Source: Isosphaera pallida ATCC 43644 (lineage in GTDB: Bacteria > Planctomycetota > Planctomycetia > Isosphaerales > Isosphaeraceae). From it: 64,000 nucleotides of DNA. Positions 1 to 64,000 of this stretch are shown here, in pieces. How positions within the stretch are numbered: position 1 is the first letter of the stretch; the number at the start of each line of letters is the position of its first letter. A program made the translations under genes and the position numbers. The notes beneath the pieces were generated by a model. The model ran no database searches and was not told the origin of the DNA. It saw only the letters and a list, made by a program, of their open reading frames with translations. The DNA is taken from contig NC_014962.1 of NCBI RefSeq assembly GCF_000186345.1, positions 3,500,450 to 3,564,449 on the forward strand, given 5' to 3'.

Positions 1-215
1 TGGAGATAGAGGAATTGCTTGATGAGGTGGTTGGCAATCACATTGTCGATCGGCCCTTCCAGAAAGATGATCCGGTTCTCCAAGAGCAGGTCGGAGAGGG
101 TCATCTGACGCTGACGGGCGTAATCGCGGTAACGCTGAAGGGTCGGTTCGATGGGGCCGGGTCCGAGCGGGGCGGTGTCGAACCGATCGCCGAGGGCAAA
201 ATCGAAAGGGGTCAT
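1..215 (-). CDS. clpP: ATP-dependent Clp protease proteolytic subunit, N-terminal part (cut by window edge)
   Basis: Reading the minus strand from the ATG at 215 gives 71 codons before the window ends. The segment LLENRIIFLEGPIDN followed by a helix ending KQFLYL is the conserved start of the ClpP barrel fold. ClpP is the serine protease that degrades unfolded proteins with a Clp ATPase in the cytoplasm. The Ser-His-Asp triad lies beyond the edge and cannot be checked. It lies 132 bp downstream of tig on the same strand, the usual tig-clpP order. The roughly 30-residue leader before the conserved block is somewhat long. Confidence 0.9.
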   Translation of the reverse strand, partial: MTPFDFALGDRFDTAPLGPGPIEPTLQRYRDYARQRQMTLSDLLLENRIIFLEGPIDNVIANHLIKQFLYL

Positions 216-347
216 AGGTCGAGGGTCTCCGACCGTCGCGGCGGTTGGGTCAAGGGGAGCGTCGGACTGACGCGCGGGGACTCAACTTTCAAGTCGAATC
301 AAATCGACCCCAACAAATGAGGCGACCGCCGCCTGGGGTCCGGCCTA

Positions 348-1787
348 TTATTGGCCAGGTGCGGGCGAAGGGAAGAGGGCCAGTTCGATCGTCTCCACGT
401 CGGTGGAGCGGGATTGCGGCACATCCTCGAAGCTGACGCCGTTGAGCAGTTTCTGAAGCGCTTTGCGTTCGATGATCTGAGTGGCGAGGGTTTCGAGCAT
501 GCCCTCTTTTTCCAAACGAGCGCGGACCCGACGCGGACTTTCGTCGCTGGCCGCCGCAATCGCCTGAATCTCCTGCTCGAGTTCCTCCTCGCTGACCTCG
601 AAATTCTCCTGCTCGGCGATCTTGGAGAGGATGAAATATTCCTGGAGCGAGCGGGTGGTGGCGGCGTGGGCGTTGAACTTCAGTTCGGCGAACCCGGCCT
701 TGATTTCGGCTTCGCTCAGACCGGCGGCCCTCATTTCTTGGATGCGGCGACCCAAAGTGAGCCGCTCCTGGCGTTTGACCAGATCCGGCGGTAGGTCGAA
801 CTCGCATTGCTTGAGAATCTGATCCATCACCTCGCGGCGGATGAACTCGTTGCGGCGGTACTCGAACTGGCGCTCCAGCGCGGAGCGGGCCGCGTCACGC
901 AGGTCGCCGATGCTGGCGAACCCCAGCGACTTGGCGAACGCCTCGTCCAGGTCGGGCAACCGGGGGGTCTTGAGGTCAAGGATGGTCAGGGTGGCCTTAC
1001 CGGTCTGGGCACCAGCGTCGGGAACTCCAGCCGAGGGGGCCACCTGGAGGTCCAGGGTTCGGGACTCGCCGACCTTGGCCCCTTCTAGAGTCGCGCCAAT
1101 GCCGGGAATCAAAGCGTCTTGAAGTCTCAGATCGTCCCGCACTCGGAACTCGAATTCCTCGATCTCGATTGGGTCGCGGTCGCCTAGCTCGACGGTCATT
1201 TTGGCCACGACGAGATCCCCAAGGGCAACCGCCCCGTCTTTGGGAACGATCTGAGCCCGTTCCTCGCGGATGAGACGCAGTTGGCGATCGACATCCTCGG
1301 CGGTGATTTCCAGGGTAGGCCGCTTGACCTTGAGCCCGGTGTAGTCGGGCAGCTCGAATTCAGGGGGAACCTCGATTTCCAGCTCGAAGGTCATCGGTCC
1401 CCGTTCGGGCAGCTGAATCGCTTCGGGATCGATGTTGGGCTGGCTAATCGGGTTGAGTTTGTATTCCTTGTCAAGCTGCTCCATGCAGGCCATCAGGAGC
1501 GAGCCTTTGACTTGGCCGGAGACTTCCTTGCGATAGCGGCGTTCGACCAGGGTGCGTGGCGCTTTGCCGGGCCGAAAGCCAGGCACGATCGCGGTTTTGG
1601 AGAAATCGCCCAAGGCGCGACCGAACTCCTCCTCGACATCCTGAGCCGAGATTTCCACCTTGAGATGCTTGCGGCACGGTCCGGCCTGGGTGATGTCCAC
1701 CTTCATCTTGAGAGGCGGACGCCCCGCCATCGTCAGGTCCGCCGGAGAAGTCATCTCCTCGACCCCGGTTTGCTCCTCGACACTCAT
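348..1787 (-). CDS. tig: Trigger factor (ribosome-associated chaperone)
   Basis: 479 codons. Trigger factor binds at the ribosome exit tunnel and shields nascent chains; its middle domain is an FKBP-type prolyl isomerase. The ribosome-binding domain is roughly residues 25-150 (includes FRPGKAPRTLVERRY, the signature-like tail loop). The PPIase-like domain is about 185-285, and the helical C-terminal chaperone domain follows (FDLPPDLVKRQ, FILSKIAEQE). The length is greater than the usual 430 or so because of a leader of about 28 residues; an internal start at the KMKVDITQ segment is possible. A promoter is visible about 120 nt upstream, and clpP follows on the same strand. Confidence 0.96.
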   Translation of the reverse strand: MSVEEQTGVEEMTSPADLTMAGRPPLKMKVDITQAGPCRKHLKVEISAQDVEEEFGRALGDFSKTAIVPGFRPGKAPRTLVERRYRKEVSGQVKGSLLMACMEQLDKEYKLNPISQPNIDPEAIQLPERGPMTFELEIEVPPEFELPDYTGLKVKRPTLEITAEDVDRQLRLIREERAQIVPKDGAVALGDLVVAKMTVELGDRDPIEIEEFEFRVRDDLRLQDALIPGIGATLEGAKVGESRTLDLQVAPSAGVPDAGAQTGKATLTILDLKTPRLPDLDEAFAKSLGFASIGDLRDAARSALERQFEYRRNEFIRREVMDQILKQCEFDLPPDLVKRQERLTLGRRIQEMRAAGLSEAEIKAGFAELKFNAHAATTRSLQEYFILSKIAEQENFEVSEEELEQEIQAIAAASDESPRRVRARLEKEGMLETLATQIIERKALQKLLNGVSFEDVPQSRSTDVETIELALFPSPAPGQ

Positions 1788-1911
1788 CCCACGATCCCTT
1801 GGTTAGTCTCTCAAAACCTCAACGCAATCGCCAAACCGACGCGGTTGGACGGCGCGGGCCGCTCGGTTTTGGCCCGGCGATCCCTGATTCGACCGCCCCG
1901 CGAAGCAAAAC

Positions 1912-1940
1912 AGCATATCCGACCCGACGCCTTGAATCAA
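1912..1940 (-). promoter_or_regulatory. Sigma-70-like promoter of tig
   Basis: On the minus strand TTGATT (1940-1935) is followed by a 17-nt spacer and TATGCT (1917-1912), about 120 nt before the tig start. A 30-bp block spanning these boxes (1914-1943) recurs upstream of glgX at 4852-4881 with a single difference. That makes a functional element much more likely than a chance hexamer pair. Confidence 0.6.
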
Positions 1941-1943
1941 TCG

Positions 1944-2577
1944 CCCACGTGTCACCACCAGGCATTTTGAACCCAATCCGGCAGCGAACATGCGACCACG
2001 ATCCATCCCATCCCAACATTCAAACTCCATCATCGCAACAGATTGTCAATGAGTTGTTATTCGAGTTTACGTTATGATTTGAATGCAACGTCTCCTGAGA
2101 TGCGCGTCGTCGTTCAAAATCGGCTCACGCGCTCTTCGATTGGCGACCATTGAAACCGAAAGGAAATCGGCTCATTCGATGCCAATTCATGCGGGACGCG
2201 GCCGACGCAGAGTTGCCACACGCAGGCGGCGACCGGCGGAGAAGATTTTGAGCTGAATTGACGATAACATTTGGAACAACGATGTTCGATCCAGCAATGG
2301 TTCCGAGTGACGATGGAGAGGGGAGTTGATCCGATGGTTGGGCGTGGTGCTTTCGAGGCGAGGGGGGTTGGTTTTGGAGAGATCGTTCATCCACCGCGCT
2401 TGGCATTGGCAGGGCGAGGCCGGTGGTTGCTGGGGCGAGGGAGATGGTTTCGAGAATATGACTCCGACGAAGTGGGTGGGGGATGTGATTAGGGGTGGCT
2501 CTTGGGACGCGGCGCGGGCGGGTCCCTAGGGGATGGGCCCGATTGGTTCACCAAGAGCCGACCCACCGCGTCGGATC
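1944..2577. other. Intergenic region, nothing recognised
   Basis: Between the tig promoter and the glgX stop codon. I see no credible coding frame: the short open frames lack ribosome-binding sites and protein-like composition. There is no tRNA and no clear terminator hairpin. Part of it (2040-2300) is less GC-rich than the flanking genes. Confidence 0.5.
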
Positions 2578-4710
2578 TCAAGCTTGCGGGGTCGCTTGGA
2601 TTCTCAGCACTGCCAGCGAGCGTGCTTGGAGGTCGTAGGGCTGATCGTCGGCGATCGGTTGGGGCTCGACGAGAGGGTGAACGGTGTCTAGGAGCCGCTC
2701 CCAGGTCTGGTCGGGCCGTTTAGCCGGCAGGGTGAAGGGAATCGGTTCGTGGTGCGCGTTGAAGAGCAACAAGAGGGTGTCGCCCTGAATTCGTTTACCC
2801 TGGCGATCTACTTCGCCAATAGCGTCGCCCGCCCACCGCACGCCGAAGCATTTGACGAAACCGGCGTCCCAGGCGTCGTCGCTCATTTCTCGACCGGATG
2901 GATCGAACCAGGCGACATCCTCGACCTCGGAGCCGCGGATTGTCCGACCCTGGAAGAAGGTGCGACGTTGGAGGACCGCTTGGGTGCGGTGAAGCTGAGT
3001 CAGGGATTGGACAAACTTCAACAAGGTCTTCTGTTCCTCGTTGAGGTCCCAGTTTAACCAGGACAGCTGATTATCCTGGCAATAGGTGTTGTTGTTGCCT
3101 TGCTGGGTGTGGCCGATCTCGTCGCCCGCGAGCAACATGGGGACGCCCTGCGACAGCATCAGGGTGGCCAGAAAGTTGCGCTGTTGGCGAGCGCGGAGTT
3201 GGTTGATTTCGGGGTCGTCGGTGGGACCTTCGTGGCCGCAGTTCCAGCTTTCGTTGTGGTCGGCTCCGTCCCGGTTCTCCTCGCCGTTGGCCTCGTTGTG
3301 CTTGTGATTGTAGCTGACCAGGTCCCGGAGGGTGAAGCCGTCGTGGCAGGTCACGAAGTTGATCGAGGCGTAGGGACGACGCCCGCTGTGTTCGTAGAGG
3401 TCGCCGGAGCCGCACAAGCGGCTGGCGAACTCGCTGAGGGTGCCGCCGTCTCCTTTCCAGAACTTGCGGACGCAGTCGCGGTATTTGCCGTTCCACTCGG
3501 TCCAACCGATCGGGAAGTTGCCGACCTGATAGCCGCCGGGACCAAGATCCCACGGCTCGGCGATCAGTTTGACCTGGGAGAGCACCGGGTCCTGGTGGAT
3601 GATGTCGAAGAAGGCTCCCAGCTTGTCCACCTCGTGAAGCTCACGCGCCAGGGCGCTGGCCAGATCGAAGCGGAATCCATCCACACGCATCTCCAGCACC
3701 CAGTAGCGCAGGCTGTCCATGATCAACTGCAACACGTGCGGCGAGAGCATGTTGAGGGTGTTGCCGCACCCGGTGAAATCCATGTAGTAACGCCGATCGT
3801 CAGGGACCAGGCGGTAATAGCTGGCATTGTCGATCCCTCGGAACGACAGGGTGGGGCCCAGATGGTTGCCCTCGGCAGTGTGGTTATAGACCACGTCGAG
3901 AATCACCTCCAGACCGGCAGCGTGCAGCCCTTTGACCAGCTCCTTGAACTCGCGCACCGAATCGCTGGCAGTTTGGGCAGTGCTGTATTTGCGCGACGGC
4001 GCGAAAAAGCCCAGGGTATTGTAACCCCAATAGTTGCACAAGCCGTTTTCAATCAAGTGGCGATCGTCGAGAAATGCATGAATGGGCAGCAGTTCCACTG
4101 CCGTGACGCCGAGATCTTTGAGGTACTGAATCGACCCTTCGCTGGCGAGTCCGGCGTAGGTGCCGCGGAGCGGTTCGGGGACATCGGGCTTGCATTTGCT
4201 GAATCCCTTGACGTGGAGTTCGTAGATCACCGTTTCGTGCCAAGGATGATTGGGCTTGCGGTCTCCGCCCCAATCGAACGCGGGGTCAATCACTTCTGCC
4301 AGAGGCGCGAAGGCTGCGCTGTCGCGGTCGTCCTGGCTGAGGTCGGCCTGCTCGTCGCCGACCCGGTAGCCGAATAGGGCGTCGTCCCACTTCGGATCGC
4401 GGGCGATTCCTTTGGCGTAGGGGTCCAACACCACCTTAGCGGGGTTGAACCGATGCCCCTGGGAGGGGTCATAAGGACCATAAACCCGATAGCCGTAGAC
4501 CTGCCCTGGCTTGGCGTCGGGCAGGTAACAATGCCAGACCCGATCGGTCTGCTCCATCAGGGGAATCCGACACGTTTCTTTCGGGCTGTCGGCCGAATCA
4601 AACAAACACAGCTCCACGTTCGTCGCGTTTTCGGAGAACAGGGCGAAGTTCACTCCCGTTCCATCCCAGTTGGCTCCGAGGGGATAGGGGACGCCAGGCC
4701 AGACACGCAT
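2578..4710 (-). CDS. glgX: Glycogen debranching enzyme GlgX (isoamylase-type GH13)
   Basis: 710 residues, normal for GlgX, which cleaves alpha-1,6 branches in glycogen. An N-terminal CBM48-like domain opens [20 protein letters not shown]. The GH13 barrel shows VYNHTAEG, the nucleophile region [11 protein letters not shown], the acid/base region [11 protein letters not shown], and [11 protein letters not shown]. The frame stays open for 48 more codons upstream. However, AAGGAG lies 8 nt before the ATG at 4710 and the domain begins there, so I place the start at 4710. A promoter about 140 nt upstream fits a monocistronic gene. Confidence 0.95.
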
Positions 4711-4849
4711 GCAGGGGGCTCCTTCAAACCAATGAGGGCATCGAGTGGTTGCGTCTTGTCTCGTTCGACACGTCAGGTTGGGCGGCACGATGGTAACCCG
4801 ACGGATCCCGCGGGCGATTCTGGGTCGAACGCCTTGCAAAGGGGAAGTG

Positions 4850-4878
4850 ATCATATCCGACCCGACGCCTTAAATCAA
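4850..4878 (-). promoter_or_regulatory. Sigma-70-like promoter of glgX
   Basis: TTGATT (4878-4873), 17-nt spacer, TATGAT (4855-4850) on the minus strand, about 140 nt before the chosen glgX start. The spacer is nearly identical to that of the tig promoter, so the two genes may share an additional regulator or be products of a duplicated promoter. Apart from this promoter, 4711-5059 shows nothing recognisable. Confidence 0.6.
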
Positions 4879-5059
4879 TCGTCCATAAGTCGCTCAGTTG
4901 CTCGGTGTCGGTTCGCTTCGTGGCGTGGTTCGTTCTCGAAGGGGTGCCGGTTTATCCGGCAGGGTCTCGACGCGACGTGGGGGCCGCTGCCAGTGCGACA
5001 CATTTGGAAGTCCGACTCCAAGCCAGGTTCCTTCACGTCTTTTGCCGTTTTATGACGTA

Positions 5060-5608
5060 TTAACCAATGGACGTGATGGAGCCGAAGGGAGGAACGTAGG
5101 TCGGCCACTCGGTCACGGGTCGATGGTTCAAGGTGCCCACCAGGGAGGCGATGGGGCCGCCGTGCGTGATGGCGACGATCCGCCCGTGGGCGGGTTGTTC
5201 GGCGTACCACGCCCAAACCCGGTCGCGCAGCTCGAAGGTCGTCTCGCCGCTGGGTGGACGCCAGGTTTCGGGGGCGGTCACCATGCCCATCATGGCGTCG
5301 CCAGATTCGGCGTGGATGTCGTCCCAGGGACGCAGTTCCCATGTCCCGAAGCAACGCTCACGCAATCGCGGATCAATTACGGGCTTCATGCCGGTTCGCG
5401 CAGCGAGCGCGTTGGCGACCGCGGCGCAGCGGCTGAGTCCGCTGTGATAGAGATGGGTGTACGGTCCTTGAGCCAACAACTGGGCTACGATTTCCTCAAC
5501 GCGGGTGGGGCCGTCATCGGCCAGCGGCACGTCGCTGACCCCGTAGCAGATTCCTCGCAGCGCATTTGTCACAGGAGGATGGCGCACGAGCAGGATTTGT
5601 CGTGTCAT
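5060..5608 (-). CDS. cobC: Histidine phosphatase, alpha-ribazole phosphatase type
   Basis: 182 residues from the ATG at 5608, one nucleotide after the cobS stop; a GTG 12 nt upstream is the alternative start. LLVRHPPVTN near the N terminus is the phosphohistidine motif (RHP instead of RHG, common in CobC-like members). AITHGGPI carries the second catalytic histidine. CobC removes the 5-prime phosphate from alpha-ribazole-phosphate or cobalamin-phosphate in the last steps of B12 assembly. The family alone would be ambiguous with phosphoglycerate mutases; its place as last gene of the B12 operon decides the call. Confidence 0.85.
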   Translation of the reverse strand: MTRQILLVRHPPVTNALRGICYGVSDVPLADDGPTRVEEIVAQLLAQGPYTHLYHSGLSRCAAVANALAARTGMKPVIDPRLRERCFGTWELRPWDDIHAESGDAMMGMVTAPETWRPPSGETTFELRDRVWAWYAEQPAHGRIVAITHGGPIASLVGTLNHRPVTEWPTYVPPFGSITSIG

Positions 5609-5609
5609 T

Positions 5610-6389
5610 TCATCGCCCACTCCCGGCGGTGGCCGCTAGCAAGAAGACAACCTGCCCCAGGTAGCATCCGCAACCCAAACAGTCGCCGGTGATACCGCCG
5701 AGGCGTCGGCGGACGTAGCCGGCCCAAGCGAAGGTCGTGGCCGCAACCGCGATCACGCCGACCATCCCGGCGACCGGCCGCGTTACGAGGAATGTTGAGG
5801 CGAACGGCAGGGTCAACGCCGAACCTTTTAGCAGATCCCTCCAGCCGAGTTGTTCGCCGACATCCTTGGCCAAGCCGTCGCGGTTCGGAATCGGGACGAC
5901 GATCCTCATCAGCAAGAGGATGGCCCAACGCCCAACGGCCGCCGAGGCCGCCACGGTCGCAACCAGCTCGCCGACGGGAATCGCCAGCAGACATCCGCCA
6001 CGCAGTAAGACCGCCAGTGTCAACCCCAACGCTCCAAAGCTGCCAACGCGGCTGTCCTTCATGATCCGCAACACGTCGTCGCGGGTCCAACCTCCGCCGA
6101 AGGCGTCGCAGCAGTCGGCCACCGCGTCTTCGTGGAATGCTCCGGTCAGGATCGCCTCGGCGATTAACCCCAGCGCCACCGCGACGATCGGCGGCCAGAG
6201 CAGCGCGGCCATCCAGACGACTCCGCCGCTGAAGGCTCCGACCACTCCACCGACCAGCGGAAAATATGCCACGGCGTCTCGAAGGAGCGTGCGATCTGAA
6301 GCAGACCGGTGAATTCCACCGGGCAGCGGCACCCGAGTCAGAAACTGAACGGCAGTGATCGCGGCGTGCAACTGGCGGCTAAGATCCAT
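5610..6389 (-). CDS. cobS: Adenosylcobinamide-GDP ribazoletransferase (cobalamin synthase)
   Basis: 259 residues. CobS joins adenosylcobinamide-GDP and alpha-ribazole in the inner membrane. QFLTRVPLPGG at the N terminus, EAILTGAFHEDAVADCCDAFGGG (Asp-rich metal/substrate loop) and GCVLGC-like GDCLGCGCYLGQ near the end are family hallmarks, with several hydrophobic membrane segments between. The start at 6389 overlaps the end of cobT by 11 bp. A longer open frame up to 6491 lies inside cobT and was rejected because the conserved N terminus begins at MDLSRQLHAA. Confidence 0.93.
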   Translation of the reverse strand: MDLSRQLHAAITAVQFLTRVPLPGGIHRSASDRTLLRDAVAYFPLVGGVVGAFSGGVVWMAALLWPPIVAVALGLIAEAILTGAFHEDAVADCCDAFGGGWTRDDVLRIMKDSRVGSFGALGLTLAVLLRGGCLLAIPVGELVATVAASAAVGRWAILLLMRIVVPIPNRDGLAKDVGEQLGWRDLLKGSALTLPFASTFLVTRPVAGMVGVIAVAATTFAWAGYVRRRLGGITGDCLGCGCYLGQVVFLLAATAGSGR

Positions 6390-7398
6390 CGGTGTCAATC
6401 CCCACTTGGTCGAAGGTGGCCATGCGGGCGACAATGGCCGCCGCGGCGTCGAGCAAAGGCATGACCAAAAGCGCTCCGGTGCCCTCGCCAAGACGCATCT
6501 GCCACGTGTCGAGGGCCGGTTCCAAGCCGAGGTGGGCCAGCGCCACGGCGTGACCTGGTTCGGCGGATTGGTGGGCGGCGATCATGGAACGGGCCACGCC
6601 GGGCCAGAGGTGGTCCGCGACGAGCGCCGCCGCCGTGGCGACGAAGCCATCCAGCACGACCGTCAATCCCAGCGCCGACGCCCGATGGTGGAAGCCAGCT
6701 ATCGCCGCAATCTCCAAACCGCACATCGAGGCGATGACGGTTTCGGGATCGTCCGCCAACCGCGGACGCCCGCGAGCCACCACGTCCGCGACGATCTGAC
6801 GCTTGCGCGCTAACGCCTCCTCGCTGGCCCCCGCTCCTGGGCCGACGGTTGCCTCGGCGGGTGATTTGGTCAGCAGCGCGGTGAGGCAGCTGGCCGCGGT
6901 GGTGTTCCCAATGCCCATCTCGCCCGCGGCGACCACCACGATCCCAGAACGCCAAGCCTCTACCGCCTCCAGCTCACCCACGGCGACTGCTTCATGGAAT
7001 TCCTGAACCGTCAAAGACGGTTCGAGCGCGAGGTTCCGCGACCCAGCCCGGACCTTTCGGTTGCGGTGAACCGGCCCGTCCGGTAGCCCCGGTCCGACAA
7101 CCCCCACGTCGATCAAGCGAAGCTCCGTGCCGGTCGTCGCCGCCAGAACGCTGCTCGCTGCGCCTCCCGAGACGATCGCGGACACCATCAGGCGAGTCAC
7201 CTCGGAAGACCAAGCGCTCACTCCCTCGGTCACCACCCCATGATCGGCGGCGAACAATACGCAACGCCGAGGCGTCGCGCGTGGGCACAGCGTTTGCTGA
7301 ACCACGCACAACCGAACCGCCAGGTCCTCCAAACGCCCCAGACTGCCCGGCGGTTTGGCCAGCGAGTTCAGATGGGCGCGGGCGTGTTCCGGTGTCAT
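6379..7398 (-). CDS. cobT: Nicotinate-nucleotide--dimethylbenzimidazole phosphoribosyltransferase
   Basis: 339 residues. CobT makes alpha-ribazole-phosphate from nicotinate mononucleotide and a lower-ligand base. Conserved pieces: SLAKPPGSLGRLEDLA at the N terminus, ADHGVVTEGVSAW, GEMGIGNTTAAS, and RLGEGTGALL with the catalytic glutamate near the C terminus. The ATG at 7398 has AGGAG about 7 nt upstream; an in-frame GTG at 7419 would place that site inside the gene. Fourth gene of the B12 operon, overlapping cobS, after a 170-bp gap following the DUF71 gene. Confidence 0.95.
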   Translation of the reverse strand: MTPEHARAHLNSLAKPPGSLGRLEDLAVRLCVVQQTLCPRATPRRCVLFAADHGVVTEGVSAWSSEVTRLMVSAIVSGGAASSVLAATTGTELRLIDVGVVGPGLPDGPVHRNRKVRAGSRNLALEPSLTVQEFHEAVAVGELEAVEAWRSGIVVVAAGEMGIGNTTAASCLTALLTKSPAEATVGPGAGASEEALARKRQIVADVVARGRPRLADDPETVIASMCGLEIAAIAGFHHRASALGLTVVLDGFVATAAALVADHLWPGVARSMIAAHQSAEPGHAVALAHLGLEPALDTWQMRLGEGTGALLVMPLLDAAAAIVARMATFDQVGIDTDGS

Positions 7399-7569
7399 GT
7401 CATCTCCTATGCCTGACACGGTCGGTCTTCAATCAGCACGGCTGCTTCGTCGTTGGTCAGCGGGTGTCGAGCCAGTGGACGTTGCCGCCACTTCTCCTGA
7501 CCATCGCCCGACTTGCGGCGACGCGCGGCGAGCGCGACCGCGTCGGTCGGCGATGTTGAAGATGTTGAT

Positions 7570-8286
7570 TCATGGGCGCTTGCGATCCGCTGCGGTTTGA
7601 ACAAAGGGGGGCGTTGGCCCAGCAATCAGGTCGGCGAACCAGAACCCGTCCCGCTGGATCACGTCGCCGATATGCACTGGAATCGGGCGGTTGAACACCG
7701 GTCCGGCATGGCAAAAGGTATGGAATTCGCCGTTTTCACCGCAAGGATCGACATCGCTCGGCATGTCCGCGAGCAATGCGGCGTCGAATGCCCGGCCAAC
7801 GAACTTCGGCGGCAGCCGCCGCGGATCGACGCACGTTAGGACCGCTTGGAGTCCCGCGGCGATCATCGCGCGTGCCAAGGCGGGAGTCTCGCCTGGCGTT
7901 CCCCAAAGGGGAAAAAGCGGTACGATCCCAGTGCCGGTCAGTTGGCGAATCCGGTAGGCCCGAATGTCTTCGAGGAACAGGTCGCCAAATGCGAACGCCG
8001 TCACGCCCTCCGCCAACGCTTTGGCGACGACGGCCCGCATTCTCGCCTCGTACTCGTCGTTTGAGCAAGGCCAGGGAAGGGGAACGGGCCAGAGCGGCAG
8101 GCCAACGGCCTCGGCCTGTGCGTGGGCCAATTCGACACGCACCCCATGCATAGCGACCCGCCCAAACGTCTCGTTCAGGGTGGTCACCAATCCGACTACC
8201 TCCACCTCGCCGCGTTGCCGCAACACATGAAGCGTCCAGGCTGAATCCTTGCCCGAACTCCACGACAAAAGCGCCCTTGGCCTCAT
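7570..8286 (-). CDS. DUF71/COG2102 ATP-pyrophosphatase-like protein (B12-linked subgroup candidate)
   Basis: 238 residues of the PP-loop ATP-pyrophosphatase fold (diphthine-ammonia ligase family). SWSSGKDSAWTLH is the PP-loop at residues 8-20. Family features visible further on include a TFGRVAMHGVR segment, YEARM, and GDLFLEDIRAYR. It starts inside the stop of the BtuF-like gene (ATGA), so it is translationally coupled to it. Bacteria lack diphthamide. A bacterial subgroup of this family has been predicted from gene clustering to act in B12 salvage, and this context agrees. The exact reaction is unknown. After it, 7421-7569 holds no convincing gene. Confidence 0.8.
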   Translation of the reverse strand: MRPRALLSWSSGKDSAWTLHVLRQRGEVEVVGLVTTLNETFGRVAMHGVRVELAHAQAEAVGLPLWPVPLPWPCSNDEYEARMRAVVAKALAEGVTAFAFGDLFLEDIRAYRIRQLTGTGIVPLFPLWGTPGETPALARAMIAAGLQAVLTCVDPRRLPPKFVGRAFDAALLADMPSDVDPCGENGEFHTFCHAGPVFNRPIPVHIGDVIQRDGFWFADLIAGPTPPFVQTAADRKRP

Positions 8287-9224
8287 ACGCGCGCTGCCGC
8301 CTCCAATTCGGCCCGCGTGAGTTGGCGGGCCAAGGGCAAGCCGCTTGGCAGCGGGTGAACCTCCGGATGGAGAAGATGCGCGAGGATCTCTAGGCTGTCC
8401 ACCAGTCGCGGACCTGGGCGGCTGAAGTAGGCGTTGCCGTCAACCACGTAAACCCGCCCAGTCCGAGTGCAACTCAGATCCGTGAACCCCGGATAATCCC
8501 GCAGAATCGGAATGTCTTGCAACGTCCGCTCGGTGGTGAAGCCACAACAGGCAATCACCAAAACCTCTGGATGGAACGCAACCACCTCGGTCCAACTCAT
8601 GGTCCGAGAGGGCTGAGCTTCGCGGCCGATTCCTTCAAACCCGCCGGCCAGACGCACCAATTCCGGAGTCCAGTGACCGGAACAAAACGGCGGATCGATC
8701 CATTCCAAAACGACGACGCGTGGCCGAAAACGCAGACCTTCCGTTCGCGCTTTGACCGCGGCGACTCGAGCTTGCAAGGCGTCGATCACCTCCGCGGCGC
8801 GATGTGGGACGCCCGCCGCGGCGGCGACCAGCCGGAGACAATCGAACACCTCGGAGAGCCGTGTCGGTTCGAGGTTCACGACCGTCGGTTGCCCTGGCAG
8901 CGAACACGCCGCCGCGGTCACCTCGGCCTCGGCCACGGCGCACACGTCGCATAACGCTTGAGTCACGATCAAGTCGGGCCGCAGGTTTTCCAGAACGGTC
9001 ATGTCGAGGGTGTAGATCGCCCGTTGGGTCCTAAGCCGCTGGCGAACCAAGCTGTCGATGTCCCGACTGCTGGCGTCGTGGGGGATCAGCGTTCGGGTGA
9101 CCTTTGGCAGGGCTTTGACGAACGGCGGATAATCGCATTCGTGGGTGACGCCGACAAGATGATCGCCCAAACCAAGTTCGCACACGATCTCGGTGGCGCT
9201 AGGAAGCAACGAAACGATGTTCAT
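8283..9224 (-). CDS. BtuF-like cobalamin-binding protein (periplasmic-binding fold)
   Basis: 313 residues from the ATG at 9224, preceded by a GGAG site. MNIVSLLPSATEIVCELGLG, ECDYPP, LEWIDPPFCSGHWTPELV and an EVLVIACCGF segment match helical-backbone metal-receptor proteins of the BtuF/cobalamin-binding type. No signal peptide is visible at this start, unlike classical periplasmic BtuF. It may therefore work in the cytoplasm, or a longer N terminus (open to 9371) may be used. It sits 13 nt after the DUF6580 gene and overlaps the DUF71 gene by ATGA. Confidence 0.85.
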   Translation of the reverse strand: MNIVSLLPSATEIVCELGLGDHLVGVTHECDYPPFVKALPKVTRTLIPHDASSRDIDSLVRQRLRTQRAIYTLDMTVLENLRPDLIVTQALCDVCAVAEAEVTAAACSLPGQPTVVNLEPTRLSEVFDCLRLVAAAAGVPHRAAEVIDALQARVAAVKARTEGLRFRPRVVVLEWIDPPFCSGHWTPELVRLAGGFEGIGREAQPSRTMSWTEVVAFHPEVLVIACCGFTTERTLQDIPILRDYPGFTDLSCTRTGRVYVVDGNAYFSRPGPRLVDSLEILAHLLHPEVHPLPSGLPLARQLTRAELEAAARV

Positions 9225-9237
9225 GGCGAACTCCAAG

Positions 9238-9786
9238 TCAAGCGGGACCGAAGGCCGGTTGTTCACGCGCTGCGGGGAATCTCCACTCCACCAACGCGAG
9301 CCCACCGAAGAGAACCGTGACGAACACGGCGTCGCCCCACAGCGTGTTCTGAAAGAACGGAATCGCCGCAACGTAGCAGGTCGTCAGACCTTCCCAGGTG
9401 AGAGGATACCAAAGCACCCAACACGCAAAGTTGGTCACAACAAAGAATTGGATGGAACCAGCAAGCGTGGCGATCCCCGTGTTGACGATCGATCGCCGTG
9501 ACCGCAGCCAACGACCGAGCAACACATTCACTGCGAAACTTCCGTAAACCACTGGGATTAGGATGTGAAAACCTAGAAATAGATCGCTGATCAAAAGAGA
9601 GGCGAGTGGCAGTGTCAAGGCGAGTCGTCGATCCGCGAAGGTCGCGCCGCCGAACAAGGCGATCGCCCCGATGGGCGTGACGTTGGGCGGGTGCGGGATC
9701 AGTCGAGCCAACACCGCGACGGCGATGAATGAGACGAGAACTGCAAGCCGGACCAAACGACGAGGCGATTGCGGGTCAGGAGTCAC
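9238..9786 (-). CDS. DUF6580-type membrane protein, probable ECF transporter S-component-like
   Basis: 182 residues starting at a GTG (9786), with GAGGAGG 6 nt upstream; an earlier in-frame GTG overlaps this site and was rejected. About five hydrophobic segments, with NVTPIGAIALFGGATF after the first, the family signature as I know it, and FVVTNFACWVLW later. It looks like the substrate-binding component of an energy-coupling-factor transporter. Being first in the B12 operon suggests uptake of a corrinoid or a lower-ligand precursor. The substrate is inferred only from context. Confidence 0.75.
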   Translation of the reverse strand: MTPDPQSPRRLVRLAVLVSFIAVAVLARLIPHPPNVTPIGAIALFGGATFADRRLALTLPLASLLISDLFLGFHILIPVVYGSFAVNVLLGRWLRSRRSIVNTGIATLAGSIQFFVVTNFACWVLWYPLTWEGLTTCYVAAIPFFQNTLWGDAVFVTVLFGGLALVEWRFPAAREQPAFGPA

Positions 9787-10161
9787 GAAAACCCTCCTCA
9801 CGACGAGTTGGGCGGGGTGGATCCCGATGGAAGGTCAGAGGGAGGCATAAGGAATGGGACGATCGCAAGCGAAGAACCTCGCAATCCAGACCTGAAAGCC
9901 GAGGCGATTGACCAGCGGCGACGACTTCGATGCCGCGGCTGCTGGAGGCCTGCCGCGTTGACGCGCCATGCTCTTCAAAGGCGGTGAGAGACCAGTTGCC
10001 TGGAGATGGTATCGTATACGACATACACCAGCGCGCAAGCGCCGTCCACTGCCACGAGATCCTAACGACGATGTGTTGACGTGTGCGCGGATGCGGGCAA
10101 GGTGGACATTGGTGAGCGAAGGACCGAAGGTGAGGAGGAGTATGGCTAGCACCTGCAGTGA
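9787..10161. other. Leader region of the B12 operon; no riboswitch recognised
   Basis: This is where a cobalamin riboswitch would be expected. On the minus strand I do not find a good B12-box or the GCCACTG/GGGAA core. A 10-bp perfect palindrome, TCGTATACGA at 10012-10021, lies about 225 nt before the operon start and might be an operator. No coding frame is convincing. Confidence 0.4.
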
Positions 10162-11226
10162 TCAAACCTTGAGTTCCTTCCGCAACACCTGTTGAACGAG
10201 TCGTCGCTGGCCGCTCGTTGTGGCTGTGGTGCTGATTCGGAGCGTGAGCGCAGGGCTGCCTTCGATGCGATGGATCAAGTCCGAGTCGTTGTCAGGAGCT
10301 TCTTTGAGGCATCCTCCTGTCGCCGATCCCTCGTACCGGATCAAGGTGACGTACCGACTGTTGGCGATGGTATCGACAATTTGCTCCCAGCCCCGTGGCC
10401 GATGGTGAGCAGCTGAATCGAGTCGTTTCTTGTCATTAGGAGAGAGATCTGTCGGGGTCGGCCACGATTCATGTGGTGTTGCGATCAGGCGTACAGCGAT
10501 TTCACCCAGGAGGTTCAGCGCAGCGTGCCCCTCATCGATCTCGACCAGACTGAGAAGTCGCTCATCTTGCTTCAGCAGGCTTTCGATGTCGCTGAGGGGA
10601 ACCACATCATTGGCCGACTCGAACGCTTCCAACAATTTTCGACCTGCGCCGCTGCCGATCCAGTCAGCCCGAAGGGTCACTGGAATAGGTTCGATCGTGA
10701 TTAGTGACGTGAACTGCTCGTAGATGTAATGGACCGGGGTATCCGAGACGGCACCGACCAGGTTGGCAATGGCGATTTCTGCCTTGAACCCACCAGTAGC
10801 GGCAAGTTCGACCGTGCCCGCAGCTTGACCGCGTTTAATCTCCTCGCCAACGACTCGAGCAAGTTGGCGAAGTCCTCGGTTGAACTTCTGACCATCCGAA
10901 TAGTCGAGGCCATCCACCTGTCTCGGCCTTGCTTTCAGTCCCTTGTGCTTAGCCATCGAGACCAGTCGTTCCGCACAGAACCGTCCATCCTCCGTCTGGG
11001 AGTGGATCAGGACGACCTCGACTTTGTCCTTGTCGTCGGCATCGAATAGGCCAAGGCGATACCAAGTGTGCGTCTCGGCACTGGCTTTAACCGGGTCGGC
11101 TTGTTGAAGCCAGGTTTCCACATGATCGGCCGCGGGCAACGGCTGCTTGTGCCGCCAACCAGCCCAGGGTCGATCGACGTTGGTGAGAAGTGATGTGCCT
11201 ACCGTGGTCAGAATTGTGCGGTGCAT
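10162..11226 (-). CDS. CARF-domain protein (Csm6/Csx1/APE2256-like), lone type III CRISPR-type effector or ring nuclease candidate
   Basis: 354 residues from the ATG at 11226. The N-terminal half has the CARF hallmarks: HRTILTTVGTSLLTN at the start, a loop around EVVLIHSQTEDG, and ATGGFKAEIA near the middle, the ligand-binding NxTGGFK-like motif. CARF domains bind cyclic oligoadenylates made by type III CRISPR complexes. The C-terminal 130 residues (HHRPRGWEQIVDTIANSRYV onwards) are not a clear HEPN domain, since I see no RxxxxH. A RelE-type or other domain is possible but unproved. No cas genes or repeats lie nearby. Stand-alone CARF sensors exist, but it may also be a leftover of a lost locus. 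Confidence 0.72.
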   Translation of the reverse strand: MHRTILTTVGTSLLTNVDRPWAGWRHKQPLPAADHVETWLQQADPVKASAETHTWYRLGLFDADDKDKVEVVLIHSQTEDGRFCAERLVSMAKHKGLKARPRQVDGLDYSDGQKFNRGLRQLARVVGEEIKRGQAAGTVELAATGGFKAEIAIANLVGAVSDTPVHYIYEQFTSLITIEPIPVTLRADWIGSGAGRKLLEAFESANDVVPLSDIESLLKQDERLLSLVEIDEGHAALNLLGEIAVRLIATPHESWPTPTDLSPNDKKRLDSAAHHRPRGWEQIVDTIANSRYVTLIRYEGSATGGCLKEAPDNDSDLIHRIEGSPALTLRISTTATTSGQRRLVQQVLRKELKV

Positions 11227-11292
11227 CTCAGTTTCCCCGTCACGGAGCATCGAGCATCGGCAAGCCGTCATCTGTCGCGAGGTCAGGAAGAC

Positions 11293-11565
11293 TCACTTGC
11301 GGTCCCCCGTTTTGTCCGGTGCGATCGTTCGCCACGAACCACTCGTAGGCCAGTCCTTCGGGATGCGGTGGAACAGGACTAGTCTATCCTTGTTGACGAA
11401 CCCGCAGGTAGTATTGTCCGCAAAACCCTGGGCGATGCGCAACCACGCGGCGATGAACGGTACCTTCTCGAAAGATATGGACGAGCTGTGCGAGGTTCGC
11501 ACGGCATCCCGGAATTCCTGGATGAGTGCGTTTCGATCCGCCTCGTTCGGTAAGGCATCCTCCAT
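11293..11565 (-). CDS. Small unrecognised protein or C-terminal fragment
   Basis: 90 residues with a protein-like composition (FEKVPFIAAWLRIAQGF, NKDRLVLFHRIPKDWP). It ends 66 nt before the CARF gene on the same strand. Its start abuts the portal-gene relic at 11579-11758. The frame is open a few codons further upstream into the junction, so this may be the tail of a gene whose front was lost when the phage fragment arrived. No family recognised. Confidence 0.4.
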   Translation of the reverse strand: MEDALPNEADRNALIQEFRDAVRTSHSSSISFEKVPFIAAWLRIAQGFADNTTCGFVNKDRLVLFHRIPKDWPTSGSWRTIAPDKTGDRK

Positions 11566-11578
11566 TGTGGAGGAGGTC

Positions 11579-11758
11579 TGCGTCGGCCTCGCCGCTGACC
11601 GGGGCGTCGGTGTAGAGGATGCCCGCGAAGTCGGCGGCCGTCTCGGCGGCGGCGATCACCGCCAGGGTGAACCGCCGCAGTTGGGCGAACAGCAGCAGGG
11701 CCAGCAGGATGTCTGTGATGCCACACGCCTAGCCGAGGTGGTCGGCGCGTAACCGGTT
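11579..11758 (-). pseudogene. Relic of a phage portal protein gene
   Basis: Translated on the minus strand, this piece reads RADHLG, a stop, then ACGITDILLALLLFAQLRRF, leading into AAAETAADFAGILYTDAP. The intact portal protein at 40309-41805 has RADRPGQARGVPDITPALPL and then FAQLRRF and AAAETAADFAGILYTDAP at the matching place. So this is a fragment of about 60 codons with an amber stop in place of the Gln codon. By eye the nucleotide identity is above 80 percent. It is a remnant of a second, related prophage. Confidence 0.85.
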
Positions 11759-11795
11759 CAGTATCACCCGGCAGCAGGATAAAAACTCTCTTGTA

Positions 11796-12833
11796 CTATT
11801 TTAGCTTGCTCTTCTTTCGTAGTTGTTGACCTACCTCAGCCACCACGCTCCAGCGATCCCGACCTTGGTCGTCATAGCGATCCTTGTGAAGCCAGTGCGT
11901 GTAATTGTTGGCGGCTTGACGGAACGGATACCAGGCGATCCCCGCAATTCGGTCTTGAAATTCGCTCAGGATCAAATCGGCGACTTTCTTCATCTCATGG
12001 GTATCGGGCATGCGATTCCAGAGGTCTTTCTCTCCTGAGTCTACAAAAGTCTGTAAGATCACAATCAATTGGGGACGACGCCCGTTGATAGCTGGTTTGG
12101 CCTCCTGGAATCTTTTGAGCTGTATCTCGATCGTTTCTCTCTGGTTGTCAAACACCATCTTTAGATCCGAAGTAGGCTTGAGATAGTATCCCTTTGGCGA
12201 AAAGGGGCGATAACGGCCGGATCGTGTACTTGCAAATGGATAGAACGTATGAATTTCATAATCTAGAACGTCCGTTAAGCATTCATCGGCTTGTGGCCAC
12301 ACGAATGTCATGTCTTCGCCGTACACATTCATCGGCCTCGTCGAGAATTCTTCCTGAATCTGTAGATAGAATTTCTTTAACTTCTTCGGCTCGACATACC
12401 CTGGTTTTGCCAGCGGTTCGTGAAAGGAATAAATAGCAAAGGTCTGTTTTTGATAATGATGGTTGTCCTTAAGAAATCGTCGAAATTTCGCCCCGATGGA
12501 TTGCGGGTAGCGACGGTCGTTTAGTTCCCGTTCTCTGTTTGTCTGATTCCAGTGCCAAATGGATTGATCGTGACCCCAGATCAATGGCACTAGCTGCAAA
12601 TTGTGTTTAATCGCTGCATCGTAAGTCTTATTCCAATCTTTCCCTTCAGGATCCAATGTGACAAGTACAGTATTGATATTCCATTGAGATAAAAGTTCAA
12701 AATTTTACAAGTTAATGTAATTCATCATGTAAACAAAATCTCTTGAAGGAGACTTCTGCGATGCTGAACTGATATCTCGGGATAAACTAAATATGCCACA
12801 TGTCGAGAGAAGAAATTGACGTCGGTCGAGCAT
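11796..12833 (-). pseudogene. Interrupted Tat-signal protein with glycosidase-like or TIM-barrel-like body
   Basis: The open part (11796-12656) encodes about 286 residues rich in Trp/Tyr (LVPLIWGHDQSIWHWNQ, YSFHEPLAKPG, GIAWYPFRQAANNYTHWLH), resembling secreted TIM-barrel hydrolases, family not identified. The frame continues upstream through a single TAA at 12707-12705 to an ATG at 12833 with an AGGGGAG site 8 nt before it. The restored N terminus, MLDRRQFLLSTCGIFSLS, looks like a twin-arginine signal. The gene is therefore either dead, mis-sequenced or read through. It is much richer in A+T than its neighbours, suggesting transfer. Confidence 0.7.
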
Positions 12834-13035
12834 GTCGATTCTCCCCTATCATTCGTTACCAACGGAAAAACGGTAACTCGTGTGGTTCACGAGATAGATG
12901 TACAAGCGATTAGATCTAAATGGTCCTGACATGGCGGCGACTGGCTGTGTAACAGGAATATGCGGAATCGCTGGGAATTACACGGATTCCGACATGCTGG
13001 TTAACACGATTGAGGGCTTCTTGACGGGAGACTTT

Positions 13036-14376
13036 TCAACCTGTTCCGAGCGGTTTGTCGGCTGGAGAACGCTTGCGCCGCGAGCGACGCGGTTCCGGTT
13101 CCCTGGCTTGTTCTCGCTTCGCGATGATTCCGGCCACAGCCCCCACGGCTCCGGCGCGGAGGCTCAGTTGAATCTTGCTACGCGCCGGATCGAAACGTAC
13201 CTGCTCCACGACTGCGGCCAGATTCTCGATCTGCTCCTTCTCACTGAGCATGGCCCAGAGTGACTGGAAGTCGGTCACTTCCTGCCTCCGCTGTGGAAGC
13301 CGGAATTGGTCGGGACTCAAGCTGCTCAGTTCGCGGATCACCCATTGCTCGAGTTCGTGCGCCGGGACGGCAATGCCCTTGCACGGCGGTCGGCCACCCG
13401 CATGGGAACGGCAGCGGTAGTGGCGATACCGAAAATGGCGGTGATGGATGACGCTCGTGCTCATCGTCCGACCGCAACGGCCGCACACCACGAGTCCCCG
13501 AAGCGGCCAGGCCAACACCGCCTTGCCCCGCGGTGTGGTCGAAACGCGACGACCGGCAATCACTTCGCGGACCCGCTCGAACAATTCGACAGGGATGATC
13601 GCTTCATGTGTCCCAGGCGCCGGGCCGTTCGCGGTGTGGATCTGACCTCGATAGACAGGGTTCGCCAGGATGTCGGCGACTTGACGCGGCGTCCAGCGGC
13701 CGCCCGATGGCTTCTTGGGCGATGGGTTGGTGAGCCAGCGGCGAGCGTTGGCGATCGCTGCAATCGCGGCCGGTGTTTGCCCTTCGACGGCCCACTCGAA
13801 GAAGGCTTTCACCCGCTTGGCCTGTTGTCGATGGACGACGAGTTGCTTGGTGTGCGGGTCGGTCGTGTAGCCGTAGGGCACTTTGCCCGCGACGCGAAGT
13901 CCCTTCCGCTTCATCGCGGCTCGCGTGTCGGCCAGCCGATCGCGGATCATCTCGCGTTCGAACTCGGTGAACGAGCCGAGGATGTTCAGCACCAGCGTAT
14001 CGGTCGCCGAGGTGCCCAGCGTCGGATCGGTGACGATCAGCAGCGGGATGTTCCGAGTTCGCAACTCCGTGAGCAGGGCAGTGAGGTCGATCAGCTTCCG
14101 CGACAGGCGGTCGAGGCGGTGAACCACCAGTCCATCGACGTGGCCACGGCGAAGATCGTCGAGCAGTTGGGACATGGCGGGCCGATCCAGCCGTTCGCCC
14201 GACTGACCGGCGTCATCGTATCGCCGGCCGCACCAGACCCAGCCTTTGGACCTGTTCGCGGTGATGAACTCGTGGCAAATCTCGAACTGGGCATCGCACG
14301 AGGAGAACTCGTCGTCGTGCGCGAGCGATTGGCGGGTGTAGATGGCCAGCGAGAGTAGACAATCAGGAGTCGACAT
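13036..14376 (-). CDS. Large serine recombinase (resolvase/invertase family)
   Basis: 446 residues. The catalytic domain has IYTRQS with Ser17 as predicted nucleophile, then VVHRLDRLSRKLIDLTAL and EFEREMIRDRLADTR. A recombinase domain follows (VPYGYTTDPHTKQLV, ADILANPVYRGQI), then a zinc ribbon (VVCGRCGRTMS with a later Cys-rich CRSHAGGRPPCKG). The C terminus is basic. It starts 3 nt after the DUF5615 toxin gene, so the TA pair and recombinase may be one transcript. Its own attachment sites were not found. The 200 bp on its C-terminal side (12834-13035) show no gene. Confidence 0.93.
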   Translation of the reverse strand: MSTPDCLLSLAIYTRQSLAHDDEFSSCDAQFEICHEFITANRSKGWVWCGRRYDDAGQSGERLDRPAMSQLLDDLRRGHVDGLVVHRLDRLSRKLIDLTALLTELRTRNIPLLIVTDPTLGTSATDTLVLNILGSFTEFEREMIRDRLADTRAAMKRKGLRVAGKVPYGYTTDPHTKQLVVHRQQAKRVKAFFEWAVEGQTPAAIAAIANARRWLTNPSPKKPSGGRWTPRQVADILANPVYRGQIHTANGPAPGTHEAIIPVELFERVREVIAGRRVSTTPRGKAVLAWPLRGLVVCGRCGRTMSTSVIHHRHFRYRHYRCRSHAGGRPPCKGIAVPAHELEQWVIRELSSLSPDQFRLPQRRQEVTDFQSLWAMLSEKEQIENLAAVVEQVRFDPARSKIQLSLRAGAVGAVAGIIAKREQAREPEPRRSRRKRSPADKPLGTG

Positions 14377-14379
14377 GGC

Positions 14380-14769
14380 TCATGCCGGGTCACCGTCGTC
14401 GTCTTCGTCGTCCGTGCGGTGTTCGCGGATCCGTCCCGGCTCAACGATCCAGAGTTTGCCGCAGAGGAGGTTCTGCTCACACGCGGTCAGGAATGTCTCG
14501 ATGGATGCCACCAGTAAGCCGCGAGTCAGTCGGCGACCAAGTTGCACGACCACAATGCCAGCCGTGGCTTCGGGTGGGTGGACGAGGACGTTGGTAAAGT
14601 CGCGATCCAACGTGACCAGAACGCGATCCTCAGCCGTAGCCGCCACCAGCACGTCTGGGTCCTCCGCGCCGGTCAAGCCTTCGTCATGTACCGTGTGGCA
14701 GTCGAAGCCACGCCGGGTGAAGACCTCCAGCACCGATTGACCAAAGTTCTCGTCGAGCTTGAATTTCAT
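14380..14769 (-). CDS. DUF5615 PIN-like toxin
   Basis: 129 residues. MKFKLDENFGQSVLEVFTRRG, the EDPDVLVAATAEDRVLVTLD block and RDFTNV show the PIN-like acidic residues (Asp7, then Asp-Asp and a later Asp) of the DUF5615/Mut7-C group, expected to be metal-dependent RNases. It overlaps the preceding DUF433 gene by ATGA, the typical toxin-antitoxin layout. The acidic C-terminal tail (DDEDDDGD) is unusual. Confidence 0.85.
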   Translation of the reverse strand: MKFKLDENFGQSVLEVFTRRGFDCHTVHDEGLTGAEDPDVLVAATAEDRVLVTLDRDFTNVLVHPPEATAGIVVVQLGRRLTRGLLVASIETFLTACEQNLLCGKLWIVEPGRIREHRTDDEDDDGDPA

Positions 14770-15020
14770 GGAACGCCACTCATGGGCACTTCGATGAACC
14801 GATCGTCGGCTGCTTCCGCACCGTAAGCGATGCAGGCGAGAACATCCTCTCGGGTAATATGCGGGTACTCGCTCAGGATATCTTCAATAGTGTCGCCAAC
14901 CGCGAGCAAGTCCAGGATCAAGGACACCCAGATCCGCGTTCCCTTGATGACGGGCTTGCCGCAGCAGACCTTGGGGTTGATCGAGATGCGTTCTAGGATT
15001 CGGTCTTTTCGCGTCGTCAT
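14766..15020 (-). CDS. DUF433 antitoxin
   Basis: About 84 residues. ISINPKVCCGKPVIKGTRI followed by VSLILDLLAVGDTIEDILSEY is the DUF433 helix-turn-helix signature, and EDVLACIAYGAE is its C-terminal helix. GAGGTG lies about 7 nt before the ATG at 15020; an in-frame GTG just upstream is possible. It forms a coupled pair with the downstream DUF5615 toxin and probably represses the operon. Confidence 0.88.
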   Translation of the reverse strand: MTTRKDRILERISINPKVCCGKPVIKGTRIWVSLILDLLAVGDTIEDILSEYPHITREDVLACIAYGAEAADDRFIEVPMSGVP

Positions 15021-15090
15021 CACGGCACACCTCGCATTGGGAGCCAGTGACCGGGTGGTGCGTTTTCGTAACCCGTTACGCTCCCCGAGA

Positions 15091-15114
15091 GGAACCCTCT
15101 TCGTAACAACTCTC
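15091..15114 (+). repeat. Left direct repeat of recombinase element (putative att site)
   Basis: GGAACC then TC and TCGTAACAACTCTC. It matches the right copy at 22 of 24 positions with no gaps. It lies 325 nt before the recombinase start. Confidence 0.6.
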
Positions 15115-15165
15115 CGACCAACTGCCCTGTCACACCTATTGACAAGAGGCGGCGAGTTGGGGTAA

Positions 15166-15477
15166 TTGGGCCGTTGGCTTTACTGCGGCTGTCTCGATGG
15201 ATCGAACAGCGAAGCCAAGTCTCCGGCGGAGCCGAACCGTGCCACTCGAACTCCTCCAGCAACCATCTCCCTCAGCACCCCCCCGCACTCAACGAGCCTG
15301 GAGACGCCGGCCGGCCTCTGGGAGCGCCTGCCTCCGCACCGGCGGAAAGCGCTGATCGCGTTCCTCAGCGGAATGGTGCAGAACAGCCTGGGCCACAGCC
15401 AGCGGAGGACAGGCCATGAACCAAACGGCAGCGACGCCGATCGTGTCTTCGCACAAGATCCAGGGCCGGCATTTTGA
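15166..15477 (+). CDS. Possible small accessory protein upstream of the recombinase
   Basis: 103 codons overlapping the recombinase start by 62 bp. The middle part, LWERLPPHRRKALIAFLSGM, is like short helical proteins that often precede such recombinases in planctomycetes. The N-terminal half is low in structure and the true start is unclear. Function unknown. Confidence 0.35.
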   Translation: MGRWLYCGCLDGSNSEAKSPAEPNRATRTPPATISLSTPPHSTSLETPAGLWERLPPHRRKALIAFLSGMVQNSLGHSQRRTGHEPNGSDADRVFAQDPGPAF

Positions 15478-17512
15478 GCGCCTGGCGGTCGTTTACGTCC
15501 GGCAATCGAGCCTGCACCAGGTGCAGCACAATCAAGAATCGACCCAACTGCAATACGGCCTCGCCAACACCGCCGAGCGCCTGGGTTGGCCGCGTGAGCG
15601 CATCCTGGTCATCGACGACGACCTCGGCATCTCCGGCGCGTCCGCGGAAGGCCGCTCCGGTTTTCAGCGTCTGCTCAGCGAAGTGGCCCTGGATCATGTG
15701 GGGTTGATCCTCGGCGTGGAGATGTCGCGGCTGGCACGCAGTTGCAAGGACTGGTATCAACTCCTCGAACTGTGTGCCCTCTTCGGCACGCTCATCGGCG
15801 ACCTGGACGGGCTGTACGATCCCTCGTCCTACAATGACCGCCTCCTGCTCGGCTTGAAAGGCACGATGTCGGAAGCCGAGCTGCACATCCTCCAGCAACG
15901 GATGCACCAGGGCGTCATGCAGAAGGCGCGGCGCGGAGAGTTGGTCAACCTCGTGCCGGTCGGCTACATTCGCCGGCCATCGGGCGAAGTGACCCTGGAC
16001 CCCGATGAGCAAGTGCAGGCCATCGTGCGCACCATCTTCGAGCAGTTCGCGCGGCAAGGCTCGGTCGGCGCGGTCTTGCGCTACCTGATCGCCAACCGCA
16101 TGCAATTGCCGGTCCGCATGCACTCGGGTCCTGACAAGGGCAGCCTCCAGTGGCGGCGGCCGAACAAAACGGCGTTGCGCATCATGCTGCGGCACCCCAT
16201 GTACGCCGGCGCTTATTCTTACGGGCGCAGTTGCCTGGACAAACAGCGTGGCCCGAAGAAACGACGCCGCGGCTGGCTGCCTCCGGACCAGTGGCAAGTG
16301 CTGCTACGCGACCGCTATCCCGCGTACATCACCTGGGAGCAATACGAGCGAAACGTCGCCCAGATACAGGAAAATCAGGCCTATGTGCAGCGCCGCGGAC
16401 CGATTCGGCCCGGGCGTGCGCTCTTGACCGGGCTGGTGGTCTGTGGCCGGTGCGGTGCTCGGATGATGACCCATCAAAGCGGCAAAAGCGCCCTGCCGCG
16501 CTACGCCTGCTCCTCGGCGCGTGCTAACTTCGGCGAGGCGGAATGCCAGAGCCTGGCGGCCCGGCCCGTGGATGACGAAGTGGTCCGCCTGGCGCTCCGG
16601 GCCCTGGAGCCTTCTGCGCTGGAGGTCAGTTTGCAGGTCGCGGCCGACTGGAAGAAGGAGCGGGACGAGATCGAGGCCCAATGGCACTATCGCCTGCAAC
16701 GGGCCGACTACGAGGCCGATCGCGCCCGGCGGCAGTACGATGCGGTCGAGCCGGAGAATCGCCTGGTCTGCCGGACGCTGGAGGCGGCGTGGGAGCAAAA
16801 GCTGCGAGCGGCTCGGGAACTGCACGAGGAATACGAACGCTTCGTCCAGGGACAACCCAAGCTGTTGACGGCGGAGGAGCAAGAGGCCATCCGCCGCCTG
16901 GCCGCTGATCTGCCGGCCCTCTGGCACGCACCCACGACAACAGACGCCGACCGCAAGGCGATCCTGCGGCAGATTCTGGACAAGGTGGTCCTTCAGGTCG
17001 AAGGCAAAACGGAGTGGGTGGAAGCCTGGCTGCACTGGGCCGGCGGGCACCAGACCTACACGCGCTTTCGCCGGCCCGTGGCCAGTCTGACCCAACTCAG
17101 TGATTGGCCGCAGCTGCGGCAACGCATCGTGACTCTGAAGAATAAAGGACTCACCGCCAAGCAGATCGCCCAGCAACTGAACCGCGAGGGACGAACGTCG
17201 CCGCACCACAAGGGATTCACCGCAGCCACGATTCGCGCCGCCCTGAGCCGGTGTGGATTGACCGAGGTTCGCCGGGGTGCGAGCAACGATCAGTTGACGC
17301 TCAAGGAAGACGAATGGTTCGTCCCCGATTTGGCACGCGCGGTTGGGGTCCGCCCGCAGGTCGTCTACGCCTGGATACGCCAAGGGAAGCTAACCGCACG
17401 CCAGGTGGACGGTCCCCAGGGGCGCTGGATCGTCCACGCCGACGCCGCCACGCTGGAAAGCCTGAGAGCAGCCGCAACCGAGGCGGGCGCTCAAGGCAGT
17501 AACCGTGCTTGA
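15416..17512 (+). CDS. Large serine recombinase with zinc ribbon and C-terminal HTH
   Basis: 698 residues. Catalytic domain: VVYVRQSSLHQVQHNQES with Ser31 or Ser32 as nucleophile region, and LGVEMSRLARSCKDWYQLL. Recombinase domain: VGYIRRPSGEV, LRHPMYAGAY. Zinc ribbon: GLVVCGRCGARMMTHQSG. A long helical segment (about 410-500) follows, then SKKAIAQQLN-like AKQIAQQLNREGR and a second helix-turn-helix-like region, VPDLARAVGVRPQVVYAWIR, resembling MerR/excisionase folds. The fused DNA-binding domains are larger than in usual integrases. It is the only clear gene of the repeat-bounded element. Confidence 0.93.
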   Translation: MNQTAATPIVSSHKIQGRHFERLAVVYVRQSSLHQVQHNQESTQLQYGLANTAERLGWPRERILVIDDDLGISGASAEGRSGFQRLLSEVALDHVGLILGVEMSRLARSCKDWYQLLELCALFGTLIGDLDGLYDPSSYNDRLLLGLKGTMSEAELHILQQRMHQGVMQKARRGELVNLVPVGYIRRPSGEVTLDPDEQVQAIVRTIFEQFARQGSVGAVLRYLIANRMQLPVRMHSGPDKGSLQWRRPNKTALRIMLRHPMYAGAYSYGRSCLDKQRGPKKRRRGWLPPDQWQVLLRDRYPAYITWEQYERNVAQIQENQAYVQRRGPIRPGRALLTGLVVCGRCGARMMTHQSGKSALPRYACSSARANFGEAECQSLAARPVDDEVVRLALRALEPSALEVSLQVAADWKKERDEIEAQWHYRLQRADYEADRARRQYDAVEPENRLVCRTLEAAWEQKLRAARELHEEYERFVQGQPKLLTAEEQEAIRRLAADLPALWHAPTTTDADRKAILRQILDKVVLQVEGKTEWVEAWLHWAGGHQTYTRFRRPVASLTQLSDWPQLRQRIVTLKNKGLTAKQIAQQLNREGRTSPHHKGFTAATIRAALSRCGLTEVRRGASNDQLTLKEDEWFVPDLARAVGVRPQVVYAWIRQGKLTARQVDGPQGRWIVHADAATLESLRAAATEAGAQGSNRA

Positions 17513-17520
17513 TCGATAAT

Positions 17521-17544
17521 CCCGCTGCCGAGGGCGGGCCTTTT
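17521..17544 (+). terminator. Weak terminator after the recombinase
   Basis: Eight nt after the stop codon, CCCGC (17521-17525) can pair with GCGGG (17534-17538), followed after CC by TTTT. The stem is short, so this is tentative. Confidence 0.35.
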
Positions 17545-17574
17545 CGCGCAGGTGTGACAGGAGGTGCTTTATGG

Positions 17575-17598
17575 GGAACCGTCGTCGTAACAACTCTC
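17575..17598 (+). repeat. Right direct repeat of recombinase element (putative att site)
   Basis: Second copy of the repeat at 15091-15114, with two substitutions. It lies 62 nt beyond the recombinase stop. Confidence 0.6.
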
Positions 17599-17760
17599 GC
17601 GTAGGTTCGAACTCGGGTTAACAGCCCCTCTTCGAGTTACCAGCTATTGAGGGCTTATAGGAATAAGGACTTACAACAGGGCAGACATGAAGGCGAGTAA
17701 GGTCGCCTCGGGTTCGGATCGCGCTCGCAGGGCTATCGACGGCTTGTCCCGTATCGGGTC

Positions 17761-18117
17761 GTTCAGGCACCGCACACCCTCGCCGGCGTCGCCGACGGGC
17801 TGTTCGCCCGCCTCGGCCTGGTCGGCACGATCCAGATCGCCTGCTTCCACCCGGGCTACCGGTTCACGGTCACGGAACCGGACCCGGTGGAGAACTACAC
17901 GAACCACTCCCCCTACCCGATGCTGCACCTGCTCCGCGAGGACAGCGTCACGGCCGTCGCGGGGGACCCGGACGCGCTGCTGGGGATCCCGCAGCACAAC
18001 GTCGAGACGCTGAGGCGGCTAGGCAAGGCGAAGGTGCTGGAGATGCTCTGGGCGGCCGGGGGTGGGGCGCCGATCAACCCCGGGCGAGGATCCGGCCCAC
18101 CGCCCAGCACCCCCTGA
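17761..18117 (+). pseudogene. N-terminally truncated DUF1415 protein
   Basis: The plus-strand frame reads FARLGLVGTIQIACFHPGY, then ENYTNHSPYPMLHLLRED and a later PQHNVETLRRLG. These are strongly conserved segments of DUF1415 (COG3310), a family of unknown function of about 180-200 residues. The first third is missing: the sequence before 17761 in this frame bears no resemblance and no start codon suits. The last 15 residues are proline/glycine-rich and probably not native. It lies just beyond the recombinase element, so a mobile insertion may have destroyed it. Confidence 0.75.
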
Positions 18118-18129
18118 CGTGTGGGTCCG

Positions 18130-18531
18130 TCACCCAAGGCTGGTGTCCGAAGGGTACACCCGACGGAGGTTGCTGAGGAGAAGTTCGCGTTCCCTCGGGG
18201 ATAGCCATTCCTGAATGCCCACAACAATTGCCAATCTGCCGTCTTCAGCTTGATAAAACAAAAGATCTCCAAACGCTTCTTTCCCTATCGGGACGCCATC
18301 TCGGTTTTCGGTCAACCAAATGCGGACGAAGCAGTCCGTGTCGATGTACGGGAATTGAGACAAAGGTGTCCGCGTCCCCAGCAAGGGATGCTCGGGTGGG
18401 AGATGAATTTCTAAGAGCCGATCATAAAGTTCGCCCCATCCTCGATGAGTAGCGACTGCAAGTCGTCGATGAAGGTTCTCCTCGGAATGATCCCCCATCA
18501 GTTCAATGGCTAAAGTGCCGCATCCGTCCAT
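18130..18531 (-). CDS. Unrecognised small protein downstream of the RHS locus
   Basis: 133 residues; ATG at 18531, an alternative ATG 11 codons on. Aromatic- and charge-rich (GWGELYDRLLEIHLPPEHPLL, IDTDCFVRIWLTENRDGVP), with the look of SMI1/SUKH-like or other immunity proteins, but no motif proves it. It is the last of four small minus-strand genes after the RHS gene and is less GC-rich than the flanking DNA. Confidence 0.5.
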   Translation of the reverse strand: MDGCGTLAIELMGDHSEENLHRRLAVATHRGWGELYDRLLEIHLPPEHPLLGTRTPLSQFPYIDTDCFVRIWLTENRDGVPIGKEAFGDLLFYQAEDGRLAIVVGIQEWLSPRERELLLSNLRRVYPSDTSLG

Positions 18532-18610
18532 GCAGACAGATCAAGTCCTGGACCGGATTGAACTACGGTGGATTACTGGCGCGTATTTGCGATTGTTGCA
18601 TTCAGTAGTT

Positions 18611-18901
18611 TTACTTCACGAACCCAGAGACAATCTTCTCCAGCACCTCTCTCGACTGCGAAGTCACGAGCGCGTGTTCGTGGGGGTGAGGGAGGTAGAA
18701 CTGGAATACAATACCAACCTCACGAAAGATACGAGCCTTCGACTCCGGCTTGAGGTCGGCCACCGACAACTGGGGAGGTAATGGCCTAGCCGCTTGCACC
18801 AGGTCTAGACCCCGCCCGGAATAGAAATGCAAAAGCCGAAGAAACTCAGACGTTGGCAGGCTCACGTCCATCTCTAGGCGCTTGACCTTAACGGACTCCA
18901 C
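18611..18901 (-). CDS. Unrecognised small protein
   Basis: 96 residues with a GTG start at 18901 (ATG at 18871 is the alternative). Contains SEFLRLLHFYSGRGLDL and FREVGIVFQFYLPHPHEH. No family recognised. It follows the 68-residue gene by 12 nt and is probably co-transcribed with the RHS gene; immunity-type roles are possible. Confidence 0.5.
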   Translation of the reverse strand: MESVKVKRLEMDVSLPTSEFLRLLHFYSGRGLDLVQAARPLPPQLSVADLKPESKARIFREVGIVFQFYLPHPHEHALVTSQSREVLEKIVSGFVK

Positions 18902-18913
18902 TCGACAGCTCGG

Positions 18914-19120
18914 TTAAAAGAGCGGCGGCAGGTGTCGCTCGATCCAGTGGACTGCTTCATCTGACCAGAAATCGACTAGCGTAACCCAAGGTACGTTCGG
19001 GTCGAGTACTTTCGACAGTACGGACACGTCACAGACCGGCAGCAAGACACTGAACAAACCGTTTGTCGTTTCTTTGATAGCTAGGGGGCTTTCCGTTCTA
19101 ATATTCAGGGGAGTAAACAT
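18914..19120 (-). CDS. Unrecognised 68-residue protein
   Basis: ATG at 19120 with AGGA about 8 nt upstream. TTNGLFSVLLPVCDVSVL and VTLVDFWSDEAVHWIERHLPP suggest a small mixed alpha/beta protein. Third gene of the row following the RHS toxin candidate. No family recognised. Confidence 0.45.
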   Translation of the reverse strand: MFTPLNIRTESPLAIKETTNGLFSVLLPVCDVSVLSKVLDPNVPWVTLVDFWSDEAVHWIERHLPPLF

Positions 19121-19233
19121 TGCTCATCCTCTTGGGCCAACGGTGTGCCGACTGTACTGGATTTAGTAGAACAAATGGAACGTCGGTTGGTCTGTAATCC
19201 CAGTTTGAGTTGTTAATTGGGATTACGAAACTC

Positions 19234-19530
19234 TCAGTCCAATCCTGCAGCTTGTCGCAAACGGACTATCCATGGATTACTTTTGTCTTGAAGGCAGGCT
19301 TGTATCGGCCAACTTGGTGCAGTTTCAACAAGATGAACTAAAGTCCAAGCAAGTCCAAAGCACTCATCTTCGCTATTTGGAAACAATTTACTCAGCGCAA
19401 CAGCCTCTTCGTCCGACAGAGGCGGCTTGATTTTCTCCAAGGCTGTCTGCCATTCTTCAATGATAGGGATACTACTAGTGGAACTTGGCAAGCGCCCCTT
19501 GCCAACTAACTGGTGGATTTCTGGCCGCAT
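19234..19530 (-). CDS. Putative immunity protein for the RHS toxin
   Basis: 98 residues starting at the ATG at 19530, with AAAGAGAG about 7 nt before it. The frame is open slightly further, to a TTG next to the RHS stop. It is mostly helical (IIEEWQTALEKIKPPLSDEEAVALSKLFP, split here by description only), with conserved-looking ECFGLAWTLVHLVE. It begins only 24 nt after the RHS stop codon, the position where the cognate immunity gene of a polymorphic toxin is normally found. The function is inferred from position only. Confidence 0.5.
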   Translation of the reverse strand: MRPEIHQLVGKGRLPSSTSSIPIIEEWQTALEKIKPPLSDEEAVALSKLFPNSEDECFGLAWTLVHLVETAPSWPIQACLQDKSNPWIVRLRQAAGLD

Positions 19531-19554
19531 ATGAGTACTCTCTTTCACCAATCT

Positions 19555-22500
19555 CTATTTCGTCATCAAATGTGGAAAGTTCGTGCGGTAGTATTGGATA
19601 AGGTCGAGTAACCCTTGGTTATAGCGACTACCTGCAATTCGACGTACATCTTGGATGTCCCGAGCCAGTACTGTACGGAAAGGAACACCAGCTTCTTGTA
19701 CAGCAAGGCGAGCGCCACGCACACCATAGGTTCGTGTCAAAACGTGTTCAGCGTGGGGAAGCATCAATGCTCCACCTTCTCCGTAGTTGGTGAACCCTAG
19801 CGCAGCTTGGGGCATGTGGTGGGGTGTAAGGCCATCTCCGGTAACTCGCCTTGCATGCAAGGACGAATATGAGCCCGCTTCACCAGCCCGGACCGCTGTA
19901 CTTGGTGGATTATAACTATTATGCGCCCAGACACTCCAGCCCCACCCTTCGTCCCCGACGAAGTAGGTGTGATACTCCGCCACGCGGCAGTTGTACACCG
20001 CCTCCTCGGGGCCCGTGTCCCGAACGCCCTCGACCGCCAGCCACTGGCCGTCGTGCGACCGCAAGGCATCGCCGGCTCGCAATTCCTTGGCCGCCGTCCA
20101 GCCTTTGCCCCGCACCCAGAACGGATGCTCCGCCGTCGTCCGCAGCACCCGCCCCGCAACCGTCACCTCCCAGATCACACCCCATCGCCGGAACACCTCC
20201 TCCACCGGCCGATACGCCAACTCTCCCTCCGGCTGATCCTCCGGCAGCGACAACACTTCGTCACTCGTCGTCAATGCATCCCAGCGGACCCAACCCCGCC
20301 GCGTCAGGACTTGCACCTCCCCCGGGAAGCACGGCCGCAGCATCTGGAAGCTGTTGCCCGCGACCCCGATCAGGTCCAGAGCCGCCGCCCCATAATTCCC
20401 TGCCGCCAGATTGTCGCCAGCATTCAGTGAACCGCCAAACGCCTGGATGCCGTTGATCACCCGCACGCCAGTCCCGATGCTGCCGCCGACGGCACAGGGG
20501 TTGACGAAGGCTAGCCCGAGGTTGACCCCCGTGCCGGCAACCTCACCGACAGCGTAGGCTCCCGAGTGGTAGTCAACGACATCGTCATAGCCGAGGCCCT
20601 GCCGCACCCGACCGGTCAGCCCCATGCTGACCGTATCGCCCATGCCTGCCGCGCCGTTGCTGAGTTGAGCGAACCAGCCGGTGCGGTGGTGACCCAGAAC
20701 GGAATCCCAGCTGCGCACGTTGTCCGTTCCGATCACATCGTTGGCGAGCCAGTCCCAGAGGTCGAACAGCCCCAACGGATCGAGCCGGTTCGGCAGACCG
20801 TTGCCTAATACCCGATAGAGGTTGACGTCCCCGGCGTCGTAGCGGATCGGGTCGAGGCTGGTCCAGCGGCCGAGGGTGGGGGAGTAGTCTCGGAAGCGGA
20901 AGTGGTACAGGCCACTGGTGGCGTCGAACCGGCCGCCCTGGTGCAGGTAGAGCCAGGCAAAGGAGCTGCCGGCCAAGACGTTCCAGCCAGCGTCGAGGAT
21001 CGTCACCTGGCCGAACGGGTCGTAGACGTAGCGTTCGACCACGTTGCCCGAATTGTCAAAGAGCGCGGTGACATTATAGTTGGCATCCTGCACAACGTAC
21101 AAGCGCTCGTCGAGGGTGCCGTCGCCGTTGCTGTCGCGATCACGCAGCACCAGGGCATCGACGTAGACCGGCGACCAGACGTACTGGGCCTTGACCTGCC
21201 CGCCGACGCGCTCCTCCAGCACCTGCCAGGAATCCGAGTAGTACAGGTCGGTCGTCACCCCGCCTGCCGTCTCGCTGATCCGCCGATGCAGACCATCGTA
21301 GGCGTAACTCTTCAGCGTGTTGCCGCCGGCATCCTTCACCGCCACCAGCCGATTCCAGGCGTCGTAGACGAACTGCCGGCCGGCATCGTCCCGCGTCAGG
21401 TTGCCGTTGGCGTCGTAGGTCGGCGTGGTCGCCCCGCTGATACCGGTGATCTCGTTCTGGGCGTTGTGCGTCCGCGTCTGCGTGCTGCCGTTGGTGGTGA
21501 CGCTCTCCCAGTTTCCTTGGGCGTCATAGTCCCAACTGCGGCTATGCGAGCCGCGTGTGAAGCCAATGAGCTGGTTGAGGTGGTCGTAGCTGTAGCTCTC
21601 GCTGAAGGCGGCGTCGATGAGATTGGTCCGGCTCAGACGATTGCCATTTCGGTCGTAGGTGTATTGCAAGCGGTCCAACGCCGAGCCGTCGCTGCTGGTG
21701 AGCCAGCGTTGATCGACAATGCGGCCGAAGCGGTCCAGGCCGGTGTATGGGTCGCCGGCGTCGCCGTTGGCCTCGCCCGACCGCTTGATGTAGCTGAGGT
21801 CCACGCCCGGCTGCGGATGCTTGCGGGCCACAACCACCGATTCGCCGAGGTAGTCGTAGCTCTCCAGAATCCCGGTGTTTTCCGACAGCGAGGACAGCCG
21901 GCTGATGGCATCGTCCAGCCCGGCGGCGTAGTTGTAGTTCAGCACCTTGCCGTTGGGGTAGGTGATGCTGACCAGGCGGGAGTGGTTCGCCCCAGCCGTC
22001 ATCTCGCTGTAGCTGTACTGCACCCACGGCGAGCTGCCGGTCACCGCTCCGGCGTGCTCCTGCCATTCGCTGGTGAGTTGGCCCAGGCCGTTGAACTCCC
22101 GCTTCACCTGGTTGACGATGTTGCCGCCCGTGGGAGCGTCGTGGCTGGTGATGAGGTAAGCGTTGCCCTGCGAGTCGTAGGCAGTCTCGATGCGCCGCAC
22201 CGAGCCATCCACACCGGCCCCTAGCGTCGTCACCACGTCGGAGATCACGCGGCCCAGCACGTCGTAGCTCAGCGTGTGGACGGTGCCGTTGCGGTCGGTG
22301 GTTGTCAGGGTCTGGCCCAGGGCGTTGACCGTCACCGTCTCCTGCTCGGCGCTGCTGGCATTGCCCATGGTCGGGTCGGGCCAGCGGGTCTGGCCGACCA
22401 GATCGTTGGAGTTCAGCCCGCTGCCGGTGGCCAGGGAGACGCCGTAGACCCACTGGGTGGTCTGTCCGCTGCCATCGGGGCGCCGGCTGGTCAGACTGGT

Positions 22501-25500
22501 CAAACCAACCGCGTTGTAAGTGAACTCGGTGGTGATGTCGTTGTCGTCGCCGACAAAGCCATCGACGTAATTGGCGATGGTCTTGGTGGTGCGGCCCAGG
22601 TTGTCGTAGTAAGTCTTGCTGACGATCCCCTTGGGGTCGGTGGTCGATTCGACCCAGCCGGCGGCGTTGTATGTCTGGCTGGTCACCAGCACCGTATCGG
22701 AGCGAGTCGGTACGGTGCCAGGCCGTGTCCAGGCGGTGCCGCCATTGGTGCCGACATCGACGGTGGCAATGAGCCGGTCGGCGAGGTCGTAGTAAAATCC
22801 TGCATAACTGACACGGGCACCGATGCCGCTGGTCGGCGTGCCCAACTCACCGGTGCCGCTGGCGTCGTGGAACCGCTGGCGCACGGTCGTCTGCAACAGG
22901 TTGTCGTTGGCGTCGTAGGCATACTCGGCCTGTGACAGCACGATGTCACCGCCGACATCGAAGGCGTCGGCGTAGCTGGTGTCCCCGCCGCCGTCGCTGG
23001 TAAACACCTGCGTGAGCCGACCTACTCCATCGTAGCGGTACTTCTCCACCAACCCGCCGGGCGAGGCGACCTTGACCACTTGCCCGCGGGCGTCGTACCA
23101 GGTGTTGCTGGTCAGCGCGTGGGTCGAGACAGCCCCGGTGAGCGGATCGACGCTGTAGACCGCGGTCCGGTAGACCCGGCCGAGGTCGTCGTAGCTGGTG
23201 ACGCTCTTGGCGCGCAGTAACGAGGCGGCCGGTCGGTCGGGCACGCCGTCGCCATCGCCATCGACCACGCTCACGCCGTCACCGTCGTAGACCTCGGCGA
23301 CCGTCACTTGTCCGAGATTGTCGTACTCCACATACGACAGGGGACGATTGACCGTATCCGACTCACTCGTCTCGGCGCCGGACTTCACGGCCACCGGGCG
23401 GTTGCGCCAGTCGTACCAGGTCTGCGTCACGCGCGGGGCCGCACCGCCGCCGGCGAATTGTGTCACTTTCGTCAAGTTGCCGTCGCCGGTGCCGCCATTG
23501 TCGTACTCGTTCTCGCCTACCTTCACCAGGTCTGTCCCGGCGGTGTTGGTGGGGCTCCAGCCGCCGCTGGTCGGCGTGTCGTCCAGCCCGACCCACTGAC
23601 TCACCGCCCGCCCCAGACTGTCCCAAACCGTGCGGTAGATGGTGCCGGTGGGCGACAGCGTGCGGTCGAGGCGGCCGGCGGCGTCATAGCCGAACTCGGT
23701 GCGGTAGAAGTGCGTGTTGGCCGTGCCCAGGTTCGTCGAGGTGGAGTAGCTCAGCCCGGCCAGGTTGAAGTAGGCGTCCTCCTGCGTGACCTGGCCGCTA
23801 GCATTGGTGTAGACCCGCGACAGCGTTTGCAGATCGCTGATCGGCTCGGTCCCGGTCGGCCGGCCATCCGCAACCGTGGGCATGGCCGACATGGTCAGCG
23901 TCTCGACGTAGCCGTTGGCCCAGTCGGCCCGCACCACCTGCGTCGGCAGGGTTGGCGCGTTCGTGCTCGTATCCCAGCCGGCGTAGGTGCGGACTTCCCG
24001 GGTCACGTCGTTGTAGGTGAAGTAATCGACCCGACCATTGGGATGCACCTGCTTGGTCACGCGGCCCAGGGCGTCCACCTCGTAGGTCGTCGTCAGGTGC
24101 AGGCCGCCGCCGGCCGGCGTGGTCCAACCGCTGGGCAGATGGCTGAAGGTGGACGTTTGCGTGGTGTCCACATCGCGGATTTCCTTCACCACCGCCCCGG
24201 TGGCCGGATCATACTCGATGTAGGTCAGGAAACCGCCCCCGTCCTTCCGCCAGATCGGCCGGCCATACGCATCGAACACCGTGGTGACCGTCGTTGCCGT
24301 GCCCGGACCGTTCTGCTCCGTTGAAACCACCGGCAGCGTGACGGTGACTGACTCCGGCTGCGCCGTCGTTCCCTGCCAGGTGTAGGCGTAACTGGTGGTG
24401 ATCGCCCCGGTGCCGTCGTCATTGCGATAGGCAGTGACGTTGGCTACGAAGAACAGCCCCGACCCACCCGCCGTCCGCTGGATGTAGGTCACGTCCTGCT
24501 GCGGGACCGCCGTGCCGAACTCACCCCGCTGCACCGCCACCTGCTTGAGCCGGCCGGTAGCATCGCCCGGTGTCGTCTCCGTGGCCGTTGTGAGCGTCCC
24601 ATAGGTCCAGACCGTTATCAGACCCGTCGTGTCAGACAAGTACTGATAGTTGCCCCACTGGTTGACCAGCAGGTCGGGCGAGGTCTCGTCGTAGCCAGTC
24701 ACCGCCGACGGGTTAGCCGCCAGGATCAGCCTCCCGCCCGCATCGTATTGATAGAACGACCGCCACTGCTGGCTGGTGGCCGTGTCCTGGAACACCTTCA
24801 GCATCACCTGACGATTGGCGTTGGTGTACACGATGTTCTGGTTGCCGTCGGGCAGTGTTTCCACCGTCTTGATCAGCCAGGCGTTTGGGTCGCCGCCCAA
24901 GGCGAGTTCGTTGGTCGTGTAGCTGAAGCTGAAGGTGCCGCGGCCGCCGTTGGCGTCATCCCCCGCCCGAGCGGCGATCTCCTGGGTCACGCGGAACTGG
25001 TCGTCGTACTCGAAGTAGTGATCGGCATACGGGGCGATCTGGCCATCGGTCGCCGTCTCGGGGTTCGCGACGTTGGCTGCCAGCCGGGCGTAGGCCTGCG
25101 GCCGGAAGACGAATTTCAGCCCGCCCTCGTAGCCGCTCGCCTCCCCGGCCACGTAGTAGCGGTAATAGCTGGTCTCCAGGACCGCGCCTGCCGCGTCCTT
25201 GACCACGACTTTCTTCAGGTCGCCGGCGCTACCGTGCGCTTCGACGCCGTCGTAGTAGACGTACTCGGCCTTGCGGACGGTGTTCCACGGCCCGCTGCCC
25301 ACCCGGCGACGTTGCGTGATCGAGGCAATCAGCCCGGCGTTGACCCCGCCGGTCACGTAGGTGAACAGGTACGACTCGGTCACGGTCGAGCCGCTCGCGG
25401 GGGCCGACCGCTGCACCTCGCCAATCCGGCCGTCGGCCAAAAGCGCCGTCACCTCGGTGACGTTCCCCTTCGGGTCTTCGAGTTTCGCGAACTGGCCCTG

Positions 25501-27030
25501 CTGCTGGGCCGGCTTGGCCGCGTCGAAGTCCCAGAACCAAAGCGTCGTACCATCCGCAGCAGTCAAGCGGTACTGGCCCGACGCCGACTCATACACCAAG
25601 GTGTCGAGGATGCCGCCGCGGCCGACATACGAGCCGCCGGGCTGCTCATCAAAGACCTGTTGGGCCGTGCCGCCGGTCACCACGGTCAGCACCACGGCCC
25701 CCCAGAACGGATCGACTTCCCGGATCAGCGAGGGGGTTTCCGCGATGATCCAGCCGCGGCCGACGTTCTGCCCCTGGCTATACGCCCCCTCGTTGGTCCA
25801 ACTGCGGGTGACGCCCCAGGAGGTGCCGAAGCCGTCGGCGGCCAGGTCGCTCTCCTGGAAATGCACCACCCCGTCGCCGTAGCGGACCGGGAAGGCCGAG
25901 TAGCCGGCGGCCGTCACCTCAATCGCGCGATGACGATAGGACTGCCGCAGCGTCCGTGGCGTCGGGTTGCTCGCATCGAACCGCTTGACCTCGGAACGAT
26001 CACTTGGCGTCGCCAATGACCCGGCTCCGGTTGCCCGGTATGACGCCAGCGGAGTTGGCGTGCCGCTGGAACGCGGATCAAAGAGCCGCACCTGTTTGCT
26101 GCGGCTGCTGCCGACCAGGGTGGCAATCTGCGGCTGGCCCTCCCGGCCCGTGACGACACCCACCATCACGCCGTTGCGGTCCGATGCGGACGTCGCCAGG
26201 AACTCGGTCAGCGGCCGGCCGGTGCTGCTGAATACCTTGACCTGCGGCGCGTACCCCGGCCCGGCCCCGGTGACGATCTCGCTCACGCCGTCGCCGGTGA
26301 GGTCGGCGGCCGCGATCCAGACTCCGCCCGTCATCGTCGGGGCATACGCCGTGAAGCTGGCCAGGGTCTGGCCCGTGCGGATCTCGATGCTCTGGACTTG
26401 TGGGGTACTCCCCGGCCCCGCGGCCGCGAACACCGCCGCGTTACCGTTGGCCGCATAGCCGAGGGCCACGCGTACCCCACTCGTGGACGACGGGCCAAAC
26501 ACGTCCCAACCGGTGCGGAGCACCCCCTGGCTGTTAAACACCCGCACCTGCGAACTGCCTTGATCGGGACCGGTGACGACGCCAACCTCGCCGCGTCCGA
26601 TGTCGCCCGCGGCCACCTGCACACCACCCCGGAAGGCAGGGTCATACGCCCAAAACTGGTTCAGCAACGAACCGCTGGCTCCGTCCCAAACTTTGACCAA
26701 CGGAGCCGCACCCGGACCAGGAGCAGTCACAATGTCATTGACTCCGTCGCGGTTCAGGTCAGCGACCGCCGTGCGGACACCGCCCGTGACCGAGGCGTCA
26801 TAGGCGGCGAACGAGCGGATCAGTGTCCCTTGCTGGTCGAGCACACGCACCAGCGGCAGCCGCCCGGTCTCGGCTCCCAGCGCCAGAACGGGATTGGCCG
26901 CCGGCATCTCGCGCGGCTCCAGTGGTTCGAGTTCCAGATGGGGTTTGCGGCGAATCGGCTGTGACCGCCGTGGCGTGAACCATTTCCGAACCCAGGACGA
27001 GAGGGGCTTTCGCATGGGGTGCTGGCGCAT
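19555..27030 (-). CDS. Giant RHS/YD-repeat polymorphic toxin with FG-GAP-like N terminus and Hint domain
   Basis: 2,491 residues from the ATG at 27030 (GGAG about 9 nt upstream). Order: basic leader and LEPLEPREMPA motif (about 30-50) of planctomycete exported proteins; FG-GAP-like repeats with DLNRDGVNDIVTAPGPG units (about 60-330); RHS core with dozens of YD repeats (YDAAGRLD, YDANGNLTRD); the core-closing RFRDYSPTLGRWTSLDPI and RLDPLGLFD. Next is a Hint domain of about 140 residues, from CFPGEVQVLT through AEHPFWV to VWAHN, which would self-cleave. Last is a toxin-like end of about 118 residues with LTPHHMPQ, GGALMLPHAEH and TRTYGVRG, suggesting an HNH/His-metal nuclease. The toxin class is not certain. 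Confidence 0.9.
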   Translation of the reverse strand: MRQHPMRKPLSSWVRKWFTPRRSQPIRRKPHLELEPLEPREMPAANPVLALGAETGRLPLVRVLDQQGTLIRSFAAYDASVTGGVRTAVADLNRDGVNDIVTAPGPGAAPLVKVWDGASGSLLNQFWAYDPAFRGGVQVAAGDIGRGEVGVVTGPDQGSSQVRVFNSQGVLRTGWDVFGPSSTSGVRVALGYAANGNAAVFAAAGPGSTPQVQSIEIRTGQTLASFTAYAPTMTGGVWIAAADLTGDGVSEIVTGAGPGYAPQVKVFSSTGRPLTEFLATSASDRNGVMVGVVTGREGQPQIATLVGSSRSKQVRLFDPRSSGTPTPLASYRATGAGSLATPSDRSEVKRFDASNPTPRTLRQSYRHRAIEVTAAGYSAFPVRYGDGVVHFQESDLAADGFGTSWGVTRSWTNEGAYSQGQNVGRGWIIAETPSLIREVDPFWGAVVLTVVTGGTAQQVFDEQPGGSYVGRGGILDTLVYESASGQYRLTAADGTTLWFWDFDAAKPAQQQGQFAKLEDPKGNVTEVTALLADGRIGEVQRSAPASGSTVTESYLFTYVTGGVNAGLIASITQRRRVGSGPWNTVRKAEYVYYDGVEAHGSAGDLKKVVVKDAAGAVLETSYYRYYVAGEASGYEGGLKFVFRPQAYARLAANVANPETATDGQIAPYADHYFEYDDQFRVTQEIAARAGDDANGGRGTFSFSYTTNELALGGDPNAWLIKTVETLPDGNQNIVYTNANRQVMLKVFQDTATSQQWRSFYQYDAGGRLILAANPSAVTGYDETSPDLLVNQWGNYQYLSDTTGLITVWTYGTLTTATETTPGDATGRLKQVAVQRGEFGTAVPQQDVTYIQRTAGGSGLFFVANVTAYRNDDGTGAITTSYAYTWQGTTAQPESVTVTLPVVSTEQNGPGTATTVTTVFDAYGRPIWRKDGGGFLTYIEYDPATGAVVKEIRDVDTTQTSTFSHLPSGWTTPAGGGLHLTTTYEVDALGRVTKQVHPNGRVDYFTYNDVTREVRTYAGWDTSTNAPTLPTQVVRADWANGYVETLTMSAMPTVADGRPTGTEPISDLQTLSRVYTNASGQVTQEDAYFNLAGLSYSTSTNLGTANTHFYRTEFGYDAAGRLDRTLSPTGTIYRTVWDSLGRAVSQWVGLDDTPTSGGWSPTNTAGTDLVKVGENEYDNGGTGDGNLTKVTQFAGGGAAPRVTQTWYDWRNRPVAVKSGAETSESDTVNRPLSYVEYDNLGQVTVAEVYDGDGVSVVDGDGDGVPDRPAASLLRAKSVTSYDDLGRVYRTAVYSVDPLTGAVSTHALTSNTWYDARGQVVKVASPGGLVEKYRYDGVGRLTQVFTSDGGGDTSYADAFDVGGDIVLSQAEYAYDANDNLLQTTVRQRFHDASGTGELGTPTSGIGARVSYAGFYYDLADRLIATVDVGTNGGTAWTRPGTVPTRSDTVLVTSQTYNAAGWVESTTDPKGIVSKTYYDNLGRTTKTIANYVDGFVGDDNDITTEFTYNAVGLTSLTSRRPDGSGQTTQWVYGVSLATGSGLNSNDLVGQTRWPDPTMGNASSAEQETVTVNALGQTLTTTDRNGTVHTLSYDVLGRVISDVVTTLGAGVDGSVRRIETAYDSQGNAYLITSHDAPTGGNIVNQVKREFNGLGQLTSEWQEHAGAVTGSSPWVQYSYSEMTAGANHSRLVSITYPNGKVLNYNYAAGLDDAISRLSSLSENTGILESYDYLGESVVVARKHPQPGVDLSYIKRSGEANGDAGDPYTGLDRFGRIVDQRWLTSSDGSALDRLQYTYDRNGNRLSRTNLIDAAFSESYSYDHLNQLIGFTRGSHSRSWDYDAQGNWESVTTNGSTQTRTHNAQNEITGISGATTPTYDANGNLTRDDAGRQFVYDAWNRLVAVKDAGGNTLKSYAYDGLHRRISETAGGVTTDLYYSDSWQVLEERVGGQVKAQYVWSPVYVDALVLRDRDSNGDGTLDERLYVVQDANYNVTALFDNSGNVVERYVYDPFGQVTILDAGWNVLAGSSFAWLYLHQGGRFDATSGLYHFRFRDYSPTLGRWTSLDPIRYDAGDVNLYRVLGNGLPNRLDPLGLFDLWDWLANDVIGTDNVRSWDSVLGHHRTGWFAQLSNGAAGMGDTVSMGLTGRVRQGLGYDDVVDYHSGAYAVGEVAGTGVNLGLAFVNPCAVGGSIGTGVRVINGIQAFGGSLNAGDNLAAGNYGAAALDLIGVAGNSFQMLRPCFPGEVQVLTRRGWVRWDALTTSDEVLSLPEDQPEGELAYRPVEEVFRRWGVIWEVTVAGRVLRTTAEHPFWVRGKGWTAAKELRAGDALRSHDGQWLAVEGVRDTGPEEAVYNCRVAEYHTYFVGDEGWGWSVWAHNSYNPPSTAVRAGEAGSYSSLHARRVTGDGLTPHHMPQAALGFTNYGEGGALMLPHAEHVLTRTYGVRGARLAVQEAGVPFRTVLARDIQDVRRIAGSRYNQGLLDLIQYYRTNFPHLMTK

Positions 27031-27116
27031 GGCATCGTCTCCACCAGCGGGCACGCGCGACGATCGAAGATGTGATCCGACCAAGACGAGATCGCGGCCG
27101 AACGTGCCACGACCCA

Positions 27117-27146
27117 AAAATACACCCTACCCCCCCCCCCTGTCAA
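27117..27146 (-). promoter_or_regulatory. RHS promoter with 11-G tract in the spacer
   Basis: On the minus strand TTGACA (27146-27141) is followed by an 18-nt spacer that begins with eleven G (27140-27130), then TATTTT (27122-27117), about 85 nt before the RHS start. A homopolymer between the -35 and -10 boxes is the layout of slipped-strand phase-variable promoters in other bacteria. Upstream are A/T runs (27148-27169). Confidence 0.6.
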
Positions 27147-27204
27147 GTAAATTTTTCCAATTTTTTTGAATCGACCGATCGTCTCGCCTCGGAGTCGCAC
27201 TCGA

Positions 27205-28035
27205 TCATCGAACGAGCCACAGAATCCAGTGCTCCTGCGGCCGGGCCAGGATCGTTGCCGCGTCGGCTGACACGACCTCGCCCTCGTAGGTGATGACACG
27301 AAGGGGGTAGCCGGCGCGTTCAATCTCGTGCAGGAAGCCGACCGTCTGCGGCGGGTCGCGCTGGAGGTGCAGTTCGAGGACGACGGCGGCGTGCGGGAAG
27401 CGACGCAGGGTCCGCTGCATCCCTTCCCAGACCAGGGCCTCCGCGCCCTCGGCGTCGATCTTGACCAGGTCGAGCCGCGGCCAGTCGGCGCAGAGGCGGT
27501 CGAGCGTAATCGCGGGCACCTGGACCTTGCTGGAAGCGTGCGAGTATGACCAGCGTTCCAGGGACGACGTGGCGAAGTCGCCGTCGTGCAGGACGAAATC
27601 GACCGTGCAGTCGTGAAGATTGCCGACGGCCTTCGGGCAGATTTCCACGCGATCCTGGAAGCCGTTCAGCGCCAGGTTCTGCGGCAGGTAAGTCTCGGCC
27701 AGGACCGGGTTCGGCTCGCAGGCGACGACGCGCCCCTCAGGGCCGCAGGCGGCGGCCATGAGCAGCGTGTAGTAGCCGTAGTTCGCGCCGACATCGACGC
27801 ACCATCTGCCCGGCCGTAGCTGGCGAGCGACGGCCAGCGTCACCCACGACTCCCAGAAGCCGTCCAGCACCAGGCGCGGCCCGAGCATCAAGTCTCGCGT
27901 GTCCACGAACGCCAGGAAGTCACCCAGCAGCCGGCAGAGCAGGCGGTGATCGCCGTAGTAGACGCCGGCGGCTTTCTTCCGGCTGACCTCTTCCAGCTCG
28001 GCCCGGCTGGACAGCACGTGCGAGGGCAGCGCCAT
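27205..28035 (-). CDS. FkbM-family methyltransferase
   Basis: 276 residues from the ATG at 28035, with GGAGG 7 nt upstream. The open frame continues upstream inside the glycosyltransferase gene in another frame, which I reject. Rossmann motifs: CVDVGANYGYYTLLMAAACG (SAM-binding motif I), VACEPNPVLAETYLPQNLALN, and LVKIDAEGAEALVWEG, the FkbM signature. FkbM enzymes O-methylate sugars or other hydroxyls. It follows a glycosyltransferase by 2 nt at the end of the tail operon, so it may methylate the sugar that enzyme adds. Confidence 0.88.
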   Translation of the reverse strand: MALPSHVLSSRAELEEVSRKKAAGVYYGDHRLLCRLLGDFLAFVDTRDLMLGPRLVLDGFWESWVTLAVARQLRPGRWCVDVGANYGYYTLLMAAACGPEGRVVACEPNPVLAETYLPQNLALNGFQDRVEICPKAVGNLHDCTVDFVLHDGDFATSSLERWSYSHASSKVQVPAITLDRLCADWPRLDLVKIDAEGAEALVWEGMQRTLRRFPHAAVVLELHLQRDPPQTVGFLHEIERAGYPLRVITYEGEVVSADAATILARPQEHWILWLVR

Positions 28036-28037
28036 GA

Positions 28038-29375
28038 TCAACCCTCCAGCGGAATGAACTCGATGGACATGCGCTCGTGCTCGAGCCAGCGGCCCTCCCA
28101 GATGCCATCGCCGTTGCGTTGCAGGTGACAGGTCGGCCGGTCCAGCCGGCTGAGGGTCAGGATCGCCCGGCCGCCGTCGATGTTCACGTCCCAGCGGCGC
28201 TCGCACTCGGCCGCACCTTCGCCGACCTTGCCTTGCGGTTCCAGGCGCATCGGCCGCTCGTCGTAACCGACCCTCCGGTACAGGAAGCGCCGGCCGGTCA
28301 ACGCCTCGATGACTCCCTGCTCCTCGGCCGTCGGGTCGAGGTTGTGCCAGAGGACGCCGTCCCAGCGCTTGCGCAGGTCGGCCACGAGGTTGAAGCACAG
28401 CTCCTCGTTGGCCAGGGAGCTGTTGCGGCGGTTGCCGGCCAGGCGCCACTTGTCCTGACAGCGGTGCTGAAAGACGATCTGGTCCCGGAAGTCGTACTGC
28501 ACGATGGTGTGTTGGTTCCAGCCGGGGGCCTTGGGAGGCATCGCGTACTCGGTGCCGAGGAACCGCCAGGCGAGGTGGAAGCACTCCTTGTCGCCGTAGA
28601 CGACGCGGAACACGAAGTCCGAATGCTCGGCGTACCACAGGGCCATGCGCAGCTCGCGCCAGCAGCGCGTCTTGTCGATCAGGTACTGGCCCGACTCGAA
28701 GGCGACCTCCTGCTGCGCCCGCGGCACCATCCAGTCCATTCCGAAGATGGTCCACACCTCCGGCTTGAGCGTCCAGCAGGCGTAGTCGGGCCAGAAGATC
28801 GCGCCGTGCTCCCGGTACTGTGGCGTGTCGAAGAGGTAACTCATGTCCCGCACCGGCCCGTTGTCGGCGTCGAGGAAGAGCACCTGGGCGAAGGGCGAGT
28901 GGAGCGTCGAGTACGGCTTCAGCTCCCAGCCGCACAGGATGCGGCAGGGGAGGTCTTTCTCCAGCTTACGGGCATCAACGCATTCGACGCCAAGGGGCTT
29001 GAGCAGCCGCCGCATGTAGGGGTCGCACTCGCCGTCGCCCAGATACCAGAGCTGGATCGGCAGCTTGCAGCCGAAGTGCCGGACCAGGTTGATGCACACC
29101 CAGACACTGGGGAAGTACTTCAGCCCGCCGCCGGCGATGACGATGCCGCGCTCCTCCGGGTAGGCGTGCCGGCCCGGCGTCAGGCGGTCGGCGAAGCGCC
29201 GGGCCATGACGCGGTGGGCCTCGTTGACGTTGGCCCAGGACGCCCAGCCGGATGGCCAGGGGCCGGGCGGGGCGTGTTCGATCAGCCGGATCATCTCCTC
29301 GACCGACAGGTCCGGTGTGGCCGAGGCGCAGCTGGACCAGTCGATGGCCTTCTCGTGAAGGGCGGTCGTGCTCAT
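28038..29375 (-). CDS. Glycosyltransferase (MNN1/GT71-like mannosyltransferase fold)
   Basis: 445 residues; the start overlaps the fibre stop (ATGA at 29375). GIVIAGGGLKYFPSVWVCIN, LWYLGDGECDPYMRRLL and QVLFLDADNGPVRD (DxD-type nucleotide-sugar motif, LDADN) with FWPDYACWTLKPEVW match the alpha-mannosyltransferase family first described in fungi (MNN1) and present in bacteria. The C-terminal 60-70 residues (ERRWDVNIDGG onwards) form an extra beta-rich module. Its place between the Ser-rich fibre and an FkbM methyltransferase suggests it glycosylates a virion protein rather than the cell wall. That target is an inference. Confidence 0.82.
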   Translation of the reverse strand: MSTTALHEKAIDWSSCASATPDLSVEEMIRLIEHAPPGPWPSGWASWANVNEAHRVMARRFADRLTPGRHAYPEERGIVIAGGGLKYFPSVWVCINLVRHFGCKLPIQLWYLGDGECDPYMRRLLKPLGVECVDARKLEKDLPCRILCGWELKPYSTLHSPFAQVLFLDADNGPVRDMSYLFDTPQYREHGAIFWPDYACWTLKPEVWTIFGMDWMVPRAQQEVAFESGQYLIDKTRCWRELRMALWYAEHSDFVFRVVYGDKECFHLAWRFLGTEYAMPPKAPGWNQHTIVQYDFRDQIVFQHRCQDKWRLAGNRRNSSLANEELCFNLVADLRKRWDGVLWHNLDPTAEEQGVIEALTGRRFLYRRVGYDERPMRLEPQGKVGEGAAECERRWDVNIDGGRAILTLSRLDRPTCHLQRNGDGIWEGRWLEHERMSIEFIPLEG

Positions 29376-30979
29376 AAGGGCTCCCAGGTGAAGTCGAATT
29401 GCCAGTACGCGCCGACGTGGTACAGCGGGTCGTTCGTGCTGGCGGACAGCTCGATCAGGTGCTCGCCGGCAGGCAGGTCGATGGAGCCGCCGGCCGTGGC
29501 CTGGCGCATGGTGCAACCGCCGCCTTCCTGGTAGGAGCCGCCCGAGGCGACCAACTGACCGTTGACGCGGGCCTCGGCCTGCTCGTAGCCGGCGTTCTGA
29601 GTCTCGACCAGGCCGGTCATGCTGACCCGCAGGCGCTGCGGAGTGCCGAGGCAGACGCGGCGCGAGGCGGTGCCGGACTGCGTGTTGGAGTTGGGGCCGC
29701 CGCAGTTGGCCGAATCCTCGAAGCTGATGCGGACGGACCAGCCGTCGCCCGACCAAGAGGCCCCGCCGAAGGCTTGCTTCTCCCAGGCGTACTCGGGGCA
29801 CGAGCCGCTGCCGGACGGCCCGGTCGCCGACCCGAGGCCGGAGGAACCGCCCGAGTCGGAGCCGGTCGATCCCGACCCGGAAGTCTCGCCCGGTCCCGAA
29901 CCGCCGGGCGCGGAAGCGCTACCCGGAACCGAACCGGGGAGGGAGCCGCCACTCGACCCCACGGAGCTGCCGGACGCAGGCCCGCTGGTCGCGCCCGAAC
30001 CGGCGGGACCGGAACCGCTGCCCGCACCCGAGGAGCCGATCCCCGAGGACCCGACGCCGGAGCTGGCCGCGGACCCGATGCCGCTGCCGGATGCGGACCC
30101 CGAGCCGGGGGCGCCGCTGGATGCGGAACCAGACCCCGGCACCGAGCCGCTTCCCGAGGCGCTGCCCGCGGCCGATCCCGACCCGCTGCCGCCCGACGAG
30201 CCGCTCGGGCCACTGGTAGCGCCGCTGGTGCCCGAGCCCAAGCCACTCGTTCCGCTCGTGCCCGAGGTTCCTGAGCCCGCGGAGCCACTGGCCGAGCCGG
30301 AGCCGCTCACCGATCCGCTCACGCCCGAACTTGCTCCCGACTGACCGCTTGACCCCGCGCCGCTGCCGGAGGAGCCGCTGACGCCGGAGCCATCGCCCGA
30401 CGAGCCGCTCAGGCCGGAACTCACACCGGACGACCCGAGCGATCCCGACGAGCCACTCACCCCCGAGCTTGGCCCCGAAGAACCCACAGACCCGCTGAGG
30501 CCGGAACTCTCGCCCGACGAGCCCGACAGGCCCGACGACCCGCTGCCGCCCGAGCTTGCCCCGGAAGAACCAGAACCTTCTCCCGACGAGCCACTGAAAC
30601 CGGAGTCCCCGGAGGAGCCGCTCAGACCGGAACTTTCGCCCGACGACCCGCTGAACCCCGAGCTTTCGCCGGATGAGCCGCTTTCCCCGGACGACCCGCT
30701 CGACGATTCCAGGCAGCAGCCGAGCGCGTACACCGGCACGTTGTCCGCCGTCATGCCGACGAAGCGCATCAGGTAGCGGCCGATGCGTGGGAACTCGCAG
30801 GTGGAGTAGCCGTAGAGCGGCACGCCGCCCTTCAGCCCCAAGAACCGGGCCAGCACGCGGGGCACGGACGACCGAAACGCTGCCGGCCCCGAACCCGAGC
30901 CGGGGCAGCCGAGCGCGTAGACCGGCACGCTGCCCTTCGGCCCCACGAACCGCGCCAGGTATCGCTGCGGCAGGATCAT
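29372..30979 (-). CDS. Ser/Gly-repeat phage fibre protein
   Basis: 535 residues from the ATG at 30979. The N terminus has three copies of a roughly 25-residue unit (RYLARFVGPKGSVPVYALGC, RVLARFLGLKGGVPLYGY, RYLMRFVGMTADNVPVYALG). Residues about 75-390 are low-complexity GSSGxSSG-type repeats. The first half is GSSGESSG/GLSG-rich and the second half GSGSASGSG-rich. The last 145 residues form a folded domain (YAWEKQAFGGASWSGDGWSV, cysteine pairs, DLPAGEHLIELSAS), perhaps a receptor-binding or carbohydrate-binding beta-sandwich. Genes for a glycosyltransferase and methyltransferase follow without gaps. It is clearly a virion surface protein by context; homology was not recognised. Confidence 0.7.
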   Translation of the reverse strand: MILPQRYLARFVGPKGSVPVYALGCPGSGSGPAAFRSSVPRVLARFLGLKGGVPLYGYSTCEFPRIGRYLMRFVGMTADNVPVYALGCCLESSSGSSGESGSSGESSGFSGSSGESSGLSGSSGDSGFSGSSGEGSGSSGASSGGSGSSGLSGSSGESSGLSGSVGSSGPSSGVSGSSGSLGSSGVSSGLSGSSGDGSGVSGSSGSGAGSSGQSGASSGVSGSVSGSGSASGSAGSGTSGTSGTSGLGSGTSGATSGPSGSSGGSGSGSAAGSASGSGSVPGSGSASSGAPGSGSASGSGIGSAASSGVGSSGIGSSGAGSGSGPAGSGATSGPASGSSVGSSGGSLPGSVPGSASAPGGSGPGETSGSGSTGSDSGGSSGLGSATGPSGSGSCPEYAWEKQAFGGASWSGDGWSVRISFEDSANCGGPNSNTQSGTASRRVCLGTPQRLRVSMTGLVETQNAGYEQAEARVNGQLVASGGSYQEGGGCTMRQATAGGSIDLPAGEHLIELSASTNDPLYHVGAYWQFDFTWEPL

Positions 30980-31656
30980 TGGTTGATGTCCAGCACCTTG
31001 CACTCGAACAGCGTCTGCCAGGTCTTCGTGTCCACGTCGTAGCGCTGCACCTCGCCGGGGTAGTAGCCGTCGGAGTCGGGCACGTTGCCAGTGATGAGCA
31101 CATGGGCCTCGTAGTCGCCGTCGTCAAGCCGCACCACGGCCCAGCGCTCGGTCGAGCCCGTCGCCTCGATCCACAGCACTCGCGCCGAGCCGTGCGGCAC
31201 GTTCCGCAAGGCCTGCGTGTTGCCGTCGATGATTTCGGCACAGTCGTAGAGCTGTCCGGGATCGACCTGCAGGCGCACCGGCACGACCCCGGCGACCACC
31301 GCCAGCCCGATCTTGCTGGCCGCGACCGGCTCCAGCAGCACAGCGAACTTCCCCTTGTGCTCGTTCTTGGCGGGAACGACCCCCTCGAACGTCACCTGCC
31401 GCTTGAACTCGGTCTCGTTGTTGGCCGGGAGGATGATCGGCTCGGTCAGGCCCAGCACGGCGAACCGCCCCCGGTCCGCCCCCGAGGCGTTCTTCACCTT
31501 GACGATGCCGCTCTGCCGGAAGAACTGCGACGCTTCCGTCCCGAACTGCTTGTGCTCGCGCGCGGCGCGGGCGGCGTCGAGGAAGGCGTTGAACGCCTCG
31601 GCGGTGATCTCCAGCCGCTGGCCGGGCTGGACCTTCTTGAAGGCGTCGCCGGCCAT
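30976..31656 (-). CDS. Phage structural (tail/baseplate) protein of unknown type
   Basis: 226 residues, ATG at 31656 overlapping the previous stop by one base (TGATG), end overlapping the fibre start (ATGA). MAGDAFKKVQPGQRLEITAE, then SGADRGRFAVLGLTEPII and beta-rich segments (GKFAVLLEPVAASKIGLAVV). The style is that of planctomycete prophage tail-tip proteins; no named family recognised. Confidence 0.6.
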   Translation of the reverse strand: MAGDAFKKVQPGQRLEITAEAFNAFLDAARAAREHKQFGTEASQFFRQSGIVKVKNASGADRGRFAVLGLTEPIILPANNETEFKRQVTFEGVVPAKNEHKGKFAVLLEPVAASKIGLAVVAGVVPVRLQVDPGQLYDCAEIIDGNTQALRNVPHGSARVLWIEATGSTERWAVVRLDDGDYEAHVLITGNVPDSDGYYPGEVQRYDVDTKTWQTLFECKVLDINQ

Positions 31657-32447
31657 CAGGTGCCGATCCCCAAGAGTGAGAAATCCCCATACGGGTAGAC
31701 CTGCTCCACGTAGACCGCCGCCGGCTGCTTGACCAGCACGTCCTCGTCCTCGGCGTCCTGGTAGCGGACCCAGAGGTACTCCCAGCCCTTCTTGTCGATC
31801 CCAGTGATGTCGCCGATGGTCAGCCCGACGGCGTTCGGGCTGGCGGCGAAGCTGAAGGTGATCTCCCAGTCCTCCTGGCCGCGCTGCGAGCCGGAGGCGC
31901 CTTGAAAAAGCACCTCGCCGGGCGCAAAGCCCTTGAACGGCGCGGCGTTGACCTTGCCGGTGAGGTAGAAGAGGGCCGCCTTGTAGGCGGGCGTGACCAG
32001 CGCGACGGGGATGTAGTGCGTCTCCTTGAAGTTGTAGACCGGGATGGTGATGTCGGTCCCCTCGACCGAGTCGTTGTTGACGCCGATCGCGCCCTTGAAG
32101 TCGGGCGGGTCCTCGCCGGGCGGGGCGTAGCTGGCGACCGTCTGCAGGCTCTGCGTGATGTGGGTCGTGCCGCCGCCGGTGTCGAACGAGAACGACGACT
32201 CGCCGGGCTGCTTCGGCTCCAGCTTGCCGTAGCGGACCGAGACCTCCCACAGGCCGCTTCCCTGGTGCGAGATGTGGTAATTCTGGAACACCAGGCCCGC
32301 GTAGATGGCGGGGATCGTGGCCTCAACGAGGGTGCGCACGGCCGCGTCGTCTTCCGTGCCATCGACGACGTACAGTAGCTCCACGGACGGGTTCTCGACC
32401 CCGACCGTGGTCTCGCGGCTGTCGTACTTCTCGATGATCACCGCCAT
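31656..32447 (-). CDS. Phage tail-associated protein of unknown type
   Basis: 263 residues, start 10 nt after the tape-measure stop. Beta-rich (VENPSVELLYVVDGTEDDA, YVEQVYPYGDFSLLG) with a glycine-rich middle (SFDTGGGTTHITQSLQTV). The location directly after the tape measure is where distal tail or baseplate hub proteins are found. No family motif recognised. Confidence 0.6.
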   Translation of the reverse strand: MAVIIEKYDSRETTVGVENPSVELLYVVDGTEDDAAVRTLVEATIPAIYAGLVFQNYHISHQGSGLWEVSVRYGKLEPKQPGESSFSFDTGGGTTHITQSLQTVASYAPPGEDPPDFKGAIGVNNDSVEGTDITIPVYNFKETHYIPVALVTPAYKAALFYLTGKVNAAPFKGFAPGEVLFQGASGSQRGQEDWEITFSFAASPNAVGLTIGDITGIDKKGWEYLWVRYQDAEDEDVLVKQPAAVYVEQVYPYGDFSLLGIGT

Positions 32448-32457
32448 CGATCATTCC

Positions 32458-34434
32458 TCACGCGAAGACCAATCCGCCGTTCTGGGCCTCCCGCACGAGC
32501 TGCCCGGTGTTGCGCGCGACCTGTTCGCTGGCCCGTGCGGTGCGCTCGGCTAGGCTGTCGGAGCCGAGGCCCGCCACGGCGAAGGCGCTGAACGTCCCCT
32601 TCACGTCGGTCTTGGCCTCGGCCTCGTCCAGGCCCTCCAGGTCGAACTCAGGCCGCCGCTGCTGCTCGCGGTCCATTGCCTCCAGCGCCCGCTCCAGCTC
32701 CATCTGCTCACGCTGCGCGGCCAGCTCCGCGGCGCGCTCCTCCAGGGCGCGCTGGGCCGCAGCCACGCGCTCCTGGTCGGCGGCGTTGGCGGCTTCGATC
32801 TCCCGCTGCCGCTCGCGTCGCTCTTCCTCCTGCATCTGGTTCAGGGCCTCCTCGCGCTGCCGCCCCGCTTCCCGCGCCTGATCGACGCGCCGGGCGCGCT
32901 CCCGCACGCGGCGGTCGAGGCGCTCGCGGGCCTCGCGATTCTGCTGCTCGACCTCGCGGTTGATGGCCTCAACCTCGCGCCGGGCGGTGGACGGGCTGAA
33001 CAGGTTCCGCACTCGCGCCCAGGCCCGGCGGAAGAAGCCGACGAACTCGTTGAAGGCGATCTGCAGGCCGGTGCAGAAGGTGTCCCAGCCGTCGGCCAGG
33101 GCGTTGACCACCGTCCAGAAGGCGACCTCGATCCCGGTCCAGGCGGTGTTGAAGGCGCGGGCGACGGCGTAGACGGCGCTCCAGAACAGCTCGACGAAGA
33201 ACGACTTGAAGCGCCGCCACGCCGCACTGATGGCGGCGATGCCCGCCTCCCACACGACCTGGATGCCGAGCCAGGCGACCTCCATCGCCCCGGCCAGATC
33301 GCCGGCGGCAATGGCATCCTGAATCCCCTGCCAGGCTGTGCCTGCCGCGCCCAGGAGCTGGTCGAACCCTTGCCCCAGCGCCTCCAGGGCCATGTTGCCC
33401 TCGTCCGTGGCGAAGAGGACGGCGGCGGCGATGCCGCCCACGGCCGCGACCACCAGGCCGATCGGAGACAGAAGAAGACCAATGGCCACGGCCAGCAGCT
33501 TGACAGCGACAACGGCGGCAGAGATGGCGAAAGTCACCACGCTGATGGCCGAAGCGACGACGTAGATGATGCCGCCGAGGGCCATCAGCGCCGCGCCGAT
33601 CCCGATGACCGCGGCGATGACGGCGGCGATGATCGTGACCGTCTCGCGGTTCTCGTCGATCCAGCGCGCGACGTTGGCAGCGACCCGCGTGATCCACTCG
33701 GCGACCTGCTTGAGCGTGGGCGCCAGCGCGGCGCCGACCATGAATACGACCTGCTTGAGCGCCCGCCACAGTTGCGACATGGCGTCGCCGAACTCCTCGG
33801 CCGCCTGGGCGTCCTCGGTGCTCATGGTCAGGCCCAGGCCGTTCGCCTCGCGGCGCAGCTCCTGGATGCCTTGCGCCCCCGTCGAGAGCAGCGGCAGCAG
33901 ATTGGCCCCCGAGCGGCCGAAGATCTCCATCGCCAGCGTGGCGCGGTTGGCCGGGTTCTGGATGCGCGACAGGCGGTCGGCGATCAGCTCGAACTGCTGG
34001 TCGGGCGACAGGCCGGTCAGGTCGGCGATGGTCAGCCCCAGCCTCGACAGGTTCCGCCGGCCCTGCGCCGACCCGCGGGCGGCCTCGATGATGCTCCGGC
34101 TCATCGTGCGGAGGCCCTTCTCCAGGTCCTCCGCGCCGGAGCCCGACTGCTCGGCGGCGTAGCGCAGCTCAGACAGTGCCTCCACCGCCACGCCCGTCCG
34201 CTGCGACATGTCGAGCATGTCGCTGCCCATGTCCGCGAACAGCTTGGCCGCGCCCAGGAAGGGGAGCGCGAGCGTGGTCCCCAGGCCCACGATCCCCGCC
34301 CCCACCGACATGATGCTCGCGCCGAACGCCTTTAGCCTCGCGGCCGCGGCGTTGAGCCCCTTGACGAGCCGGCTGTCCTTGACGAACAACTCGACGTAGG
34401 CGGCACCGGCGCGAATCCCCGAAGCGGCGGCCAT
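32458..34434 (-). CDS. Phage tail tape measure protein
   Basis: 658 residues from the ATG at 34434, with AGGAGGT 4-5 nt upstream; an in-frame GTG two codons before was not chosen. N terminus ELFVKDSRLVKGLNAAAARLKAFG, PhageMin-type AAKLFADMGSDMLDMSQRTGVAVEALSELRYAA, a hydrophobic stretch (about 265-345) and a long charged coiled coil (about 500-600; EQQNREARERLDRR, AEEERAAELAAQ-like). It sets tail length and is threaded through the tail tube. The length implies a fairly short tail of the order of 100 nm by the usual 0.15 nm per residue rule. Confidence 0.9.
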   Translation of the reverse strand: MAAASGIRAGAAYVELFVKDSRLVKGLNAAAARLKAFGASIMSVGAGIVGLGTTLALPFLGAAKLFADMGSDMLDMSQRTGVAVEALSELRYAAEQSGSGAEDLEKGLRTMSRSIIEAARGSAQGRRNLSRLGLTIADLTGLSPDQQFELIADRLSRIQNPANRATLAMEIFGRSGANLLPLLSTGAQGIQELRREANGLGLTMSTEDAQAAEEFGDAMSQLWRALKQVVFMVGAALAPTLKQVAEWITRVAANVARWIDENRETVTIIAAVIAAVIGIGAALMALGGIIYVVASAISVVTFAISAAVVAVKLLAVAIGLLLSPIGLVVAAVGGIAAAVLFATDEGNMALEALGQGFDQLLGAAGTAWQGIQDAIAAGDLAGAMEVAWLGIQVVWEAGIAAISAAWRRFKSFFVELFWSAVYAVARAFNTAWTGIEVAFWTVVNALADGWDTFCTGLQIAFNEFVGFFRRAWARVRNLFSPSTARREVEAINREVEQQNREARERLDRRVRERARRVDQAREAGRQREEALNQMQEEERRERQREIEAANAADQERVAAAQRALEERAAELAAQREQMELERALEAMDREQQRRPEFDLEGLDEAEAKTDVKGTFSAFAVAGLGSDSLAERTARASEQVARNTGQLVREAQNGGLVFA

Positions 34435-34436
34435 CC

Positions 34437-34637
34437 TCACCTCCTGTCCACGAACACCTGCTTGAGCACCTCAATCGACGCCTTGCGCACCGGCAGCTCC
34501 CGCCGGCGCTGGTAGGGGTTGAAGTCCGCCGGCTTGTAGGGCGTGGGCTTTTTCCGGTGGTCGCGGTGGACGTTGGCCGTCAGCGCCAGCAGGGCGGAGG
34601 TGTGCGCCCAGCGCTCGCGGCTCCGGGCCTCGGCCAT
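34437..34637 (-). CDS. Second tail-assembly protein (GT-like), alternate frame
   Basis: From the ATG at 34637, which shares one base with the upstream stop (TGATG), 66 residues: MAEARSRERWAHTSALLALT then ANVHRDHRKKPTPYKPADFNP. Protein-like sequence continues upstream in this same frame inside the preceding gene (TLIWHCAGVLGIDPGPFTLREL), where no good start codon exists. This is the -1 frame relative to the upstream gene, as in lambda G-GT. So either a short coupled protein or a frameshift fusion is made. Confidence 0.6.
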   Translation of the reverse strand: MAEARSRERWAHTSALLALTANVHRDHRKKPTPYKPADFNPYQRRRELPVRKASIEVLKQVFVDRR

Positions 34638-35137
34638 CAGGCAGAGTTCCCGGAGGGTGAAGGGCCCGGGGTCGATTCCGAGGACTCCGGCGCAATGCCA
34701 AATGAGCGTAACAACCTGTTCGCTTCGCGGTCGGCGTCGAACGTCTCCAGGACCTTCTCGGCCTGGCCCAGCAGCCGGTCCCGGACCTTCCGACTCTCGG
34801 CCACGATCTTCCGCAGGCTGCTCCGCGCCCTCGCTTCGGGGAAAAAATCGATCAGCTCCTCCAGGAAGGCGTCGGTCGCCAGGGTGATGGCGTCGCCCGC
34901 CAGCGCCCGGCCGAAGTCCTCGTCGCTGACCTTCTTGGCGTCCGCCTCGTCCTTGCAGAGGCAGTACAGCACGTCCGCGAGCATCACCGGGTCGCCGACC
35001 AGGGCGCCCAGCGGCTTGAAGCCGTCGTCCACCAGCTTGTACAGGTCGACATTGAGCAGGCCCCGGACGCGCTTGATCGCCGCCACGTTGATGGCGATGG
35101 TCCAGGTCCGCCCCGCGTTGTCGTTGAAGGTCCGCAT
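34637..35137 (-). CDS. Tail assembly chaperone-like protein (lambda G position)
   Basis: 166 residues from the ATG at 35137 with GGGAG upstream. MRTFNDNAGRTWTIAINVAA, then VRGLLNVDLYKLV and DGFKPLGALVGDPVMLADVL. These resemble short proteins encoded between tail tube and tape measure in related prophages. The position and the overlapping -1 frame after it suggest a tail assembly chaperone. Confidence 0.65.
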   Translation of the reverse strand: MRTFNDNAGRTWTIAINVAAIKRVRGLLNVDLYKLVDDGFKPLGALVGDPVMLADVLYCLCKDEADAKKVSDEDFGRALAGDAITLATDAFLEELIDFFPEARARSSLRKIVAESRKVRDRLLGQAEKVLETFDADREANRLLRSFGIAPESSESTPGPSPSGNSA

Positions 35138-35154
35138 CGATTGCTCCCGGCGAT

Positions 35155-36192
35155 TCACTTGGCCACACGGATCGGGATCGGAACCGGCTGCCATTCGTCG
35201 TCGAGGTCGCCAGGCCAGGGCCGGAGGGGGATCGGGACCGGCGTCCAGACCTCCTCGGCATCAGCCGCCTTGGGCCGGGTCCGCTGGGCAACTTCCGCTG
35301 AGCAGCCCCACATCGACACCTTGCGGCCCATACCGCTGGTGCAGCAGACCACCGAGACGAGTTCGTTGGTGTCGCTGCGGAAGATGCCGCCGCCGGAGTC
35401 GCCCGACGACACGCTCAGGTTCATCCGCAGCTGGCCCTGGCCGTTCTCGCGCTCGACAACGGTGCCGTCTTCGCGGTTGCCCGGCCTGTCCACGCCATAG
35501 CCCATGTGCCAGATCGCCGTGCCCGGCTCGGGGTTCTTGGCGGCAATTAGGGCGTAGGGCAGGTCCGCGACCTCCTCTTCGGTCACGCACCAGGCCACAT
35601 CCGGGGTCTTGTGATGGGCGACCACCCGCAGGCCCAGCGACCGGCCGTCCTTGAGCGTGAGCGTGCCGCGCTGCCCCACGTCCGACACGCAGTGGGCGGC
35701 GGTCAGCACGTCCCAGCGGCCGTCGGGCCGACGCGGGCCGATCACCGTGGCCGTGCAGCCGGCGTTGCCGAAGCGAATGCGGCCCAGGGCGCCCGCCGGG
35801 TCGAGCTTGCCGCCGCCCGGCGGCTTGGGGTCGGGCTTCGGCGGTGCCGGTGGGGTGGGCGGGACTGGTTGACACTGCTCGATCTCCACCGTGACGCGCG
35901 CCTCGTCCACCTGCAGGCTGTCGCCCACGGTCCGAATGGCCAGCAGCTCGACCTCGTAGTTGCCGGGGTGGGCGGCGAACTCCAGGACGCCCCGCGGCGT
36001 GGTCGCGCGCTCGACGCCCTTCGAGGGATGAACGCGCCACAGGAGCGCGGCCTTGGCGTCCACGCCCTCGGCGCGGAGGCGGACCAGGGAGTGCGGCTTG
36101 TACTTCGTCTCGCCCGTGATGCGGAGCGTGTCCGCCCGCGCCGCGGCGGGAGCGAAAACCAGAACCAGGGAAACCAAAAGCATCGAACGCAT
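35155..36192 (-). CDS. Secreted trypsin-like serine protease inside the tail operon
   Basis: 345 residues; the ATG at 36192 has GAGGAGG 4-5 nt upstream. A Sec signal peptide (MRSMLLVSLVLVFAPAAARA) precedes a beta domain and a proline-rich linker (PVPPTPPAPPKPDPKPP). A chymotrypsin-fold domain follows with VLTAAHCVSD (His), TPDVAWC (Asp) and NLSVSSGDSGGGIF (Ser). The C terminus carries two PVPIPxR repeats. A host-style exported protease between tail tube and tail chaperone genes is unexpected. It could be a lysogenic-conversion gene or process a surface target. Confidence 0.88.
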   Translation of the reverse strand: MRSMLLVSLVLVFAPAAARADTLRITGETKYKPHSLVRLRAEGVDAKAALLWRVHPSKGVERATTPRGVLEFAAHPGNYEVELLAIRTVGDSLQVDEARVTVEIEQCQPVPPTPPAPPKPDPKPPGGGKLDPAGALGRIRFGNAGCTATVIGPRRPDGRWDVLTAAHCVSDVGQRGTLTLKDGRSLGLRVVAHHKTPDVAWCVTEEEVADLPYALIAAKNPEPGTAIWHMGYGVDRPGNREDGTVVERENGQGQLRMNLSVSSGDSGGGIFRSDTNELVSVVCCTSGMGRKVSMWGCSAEVAQRTRPKAADAEEVWTPVPIPLRPWPGDLDDEWQPVPIPIRVAK

Positions 36193-36212
36193 GGTGCCTC
36201 CTCGGAGGTGGA

Positions 36213-36653
36213 TCAGGGAACGACCATCCAGACGGGCGGGTTGACAGAGTAGGTCGGCTTGACAGTGACGCTCACGGTGACCGCCTCCTCCAGCGGCTCG
36301 TTGCGGCTGAAGTTGGTGACCATGCAGGTGGCGCGAAGCCCTTGCGAGCCGGCCGTGGCGATGTCGCCGTCCATCACCGCGAACTCGACGGCCCCGCGGT
36401 TGAGGAAGGCGTCGCGGATCGCGCCGAAGTCGTCGTCCGTGGTGTCCCAGACCATCTCGAACTCGATGGAGCCGTCCTTGAGCGTGGCGACGGTGGCCCG
36501 CCAGCCGGCGTTGCCGCGGGTGGTCACGTCGGCCTCGCCCGCCTCCAGGTTCAGGGTCACGTCCTTGACGTTCTTGACCTCGTTCCAGACCGGGACGGCG
36601 AACGTGCCCGTGTTGCGGTAGAGCTTGGCGTCGAGGCCGAGTTTGACTGCCAT
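36213..36653 (-). CDS. Phage tail tube (major tail) protein
   Basis: 146 residues, AAGGAGA upstream of the ATG at 36653. MAVKLGLDAKLYRNTG, VTLNLEAGEADVTTRGNAGW, DGSIEFEMVWDTTDDDF and VTVKPTYSVNPP are typical of siphophage tail tube proteins of the TP901/planctomycete prophage type. Its position before the chaperones and tape measure fits. Confidence 0.82.
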   Translation of the reverse strand: MAVKLGLDAKLYRNTGTFAVPVWNEVKNVKDVTLNLEAGEADVTTRGNAGWRATVATLKDGSIEFEMVWDTTDDDFGAIRDAFLNRGAVEFAVMDGDIATAGSQGLRATCMVTNFSRNEPLEEAVTVSVTVKPTYSVNPPVWMVVP

Positions 36654-36665
36654 GAGCGTGTCTCC

Positions 36666-37097
36666 TTAGCGAACCGAGTCGCGCCACAGGGCCGGCAGCT
36701 TCGGCTTTTCCGCTTCCAATGCCGGCTGCATGAACGGCCGGGGCCGGTAGCGCACGTGCCGCGCCTTGCCGCCCTCCTTGAGCACTGCATCTCCGCCGTG
36801 CTCCAACAGCCGCGGCGCCTGGGACCCTTCCTTGGTCAGCGTCGGGCCGATGACCACGCTTCGGCGCTGCGGGTCGTAGGCGAACAGGATGAACTTCCGC
36901 AAGAGGCCTACGTGCGAGTAGGGCGGCGAGCCGGTCGGGCTGGTGCCCTTGCGCTTGCGGATCGAGGTCCTGGCCCGCTGCCGCACGAAGGCGCCGAACT
37001 TTGACAGCACCCTCCGGGTGCCGGCGTCTACCGACCGCTTGACCTTCTCACGGTCGAAGAAGCTGCCCTTGGCGGCCTGGAACGTCATGCCGATCAC
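36666..37097 (-). CDS. Head-tail/tail completion protein (HK97 gp10-like)
   Basis: 143 residues from GTG 37097 with GGAGGTGA upstream. GAFVRQRARTSIRKRKGTSP, a LLRKFILFAYDP segment, VVIGPTLTKEGSQAPRLLEHGG and the closing YRPRPFMQPAL follow the pattern of gp10-like tail completion proteins (the RPRPFMxPAL end is characteristic). Confidence 0.75.
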   Translation of the reverse strand: MIGMTFQAAKGSFFDREKVKRSVDAGTRRVLSKFGAFVRQRARTSIRKRKGTSPTGSPPYSHVGLLRKFILFAYDPQRRSVVIGPTLTKEGSQAPRLLEHGGDAVLKEGGKARHVRYRPRPFMQPALEAEKPKLPALWRDSVR

Positions 37098-37100
37098 GGT

Positions 37101-37526
37101 TCACCTCCAGGCGCGGAAGGTCAGCGTGAGGACGCTGGTGAACTGCCGCAGCTCGTCCAGGTGCTCCAGCGCGTAGACCGGCTCGTGCTTGACCTCGACG
37201 CAGCGGGCGTTGGGGTAGCCGGCCAAAGGCTGCGTGCGGAAGTGGTCGGCGATCTCCTCGACCAGCGTCATCAGCGCGTCGAGCGCCGCCTGGCTCATGT
37301 CGGTCTTCTTCTGAACCGCAACGTCGATCAGGTAATCGAAGCTGTCGCGGTTGCGGTCGAGCGACTTTGAGGCGAGCGACCGGGGTACGACGCTGACCTT
37401 CAGCTCGGTCATCTCCGACAGTTCAAACCGAGGCTGGTAATGCCGCTCGGCTGTGAGTGGTTGGCTGAACGGGGTCGCGTTCAGCTGGGCGACCACGGCG
37501 TCGGCGATGTCGAGGATCACGGCCAT
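37101..37526 (-). CDS. Minor tail/tail terminator-like protein
   Basis: 141 residues. MAVILDIADAVVAQLNATPF, a KVSVVPRSLASKSLDR segment, YLIDVAVQKKTD and the final LRQFTSVLTLTFR resemble tail terminator proteins that cap the tube. The location between head closure and gp10-like genes supports this. Confidence 0.65.
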   Translation of the reverse strand: MAVILDIADAVVAQLNATPFSQPLTAERHYQPRFELSEMTELKVSVVPRSLASKSLDRNRDSFDYLIDVAVQKKTDMSQAALDALMTLVEEIADHFRTQPLAGYPNARCVEVKHEPVYALEHLDELRQFTSVLTLTFRAWR

Positions 37527-37907
37527 CTACTCGATCCCCACCTGCTTCGTGTGAATCCGCAGCACCTTGCGAAACACATCCGACCAGCGCCAGGGCGGTT
37601 CCTTGCCCGGGGCCATCACCTCGTAGACGAAGGTCTTGGCTCCCTGCGTCTCGCGGATCAGGTCACCGCGTTCCGGCAGTGTCGGCGTGCTGCCCAGGAC
37701 CAAGTCCGCCGCCTGGATGAGGAAGTCGCGGTCGGTCCACTCCATCCGCACGCCGCCGTAGCCGTCGTCGAGCTTCAGCAGTGTCCGCCCGACCGTGGCC
37801 TGCACCGCGACCTGTAGCGCGCCGCGGCGGTAGACGACCTGCCGCGAGGCGTGCGTCTTGAGCTGGTCGGCCAGCCAGTCGGAGCCGGTCTGCAAGAGGT
37901 CGGGCAT
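37527..37907 (-). CDS. Head closure/connector-type protein
   Basis: 126 residues. LLQTGSDWLADQLKTHASRQ, VVYRRGALQVAVQATVGRT and a FLIQAADLVLGSTPTLPERGD segment match a common small prophage protein encoded after the capsid genes, assumed to be a head-tail joining protein. Its stop abuts the next start (TAGATG). Confidence 0.65.
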   Translation of the reverse strand: MPDLLQTGSDWLADQLKTHASRQVVYRRGALQVAVQATVGRTLLKLDDGYGGVRMEWTDRDFLIQAADLVLGSTPTLPERGDLIRETQGAKTFVYEVMAPGKEPPWRWSDVFRKVLRIHTKQVGIE

Positions 37908-37914
37908 GGCGGCC

Positions 37915-38250
37915 TCACTGGTCCATGCGGACGCGCACGGTCGTGTCGTTGTCGCCGGCGGCTCGCACCGACTTGCCGACCAGCTTGTTGCCCGCGGCCG
38001 AGGTGGTCGCCTGGTTGGCGGCGTCGTTCCAGTACACGAGCGCCCCGACGGCGATGGCCGTGCCGGCCCCGGTCGCCTTGGCGAAGTCGAAGACGCCCTC
38101 GACCGCCAGCGCCCCGAACTTGCCCGCCTTGATGTCGAGCTTGGCGACGCCTACCAGGTCGCCCTGCACGACCACGTCGCCGGCGGCCACGTCGGCGGCC
38201 GGCGTGTAGTCGATGGACGCCCCCTCGTGGACGAAGATTGCCTGAGCCAT
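37915..38250 (-). CDS. DUF2190 capsid decoration/structural protein
   Basis: 111 residues from the ATG at 38250 with AGGAGACGG-type site upstream. MAQAIFVHEGASIDYTPAAD, DVVVQGDLVGVAKLDIKAG and ATGAGTAIAVGALVYWNDAAN are the DUF2190 pattern, a small beta-rich protein beside capsid genes in many phages. A longer open frame to 38535 was rejected. Confidence 0.82.
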   Translation of the reverse strand: MAQAIFVHEGASIDYTPAADVAAGDVVVQGDLVGVAKLDIKAGKFGALAVEGVFDFAKATGAGTAIAVGALVYWNDAANQATTSAAGNKLVGKSVRAAGDNDTTVRVRMDQ

Positions 38251-38282
38251 GAGTCCGTCTCCTCCCTCTGGTGGTTGGTGCG

Positions 38283-40346
38283 TTACGCCCCGGCGCTCTT
38301 GACCGCGGCCCGGAAGTCCTGCATCGCCACGCCAAAGTCGAAGTAGCCGCGCCACTTCATCCCGAGCGTGTCGAAGTCCGTCTCGCCCGACTCGACCGTC
38401 GGCGTCCGCATGCCGCGCAGGTACGCGATCTCGATGGCCGCCACGTCGGCCGGGTTGGCGAACAGATACCAGGCGGTCGCGCTGCCGCCGGCGATCCCCT
38501 GCGAATTGAGGTACGGCGAGGCCAGCGGCTCCCACTTGCCGGCGTGCGGGTTGTTGGCCGGCTTGGGCTTGTCGGCGGTGGTCGTCTCGTTGACCCGCGT
38601 CTCGGTCATCAGCTGCTGGGCGGTGACCTTCAGCGAGGTCGGCACGAGCAGGATGGCCGGCGAGATCAGAATCGGCTTGCCGTCCTTGTCGGTCTGATCC
38701 AAGAACAGCTGCTCGGCGGTCGTCAGCGAGCTGATCTGCAGCGCCGAGCTGGCCCCGGAGAAGAAGTTCTTGTTGGCCGCGCTGAAGAAGCCGCCGGGGT
38801 TGGACAGCAGCAGCGTGAACACGGCCGACTCGACCGCCAGGGCCGACTGCCGGCCCAGGATGCGCGGGATTTGCAGGAACGCCCCGAGGTCGTCGTTGAT
38901 GATCATCTGCCGGGTCAGGGCGATGATCTTGCCGTAGGTATCGACCTGGTTCGTGTACGACTCCTCGGTGAGCTGAGCGTGCTTCAGCTCGCCGTCGGGG
39001 CCGACCTTCTCGAAGGTGCCCTGCCCGGTCATGCGGTAGCGCGTGACCTGCTTGAAGTCGTTCACGTCCGCCTGGGCGCAGATGCGGACGGCGACGCTCT
39101 CAACGGCGCTGTAGGCCTCCAAGAGCGCCTTGTTGGCGACGTTGGAGAGGATGCCCGACAGGCTGATAGTCGAGAAGCCGCCGGCGGCCGCGCGAAGGGC
39201 GCGGTCGGCCTCGAAGGCGGTGCGGATGGTGTCGTCGGTCATGCGGCCGGGCCGGGCGTGGCCGCCGGCCGCGTGGATAACGTGGTAGAACAGCTCGTGC
39301 AGGCCCATGCCCCGCAGGTCGCGGGACTGCGCCGCCTCGACGGTCTGCGGGCCGTACCAGGCCATGACCTTGGCCTCGGGCATCCGCACCGACAGGCACA
39401 GCGCCGCTTCGATGGCCGTCGCCGTGGGAGGCTTGCCGTTGGCCGTGTGGATGGCCGGGCCTTGCGGCCGGGAGGCCCGCAGCACTTCCAGCTCGGCCCG
39501 GGTCGCGTCCCAGCCTTCCTCGATTGCCTTGGCCTCGATCTCGGGGTGCTTGCCGCCGCAGACCTTGCGGATCGCCGCGATCCGCTTGACCTCCGCCGCC
39601 GCCTCGGCGCGGATGGCGGTCGCGGGGTTCGGCGGGTCCTCGGGCGTGTTCTTCGTGCCAGCCTGGGCGTCGAATGCGGCCCGGAGGCTCTTGGTCTGCT
39701 GCTCGGTGAGCGTGTCGATGGCGAAGCCATGCGCCTCGAGCCACTGCGAGAAGTCCATGTCGGTCGCCTCCCCAGGTTGGTCTGCCGTCGCCGCGATCTG
39801 GGCCGAGGTGTTCTCGTCCGCGCCCAGCACGACGAAGCTGATCTCGCCCAGCGTCGCCCGCCGGGCGATGTTCACCGGGCCGGCGAACTCCCGGCCGTTG
39901 GCCTGCGCCGTCTTGCCCTCGGGCACGAACTCCACCTGCTCGGCACGCGCCCCGATGGACGCCTGCCAGGCGAAGCCCCGGTCGTTGAGGGCAATGACCT
40001 GCCGGGCCTTGGGTGAGTCGCCCATGACCTGGCCGGCGACGAGGAGCTGGTTGTTCATGACCGCGACGGAGTCGGTCTGCCCCATCACGAAGTCCACGTC
40101 GCGGGTGTGGTCGAGCAGGATCGGCCGGCGCTGGCGGCCGGCGTCGAGGCCGGCCAGGTCCACCACGACCGGGTAGCGCCAGCCGGCGAGCTGCATGGCC
40201 CCGCCGGTGTAGGCGGTCATCGTGAAGCGCCGCAGCTTTTGCGCGTCACCCTCGCCCGCGGTCGCCTCCAACTCGACGGACGAGGCGAGCAAGTTCAGCG
40301 TGCGGGCCTCAGGCGGCTTGCTCTTCGAGTTCCGCTTCGTCGTCAT
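38283..40346 (-). CDS. Prohead protease-major capsid protein fusion
   Basis: 687 residues. Residues 1 to about 200 form a prohead-protease-like domain (RRPILLDHTRDVDFVMGQTD with His, FAWQASIGARAEQVEFVPEG with Ser, LGEISFVVLGADENT). After a linker and helical delta-domain-like part (DFSQWLEAHGFAIDTL), the C-terminal 400 residues look like an HK97-type major capsid protein (TTADKPKPANNPHAGKWEP, ATAWYLFANPADVAAIEIAY, TLGMKWRGYFDFGVAMQDFR). The protease would cut itself off during capsid maturation. The start overlaps the portal end by 38 bp. Confidence 0.88.
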   Translation of the reverse strand: MTTKRNSKSKPPEARTLNLLASSVELEATAGEGDAQKLRRFTMTAYTGGAMQLAGWRYPVVVDLAGLDAGRQRRPILLDHTRDVDFVMGQTDSVAVMNNQLLVAGQVMGDSPKARQVIALNDRGFAWQASIGARAEQVEFVPEGKTAQANGREFAGPVNIARRATLGEISFVVLGADENTSAQIAATADQPGEATDMDFSQWLEAHGFAIDTLTEQQTKSLRAAFDAQAGTKNTPEDPPNPATAIRAEAAAEVKRIAAIRKVCGGKHPEIEAKAIEEGWDATRAELEVLRASRPQGPAIHTANGKPPTATAIEAALCLSVRMPEAKVMAWYGPQTVEAAQSRDLRGMGLHELFYHVIHAAGGHARPGRMTDDTIRTAFEADRALRAAAGGFSTISLSGILSNVANKALLEAYSAVESVAVRICAQADVNDFKQVTRYRMTGQGTFEKVGPDGELKHAQLTEESYTNQVDTYGKIIALTRQMIINDDLGAFLQIPRILGRQSALAVESAVFTLLLSNPGGFFSAANKNFFSGASSALQISSLTTAEQLFLDQTDKDGKPILISPAILLVPTSLKVTAQQLMTETRVNETTTADKPKPANNPHAGKWEPLASPYLNSQGIAGGSATAWYLFANPADVAAIEIAYLRGMRTPTVESGETDFDTLGMKWRGYFDFGVAMQDFRAAVKSAGA

Positions 40347-41805
40347 CGGTCGGCTCCTCTTCCCCGTCCGGCCCCTGTTCGTCGTCCGGCTGCTCTTCGT
40401 CCGCCGGCGTCGGCTGCGCAGCCGGCGTCGTCAGCCCCAACTCCTGCATCAGCGCCAGCTCCTTGGCCCGCTGGCGGAGGGCCTCCTCCCAGTCCCGGCC
40501 CTGCTTGGCGTACTCGTGGGCCAAGGTGGTCGTGTGGTTGCCCAGTCGGGTTGCCTGGGCCGAGGCTTCCTTGGTCGGATCGACGTGCTCGTGCCCGTCC
40601 CAAAACCACTGGTGCGGCCAGTCGGCGATCAGCCCCAGGCCGGCGGGTAGGAGGTCGGGGATCAGAGCCGCCTCGTCGAACCAGGCGGCGAGAACACGGT
40701 CCAGCACGACGCACTCCAGGTGCGCCTGCTCGACGCGGATCGCCTTGAAGTAGGTCTGGTGGTCCAGCCGGCCGGAGGCGTAGTTGTAGCCCGACGAGTT
40801 TCCCGCCGCGACGTTGAACGGCATGTTCAGGCAGCGGGCGATCTCGTTGAGGATCTCCTTCTTGAACTCGGCGTAGGTGGTTGCCGGCTGCTCGGCCTGC
40901 AGCTGGCTCATCTTCCAGCCGCCCGGCATGGTCACCAGCGCCCGCTGCTCCAGCTCGATCGGCTCAAACGGCTCGGCCGCCTCCGCCTCGCCCCCGGCCG
41001 GCGCGTCGGTGTAGAGGATGCCGGCGAAGTCAGCGGCCGTCTCCGCGGCCGCGAGGACCGCCAGGGTGAACCGGCGCAGCTGGGCGAAGAGCGGCAGGGC
41101 CGGCGTGATGTCCGGCACGCCGCGGGCCTGGCCGGGGCGGTCGGCCCGGAACCAGTGGATCACCGAGGCGGCCGGCACCCGGTCGTAGTCGAGGAAGGTG
41201 CGCCGGCTCGTCTCGCCGGGGTGCTCTTTGAGCACGTGGTACTCGACCGGGTTGCCGGCGGCGTCGAAGACGATCCCGTCGATGGCGTTGGCGCCTGTGG
41301 CCGCCAGGTCCGGCGTGCAGACCTGGTCGGCCTCCAGCAGCCGCAGGTCGAGCTGCACGGGCGTGGGCAGCTTCGGGTTGCTGGTCAGGACGGCGAAGGC
41401 CTCGCCGTCGTGGGCGCGGGCCATCCGCATGGTGCGGAGCTTGTCGGCCAGGCTGACCGCCTTGGCCCAGGCCGCGAACGCCTGCTCGATGCGGCGGTTG
41501 GCCTCGGCGTCGTCCGTGAGCATCTGCAGCCGCGGCCCGGTGCCGATCACGTCGTTGGCGAGGGTCAGCACGATGCCGCGGGCGTAGCTGTTGTTGGCGA
41601 CCTCGTAGCGCGCCCGGTTCCGCAGCACGCGGCGGACTTCGGCGCTGTTGGCGGCGTTGGCCGACAGGCCGTCGGCGTTGGCCCAGTGCCGGCGGTTGTC
41701 GTCGTTGGTCACCGCCGCGTCGTAGCGGGCGCGGATGGCCCGCACTGCGCGGCGCGGCGCGCGCCGGGAGCGCTGAGCAAACAGATTGGTCAACCAGTTC
41801 AGCAA
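40309..41805 (-). CDS. Phage portal protein (lambda B family)
   Basis: 498 residues. RARYDAAVTNDDNRRHWANA, RNRARYEVANNSYARGIVLT, NDVIGTGPRLQML, HWFRADRPGQARGVPDI and a GYNYASGRLDHQTYFKAIR segment are lambda-type portal signatures. It forms the dodecameric DNA gate of the head. The acidic end (EEQPDDEQGPDGEEEPTDDD) is in low-complexity sequence. A decayed fragment of a close relative lies at 11579-11758. Confidence 0.93.
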   Translation of the reverse strand: MLNWLTNLFAQRSRRAPRRAVRAIRARYDAAVTNDDNRRHWANADGLSANAANSAEVRRVLRNRARYEVANNSYARGIVLTLANDVIGTGPRLQMLTDDAEANRRIEQAFAAWAKAVSLADKLRTMRMARAHDGEAFAVLTSNPKLPTPVQLDLRLLEADQVCTPDLAATGANAIDGIVFDAAGNPVEYHVLKEHPGETSRRTFLDYDRVPAASVIHWFRADRPGQARGVPDITPALPLFAQLRRFTLAVLAAAETAADFAGILYTDAPAGGEAEAAEPFEPIELEQRALVTMPGGWKMSQLQAEQPATTYAEFKKEILNEIARCLNMPFNVAAGNSSGYNYASGRLDHQTYFKAIRVEQAHLECVVLDRVLAAWFDEAALIPDLLPAGLGLIADWPHQWFWDGHEHVDPTKEASAQATRLGNHTTTLAHEYAKQGRDWEEALRQRAKELALMQELGLTTPAAQPTPADEEQPDDEQGPDGEEEPTDDDEAELEEQAA

Positions 41806-41807
41806 GC

Positions 41808-42005
41808 CTACTCCGTTCCAGGTGGGACGAGCTTGTTGAAGCGCAGGCCGCGCTTCTTCGACTTGACCGCCTCTTTCGAGGTCAGGTAGCGGTCGGCCTC
41901 GATCTGGTCGGGCAGCGGGTGCTGCTCGACGCTGCCGGCGTCGCCCGAGGCCTTAGACGGCCCCTGGGCATTCTCACGGATCTTGTCCTCAAGGTCGTCC
42001 GCCAT
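41808..42005 (-). CDS. 65-residue protein, first gene of the structural operon (gpW position)
   Basis: ATG at 42005 with GGAGG 4 nt upstream. MADDLEDKIRENAQGPSKAS, then DQIEADRYLTSKEAVKSKKR and RGLRFNKLVPPG. The size and place before the portal resemble lambda gpW, but the sequence does not identify it. It starts 23 nt after the 41-bp promoter-like repeat. Confidence 0.7.
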   Translation of the reverse strand: MADDLEDKIRENAQGPSKASGDAGSVEQHPLPDQIEADRYLTSKEAVKSKKRGLRFNKLVPPGTE

Positions 42006-42027
42006 GCGTCCTCCGCAAATCACTCTC

Positions 42028-42068
42028 TCTACTTCTAAAGGACGCAGTGGCGCGGCGAGGTGACGGAT
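42028..42068 (-). promoter_or_regulatory. 41-bp phage promoter-like element, structural-operon copy
   Basis: Read on the minus strand this 41-bp block matches the plus-strand block at 43433-43473 at 40 of 41 positions. It ends 23 nt before the first start codon of the structural operon. It lacks TATAAT/TTGACA boxes and contains GTCACC about 20 nt before GCGTCC, then TTTAGAAGTAGA. This is compatible with a promoter for the sigma factor encoded between the two copies. Confidence 0.7.
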
Positions 42069-42114
42069 GAAGGCCCGGCAATTCTGGACCAACACTGCAG
42101 CTGCCGGGGCTGCT

Positions 42115-42246
42115 GCGAATTTTCGCTGGACCTTTGGAAGAAAACCCGAAAAAAGTCGAATTCCAGAACCTCTTGATAGGCCAAGCCTTAGAGCGTCAAC
42201 CCTGTGGCCGGCCCCGCGAAAAATCGCCCTCGCTGCGAATTTTCGC
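42115..42246. promoter_or_regulatory. Three operator-like palindromes in the divergent control region
   Basis: GCGAATTTTCGC occurs at 42115-42126 and 42235-42246, each within a 15-bp direct repeat (GCTGCGAATTTTCGC) exactly 120 nt apart. A related palindrome, GCGAAAAATCGC, lies at 42216-42227. They sit upstream of the plus-strand early genes and beside the late promoter copy. A dimeric repressor or activator site is the likely meaning. Confidence 0.55.
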
Positions 42247-42331
42247 CAGTCGGGGGTGACGGGCCGGCGATGGGCCAGCAGCAACCGTAAGCTGCGGCCG
42301 CTGGCCCCGGCGAGTAGCTGAGAGGTTCGCT

Positions 42332-42661
42332 ATGCAGACCCCGTCCAGCAAGTCATCCCTGTCCCCGGCGCGGCAGCGCCTCGTCGAGCTGATGCAAGAC
42401 CTCAACTTCGGCCACATCGAGCGGCTGGAGATCCTCGACAGCCAGCCGGTCTTCGACCCGCCGCCCCGCGTCGTCCGCGAGATCAAGTTCGGCGCGCGGA
42501 ACGGGCCGCGTCCCGAGGCCGCCCTCCGCGACTTCGTGCTCAAGGCCCAGCTCGTGGAGTTCTTCGCCTGCCTCGACACGCTCGGCGACGGCGTCATCGA
42601 GCGTCTGGAGGTGCAACACGGACTGCCGTTCCGCGTCGCCCTTGAGGAGGCCGCGGCCTGA
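42332..42661 (+). CDS. Unrecognised phage protein upstream of the sigma factor gene
   Basis: 109 residues with GAGAGG 6 nt before the ATG. SPARQRLVELMQDLNFGHIE, RLEILDSQPVFDPPPRVVRE, then an amphipathic C-terminal half (FVLKAQLVEFFACLDTLGDG). No family recognised. Transcribed towards the sigma factor gene; a small regulator or anti-sigma role is conceivable, but nothing in the sequence shows it. Confidence 0.6.
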   Translation: MQTPSSKSSLSPARQRLVELMQDLNFGHIERLEILDSQPVFDPPPRVVREIKFGARNGPRPEAALRDFVLKAQLVEFFACLDTLGDGVIERLEVQHGLPFRVALEEAAA

Positions 42662-42857
42662 CAGCGGCTCTGCCTTCCGTCGTTCCGTTTCCTGATTCCT
42701 GATTCCACCACCTGACAGCAGACCGGCCACACCGTGGAGGTCGTTGTGGGTGACGCCGCTTCGGCATCACACACGACACCTTCCCGGACAGGGCTGGGTC
42801 CGCGCCGACGACGGCTCACCCACGCGCCCTCCTCCGCGGCCGGCGGAGGAGCTTCCC

Positions 42858-43433
42858 ATGCAAGAGCTGTTCGACGACCTCGCCATGAAACTCATCAAGG
42901 AGCGGGTCAAGCAGATGATCGGCCGCAACGGCTTCACCCCTTCCGACCGCGAAGACCTGAAGCAGGAGTTCGCCCTCCACCTCCTGGAGTGCCTGCGCCG
43001 GCTGAAGGAGCCGCCGCAGGACCGGCAGGCCTTCCTTCGGCGTGTGATCTCCCGCTTCGCCATCTCGCTGATCCGCCGCCGCGAGGCCCAGAAGCGCGAC
43101 CACCGGCGCGTCAGCTCGCTGAGCAAGCGGGTGGTCGATTGTGACGGGCAGCGCGTCGAGATGGCCAGGACCATTCCTGAGGACCATACGCACACTCGCC
43201 TCGGCATCGCCCCGCGCAGTCGTCTGGAAGACGTGGAACTGGGCCACGACGTGGCCACCGTCCTGGCCATGCTGCCGCCCGACTTGCGCGACCTGTGCGA
43301 GCGGCTCAAGGACCATTCCATCGCCGAGGTGGCCCGCCAGGTCGGCGTCCCCCGCACCACCCTGCACGACGCCATCAGCCGGCTGCGGCAGCACTTCGAG
43401 GACGCGGGGCTGCGGGCCTATTTGAGCCGGTGA
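42858..43433 (+). CDS. ECF-like sigma factor encoded by the prophage
   Basis: 191 residues from the ATG at 42858 with GGAGGA 7 nt upstream; an upstream extension to 42744 was rejected. Region 2-like helices: SDREDLKQEFALHLLECLRR and FLRRVISRFAISLIRRREAQ. Region 4 helix-turn-helix: LPPDLRDLCERLKDHSIAEV then ARQVGVPRTTLHDAISRLRQ. A sigma-70-type factor without region 1 or 3 would redirect host RNA polymerase to phage promoters. Its stop codon overlaps the first base of one copy of the 41-bp repeat, and the inverted copy lies 790 bp upstream of its start. Confidence 0.85.
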   Translation: MQELFDDLAMKLIKERVKQMIGRNGFTPSDREDLKQEFALHLLECLRRLKEPPQDRQAFLRRVISRFAISLIRRREAQKRDHRRVSSLSKRVVDCDGQRVEMARTIPEDHTHTRLGIAPRSRLEDVELGHDVATVLAMLPPDLRDLCERLKDHSIAEVARQVGVPRTTLHDAISRLRQHFEDAGLRAYLSR

Positions 43434-43473
43434 TCCGTCACCCCGCCGCGCCACTGCGTCCTTTAGAAGTAGA
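43433..43473 (+). promoter_or_regulatory. 41-bp phage promoter-like element, DNA-metabolism-operon copy
   Basis: Inverted partner of 42028-42068, 40 of 41 identical. It ends 24 nt before the ATG at 43497, the first gene of the plus-strand operon. No direct target duplication flanks the pair, which argues against transposon ends. Confidence 0.7.
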
Positions 43474-43496
43474 CACCCATCACGCCGAGGGACGCC

Positions 43497-44348
43497 ATGA
43501 TGCTTGCATCTCCCTGGGCGCGCCGGAACGGTTGTTCCGGCGCGCCCGCCCTCGGCCGTCTCGACTTTCTGCTGCGCGAGCCGGCCGAAGTGTACCACGC
43601 CAAATCGAAGGAGTACCTGACCAGCCACGCCCTGGCCGATTTCCGCGAGAACCCGCTCCTGTACCGCAAGCGGCAGCTCGGCCTAGTCGTCGAGGAGGAC
43701 CGCCCCGCCTTCCAGATCGGCCGCGCCGCCCACACGCTGATCCTGGAAGGCCGCGACGCCTACCGGCGCCAGTACGCCTTCGGCGGGCCGACCAACCCGG
43801 CGACCGGCAAGCTGTTCGACAGCCGCTCCAAGGCCTACCAGGAGTGGGCCGAGCGCCAGGCCAAGCCGGTCCTCACCGACCGCCAGGCCGCCCTCGTCGA
43901 GGAGCTGGCCGGCGCGGTGCAGCGCCACCCCGTGGCCGGCGAACTCCTGGCCGAAGGGCTGCCGGAGAGTGTCCTCCGCTGCGACTACCGGGGCGTCCCC
44001 TGCCAGGCCCGGCTCGACTGGCTCAACCCCGCCAAGGGCCTCGTCGATCTCAAGACCTGCGACCACCTCAAGTACCTCGAGGCCGACGCCCGGTCGTTCG
44101 GCTACCTCCACCAGCTCGCCTTCTACCGTGCCCTGCTGGCACTGGCGGGCGGCGAGCAGGTGCCGGTCTACCTGATCGCCGTCGAGAAACGCGAGCCATT
44201 TCGCTGCGGCGTCTGGCGGATCGACCCGAACGTCCTGGCCGCCTGTGAGCGGGATAACGAGGCCGCCCTGGAGCGCCTGGTGCGCTGCCGGCAGCTGGAC
44301 CACTGGCCCACCGGCTACGAGGAGCTGCGCGTCTTCGACCACATCTGA
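43497..44348 (+). CDS. PD-(D/E)XK exonuclease (RecE/Cas4-like)
   Basis: 283 residues. KSKEYLTSHALADFRENPLL, FQIGRAAHTLILEG, CRDYRG-type CDYRGVPCQARLDWLNPA, and VDLKTCD carry the D-(D/E)XK residues (Asp in ARLDW, Asp-Leu-Lys). DARSFGYLHQLAFYRALL matches the QxxxY motif. It belongs with the phage PDDEXK nucleases that resect DNA for annealing-type recombination. First gene after the 41-bp element. The first 25 residues look unconserved, so the start could be further in. Confidence 0.88.
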   Translation: MMLASPWARRNGCSGAPALGRLDFLLREPAEVYHAKSKEYLTSHALADFRENPLLYRKRQLGLVVEEDRPAFQIGRAAHTLILEGRDAYRRQYAFGGPTNPATGKLFDSRSKAYQEWAERQAKPVLTDRQAALVEELAGAVQRHPVAGELLAEGLPESVLRCDYRGVPCQARLDWLNPAKGLVDLKTCDHLKYLEADARSFGYLHQLAFYRALLALAGGEQVPVYLIAVEKREPFRCGVWRIDPNVLAACERDNEAALERLVRCRQLDHWPTGYEELRVFDHI

Positions 44349-44363
44349 CCCGAGGAACCGAGC

Positions 44364-45134
44364 ATGAGTCTCCTGGCACAAGTCCAGAGCGGCAAGCGGC
44401 CGGCCCCGCGGCGCGTGCTGCTCTACGGCACCCACGGCATCGGCAAATCGACCTTCGGCGCCCAAAGCGACCGGCCGGTGTTCGTCCAGACCGAGGACGG
44501 CCTGGGCGAGATCGACTGCGACAAGTTCCCGCTGGCGCTGTCCTACGCGGACGCCCTCAAGGCCCTGGAAGCCCTTTACACCGAGCCGCACCCCTACCGC
44601 ACGGTCGTCGTCGATTCGCTCGACTGGCTGGAGCGGCTCATCTGGGCCGAGGTCTGCCGGCAGCGCTCCGTCGAGAACATCGAGGACATCGGCTACGGCA
44701 AGGGCTACGCCTTCGCCCTGACGCCGTGGCGTGAGTTCCTCACTGGCCTGGACGCCCTGCGCAACGACCGCGGCATGACAGTCGTGCTCATCGCCCACTC
44801 GCGCATCGAGCGCTTCGAGAACCCCGAGACGGACAGCTACGACCGCTACGTGCCCAGGCTGCACAAGCTGGCCTCGCAGGTCATCCAGGAGTGGTGCGAC
44901 GAGGTCCTGTTCGCCACCTACAAGGTCTACACCAAGCAGACCGACGAGGGCTTCAGCCGCAAGAAGACCAAGGGCATCGGCACCGGCGAGCGCGTCCTGT
45001 ACACCAGCGAGCGCCCCTCCCACGTCGCCAAGAACCGCCTGGGCCTTCCCGACGAACTGCCGCTCGACTGGCACGCTTACGCTTCCTTCTTCCACCAACC
45101 CCACACCACCCAGAACGGAGGAACCAATGGCTGA
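44364..45134 (+). CDS. Phage RecA-like ATPase (AAA_24/Sak4-type)
   Basis: 256 residues; GAGGA before the ATG. Walker A is GTHGIGKST at about residues 26-34, Walker B TVVVDSLDWLERLIW, then TVVLIAHSRIERFENPET. Such single-domain RecA-like ATPases act as phage recombination mediators, here between an exonuclease and a DUF669 protein. The end overlaps the next start. Confidence 0.87.
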   Translation: MSLLAQVQSGKRPAPRRVLLYGTHGIGKSTFGAQSDRPVFVQTEDGLGEIDCDKFPLALSYADALKALEALYTEPHPYRTVVVDSLDWLERLIWAEVCRQRSVENIEDIGYGKGYAFALTPWREFLTGLDALRNDRGMTVVLIAHSRIERFENPETDSYDRYVPRLHKLASQVIQEWCDEVLFATYKVYTKQTDEGFSRKKTKGIGTGERVLYTSERPSHVAKNRLGLPDELPLDWHAYASFFHQPHTTQNGGTNG

Positions 45135-45582
45135 CCTGCACGGCTTCAACGCCAACGAAGTCGATCCGACGACCGACCTGGAGCCGATCCCCGCCGGCAA
45201 GTACCTGGCGATGATCACCGACAGCGAGATGAAGCCGACCAAGAGCGGCGACGGCCGCTACCTGCAGCTGACCTTCCAGATCCTGGAGGGGCCTTACAAG
45301 AACCGCTTCGTCTGGGCGCGGCTGAACCTGCACAACGCCAACGAGACGGCGGTGAAGATCGCCCGCGCCGAGCTGTCGGCGATCTGCCGGGCGGTGGGCG
45401 TCTTGACGCCCAGGGACAGCTGCGAGCTGCACAACCTGCCGCTGGTCATCACGGTCAAGCTGAAGAAGCGCGAGGACACCGGCGAGCTGCAGAACGAGGT
45501 CCGCGGCTACGCCAAGAAGGAGGCGGCTTCGGGCCAGCCGCAGCAGGCGGCGACCAACGCGCCCCCCTGGCGGCGCGGCTGA
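45127..45582 (+). CDS. DUF669 protein (ssDNA-binding-type partner)
   Basis: 151 residues with GGAGGAACC before the ATG. ADLHGFNANEVDPTTDLEPI, AGKYLAMITDSEMKPTKSGD, LQLTFQILEGPYKNRFVWAR and LNLHNANETAVKIARAEL are DUF669 features. These proteins replace SSB in phage recombination modules. The disordered Gln/Ala tail resembles an SSB tail. Confidence 0.85.
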   Translation: MADLHGFNANEVDPTTDLEPIPAGKYLAMITDSEMKPTKSGDGRYLQLTFQILEGPYKNRFVWARLNLHNANETAVKIARAELSAICRAVGVLTPRDSCELHNLPLVITVKLKKREDTGELQNEVRGYAKKEAASGQPQQAATNAPPWRRG

Positions 45583-45699
45583 ACAGCACCCCTGCGACCG
45601 CTGCGCGATGTCGGGACAGGACACACACCTCGCCGCCTTAAAGGGTCCATTCGTCGGTCGTGCAGCGGTCGCTTTCCTTTTTCTCCGTCGAGGGCCGGA

Positions 45700-46149
45700 A
45701 TGCTGACCCTGGAACTGCCGTTCCCGCCGAGCCTGAACCACTACTACCGGCACCTCGGCCATGTGACGCTCATCAGCCGCCGGGGCCGGGCGTACCGCGA
45801 GGCGGTCATGGCCTTGCTGGCAGCGCAAAAGATCGAGCCCATGAGCGGGCCGCTGGACCTAGCCGTCGAGCTGTTCCCACCGGACCGCCGCAAGCGCGAC
45901 GCGGACAACTTTCACAAGTGCCTGTCGGATGCGCTGCAACACGCCGGCGTGTTCCACGACGACAGCCAGGTGGTCCGCCTTGAGATCTCCAAGCACGAGC
46001 CTGTCAAGGGCGGCAAGGTCGTCGTCCGCATCCAGGAGCGAAGCACCGATGGCCGGCTGGAAGACCTCAAGAGTGCGCGCCGGTATCTGAGCCGCGTGAT
46101 CGAGCAGATCGAGGGGGCCGTTGGTGCAACTCCGACCTTACCAACGTGA
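45700..46149 (+). CDS. rusA: RusA-type Holliday junction resolvase
   Basis: 149 residues. LPFPPSLNHYYRHLGHVTLI, FPPDRRKRDADNFHKCLSDA (the acidic metal site with paired Asp) and GVFHDDSQVVRLEISKHEPV are RusA signatures. It resolves branched DNA before packaging. The C-terminal 35 residues are extra. It overlaps the helicase start by 26 bp. The 117 bp before it show no gene. Confidence 0.92.
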   Translation: MLTLELPFPPSLNHYYRHLGHVTLISRRGRAYREAVMALLAAQKIEPMSGPLDLAVELFPPDRRKRDADNFHKCLSDALQHAGVFHDDSQVVRLEISKHEPVKGGKVVVRIQERSTDGRLEDLKSARRYLSRVIEQIEGAVGATPTLPT

Positions 46150-47869
46150 AGCCGTTGAGGCCGTCTACGCCTACCTGCGGACGCACGACGACAACCCGGT
46201 GGTCGTGATCCCGACCGCGGGCGGCAAGACGCCGGTCATGGCGACCATCTGCAAGGACGCGGTGACGCGCTGGAACGGCCGGGTGCTGATCCTGGCCCAC
46301 GTCAAGGAGCTGCTGGAGCAGGCGGCGGACAAGCTGCGCCAGGTCTGCCCCGAGGTCCACTTCGGCGTCTACTCGGCGGGCCTGAAGCGGCGCGACACCG
46401 GTCGGGCGGTCATCCTGGCCGGCATCCAGTCGGTCTACCAGCGGGCCGTCGAGCTGGGCACGTTCGACCTGGTCCTGGTGGACGAGGCCCACCTGATCCC
46501 GCCCGAGGGCGACGGCATGTACCGGCAGTTCCTGGCCGACGCCAAGGGGATCAACCCGCACCTTCGCGTCGTCGGCCTGACGGCCACGCCGTACCGGCTG
46601 AAGTCCGGCCTCATCTGCAGCCCGGACCACTTCCTCAACGCGATCTGCTTCGAGGTCGGCGTTCGGGAGCTGATCGTCCAGGGCTACCTCTGCCCACTGG
46701 TCACCAAGGCCGGCAGGGCGCGGGCGGACACCAGCGGCCTGCACGTGCGCGGCGGGGAGTACGTCGCCGTTGAGGTCGAGGACCTGATGGACCAGGACGC
46801 GCTGGTGCGGGCCGCTTGCGCCGAGATCGTCGAGTACACCCGTGACCGCCAGACGGTCTTGATCTTTGCTTCGGGGATCAAGCACGGCCAGCACGTCGTG
46901 CATGTACTGAAAGAGCAGCACGGCATCGAGTGTGGCTTCGTCAGCGGAGAGACGCCGGACGGCGAACGGGACCGATTGATTGCCCGGTTCCGGGATCAGG
47001 AGTGGGCACGCCAGCTTCAGATCGACTTTGGAGCAAACGCCGCCGAGCCGCTGAAGTACCTGTGCAACGTCAACGTGCTGACGACCGGCTTCGACGCGCC
47101 GAACGTCGATTGCGTGGCCCTGCTGCGGCCGACGTTGTCGCCGGGCCTGTACTACCAGATGGTCGGCCGGGGCTTCCGACTCCACCCCGGCAAGCAGAAC
47201 TGCCTGGTCCTCGACTTCGGCGGCAACGTGCTGCGGCACGGCCCGGTGGACCAGGTCCGGGTCAAGGAGGTCGGCGGCCAGGGCAGCGGCCAGGCTCCGG
47301 CGAAGGAGTGTCCGCAATGTCAGTCGGTCATCGCCGCCGGCTACGCGCGCTGCCCCGATTGCGGCTACGAGTTCCCGCCGCCCGAGCGCGGCAAGCACGA
47401 TGCGAAAGCGAGCAGCGCCGGCATCCTGTCGGGCCAGGTGACGACGACCAGGTACATCGTGCAGGACGTGTTCTACAGCGTCCACCAGAAGCGCGGCGCG
47501 CCGGAGGACGCGCCCAGGACCATGCGGGTGGACTACAAGGTCGGCTGGCACGAGTACAAGTCCGAGTGGGTCTGCTTCGAGCACACCGGCTACGCCCGGC
47601 AGAAGGCGGTCGCCTGGTGGAAGCAGCGCTCGCAGGAGCCTGTTCCAGAGACGGCCGAAGAAGCGGTCGCGCTGGCGCAACACGGGCGCCTGGCCCCAAC
47701 GCGCGAGATCACCGTTCGCAGCGTCACCGGCGAGGACTTCGACCGCATCATCGGCTACGAGCTGGGCGACATCCCACCGCAGCCGGACGGCAAGGACCTG
47801 CCCGAGGACGCGCTCGACTTCCCGTTCGGAGCTAACGCGGTCGCCGCGGAGGAGGAAATTCCGTGGTGA
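46124..47869 (+). CDS. DEAD/DEAH-box superfamily 2 helicase
   Basis: 581 residues from GTG 46124 with GAGGGGG 6 nt upstream (TTG 46121 possible). QLRPYQREAVEAVYAYL, PTAGGKTPVMA (motif I), DLVLVDEAHLIPP (DEAH, motif II), VVGLTATPYR (III), NVLTTGFDAPNVD (V), and YYQMVGRGFRLHPGK (VI). A zinc-ribbon (CPQCQSVIAAGYARCPDCGY) follows, then a C-terminal domain of about 130 residues. A phage replication/recombination helicase. Confidence 0.92.
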   Translation: MQLRPYQREAVEAVYAYLRTHDDNPVVVIPTAGGKTPVMATICKDAVTRWNGRVLILAHVKELLEQAADKLRQVCPEVHFGVYSAGLKRRDTGRAVILAGIQSVYQRAVELGTFDLVLVDEAHLIPPEGDGMYRQFLADAKGINPHLRVVGLTATPYRLKSGLICSPDHFLNAICFEVGVRELIVQGYLCPLVTKAGRARADTSGLHVRGGEYVAVEVEDLMDQDALVRAACAEIVEYTRDRQTVLIFASGIKHGQHVVHVLKEQHGIECGFVSGETPDGERDRLIARFRDQEWARQLQIDFGANAAEPLKYLCNVNVLTTGFDAPNVDCVALLRPTLSPGLYYQMVGRGFRLHPGKQNCLVLDFGGNVLRHGPVDQVRVKEVGGQGSGQAPAKECPQCQSVIAAGYARCPDCGYEFPPPERGKHDAKASSAGILSGQVTTTRYIVQDVFYSVHQKRGAPEDAPRTMRVDYKVGWHEYKSEWVCFEHTGYARQKAVAWWKQRSQEPVPETAEEAVALAQHGRLAPTREITVRSVTGEDFDRIIGYELGDIPPQPDGKDLPEDALDFPFGANAVAAEEEIPW

Positions 47870-49755
47870 CACCGGGCGAGCTGCTGACGGCTGCCCTCCG
47901 CTACGCCGAACTGGGCTACCGGGTGTTCCCCTGCGCGCCGGGCAACAGCACCCCGCTGACCGACCACGGTTTCCTCGACGCGACCACGGAGGTTGAGCAG
48001 ATCGAGCGTTGGTGGGGGCAGCACCCGACCGCGAACGTAGCCATCGCCACCGCAGGGCTGCTCGTCGTCGATCTCGACCCGGCAGAAGGGAACGCGGCCA
48101 ACCCGTGGCTCAAGGACGACCCGGACAAGCGGCTCGACTTGGCGGCCGCACCGACGGCCATGACGCCGCGCGGCGGCCGGCACCACGTCTTCCGCAAGCC
48201 AGCGGGGAAGGGCTGGCGCTGCACCGCGAGCCGGCTGGCCCCGAAGGTTGATACGCGCACGGACGGTGGCTACATCATCGTGCCCCCGTCCTGGCGGCCG
48301 GACGGGGCATACTCCTGGGTGCCGGGGCTGGAACTTGACGGCCCTCCCGACCGTCTGCCCGAGCCGCCGCCGTGGTTGGTCGCGTTGCTCGACTCCTTGG
48401 CCCAGGAAACGCCCACGTTGGCCCACGTCGCGGCCGGCGGGGGCCAGGCGAACCCGATCCCGGAGGGCCAACGGAACGCGACCCTGGCGCGCCTGGGCGG
48501 GAACATGCGCCGGGTCGGGATGACCCTGGCCGAGATCGCCGCCGCCTTGCTCCAGACCAACAAGGACCGCTGCTTCCCGCCGCTGTCGCCCCGCGAGGTC
48601 GAGCGCATCGCCGCAAGTGTCGCCCGGTACGAGCCCGACCAGATCGCGACCGCGATGGCCGAGGGGCACTGGGACCAGTTGATGCAGGTCCAGGCGCCGC
48701 AGCTCGCCCCGGTCAGCCTGGCCGACCTGACGGCGCGCTACCCCGACCTGCGCCGGCCGGTGATCCACGGCCTGCTGCGCCAAGGCGAGACGATGAACGT
48801 CATCTCCGCCCCCAAGATCGGCAAGTCCTGGCTGGTCACCGACCTGGCCCTGGCCGTCGCCACGGGCCGGCCCTGGCTCGACACGTTCGCGTGCGAAGCC
48901 GGCGACGTGCTGATCATCGACAACGAGCTTCATGGCGAGACCTCGGCCAACCGCATCCCCAAGGTCGCGGCGGCCCGGCAGATCGGGCTCGGTGATGTTG
49001 GCGGGCACGTCTTCGTGCAGAACCTCCGGGGGCACTGGCAGGACATCTTCTCGCTGGGGCCGTACTTCCGCGCGCTGGAGCCGGGGCGGTTCCGGGTGAT
49101 CATCCTGGACGCCATGTACCGCTTCATGCCGCGGGAGATGGACGAGAACGACAACGGCACAATGGCGAACGTTTACAACGCCATTGATCGCTACGCCGAC
49201 CTGCTGGGCTGCTGCTTCGTGCTCATCCACCACACCAGCAAGGGGAACCAGTCCGGCAAGGCGATCACCGACGTTGGTGCAGGTGCTGGCAGCCAGAGCC
49301 GGGCGACCGACACGCACCTGGTCCTGCGCCCCCACGAGGAGGACGACGTGGTGGTGCTGGAGGCGGCCGTGCGTTCCTGGCCGCCAGTCCTACCAAGGTG
49401 CCTGCGCTGGGCCTTCCCGGTGTGGACGCCGGCCGACGACCTCGACCCGACGCTGCTGCGGAGTGAGCGCCCCAGGCGGGCACGCCGGGCGGAGGCGGAC
49501 GCGGACGAAGCGGAACAACCCGAGCCTTCCTGGGACGCGGAGCGGTTCGCGGCGGCGTTCGTGACGGGCACGCCCAAGACGCGCGACGCGATCCTGGCTG
49601 AGGCGAACGCGGCCGGCCTGTCCGACTGGAAGGCCGAACGTCTGCTGCGCCGGGCGGAAGGACTGGGCCTGGTCCACCGCTGGGCGAGCGGTCGCAACCG
49701 CCCGTCGGCCTACGCGAACGTTCCCCAGCCCGCCAGCGAGGATGCTGACCAGTGA
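47863..49755 (+). CDS. Bifunctional DNA primase-polymerase fused to RepA-like ATPase
   Basis: 630 residues from GTG 47863 (GGAGGAGG upstream), overlapping the helicase. Prim-Pol domain: YAELGYRVFPCAPGNSTPL, HPTANVAIATAGLLVVDLDP (catalytic DxD-like), GGRHHVFRKP, DTRTDGGYIIVPPS. A middle helical segment follows, then a RecA/RepA-like ATPase: NVISAPKIGKSWLVTDLALA (Walker A), DVLIIDNELHGE, FRVIILDAMYRFMP (Walker B), CCFVLIHHTSKGNQSGKAI. The final 100 residues contain a winged-helix-like TPKTRDAILAEANAAGLSDW. It probably initiates phage replication at the repeat cluster just downstream. Confidence 0.9.
   Translation: MVTPGELLTAALRYAELGYRVFPCAPGNSTPLTDHGFLDATTEVEQIERWWGQHPTANVAIATAGLLVVDLDPAEGNAANPWLKDDPDKRLDLAAAPTAMTPRGGRHHVFRKPAGKGWRCTASRLAPKVDTRTDGGYIIVPPSWRPDGAYSWVPGLELDGPPDRLPEPPPWLVALLDSLAQETPTLAHVAAGGGQANPIPEGQRNATLARLGGNMRRVGMTLAEIAAALLQTNKDRCFPPLSPREVERIAASVARYEPDQIATAMAEGHWDQLMQVQAPQLAPVSLADLTARYPDLRRPVIHGLLRQGETMNVISAPKIGKSWLVTDLALAVATGRPWLDTFACEAGDVLIIDNELHGETSANRIPKVAAARQIGLGDVGGHVFVQNLRGHWQDIFSLGPYFRALEPGRFRVIILDAMYRFMPREMDENDNGTMANVYNAIDRYADLLGCCFVLIHHTSKGNQSGKAITDVGAGAGSQSRATDTHLVLRPHEEDDVVVLEAAVRSWPPVLPRCLRWAFPVWTPADDLDPTLLRSERPRRARRAEADADEAEQPEPSWDAERFAAAFVTGTPKTRDAILAEANAAGLSDWKAERLLRRAEGLGLVHRWASGRNRPSAYANVPQPASEDADQ
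48412..48432 (+). repeat. 21-bp repeat encoding PTLAHVA, copy in the primase gene
   Basis: CCCACGTTGGCCCACGTCGC plus G. Identical 21-mers lie at 52531-52551 and 52600-52620 inside another gene, always in the frame that gives PTLAHVA. Confidence 0.7.
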
Positions 49756-49761
49756 GCCGCT

Positions 49762-49942
49762 TGTGTGGTGAGAGCATCGTGGCGACTACTCCTCACAGCG
49801 ATTGCCGTGTGGTGCGACTACTCACCACACAGCGAAAAAGCGGTTCTGTGTGTGGTGTGAGTCCCCCTAATACCCCCTGCGTGTGCTCACGCCACAAGGC
49901 GTGAGCACACGCTGTGTGGTGAGCATAGCCTCACCACACAGC
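49762..49942. other. Candidate phage replication origin: iterons and two perfect hairpins
   Basis: Between the primase and methyltransferase genes the motif TGTGTGGTGAG or its complement recurs (49762, 49821 inverted, 49847, 49913, 49930 inverted). Two perfect 13-bp stem-loops follow each other: 49881-49893 with 49898-49910 (loop ACAA) and 49911-49923 with 49930-49942 (loop of 6). No T-run follows, so terminators are less likely. 49943-50054 shows nothing further except the ribosome-binding site of the next gene. Confidence 0.55.
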
Positions 49943-50054
49943 CGGGGGATAGGTACTTCCCGGCCGTCCTGCGGCCCGGCCCCGCGGCGGGAACAGCCGC
50001 CAAGGTAAGCAGAGTTTGTTTTCGAGGTCCGAACTGTTACGGAGCAGAGGAGCC

Positions 50055-51395
50055 ATGAAGATCGAGCTGCGGAAGCTGTCCGAGATCAAGCCCTACCCCA
50101 ACAACCCCCGCCTCAACGACGACGCGGTCGAAGCCGTGGCGGCATCGATCCGCGAGTTCGGCTTCCGCCAGCCGATCGTGGTGGACGCCGAGGGCGTTAT
50201 CGTCGTCGGCCATACGCGCTACAAGGCCGCGCTGAAGCTGGGCCTGGAGATGGTGCCGGTCCACGTCGCCACGGACCTGACCCCCGAGCAGATCAAGGCC
50301 TACCGCATCGCCGACAACAAGAGCGCCGAGCTGTCCGACTGGGACTACGACCTGCTACCCGTCGAGTTGGGCGAGCTGCAGGGCATGAACTACGACCTGG
50401 GCCTTCTCGGCTTCGACCAGGATGAGCTGGCCCGGCTGCTCGACCCCGGCGTCAAGGACGGGCTGACCGACCCCGACGAGGTGCCTGCGCCGCCCGACGA
50501 GGCGACGACCCGTCCCGGCGACCTGTGGCTCCTCGGCGACCACCGGCTGCTGTGCGGCGACAGCGGCAAGCCCGAGGACGTGGACCGCCTGCTCAATGGC
50601 GCGGTGATCCACCTGGTCAACACCGACCCGCCCTACAACGTGCGGGTCGAACCCAGGAGCAACAACGCCATCGCCGCCGGCCTCAGCTCGTTCGAGGTCA
50701 CGCACCACCAGAAGATGGACGTGGTCCGGCACCCGGAGAAGGCGAAGCCGACCGGCAAGAAGCTGCGGGCCAAGGACCGGCCGCTCGCCAACGACTTCGT
50801 TTCCGACGAGGTGTTCGAGAAGATGCTGCACGCCTGGTTCGGCAACCTCGCCCGCGTGCTCGAGTCCGGCCGGGCCTTCTACATCTGGGGCGGCTACGCC
50901 AACTGCGCCAACTACCCGCCGGTGCTGAAGGCCACGGGCCTGTACTTCTCGCAGGCGATCATCTGGGTCAAGGAGCACCCCGTGCTGACCCGCAAGGACT
51001 TCATGGGCAACCACGAGTGGTGCTTCTACGGCTGGCGGGAAGGGGCGGCCCACGTCTTCCTCGGCCCCAACAACGCTGTCGATGTCTGGTCGGTCAAGAA
51101 GGTCAACCCGCAGTCGATGATCCACCTGACCGAGAAGCCGGTCGAGCTGGCCGTGCGGGCGATCCAGTACTCGTCGCGGCCCGGCGAGAACGTCCTCGAC
51201 CTGTTCGGCGGCTCCGGCTCGACACTCATCGGCGCCGAGCAGACCGGCCGCAAGGCATACCTCATGGAGCTGGACCCGCTCTACTGTGACGTGATTTGCG
51301 AACGCTGGTGCAAGTTCACCGGAAAGGAGGCATTCCGTGTTGATCCTCAAGGAAATCAAACCCCGCGCTCCGAGCTGCTCGCCGGGCGAGCGTAA
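50055..51395 (+). CDS. ParB-N-domain DNA methyltransferase (N4/N6, beta class)
   Basis: 446 residues from the ATG at 50055 with AGAGGAG upstream. The N-terminal ParB/Srx-like domain has LRKLSEIKPYPNNPRLNDDA and GFRQPIVVDAEGVIVVGHTR. The methylase has NTDPPYNVRVEPRSNNAIAA (motif IV, DPPY), DVWSVKKVNPQSMIHLTEKP and ENVLDLFGGSGSTLIGAEQT (motif I). No partner restriction enzyme is adjacent except an HNH-like protein that overlaps its end. Phage solitary methylases usually protect or mark phage DNA. Confidence 0.93.
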   Translation: MKIELRKLSEIKPYPNNPRLNDDAVEAVAASIREFGFRQPIVVDAEGVIVVGHTRYKAALKLGLEMVPVHVATDLTPEQIKAYRIADNKSAELSDWDYDLLPVELGELQGMNYDLGLLGFDQDELARLLDPGVKDGLTDPDEVPAPPDEATTRPGDLWLLGDHRLLCGDSGKPEDVDRLLNGAVIHLVNTDPPYNVRVEPRSNNAIAAGLSSFEVTHHQKMDVVRHPEKAKPTGKKLRAKDRPLANDFVSDEVFEKMLHAWFGNLARVLESGRAFYIWGGYANCANYPPVLKATGLYFSQAIIWVKEHPVLTRKDFMGNHEWCFYGWREGAAHVFLGPNNAVDVWSVKKVNPQSMIHLTEKPVELAVRAIQYSSRPGENVLDLFGGSGSTLIGAEQTGRKAYLMELDPLYCDVICERWCKFTGKEAFRVDPQGNQTPRSELLAGRA

Positions 51396-51816
51396 GGTGG
51401 GCGGCAATCGCCGCCCACGCTCGTGGACGATCTGTCCGGTATGCCTGGGCATCTTCCCGCTGCCCCATTTGCGGCGTCGGTTCTGCTCCTACCCCTGCAA
51501 GGTCACGGCGCAAGCGACGGGACGACAGACCGTGCGACGAACGATTGCGAAAGCTCGCACCGCCCAGAGCCTGCTGCGCTACCACGTTCAGGCCGGGAAC
51601 ATTGTCCGCCCGGATGCCTGCGAGGAATGCGGGGCCACGGATCGACGCATCGAGGCAGCACACTTCAACTACGACGAGCCGTTGCGGGTCCGCTGGCTTT
51701 GCGTTCCTTGTCATCGCCGGTGGGACAAGAGCGAACCAAAACACGCCACGGTCATTATCCAGCGCCGGGAGAAGTTCACCGGCCGCAAGGCGGAAAGGGG
51801 GAATGGTCATGCGTGA
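51337..51816 (+). CDS. Small zinc-finger HNH-type protein
   Basis: 159 residues, GTG 51337 with GGAAAGGAGG 6 nt upstream, overlapping the methyltransferase by 59 bp. ICPVCLGIFPLPHLRRRFCS is a zinc finger. DACEECGATDRRIEAAHFNY then VRWLCVPCHRRWD is an HNH-like zinc-binding motif with His and Cys pairs. It may be a homing-like or restriction nuclease coupled to the methylase; the true HNH catalytic Asn is not obvious. Confidence 0.7.
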   Translation: MLILKEIKPRAPSCSPGERKVGGNRRPRSWTICPVCLGIFPLPHLRRRFCSYPCKVTAQATGRQTVRRTIAKARTAQSLLRYHVQAGNIVRPDACEECGATDRRIEAAHFNYDEPLRVRWLCVPCHRRWDKSEPKHATVIIQRREKFTGRKAERGNGHA

Positions 51817-52198
51817 TTACAGCCTACACGACTCCGGTGAGCGCCAGCAGTTTGCGACCGGGGCCGTGCGGGACCGGCAGGCCGGCAAGGGGCGATTCGA
51901 TCTGCTGCCGCCGCTAGCCATGAACCGCCTGGCCCGGCACTTTGAGAAGGGCGCGGCCAAGTACGGCGACCGCAACTGGGAGCGGGGCATCCCGCTCAGC
52001 CGCTTCCTGGACTCGGCCCTGCGCCACCTGTTCGCCTACCTGGCGGGCCGGGACGACGAAGACCACCTGGTGGCGGCCGCCTGGAACCTGCTGGCGGCCC
52101 TGGAGACGGACGCGCGGGCGGCCGGCGGCCGGCTCCCGCCCGAGCTGGTGGACATCGGCCCTCAGCGGCCGGACGGGACAAAGGAGGCGGAAGCATGA
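51809..52198 (+). CDS. dATP/dGTP diphosphohydrolase-type protein (phage N-domain family)
   Basis: 129 residues from the ATG at 51809, the one well placed for the AAGGGGG site. GAVRDRQAGKGRFDLLPPLA, HFEKGAAKYGDRNWERGIPL, SALRHLFAYLAGRDDEDHLV and AAAWNLLAALE are the signature of the domain named dATP/dGTP diphosphohydrolase N-terminal, a MazG-like all-alpha fold. It probably trims the nucleotide pool. Confidence 0.8.
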   Translation: MRDYSLHDSGERQQFATGAVRDRQAGKGRFDLLPPLAMNRLARHFEKGAAKYGDRNWERGIPLSRFLDSALRHLFAYLAGRDDEDHLVAAAWNLLAALETDARAAGGRLPPELVDIGPQRPDGTKEAEA

Positions 52199-52638
52199 TC
52201 TACCTGGCCAGTCCCTACTCGCACCCGGACCCGGCGGTGCGCGAGCAGCGGTTCCGCGCCGCCTGCCGGGCGGCCGTTGCCCTGCTCTGTGCCGGCCAGG
52301 TGGTTTTCTCGCCCATCACCCACAGCCATCCGCTGGCGCAGCACGGGCTGCCGGGGAGCTGGCAGTTCTGGGAGCAGTACGACCGCAAGTTCCTGGAGCG
52401 GTGCGACGAGGTGGTGGTGCTAATGCTGGATGGCTGGGAGGAGAGTGTCGGGGTGCAGGCGGAGATCCGCATCGCGCGGGAGCTGGGCAAGCCGGTACGA
52501 TATCTGGCCCCGGAGTTGGCCCCCGTTTCGCCCACGTTGGCCCACGTCGCGTCCGGTTCCCCGGAGGCGGACCCCACGCCAATCGGGGCCGATCGCCCGC
52601 CCACGTTGGCCCACGTCGCGTCGGAGGTGCCGGGGTGA
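52195..52638 (+). CDS. DUF1937 / nucleoside 2-deoxyribosyltransferase-like protein
   Basis: 147 residues, ATGA overlap with the gene before. MIYLASPYSHPDPAVREQRF, VFSPITHSHPLAQHGLPGSW, CDEVVVLMLDGWEESVGVQA and EIRIARELGKPVRYL are DUF1937 features (Rossmann-like, related to deoxyribosyltransferases). The last 40 residues are an extension containing two PTLAHVAS repeats encoded by identical 21-mers. Confidence 0.82.
   Translation: MIYLASPYSHPDPAVREQRFRAACRAAVALLCAGQVVFSPITHSHPLAQHGLPGSWQFWEQYDRKFLERCDEVVVLMLDGWEESVGVQAEIRIARELGKPVRYLAPELAPVSPTLAHVASGSPEADPTPIGADRPPTLAHVASEVPG
52531..52620 (+). repeat. Two further copies of the 21-bp PTLAHVA repeat
   Basis: Identical 21-mers at 52531-52551 and 52600-52620, 69 nt apart. 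They add a repetitive tail to the DUF1937 protein. The third copy is 4 kb away in the primase gene. Confidence 0.7.
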
Positions 52639-52707
52639 ACGCCAACGCGACCAACGAGAAGAGACCCCGCCGGGGGGTCTCACGGGCGATGGGGTTGTCG
52701 GGGCGGG

Positions 52708-52887
52708 CTACGCTTCCGCGTCCGGCTGGTTCGGGTCGTAGACGGTCCCGCAGCTGTCGCAGCGGACCTTATCGTCGTCGATCCAGACCAGCGAGTCGAT
52801 GTCGTCCTCGCCGCAGCTCGGGCAAGCAAAGCCGGGGGCCACGCGGTCGTAGCCGTCGGGTTCGATGGGGTGGTTATTGGTCGTCAT
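52708..52887 (-). CDS. Small zinc-ribbon protein
   Basis: 59 residues from the ATG at 52887 with AGGAGCG upstream. FACPSCGEDDIDSLVWIDDD and KVRCDSCGTVYDPN give a CxxC...CxxC zinc ribbon. Acidic. It follows the HARE-HTH gene by 14 nt; the two form a short minus-strand unit within the plus-strand phage operon. Function unknown. Confidence 0.65.
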   Translation of the reverse strand: MTTNNHPIEPDGYDRVAPGFACPSCGEDDIDSLVWIDDDKVRCDSCGTVYDPNQPDAEA

Positions 52888-52901
52888 GGTCCGCGCTCCT
52901 T

Positions 52902-53237
52902 TCACTTGGCGAGGGCAAACTTGCCGCGCTCGGTCTTGGTGAAGCGGGACTCCTTGGCCTTGGTCGTGATCTCGCGGAGGATGGCGGCGTACAGCGTGGC
53001 GGCGGGCATCTTGCCGTTGGGGCTGGTCCAGTACCCCTTCGCCGCCATCGCGTCGATCATCTCCTGGCAGGTCATCGCCTGGCCCGTCTCGCCCAGCACC
53101 TTGGCGGCGGCGTCCAGGCAGCCGACCTTCTTCGGCTTGGCCTCGGCTTCGGGCTTGGCCTTGGCGGGCTTCGCCTTCGGGGCCTTCTTGCCCGCGTCCG
53201 CCGGGGCCTCGGTCTTGGGGGTCTTCTTCTTCGCCAT
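52902..53237 (-). CDS. HARE-HTH (winged helix) protein with Lys/Ala-rich N terminus
   Basis: 111 residues. A histone H1-like basic N terminus (MAKKKTPKTEAPADAGKKAP, then KPAKAKPEAEAKPKKVG) precedes a HARE-HTH domain: CLDAAAKVLGETGQAMTCQE, MIDAMAAKGYWTSPNGKMPA, TLYAAILREI. Likely a DNA-binding protein. Oriented against the flanking phage genes, so perhaps expressed in lysogeny. Confidence 0.78.
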   Translation of the reverse strand: MAKKKTPKTEAPADAGKKAPKAKPAKAKPEAEAKPKKVGCLDAAAKVLGETGQAMTCQEMIDAMAAKGYWTSPNGKMPAATLYAAILREITTKAKESRFTKTERGKFALAK

Positions 53238-53377
53238 GTTGCGTCTCCCTGTACGGGGTTGCGGAAATCGGCGACGCGACCGTCGCGCTGCCAACGTCAG
53301 GGCAGTCAGTTACCTCGCGTTCCGCCATACAGCAAGCGCAGTTCGAGCGGAATTCTGAAGGTTTTTCCGGGGGCGCG

Positions 53378-53602
53378 ATGATGGCCGAGGACCGTGAACA
53401 TTCGCCGACAGGCGGCCTGAACCCGAACGCCCTGAGCGTGGCGGACGCCGCCCGGCTGCTCACGCGGATCGGCGGCCGGCCGGTCACCGCGGAGATGCTC
53501 CAGGCCGACATCGGCGCGGGAGCACCGACCAACGCCGACGGGACGATCAACCTCGTCCACTACGCCGCCTGGCTGCTGAAGGAGACGGGCCGTGGCGATT
53601 GA
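53378..53602 (+). CDS. Small DNA-binding-like protein before terminase (possible small subunit)
   Basis: 74 residues. LSVADAARLLTRIGGRPVTA, EMLQADIGAGAPTNADGTIN and LVHYAAWLLKE look like a winged-helix/excisionase-type fold. It overlaps the large terminase start by 11 bp, the slot of a small terminase subunit, which is normally longer. The 140 bp before it form a divergent control region without recognised motifs. Confidence 0.55.
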   Translation: MMAEDREHSPTGGLNPNALSVADAARLLTRIGGRPVTAEMLQADIGAGAPTNADGTINLVHYAAWLLKETGRGD

Positions 53603-55859
53603 CCCGCGCAAGCTGCGACCGAGCGAGCTGTGCCGGCTGCTCAACTCGACCCCGCTGGGCGAGGTGATCAACGAGCGGCAGCTCCACCGCCATCGGAGCC
53701 GGGCCGGCCTGCGCATCGGCGACGCCCGGCACATGGACCTGCTGCGCTACGTCGCCTGGCTGGTGCAGCTGCGACACGCGCCGAGGCCCGAGCCGGACGG
53801 CGACCCCTACGAGAAGCTCAAGGGGCGTGCCCGCGCCCGGAACATCGCCCTGTCGCTGGCCGGCCGGGACATTGGCGAGTTGCCGGCGGTTGTGAACCCG
53901 GGGCGGAAGGCGCAGGCCGAATCCAACTTCCGCTTCTTCTGCGAGTCGTACTTCCCGCTGACCTTCCACCTGCCGTGGTCCAAGGACCACCTGAAGGTCA
54001 TCGCCCGCATCGAACAGGCCGTGTTGCGCGGCGGCCTGTTCGCGCTGGCCATGCCGCGCGGCAGCGGCAAGAGCACCATCTGCGAGTGCGCCTGCATCTG
54101 GGCCGTGCTGTACGGGCACCGCGAGTTCGTGTGCCTGATCGGCTCGGACGAGGGGCACGCGATGGACATGCTCGACTCCATCAAGATGGAGCTGGACGGC
54201 AACGACCTCTTGCTGGAGGACTTCCCCGAGGTCGTCTACCCGATCCAGTGCCTCGACGGCATTGCTAACCGCTGCAAGGGTCAGCTCTACAAGGGTGAGC
54301 GGACGCACATTGGCTGGACGGCCAGGGAGATCGTGCTGCCGACGGTCCCCGAGAGCAAGGCGAGCGGGGCCATCATCAAGGTCGCGGGCATCACCGGCCG
54401 CATCCGCGGCATGAAGTACAAGCGGGCCGACGGCAAGACGGTGCGGCCCAGCCTCGTCGTCCTCGACGACCCTCAGACCGACGAGTCGGCGCGGTCGCTG
54501 TCGCAGTGTGCCACGCGCGAGAGCATTCTGGCGGGAGCGGTGTTGGGTTTGGCCGGCCCCGGCAAGAAGATCAGCGGCATCATGCCCTGCACGGTGATCC
54601 GGCCGGGCGACATGGCCGACAACATCCTCGACCGCGACAAGCACCCGGAGTGGAACGGCGAGCGCACCAAGATGGTCTACTCATTCCCCGCCAACGAGAA
54701 GCTCTGGCAGCAGTACGCCGAGCTGCGCGCCGAGAGCATGCGCCAGGGGAACGCCGGCGAGGAGGCCACCGAGTTCTATCGTCAGAACCGAGAGGCTATG
54801 GACGCGGGGGCGGTCGTCGCCTGGCCGGAGCGGTTCAACCACGACGAGCTGTCGGCCGTCCAGCACGCCATGAACCTGAAGCTCCAGGACGAGGCCGCCT
54901 TCTTCGCCGAGTACCAGAACGAGCCCTTGCCCGAGGAGGTCGCCGGCGACGACGAGCTGACGGCCGACCAGATCGCCGGCAAGCTCAACCGGATGAAGCG
55001 CGGCGAGGTGCCCATCGGCTGCAACCACCTGACCACGTTCATCGACGTGCAGGCCAACCTGCTCTTCTACGTCGTGGCGGCCTGGGAGGACGACTTCACC
55101 GGCTACGTCATTGACTACGGCACCTTCCCCGACCAGAAGCGGCCGTACTTCACCCTCCGCGACGCCCGCCTTACGCTGGCAGGAGTGACCGGGGCGGCCG
55201 GGCTGGAAGGGGCGATCTACGCGGGCCTGGAGAAGCTGACGGCCAACCTGCTCGGCCGCGCCTGGCGGCGGGACGACGGGGCCGAACTGCGGATCGAGCG
55301 CTGCCTGATCGACGCCAACTGGGGCTCGGCGACCGATGTGGTCTACCAGTTCTGCCGGCAGTCGGCCCACGCGGGGATCGTGCTGCCCAGCCACGGGCGG
55401 TTCGTGGGCGCGTCGAGTCAGCCGTTCAGCGAGTACAAGCGCCGGCCGGGCGACCGCGTCGGGCACAACTGGCGCATCCCCAACGTCCACGGCAAGCGGG
55501 CCGTGCGGCACGGGGTCTTCGACACCAACTACTGGAAGTCCTTCGTCCACGCCCGCTTGGCCGTGCCGATGGGCGACCGGGGATGCCTGTCGCTCTTCGG
55601 CGACAAGCCGGAGATGCACCGTCTCTTCGCGGAGCACCTGACCGCCGAGTACCGGGTGAAGACCGAGGGCCGCGGCCGCACCGTGGACGAGTGGAAGCCG
55701 CGTCCGGAGCGGGGCGACAACCACTGGCTCGACTGCCTGGTCGGTTGCGCCGTGGCGGCTTCCATGCAGGGCGTGGTCTTGCCGGGCACGGACGGCCAGG
55801 CTCCCGCCAAGCGCGAGCGCCTCAGCTTCGCCAAGATGCAGAAAACCAAACGCCGTTGA
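53592..55859 (+). CDS. Phage terminase large subunit
   Basis: 755 residues from GTG 53592. An N-terminal HTH-like domain precedes NFRFFCESYFPLTFHLPWSK. ATPase: LFALAMPRGSGKSTICECAC (Walker A), RPSLVVLDDPQTDESARSLS (Walker B-like). Nuclease: TTFIDVQANLLFYVVAAWED (first Asp), LRIERCLIDANWGSATDVVY (second Asp), and GDNHWLDCLVGCAVAAS (third acidic residue). It belongs to the GpA-like group that packages DNA. Unusually it is at the far end of the plus-strand operon, on the other strand from the portal. Confidence 0.93.
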   Translation: MAIDPRKLRPSELCRLLNSTPLGEVINERQLHRHRSRAGLRIGDARHMDLLRYVAWLVQLRHAPRPEPDGDPYEKLKGRARARNIALSLAGRDIGELPAVVNPGRKAQAESNFRFFCESYFPLTFHLPWSKDHLKVIARIEQAVLRGGLFALAMPRGSGKSTICECACIWAVLYGHREFVCLIGSDEGHAMDMLDSIKMELDGNDLLLEDFPEVVYPIQCLDGIANRCKGQLYKGERTHIGWTAREIVLPTVPESKASGAIIKVAGITGRIRGMKYKRADGKTVRPSLVVLDDPQTDESARSLSQCATRESILAGAVLGLAGPGKKISGIMPCTVIRPGDMADNILDRDKHPEWNGERTKMVYSFPANEKLWQQYAELRAESMRQGNAGEEATEFYRQNREAMDAGAVVAWPERFNHDELSAVQHAMNLKLQDEAAFFAEYQNEPLPEEVAGDDELTADQIAGKLNRMKRGEVPIGCNHLTTFIDVQANLLFYVVAAWEDDFTGYVIDYGTFPDQKRPYFTLRDARLTLAGVTGAAGLEGAIYAGLEKLTANLLGRAWRRDDGAELRIERCLIDANWGSATDVVYQFCRQSAHAGIVLPSHGRFVGASSQPFSEYKRRPGDRVGHNWRIPNVHGKRAVRHGVFDTNYWKSFVHARLAVPMGDRGCLSLFGDKPEMHRLFAEHLTAEYRVKTEGRGRTVDEWKPRPERGDNHWLDCLVGCAVAASMQGVVLPGTDGQAPAKRERLSFAKMQKTKRR

Positions 55860-55933
55860 CCATTCCCAACCGCCGGACAGCGCACTGATCGCCGAGCGAA
55901 GGTCGCTGTGGGCAACTCCCAAGGAGATGTCCC

Positions 55934-56140
55934 ATGCGACCATTCGATGACTCGGACCTTACCCCGCCAGACCGCTTCCGTGAGATCGCCGCTCTGCTCG
56001 CCGTCGGCGTGCTCCGCCTCCGCGCGCGGGCCGACGCCGCCGATCCAGGCCAGCATTCTGCCCCAGAAAATCCAGAGAAAACCGGCAACAGTTGCCTTGA
56101 GCTTTCGGAGAAAACCGTGCTCAGTGTCCACACCGGTTAA
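55934..56140 (+). CDS. Small unrecognised protein preceding the integration module
   Basis: 68 residues with AAGGAGA 6 nt before the ATG. DRFREIAALLAVGVLRLRAR in the middle is a motif I associate with short proteins next to recombinase modules. No known function. Confidence 0.55.
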   Translation: MRPFDDSDLTPPDRFREIAALLAVGVLRLRARADAADPGQHSAPENPEKTGNSCLELSEKTVLSVHTG

Positions 56141-56172
56141 CCGTTTCCGAGACGCCGAGAAAGGAGAACCAC

Positions 56173-56670
56173 ATGGACACCAACGTCGGGAAAGAACTGG
56201 CCGCGCTGCAGCGGCTGACCGTCAAAGAGCTGCGGACCCGGTACGCCGAGGTCTTCGGCGAAGCGACCAACGCCAACAACCGGGCCTGGCTCGTCAAGCG
56301 CCTCGCCTGGCGGCTGCAGGCCCTGGCCGAAGGCGACCTGTCCGAACGCGCTCGTCGCCGGGCTGCCGAGTTGGCCAGCGACGCCGACCTGCGCCTGAAC
56401 CCGCCCAAGGCCCTGCCTGCCGTGCCTGCCTCGGAGCGGACCACCGCTCACGTCCTCGCCTTCAGACCGGACGACCGCCTGCCGCCGCCGGGCACCGTCC
56501 TCACCCGCCGCTACAAGGGCGAAGTACTGCAGGTGAAAGTTCTGCCGCACGGCTTCGAGTACGAGGGCGAGGTCTACGGCTCGCTCAGCGCCGTCGCCAA
56601 GGCGATCACCGGCTCGCACTGCAACGGCTATCTGTTTTTCCGCCTCGGCGACAAAGGGGGTGACGCATGA
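56173..56670 (+). CDS. DUF2924 protein
   Basis: 165 residues, AAAGGAGA before the ATG. LAALQRLTVKELRTRYAEVF, NNRAWLVKRLAWRLQALAEG, PPGTVLTRRYKGEVLQVKVL and EYEGEVYGSLSAVAKAITGS are DUF2924 hallmarks. The family nearly always sits beside a serine recombinase; here it overlaps it by ATGA. It probably binds DNA and assists recombination, but the role is not established. Confidence 0.9.
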   Translation: MDTNVGKELAALQRLTVKELRTRYAEVFGEATNANNRAWLVKRLAWRLQALAEGDLSERARRRAAELASDADLRLNPPKALPAVPASERTTAHVLAFRPDDRLPPPGTVLTRRYKGEVLQVKVLPHGFEYEGEVYGSLSAVAKAITGSHCNGYLFFRLGDKGGDA

Positions 56671-58259
56671 ACCGCAACATCAAGAACCCCAAGCCGGCCA
56701 CGCTGCCGGTCGTCCGCTGTGCCGTCTACACCCGCAAGTCCACCGAGGAGGGCCTCGAGCAGGAGTTCAACTCACTCGACGCCCAGCGCGAGGCCGGCGA
56801 GGCGTTCGTGGCCAGCCAGCGGCAGGAGGGTTGGACCTGCCTGCCGGAGCGTTACGACGACGGCGGCTTCACCGGCGGCAACATGGAACGTCCGGCCCTG
56901 CAGCGGCTGCTCGCCGACATCGAGGCGGGCAAGATCGACTGCGTGGTCGTCTACAAGGTGGACCGCCTGAGCCGCTCGCTGCTCGACTTCGCCCAGATGA
57001 TGCAGACCTTTGACAAGCACCGCGTCTCCTTCGTGTCCGTCACGCAACAGTTCAACACCGCCACGTCGATGGGCCGGCTGGTGCTGAACGTGCTCCTGTC
57101 GTTCGCGCAGTTCGAGCGCGAGATCATCTCCGAGCGCACCCGGGACAAGATCGCCGCCACGCGCCGCAAGGGCAAGTGGGCCGGTGGGCACCCGCTCCTC
57201 GGCTACGACGTGGACCCGCGCGGCTTCCGGCTGGTCGTCAACGAGGCCGAGGCCGTCCGCGTGCGGGCCATCTTTAACCTCTACCTCGAACACGAGGCTT
57301 TGCTGCCGGTCGTGCAGGAGCTGGAGCGGCGCGGCTGGGTCAACAAGCGCTGGACCACCCGCAAGGGCCGCGAGCGCGGCGGCCAGCCCTTCGAACGCAC
57401 CAGCCTGTACCGCCTGCTGACCAACGTCGCCTACGTCGGCAAGGTCCGCTACAAGGACGAGGTCCACGACGGCGAGCACCCCGGCATCGTCGATCCCGCC
57501 GACTTCCAGCGCGTTCAGACGCTTTTGCAGCGCAACGGCCAGACCCGCGGCGCGCCGGTGCGGAACAAGTTCGGCGCCTTGCTCAAGGGGATCATCCGCT
57601 GCGTCCCCTGCGACTGCGCCATGACGCCGTCGCACACGACCCGCAACGGCAGCAAGCGCTACCGCTACTACGTTTGCTCCAGCGCCCAGAAGCGAGGCTG
57701 GAACACCTGCCCGTCCAAATCGATCCCCGCCGCCCAGATCGAGGAGTTCGTGGTCGGCCAGATCAAGTGCATCGGCCAAGACCGGGCCCTGCTCGCAGAG
57801 GTCCTCGCCCAGGCCCGCCAGCAAGACGGCGCCCGCACGAGCGAGCTGGAGGCCGAGCAGCGGAGCCTGGAAAAAGACCTGACCCGCTGGCACGCCGAGC
57901 TGCGCAAGCTCTCTTGCCAGCTCCGGCCGGGCGACGACAACGGCTCGATCATTTCCCGGCTGGCCGATCTGCAGGAACGGATCGGCCTGGTCGAAGGGCG
58001 GATGCGGAAGGTCCGCGAGCAAATCCAGACGGTCCAGCAGCAGTTGCTGGACGAAGAAGAGACGGCCGTGGCCATGTCGGTCTTCGACCCAGTCTGGGAG
58101 GCGCTGACGCCCCGCGAGCAGGCCCGCGTGATCGGGCTGCTGGTCGAGCGCGTGGACTACGACGGGGCCTCGGGCAAAGTGTCCATCACCTTCCACCCCA
58201 CGGGCATCAAGGCGCTGGCGCAGCAGCTCGCCGACCAGCGCCGGGAGAAAACCGCATGA
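56667..58259 (+). CDS. Large serine recombinase, probable prophage integrase
   Basis: 530 residues. Catalytic AVYTRKSTEEGLEQEFNSLD with Ser25, VVYKVDRLSRSLLDFAQMMQ and FAQFEREIISERTRDKIAAT. Recombinase domain: HPLLGYDVDPRGFRLVVNEA, TNVAYVGKVRYKDEVHDGEH. Zinc ribbon: IRCVPCDCAMTPSHTTRNGS with YYVCSSAQKRGWNTCPSKSI. A coiled-coil region (about 385-450) is typical of phage serine integrases. It sits between DUF2924 and a small HTH protein, all overlapping. Confidence 0.94.
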   Translation: MNRNIKNPKPATLPVVRCAVYTRKSTEEGLEQEFNSLDAQREAGEAFVASQRQEGWTCLPERYDDGGFTGGNMERPALQRLLADIEAGKIDCVVVYKVDRLSRSLLDFAQMMQTFDKHRVSFVSVTQQFNTATSMGRLVLNVLLSFAQFEREIISERTRDKIAATRRKGKWAGGHPLLGYDVDPRGFRLVVNEAEAVRVRAIFNLYLEHEALLPVVQELERRGWVNKRWTTRKGRERGGQPFERTSLYRLLTNVAYVGKVRYKDEVHDGEHPGIVDPADFQRVQTLLQRNGQTRGAPVRNKFGALLKGIIRCVPCDCAMTPSHTTRNGSKRYRYYVCSSAQKRGWNTCPSKSIPAAQIEEFVVGQIKCIGQDRALLAEVLAQARQQDGARTSELEAEQRSLEKDLTRWHAELRKLSCQLRPGDDNGSIISRLADLQERIGLVEGRMRKVREQIQTVQQQLLDEEETAVAMSVFDPVWEALTPREQARVIGLLVERVDYDGASGKVSITFHPTGIKALAQQLADQRREKTA

Positions 58260-58669
58260 CGACCCCGCTGACCTTAGAGTGCAAGGTCCACTTCCACCGC
58301 CGCGGGCGCGGCAGCCGGAAGGAACTGCGGCCGGGCGAGGAGCCGTTGCCCGCCGTGGAGCCGGGCCGGGTGCCGCGGGTCGCCCGGCTCATGGCCCTGG
58401 CCATCCGCTTCGACGGGCTGCTCCGCGACGGGGTGATCGCCAGCTACACCGAGCTGGCGGCCCTCGGCCACGTGACGCGGCCCCGCGTCAGCCAGATCAT
58501 GAACCTGCTGCAGCTGGCCCCCGACATCCAGGAGGAGATCCTGTTCCTACCTCGGACGGTCCGCGGCCGCGACTCGCTGCAGCTGCGCCAGCTGCAACCC
58601 ATTGCCGCCGTCCTTGATTGGCGCAAGCAGCGGCGCCTGTGGCGGGAGCTGCTCGCCGCCGCGCGGTAA
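58256..58669 (+). CDS. Small HTH protein of the recombinase module
   Basis: 137 residues, ATGA overlap with the recombinase. RVPRVARLMALAIRFDGLLR, SYTELAALGHVTRPRVSQIM and NLLQLAPDIQEEILFLP form a ParB/KorB-like helix-turn-helix. This protein regularly follows DUF2924-recombinase pairs. Possibly a directionality factor or regulator of the module. Confidence 0.8.
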   Translation: MTTPLTLECKVHFHRRGRGSRKELRPGEEPLPAVEPGRVPRVARLMALAIRFDGLLRDGVIASYTELAALGHVTRPRVSQIMNLLQLAPDIQEEILFLPRTVRGRDSLQLRQLQPIAAVLDWRKQRRLWRELLAAAR

Positions 58670-58737
58670 GGCACTGCCGTTCAAGTCTTTGCGACCCCTA
58701 CGACCCGCACCGGCGGGTCGTTCTCGTCACCGGCCGC

Positions 58738-58767
58738 TTGATGCCGACCTGGAAGTATAGTATACTT
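58738..58767 (+). promoter_or_regulatory. Promoter of the cargo pair with overlapping palindrome
   Basis: TTGATG (58738-58743), 17-nt spacer, TATACT (58761-58766); the start codon at 58854 is about 80 nt after the expected transcription start. A perfect palindrome, AAGTATAGTATACTT (58753-58767), covers the -10 box and looks like an operator. Confidence 0.6.
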
Positions 58768-58853
58768 GCGTACACTTTAACCAGGCGTGTGGCCCTTCCC
58801 AGCCGACCCACGCCAGCGCTCATCCTCCCCCGTCACAAGCATCGAGGTGACAC

Positions 58854-60044
58854 ATGGCAACCTTTCGACTCCGACGCTTCTCCAACCCGGAAGTCCTCCG
58901 GGCCATCGCACCGAGGAGGCTGATCGCCTTCCTCGAACCGCACCGCGCGTTCTTCGAGGCGCGCGGCCTCGTCTTCCCGCGTGCCCCCAGCACAGGTCCG
59001 ATTGACTACGAGGCGCTGGTCGATCTCTTCATGGACCCGGGGGCGGGCCTGCCCAAGGAGCTGCTCGACGCACTCTTCCTCGTAGACGAGATGGCCACGC
59101 CGCACGGCATGGACGCCCTCCTGGAGGACGCCCGCTGCTCCGGCCTGCCCCTGGACGAGGCCGCCGAGGACTCGCCCGCCGACGTTGCCGTCCAGGTCTG
59201 GCTCCTGGACTGCCGCCTCCTCGAAAGCAAGCACGCCGAGCAGTTCCTCGTCCGGCCGCGCTCCTTCGAGTGCTACCAGACCGGCAGAGCCAAGGTTCCG
59301 CCCTTCACGTTGCCGGACACTACCGTCTGCGGCAACCTCGAACGCGACCTGGATGACTGGTTCGAGGAGAAGAAGCGCGGCCGCGGTACGCGCGTGTTCG
59401 TCTACCCTCGCGAGGACGGCGTCTGGTTCCTGGTCCGCCACGGCGAGCCGTTCAAGCGCGAGGAGAGCCTCAACGGCCCCGAGACGGTCAGCGTCTGCTA
59501 CCGCCCCCTGAAGTACGACGTGCTCGTCTACCAGCCGCAGATCGGCGAGCTGCGGGTCAACGCCCGCTCCAAGCACGAGAAGCGCCTGTACCGCACGCAG
59601 TTCGGCAAGCACTTCTTCGGCGACGAGGACTTCTTCCCCGGCGACAGCAAGTACACGCTGGAGCCGCTGCTGACGCGCGGCGAGGCGGCGCTGGCCTGCG
59701 TGGACGTGCCCGGCATGGAATGGGTCCGGCTCCGCGAGGCGCACTTCTTCCTGGGCGGCCCGTCCAACGAGGTCCAGTCCCACCGGGCCGACGACGTCTT
59801 CGCGGCGTTCCGGTCGCGGGACGGCAAGCCGCCCGCGGGCCGGATCATCCGCGCCGTCTTCCAGGTGAAGTTCACGGACTCCAAGCGGCCGCGCTCCGTG
59901 ACGATCCGCCCGTCGAACATCGCGCAGTACACCCGCGACGACGACGCGGAGCTGGTCGAGCAGTGGCTCAGGCGGCGGGGGTTCATCCTCGCGGGTGCCG
60001 ACACGGGAAGGGGGGAGGGCCATGCGACTCTGGCAAGCGCTTGA
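58854..60044 (+). CDS. Cargo gene A, unrecognised 396-residue protein
   Basis: GAGGTG before the ATG. Starts ATFRLRRFSNPEVLRAIAPR with a helical N-terminal third. The middle has RLLESKHAEQFLVRPRSFEC, LERDLDDWFEEKKRGRGTRV and FVYPREDGVWFLVRHGEPFK. The last part is RVNARSKHEKRLYRTQFGKH and VTIRPSNIAQYTRDDDAELV. No transmembrane segments or nucleotide-binding motif. The beta-rich middle with paired His/Glu and basic residues could be a nuclease or WYL-like ligand-binding domain, but I cannot assign it. It overlaps gene B by 23 bp, lies directly beyond the prophage integrase and has its own promoter: typical defence-cargo placement. Confidence 0.75.
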   Translation: MATFRLRRFSNPEVLRAIAPRRLIAFLEPHRAFFEARGLVFPRAPSTGPIDYEALVDLFMDPGAGLPKELLDALFLVDEMATPHGMDALLEDARCSGLPLDEAAEDSPADVAVQVWLLDCRLLESKHAEQFLVRPRSFECYQTGRAKVPPFTLPDTTVCGNLERDLDDWFEEKKRGRGTRVFVYPREDGVWFLVRHGEPFKREESLNGPETVSVCYRPLKYDVLVYQPQIGELRVNARSKHEKRLYRTQFGKHFFGDEDFFPGDSKYTLEPLLTRGEAALACVDVPGMEWVRLREAHFFLGGPSNEVQSHRADDVFAAFRSRDGKPPAGRIIRAVFQVKFTDSKRPRSVTIRPSNIAQYTRDDDAELVEQWLRRRGFILAGADTGRGEGHATLASA

Positions 60045-61068
60045 GGCGCTCCCCGGCCCGGCGGCGGTGCTGGCCGAGTGGCGCCGGCTCGCCGGCGCGG
60101 AGGGGCTGGACCTGCTGACGCCCTACCTGCAGCCCCTGCCGAGGCTGGCGGCCTCCTACCCGCGCCTGGTCGGCGGCGAGCCCACCTACCCGTATGAGGT
60201 CGTCGAGCACGGGCCGGACGATTTCGTCGGGGTCTGCCCCGAAACCGAAGACCGCATCGTGCTCGCCCGGAACGACCTGGTCATCTACGAGCTGGACTGG
60301 CCCCTGTTCCTGGCCGACATCGCGGCGGCGCTGGGCTTCCAGTATCGGGCTGCCGGCACGGACGGCCTCCCGGCGGCGACGCGCCTGGTCGGCGACTACC
60401 GGCCGGCCGCGGGCTACTCGTTCCCGGTCTACCTGACCGTCCCGCTGGAGTCCCGCAGCCTGACGGGCGCGGTTTGCATGCTCGTCTCGTTGAGCGACGG
60501 CGCGTTCGTGCTCTCGACACCGACCCGGTGTCGGCTGCGCCCGGACGCGCAGCAGATCCTGGAGCGGAAGAGGTGCTGTTTCCTCCCGCTGGAGGAAGCC
60601 CTGGCCGCGACAGGGCCGAGACAGTGGCAGGCCACGGAGGCGGCCGTTCAGGCGCTGCAGGGCTTCACCGGTCTGCACGTCCCTTCACCCGAGGCGAACG
60701 ACGGGACGGCCTTCTTCCCCACGCCGGCAGGTGCGACCTGGGCCGACCTCAGCATCCGCTTCGTCGATGGCCACTCCGTGGCGGTCCGTGTCGGGGCCGC
60801 GGGCGGGACGTACCACTACGCGCAGATGGGCATGGCCGACGGCCGCAACGCCAGCCCGACCAAGCAGTGGGAGCTGCTCCAGGTTCTGGCCCGGAACCAC
60901 GGCGTGCTGACCTGGAAGAGCCCGGACGCTAGCCGCAAGAACAAGAAGCGGCGGGAGCTGCTGGCCAGGGACCTGAAGGCGTTCTTCCGCATCGACGGCG
61001 AGCCGATCGTGGCGACCGACGACGGCAAGGGCTGGCGGACCACCTTCGCGCTGGCGTCGGACGCCTGA
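60022..61068 (+). CDS. Cargo gene B, unrecognised 348-residue protein with C-terminal winged-helix-like end
   Basis: ATG at 60022 after a GGGGGGAGGG site. RLWQALEALPGPAAVLAEWR, then PYEVVEHGPDDFVGVCPETE, DRIVLARNDLVIYELDWPLF and LADIAAALGFQYRA. The last 90 residues (SPTKQWELLQVLARNHGVLT, KNKKRRELLARDLKAFFRID) look like a winged helix of the two-component regulator type. Translationally coupled to gene A. No known family recognised; a DNA-binding or sensing partner of A is the likely role. Confidence 0.72.
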   Translation: MRLWQALEALPGPAAVLAEWRRLAGAEGLDLLTPYLQPLPRLAASYPRLVGGEPTYPYEVVEHGPDDFVGVCPETEDRIVLARNDLVIYELDWPLFLADIAAALGFQYRAAGTDGLPAATRLVGDYRPAAGYSFPVYLTVPLESRSLTGAVCMLVSLSDGAFVLSTPTRCRLRPDAQQILERKRCCFLPLEEALAATGPRQWQATEAAVQALQGFTGLHVPSPEANDGTAFFPTPAGATWADLSIRFVDGHSVAVRVGAAGGTYHYAQMGMADGRNASPTKQWELLQVLARNHGVLTWKSPDASRKNKKRRELLARDLKAFFRIDGEPIVATDDGKGWRTTFALASDA

Positions 61069-61287
61069 CGACCGGGGGCGCGCGATTGTTCGTACCCGCG
61101 AGCGTAAGAGCAGTGGTAACTCGGTGGGGTATGGTTACGCGAGAGTCTGAGAGTTTTGGCGGGAGAGTTTCGGGGGGCGAACGTAATCCTGGGGGTTGCA
61201 CTCGCACCCCGAATGCTCTCGCCCGAACCAGAGAGTGCCGGAGGCGGGGCCAGGGACGCAAAAACCACGGAAAAAGGCCACAAACAC

Positions 61288-61319
61288 GAAACGCCGAGGC
61301 CACTGGCTCTCGGCGTTTC
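61288..61319 (-). terminator. Bidirectional terminator-like hairpin downstream of tRNA-Asn
   Basis: An 11-bp perfect stem (61288-61298 with 61309-61319, GAAACGCCGAG paired with CTCGGCGTTTC) and a 10-nt loop. It lies 45 nt past the 3-prime end of the tRNA on the minus strand. It could also stop transcripts from cargo gene B. The rest of 61069-61363 shows no gene. Confidence 0.55.
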
Positions 61320-61363
61320 TCGGTAACCCGTGTGTCCGGTCTGCTCGATACCAGACCAGTCAG

Positions 61364-61436
61364 CTCCCCGACAAGGACTCGAACCTTGAACCTAGCGGTT
61401 AACAGCCGCTCGCTCTACCGATTGAGCTATCGGGGA
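61364..61436 (-). tRNA. tRNA-Asn (GTT)
   Basis: 73 nt on the minus strand folds into a complete cloverleaf: acceptor TCCCCGA/TCGGGGA, D-arm GCTC/GAGC, anticodon arm AGCGG-CTGTTAA-CCGCT, T-arm CAAGG-TTCGAGT-CCTTG, discriminator G. The anticodon GTT (plus-strand 61401-61403) reads asparagine codons. CCA is not encoded. Confidence 0.96.
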
Positions 61437-61563
61437 TCACAACCGCCACCGACCCACTCAGCCGGTCGGTCGTGGTCGTCGCTCATGTGCGTCCCAACTA
61501 TATCAAACTGGGTCGTGAAATCAAGACCTTCGCCGGCGAACGTGAACGTGTTCCGGGGGCGGG

Positions 61564-62931
61564 TCAGGGTCGAGTGACCCGGTCTGAAAAGACGAACGCG
61601 CCCAAATCGGCAGGCGAGTTGGGTGAACGTGGGCGGTGGAGCAGGTCGAGTTCGGGAGGCGCGGAAGGCGGGGGGGTTGGGACGCGCTGACCCGCAGCGC
61701 GGGCTGGGGAGGCCGAGGTCAGACCAAAACGGCTTTCCAGGTCGTGGAGGCTCGTCAGTGAGGCGGACGCCACATCAAGAAAGAGCGACTGGTGGCGCGT
61801 GGTGGTACGATCGTGTCGGGTGGGGTTGGGGAAGCGGGGATCGGCGAGGACGCAGTGGGTCGTGGGAGAGGGTAGCACGAGCGATCGGGGGTCGTCAGAC
61901 CAAAGCAGGTTGTGGTCGAATTCGTAATGGTCTGGCTGGATTCGGCCCGCGTCGAACGGGCCTTTGAGCCAGGAACGTTGGTCGGGTCGAATGGTTCGGC
62001 ACCAAAGGATGTTGTGTCGCACCACGCTGCCGCGAATTGAGTCGGGCCGGTGACGTTCGATGAGTTGGAGTTCGGGAGCCTGCCATTTTTGGCGGTCGTC
62101 CCAACCATTGCGGTAGCAGGTGTTGTAGAGGATCGTCGCTACGCCGTCCATCACCCGGATGCCCGCGCCGCCGTTGTCGAACACCAGATTCGATTCGATT
62201 CGCGCCGTGCCGCCGCCTCCAACGTCGAACATGATGCCGTTGCCGTCGGTGCGGTGCGACGAGGCGTCCACATTGTTGAAGCAGACGTTGCGGCGAATCA
62301 CGTGGTGCGAACGTCCACCTCCCTCACCCTTGTTGTTCAAATGAATCCCGCTCGCCCAGCCGTCCCCCCAACCGTTTTCGTAGCAGATGTTGTCCTCGAC
62401 GGTCAGGTGGGCGTCGTAGTCGGCGTGGGGATACGACGCATAGTTGAGACTTATGCCCGCTGCTCCGTTGGCGTGACAAATCATGCGCCGGATCGTCACA
62501 TAACCGACATGCCGCGCGTCGATCCCCGCGCTGCGAAAGTGACACAGTTCCAAACCTTCGATGACCCATCCATCGTTTTCACGAAGCGCTAGGAACGACC
62601 AAAACCGACGCTTTCCGTCCACAACAACCTTGTGGCCCGCGCGGGCGCGGACGGTGATGGGCAGGTCGGGACGTCCGTTGACCTTGGGAGTGAAATCACC
62701 CTCGTGATAGGTCCCGGCGTGAATTTCCAGAACGTCGCCCGGGGCCGTCAGCGCCTTTAGGCCGCGGGTGAGAGTTCGAAACGGAGAGGACTCGTCGCCG
62801 TTGTTGTGGTCATCGCCGCGGGGCGAGACGTGAACAACTCGGGAGGGGGGCGGTTCAATCGAGGCGGAAGTTGCTTCCATACCGAGAAGGAATGTTGCCA
62901 AGGTGGTTGGAAGCAGCTTCGCCGGGTTCAT
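61564..62931 (-). CDS. Secreted right-handed parallel beta-helix protein (polysaccharide lyase-like)
   Basis: 455 residues. A signal peptide (NPAKLLPTTLATFLLGMEAT region) precedes HVSPRGDDHNNGDESSPFRT LTRG, the classic start of pectate-lyase-like beta-helices (DUF1565/PL9-like). Helical coils follow: HVGYVTIRRMICHANGAAGI, VEDNICYENGWGDGWASGIH, VIRRNVCFNNVDASSHRTDG, IESNLVFDNGGAGIRVMDGV. It probably binds or cleaves polysaccharide outside the cytoplasm or in the planctomycete periplasm. The C-terminal 60 residues are proline-rich. Lies beyond the tRNA, so it is chromosomal. Confidence 0.85.
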   Translation of the reverse strand: MNPAKLLPTTLATFLLGMEATSASIEPPPSRVVHVSPRGDDHNNGDESSPFRTLTRGLKALTAPGDVLEIHAGTYHEGDFTPKVNGRPDLPITVRARAGHKVVVDGKRRFWSFLALRENDGWVIEGLELCHFRSAGIDARHVGYVTIRRMICHANGAAGISLNYASYPHADYDAHLTVEDNICYENGWGDGWASGIHLNNKGEGGGRSHHVIRRNVCFNNVDASSHRTDGNGIMFDVGGGGTARIESNLVFDNGGAGIRVMDGVATILYNTCYRNGWDDRQKWQAPELQLIERHRPDSIRGSVVRHNILWCRTIRPDQRSWLKGPFDAGRIQPDHYEFDHNLLWSDDPRSLVLPSPTTHCVLADPRFPNPTRHDRTTTRHQSLFLDVASASLTSLHDLESRFGLTSASPARAAGQRVPTPPPSAPPELDLLHRPRSPNSPADLGAFVFSDRVTRP

Positions 62932-63002
62932 CTCGCAACCTCACCTTCTTCGCCGCCCTATCTAGCTGATCAGATGTTCGCTGGTGAGAGACCAGCCGAA
63001 CT

Positions 63003-63023
63003 CACACGCCTGGAAGGCGTGTG
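63003..63023. other. Stem-loop between the RHH-like gene and the beta-helix gene
   Basis: CACACGCC (63003-63010) and GGCGTGTG (63016-63023) form an 8-bp stem with a 5-nt loop, without a U-tract on either side. Could be a weak terminator of the minus-strand gene at 63111 or an operator. Nothing else is recognised in 62932-63110. Confidence 0.35.
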
Positions 63024-63110
63024 AAACGTTCTCGACATCAAAGAAGAGTAGGAAAGGGTGGGCAACAAACTTCCACAATCAGCAATTCTTCTGTTTAGGT
63101 CAAGTGAAAT

Positions 63111-63344
63111 TCAATCGGTTGGGGTAGACGAGGGGTTTGGGGATTTGAGTTTGACACGCGAGGGGGAAGTGGTGTCGTTGGGTGGGTGGTTGGTCGAATC
63201 ATCGTGAGACTGCTGAACCGCCTGTTCAAGAATTCCCACGATCAGAGCGTTGAGCGAGGCTTTCTGCTCACGGGCGCGCGAAGCCAGGCGTTCGTGGAGC
63301 GCGGGGGGCATGCGGATTTGAAAGTGAACGACGGTTTCAGGCAT
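63111..63344 (-). CDS. Small Arc/HicB-like ribbon-helix-helix protein
   Basis: 77 residues from the ATG at 63344, GAGGAG about 9 nt upstream. VVHFQIRMPPALHERLASRA followed by EQKASLNALIVGILEQAVQ is the beta strand plus two helices of an Arc-type DNA-binding fold. The tail is Ser/Thr/Pro-rich. No partner toxin is adjacent in the window. An upstream extension to 63437 was rejected. Confidence 0.78.
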   Translation of the reverse strand: MPETVVHFQIRMPPALHERLASRAREQKASLNALIVGILEQAVQQSHDDSTNHPPNDTTSPSRVKLKSPNPSSTPTD

Positions 63345-63862
63345 CGGATCACGCTCCTCGACGCCTCGATTATGGTGGTCAAAGTGTTTCGCGGAAATCA
63401 CCCCGCCTGAAGACCACGTGTGGCGTCTTTTTCTCACTCGATCTTACACCAAAATCGTCTGGATTCGCCAGAGGGTCGTGGCGAGATGCTCGATTGACGC
63501 CACGCCTCAATTCAGCCAGCAATCGAACCATCCATGCCATCCTCTTCCAATCAAGTGAAGCCGGTCGGAATCGTTTGCGATGAGGCGGCGGGGGCGCAAG
63601 TCGAGATCGAACCCCTCCCACAATGGTTGTGAAACCACGGAGTCGGGATGCTTGAAGCTACGGGTCGGGGCGAGCCTGTTTTCAGGGTAGTTCCCCTGTC
63701 CTTGAGGACTCAACAAGAGAGAGCCGGTTCGGCGTCGAAAGAAAAACAAAAAATTTCTTCGACAGCCCCTTGCTTCAAGCGCTTGGGTGACTAGAACGAA
63801 GGCGTGGGGTTGACGGACTGGAACCGAACCCTTGAGATTCAACCGGAGTCGACTTTGCGGGA
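63345..63862. other. Intergenic region without a recognised gene
   Basis: Short open frames exist on both strands, but none has a ribosome-binding site and protein-like composition together. An imperfect A/T-rich inverted repeat around 63734-63765 (GTCGAA with TTCGAC) is the only structure seen. Confidence 0.4.
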
Positions 63863-63863
63863 C

Positions 63864-63966
63864 GTTCACGCAAGTTGGGCGGAAGGCGTGAACAACTCAC
63901 CTCGGGGGTGGGATCCCGCAAGTCGTAACAGGGTCGCAGTCGGTTCTCTCGAATCGGCTGCGACCC
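63864..63966 (+). terminator. Two consecutive hairpins, the second a strong terminator
   Basis: Hairpin 1: GTTCACGC (63864-63871) with GCGTGAAC (63886-63893). Hairpin 2: 63931-63946 with 63951-63966, 16 pairs including two G-T wobbles, loop TCTC, followed by TTGTTGTTT, a good rho-independent terminator in the plus direction. No plus-strand gene ends just before it, so it may end a small RNA starting in the preceding 200 nt. Confidence 0.5.
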
Positions 63967-64000
63967 TTGTTGTTTGAGGGGGCTTGAACCTAGGCGCGAT

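Follow-up and report, generated by a model that had tools for sequence, protein, structure and literature searches.

A widespread phage gene pair in Isosphaera pallida that may regulate the phage immunity region

In phage lambda, rexA and rexB come after cI and are expressed together with it, and RexAB functions in phage exclusion (PMC11077077). The same source describes RexA as binding DNA without sequence preference, as holding the switch in the lytic state and as a member of the RdgC/Iml3/Chl4 fold group. The resemblance of RdgC to Iml3/Chl4 is already published (PMC4080450). Defence against phage is reported for CarolAnn gp43/gp44 (PMC6426606) and for RexAB of P. putida (PMC12894663), and RdgC-histone operons are described from Bacillus and Halobacteria (PMC11390915).

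We compared these systems with a pair of overlapping genes, here called A and B, in a prophage of Isosphaera pallida ATCC 43644. The window, to which all coordinates refer, is the whole stretch of DNA that was analysed (64,000 nucleotides; NC_014962.1, positions 3,500,450 to 3,564,449). A preliminary description of it had proposed A-B as coupled unknown cargo and as a candidate anti-phage system. The features are as follows.

42332-49755, plus strand: phage early module, starting with genes that usually come after B in relatives
56173-56670, plus strand: DUF2924 gene, 5' of the integrase
56667-58259, plus strand: large serine integrase, by domain matches (Resolvase, Recombinase, Zn-ribbon)
58256-58669, plus strand: gene S, 137 aa (phrog_14161), which we take to be HTH-like from reading it by eye
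58700-58721, plus strand: hairpin ACGACCCGCACCGGCGGGTCGT between S and A, without a T run and not called a terminator
58738-58766, plus strand: promoter-like site TTGATG-17-TATACT, matching at 9 of 12 positions and starting with the -35 hexamer at 58738
58761-58777, plus strand: TATACTTGCGTACACTT, with TAYACTT twice as a direct repeat, 10 bp apart and lying over the -10 box; candidate operator
58854-60044, plus strand: gene A, 396 aa by ORF reading, with a helical N-terminal part (about residues 1-130) and an RdgC/kinetochore-fold part (about residues 133-382) in the predicted structure
60022-61068, plus strand: gene B, 348 aa by ORF reading
about 60022-60684, plus strand: conserved N-part of B, residues 1-221
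about 60742-61050, plus strand: C-terminal domain of B, residues 241-343, winged-helix-like in the predicted structure
61363-61436, minus strand: tRNA-Asn

These coordinates confirm what had been described for the lengths of A and B, their 23 bp overlap (60022-60044, both genes on the plus strand) and their place between the integrase and tRNA-Asn. The order along the window is early module, terminase, DUF2924, serine integrase, S, A, B and then tRNA-Asn. The prophage is likewise real, with portal, head/protease, tape-measure, terminase and primase-polymerase genes, the first three of these on the minus strand. In the early module, Pfam recognises DUF3799 and the primase-polymerase, with a sigma-70-like gene and an EF-hand-like ORF below the cut-off; the AAA_24, DUF669, RusA and helicase genes were assigned via BLAST to labelled relatives. 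We take 61371 as the probable right attachment site, since the similarity of viral contig L004 to the window stops there, just within the 3' end of tRNA-Asn. No left attachment site was located: no second copy of the tRNA end was found in the window (20 of its 55 repeat families were listed). The window phage differs from the usual arrangement in having the attachment site after B, and the usual downstream genes begin at 42332. At loci L003, L005-L008 and L014-L016, B is directly followed by genes equivalent to the start of the 42332 module, so integrase, S, A and B appear to have moved as one block.

Neither protein belongs to a recognised family, in agreement with the preliminary description. 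Gene A had no match at E up to 5 in four model libraries, and the sole match of gene B at E up to 5 was an NCBIfam repeat far under its cut-off (18.5 vs 65 bits). Queried singly or as profiles, A and B gave no usable match in Pfam, PADLOC, PHROGs, NCBIfam or PDB sequences; weak hits (1acx, an ELWxxDGT repeat, carboxypeptidase B at E 0.009, HypE and others) were taken as chance. Among 50,697 cultured-phage records, no match to A or B was found at E up to 1. We found A at 126 loci, 70 from genomes and 56 from viral contigs. When 392 whole genomes of the phylum were searched, the window's own included, A was present in 25 and S in 80. Thus, the integrase-S module is more widely distributed than A-B.

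A and B are tightly paired. B was detected at 118 of the 126 loci with A, and at every one of the 109 that hold a whole A plus at least 600 bp beyond it. Loci without B reach the end of the contig (L170, L182, L188, L222) or have an incomplete A (L153, L160, L162, L228). Overlap was seen in 76 of the 82 pairs measured, and A and B are fused into a single ORF at L056, L057 and L062, with a weaker B match at L062 (E 4e-13). Reading frames are kept across relatives at 17-90% identity for A and 21-85% for B, and interrupted genes occur in a few (e.g. A in L115 and L204, B in L121). At L146, L148, L149 and L150, the A and B hits have equal lengths and the bins are named for four different groups; because of this discordance, phylum names of metagenome bins were given no weight. 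Among the open-access titles listed as matches, no paper deals with such a gene pair. The pair is a widespread phage family that has no name so far.

Dereplication reduced the 126 loci to 118 full-length A sequences and then to 89 without near-identical ones; for B, 116 sequences became 97, or 98 once the window's B was added. The alignments behind structure prediction held 84 of the dereplicated A rows with the window's own, and 39 B rows. The A model, from 84 sequences, has a mean pLDDT of 89, and it was compared by VIA-align with the top 1000 Foldseek chains. The best row was RdgC (2owy; Z 11.1, 227 aligned residues, rmsd 5.8, A residues 133-387). All of the top 16 rows were RdgC or inner-kinetochore entries (Z 11.1-8.2; the next row has Z 7.1), at RMSDs that are large (4-6 Å). 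Eight kinetochore rows begin at A residue 67-69 (Z 10.0-8.5), covering part of the helical region, and identity to the CENP-N/Chl4 and CENP-L/Iml3 rows is 7-14%. Kinetochore subunits are named in the titles of 6eqt, 6c0w, 4kr1 and 4it3; in the CCAN/Ctf19 entries, we take chain letters N, L and E to be CENP-N/Chl4 and CENP-L/Iml3 subunits. The model therefore predicts, at the level of the monomer, that A shares the RdgC/inner-kinetochore fold. Nine predicted viral models also matched A at E up to 0.001, with low TM-scores by query (0.22-0.38). The leading ones include two named exonuclease (E 3.8e-6 and 1.0e-5), and models named recombination-associated matched at E 2.8e-5 and 4.1e-4. Near-invariant residues of A include R195, H196, R202, R217, R347 and R361; such arginines and histidine are compatible with DNA contact, which they do not prove.

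The preliminary description had looked to structure prediction and remote homology for an answer. Structure prediction pointed to an RdgC/kinetochore fold for A and a winged-helix-like C-terminal end for B, and at the sequence level there was no link. A has no Pfam match to the RdgC family, and hhalign of the A profile against RexA, RdgC and Sbash gp30, each template being a single sequence, returned Prob 0.1 on a percent scale and E 0.42-0.47. A and B also differ from RdgC in being a phage gene pair, where RdgC is a single host gene. CENP-N/Chl4 and CENP-L/Iml3 resemble A in predicted fold, but they are eukaryotic, function at the centromere and form a heterodimer of two such folds. Homologues in core-metabolic or housekeeping contexts were absent among the loci examined, and RdgC, which the fold of A resembles, is a nucleoid-associated protein and not a metabolic enzyme.

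The B model, from 39 sequences, has a mean pLDDT of 91. Residues 241-343 align with OmpR/PhoB-type winged helices in six entries (Z 5.2-5.8, rmsd 3.1-3.5, 81-84 residues). These Z values are modest and Pfam finds no HTH there, so the winged-helix-like end that had been described for B is backed by predicted structure and not by Pfam. Against the PDB, Foldseek gave nothing significant for B (best E 0.17; the top rows were small SH3/Tudor-like domains), and among predicted viral structures (BFVD) there was no match at E 0.001.

The N-part of B is a single family in 98 of 98 sequences; in our reading, it is a scaffold without a catalytic role. C-parts sort into nine groups (sizes 45, 17, 15, 8, 4, 4, 3, 1 and 1) and are exchanged between relatives: in 20 of the 98 proteins, the nearest neighbour by N-part carries another C-part group. 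For example, L231 and L175 have N-parts that are 62% identical and C-parts of types 3 and 1. When one member per type was searched with Pfam, an HTH match was obtained for type 3 (8e-6) and weakly for types 2 and 8, and type 4 was Rrf2-like; the members for types 0, 1, 5, 6 and 7 had no HTH match. The type 0 C-part, which the window's B carries, would be a DNA reader going by its predicted structure. Types 2, 3, 4 and 8 may be DNA readers as well, as their weak sequence matches suggest, and we infer the same for the remaining types. A type 1 C-part also occurs in three non-B proteins (L095, L105 and L112), with a QueC-like stretch in L095 and L105. Integrase-S elements that lack A and share the window-type C-part in the same slot were considered and not supported.

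We determined the genomic position of A-B at 82 dereplicated loci with sufficient upstream sequence. Neighbouring genes were called by a simple composition-based script that missed or misplaced some, so all neighbour counts are lower bounds. An S24/LexA repressor lies 5' of A on the same strand at 22 of the 82 loci, 20 of them at 0-58 bp, and ImmA/ImmR at 10 (8 of them at 61-68 bp). At 21 loci, S is found 5' of A without S24 or ImmA/ImmR, at 139-1316 bp; the other 29 have no recognised repressor or S directly 5' of A. Altogether, S, S24 or ImmA/R is upstream of A at 53 of 82 loci, and an immunity repressor is within 68 bp on the same strand at 28, the remaining loci having none so placed. Among the 89 loci, 20 of 23 detected S24 genes have A within 100 bp downstream, where a plus-strand gene picked at random from these loci would be expected to give 2.8; this comparison is descriptive and not an independent test, given the common ancestry of the loci and their use as the source of the S24 profile. 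On the other side, sigma-like, AAA_24 or helicase genes lie 3' of B at 49 of the 61 loci with at least 4.5 kb downstream. Since A-B in relatives stays with an integrase or repressor on one side and early genes on the other, it looks like part of the phage switch region and not loose cargo. The earlier wording therefore holds for a coupled, uncharacterised, phage-borne pair, and the upstream and downstream contexts speak against "cargo".

In the window, a dedicated promoter for A-B had been proposed, and the site at 58738-58766 before A bears this out; no other promoter-like site was seen between 58400 and 61500, where shuffled sequence gives a mean of 0.2 (sd 0.4). The candidate operator TATACTTGCGTACACTT is unchanged in 7 aligned sequences, the window and 6 close relatives of which one is 99% identical, and its flanks vary. 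With as many as 3 mismatches allowed, the window has this one copy (0.01 expected), and so does the whole genome when 1 mismatch is allowed. The 17-bp motif was found in 8 viral contigs. Its copy in L243 was taken as chance: that contig shows no A, B, integrase or S. At other loci, direct repeats of 10-11 bp spacing upstream of A were not enriched (3 of 30 and 0 of 58 loci at p<0.05). Palindromes upstream of A at 88 loci had a mean best score of 5.39 vs 4.81 in mononucleotide shuffles, with no common palindrome motif seen by eye at these 88 loci. OmpR-type winged helices often bind direct repeats about one turn apart, and it is thus a natural guess that B may autoregulate through the TAYACTT repeats at the A promoter. 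Genome-wide searches for the S24 and HTH_3 classes gave one S24 and three HTH_3 matches, none inside the window, and B and S are candidates for the repressor of the window prophage.

The repressor-A-B order seen in relatives, A's predicted fold and the exchange of C-parts in its partner suggest that an adaptor directs a clamp to its target. Our best explanation, in which we place about even confidence, is that the two proteins serve, without enzymatic activity, as a DNA-binding regulator of the immunity (lysis-lysogeny) region of the phage. A would be a DNA binder of clamp or horseshoe type, in the RdgC/RexA/Iml3-Chl4 fold class. B would be its partner in a complex, which the exchangeable DNA-reading domain of B would direct to operators of the same phage. 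Co-transcription of A-B in lysogeny with a repressor, LexA/CI or ImmR-ImmA, is predicted for many relatives; the window prophage has a separate promoter for the pair, with the conserved repeat, perhaps bound by B for autoregulation. The net effect would be on the decision between dormancy and lytic growth, which A-B would set or stabilise.

The comparison with RexAB also brings up a different function, Rex-like exclusion, in which the prophage pair aborts or blocks other phages, with A sensing phage DNA or proteins and B as effector or adaptor. The RexAB-type pairs considered alongside that of lambda were CarolAnn gp44/gp43, Sbash gp30/gp31 and P. putida RexAB. Like rexAB, A-B is a two-gene pair that in relatives lies 3' of a CI/LexA-type repressor on the same strand, at 0-58 bp in 20 of 82 loci vs a cI-rexA gap of 112 bp, and A is by prediction in the fold group to which RexA is assigned (PMC11077077). 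That A and B are paired and overlap also fits exclusion. RexA itself (8TWQ) is not among the best 50 rows for A, which we do not count against the likeness. The differences are that A lacks sequence similarity to RexA and Sbash gp30 and begins with a helical stretch of about 130 residues, that B has an exchangeable C-part and is not a four-helix membrane protein by hydropathy and predicted structure, and that no CI-type repressor precedes A in the window. A-B lacks the membrane partner to which the published RexB effect is due. B has no convincing membrane segment (maximum KD19 1.64 in the window's B; above 1.6 in 12 of 97 family members) and no conserved catalytic lysine, no PADLOC model matches A or B, and the pair is accompanied by phage early genes. 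What stands of the proposed anti-phage system is the position, in relatives, and the A fold class shared with RexAB (PMC11077077). We consider exclusion less likely than switch control, yet a serious rival to it, since RexAB-type pairs do defend against phage (PMC12894663, PMC6426606). In RdgC-histone operons, an RdgC-like protein is encoded with a winged-helix-containing partner, but as described these operons start with the histone gene, and their winged-helix partner contains a transmembrane domain, of which B has no convincing counterpart (PMC11390915).

Regulation of the switch region also has to be weighed against an accessory role in replication or recombination, with A acting like RdgC on RecA or forks and B binding the phage origin in aid of the adjacent replication module. 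The predicted RdgC fold and the place of A-B before replication genes in many relatives fit this role, and exchangeable DNA-binding parts occur in origin binders too. However, the replication genes near A-B vary while the pair stays constant: primase-polymerase in the window, NrS-1-like in L050, RecD2-like in L045, PolA in L232 and DnaG-like in L121. In the window, the pair is apart from the replication genes, and 58200-61600 contains no iteron-like array, just two short two-copy repeats. This role is improbable.

Integrase, S, A and B are contiguous in the window and several relatives, as would suit a recombination directionality factor or other helper of the serine integrase, but A-B also adjoins tyrosine integrases in L166, L171 and L202, with no serine integrase detected in their available sequence, and we regard a helper as very improbable. 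We find it scarcely credible that B works as an active nuclease of the PD-(D/E)XK class, Can2/Card1 type, with A as its sensor. For B residues 1-221, the Can2 nuclease part is the best row (8bao, Z 7.0, 153 residues aligned), there are further rows for MspJI and a repair endonuclease, and partial conservation is seen at acidic positions 85, 92 and 192 (0.92, 0.61 and 0.84 of 98 sequences), but this Z is within the usual background, the Foldseek probability for 8bao is 0.16, and no lysine column reaches 50% or more among the 98 sequences.

We therefore return to A-B as a regulator of the phage immunity region. To our knowledge, the part of RexA in the lambda switch has so far had no general explanation. 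With somewhat less than even confidence, we propose that A-B is a widespread, undescribed switch module in which a non-specific clamp of RdgC/kinetochore fold is combined with an adaptor whose DNA-reading head is swapped, such that the same clamp would be sent to different operators; in phages like that of the window, it may replace the classical CI repressor. If so, a large separate RdgC-fold family, often in the RexA slot and with a soluble partner whose C-part is exchanged between phages, would indicate that clamps of this kind are a common layer of phage decision-making. A-B would then also provide a test system with built-in sequence-specific targeting, and would add a bacterial-virus branch to the inner-kinetochore fold.

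A small gene, here called S, lies between the serine integrase and gene A, the first member of the overlapping pair A and B at the prophage edge. S and other genes of the window prophage are as follows:

58256-58669, plus strand: S, phrog_14161, immediately 3' of the serine integrase
42744-43433: sigma-70-like gene, which heads the phage early module
52902-53294, minus strand: HARE-HTH gene, within the early/packaging region
19555-27117, minus strand: single open reading frame of 2520 codons, past the tail genes

Genome searches found S in 80 of the 392 genomes of the phylum and A in 25. Regions 2 and 4 of the sigma-70-like product each score slightly below the Pfam cut-off. Of the 61 loci with at least 4.5 kb of sequence downstream, 45 carry relatives of this cluster on that side of A. 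The HARE-HTH gene is oriented opposite to its adjoining genes. The 2520-codon frame contains short internal repeats, and we take it to be RHS-like.

In other elements that carry the integrase and S, a different large protein is encoded close to the A-B slot:

L095, 4783-6930
L105, 3498-6263
L109, 4830-6605
L112, 5308-6657

In L095, L105 and L109 this protein contains a QueC-like stretch (E 6e-7 to 3e-6). In L095, L105 and L112 it carries the type-1 C-part, one of nine exchangeable C-terminal types of B.

When contigs encoding A and B were compared by length and position, L146, L148, L149 and L150 were equal in both, as were L131 and L194, and L172 and L230. Such matching contigs fall in bins of differently named groups or are present in both the genome and the viral contig collections, which points to misassignment of phage contigs in metagenome bins.

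Genome G381 carries further genes between S and the HTH_3/M78-A-B genes, at these positions:

L098, 3455-11500
L045, 1-8838

These are methyltransferase-like (a weak match), DUF1848, type I restriction-modification and GmrSD genes. In G381, defence genes are inserted in the same region as S and HTH_3/M78-A-B.
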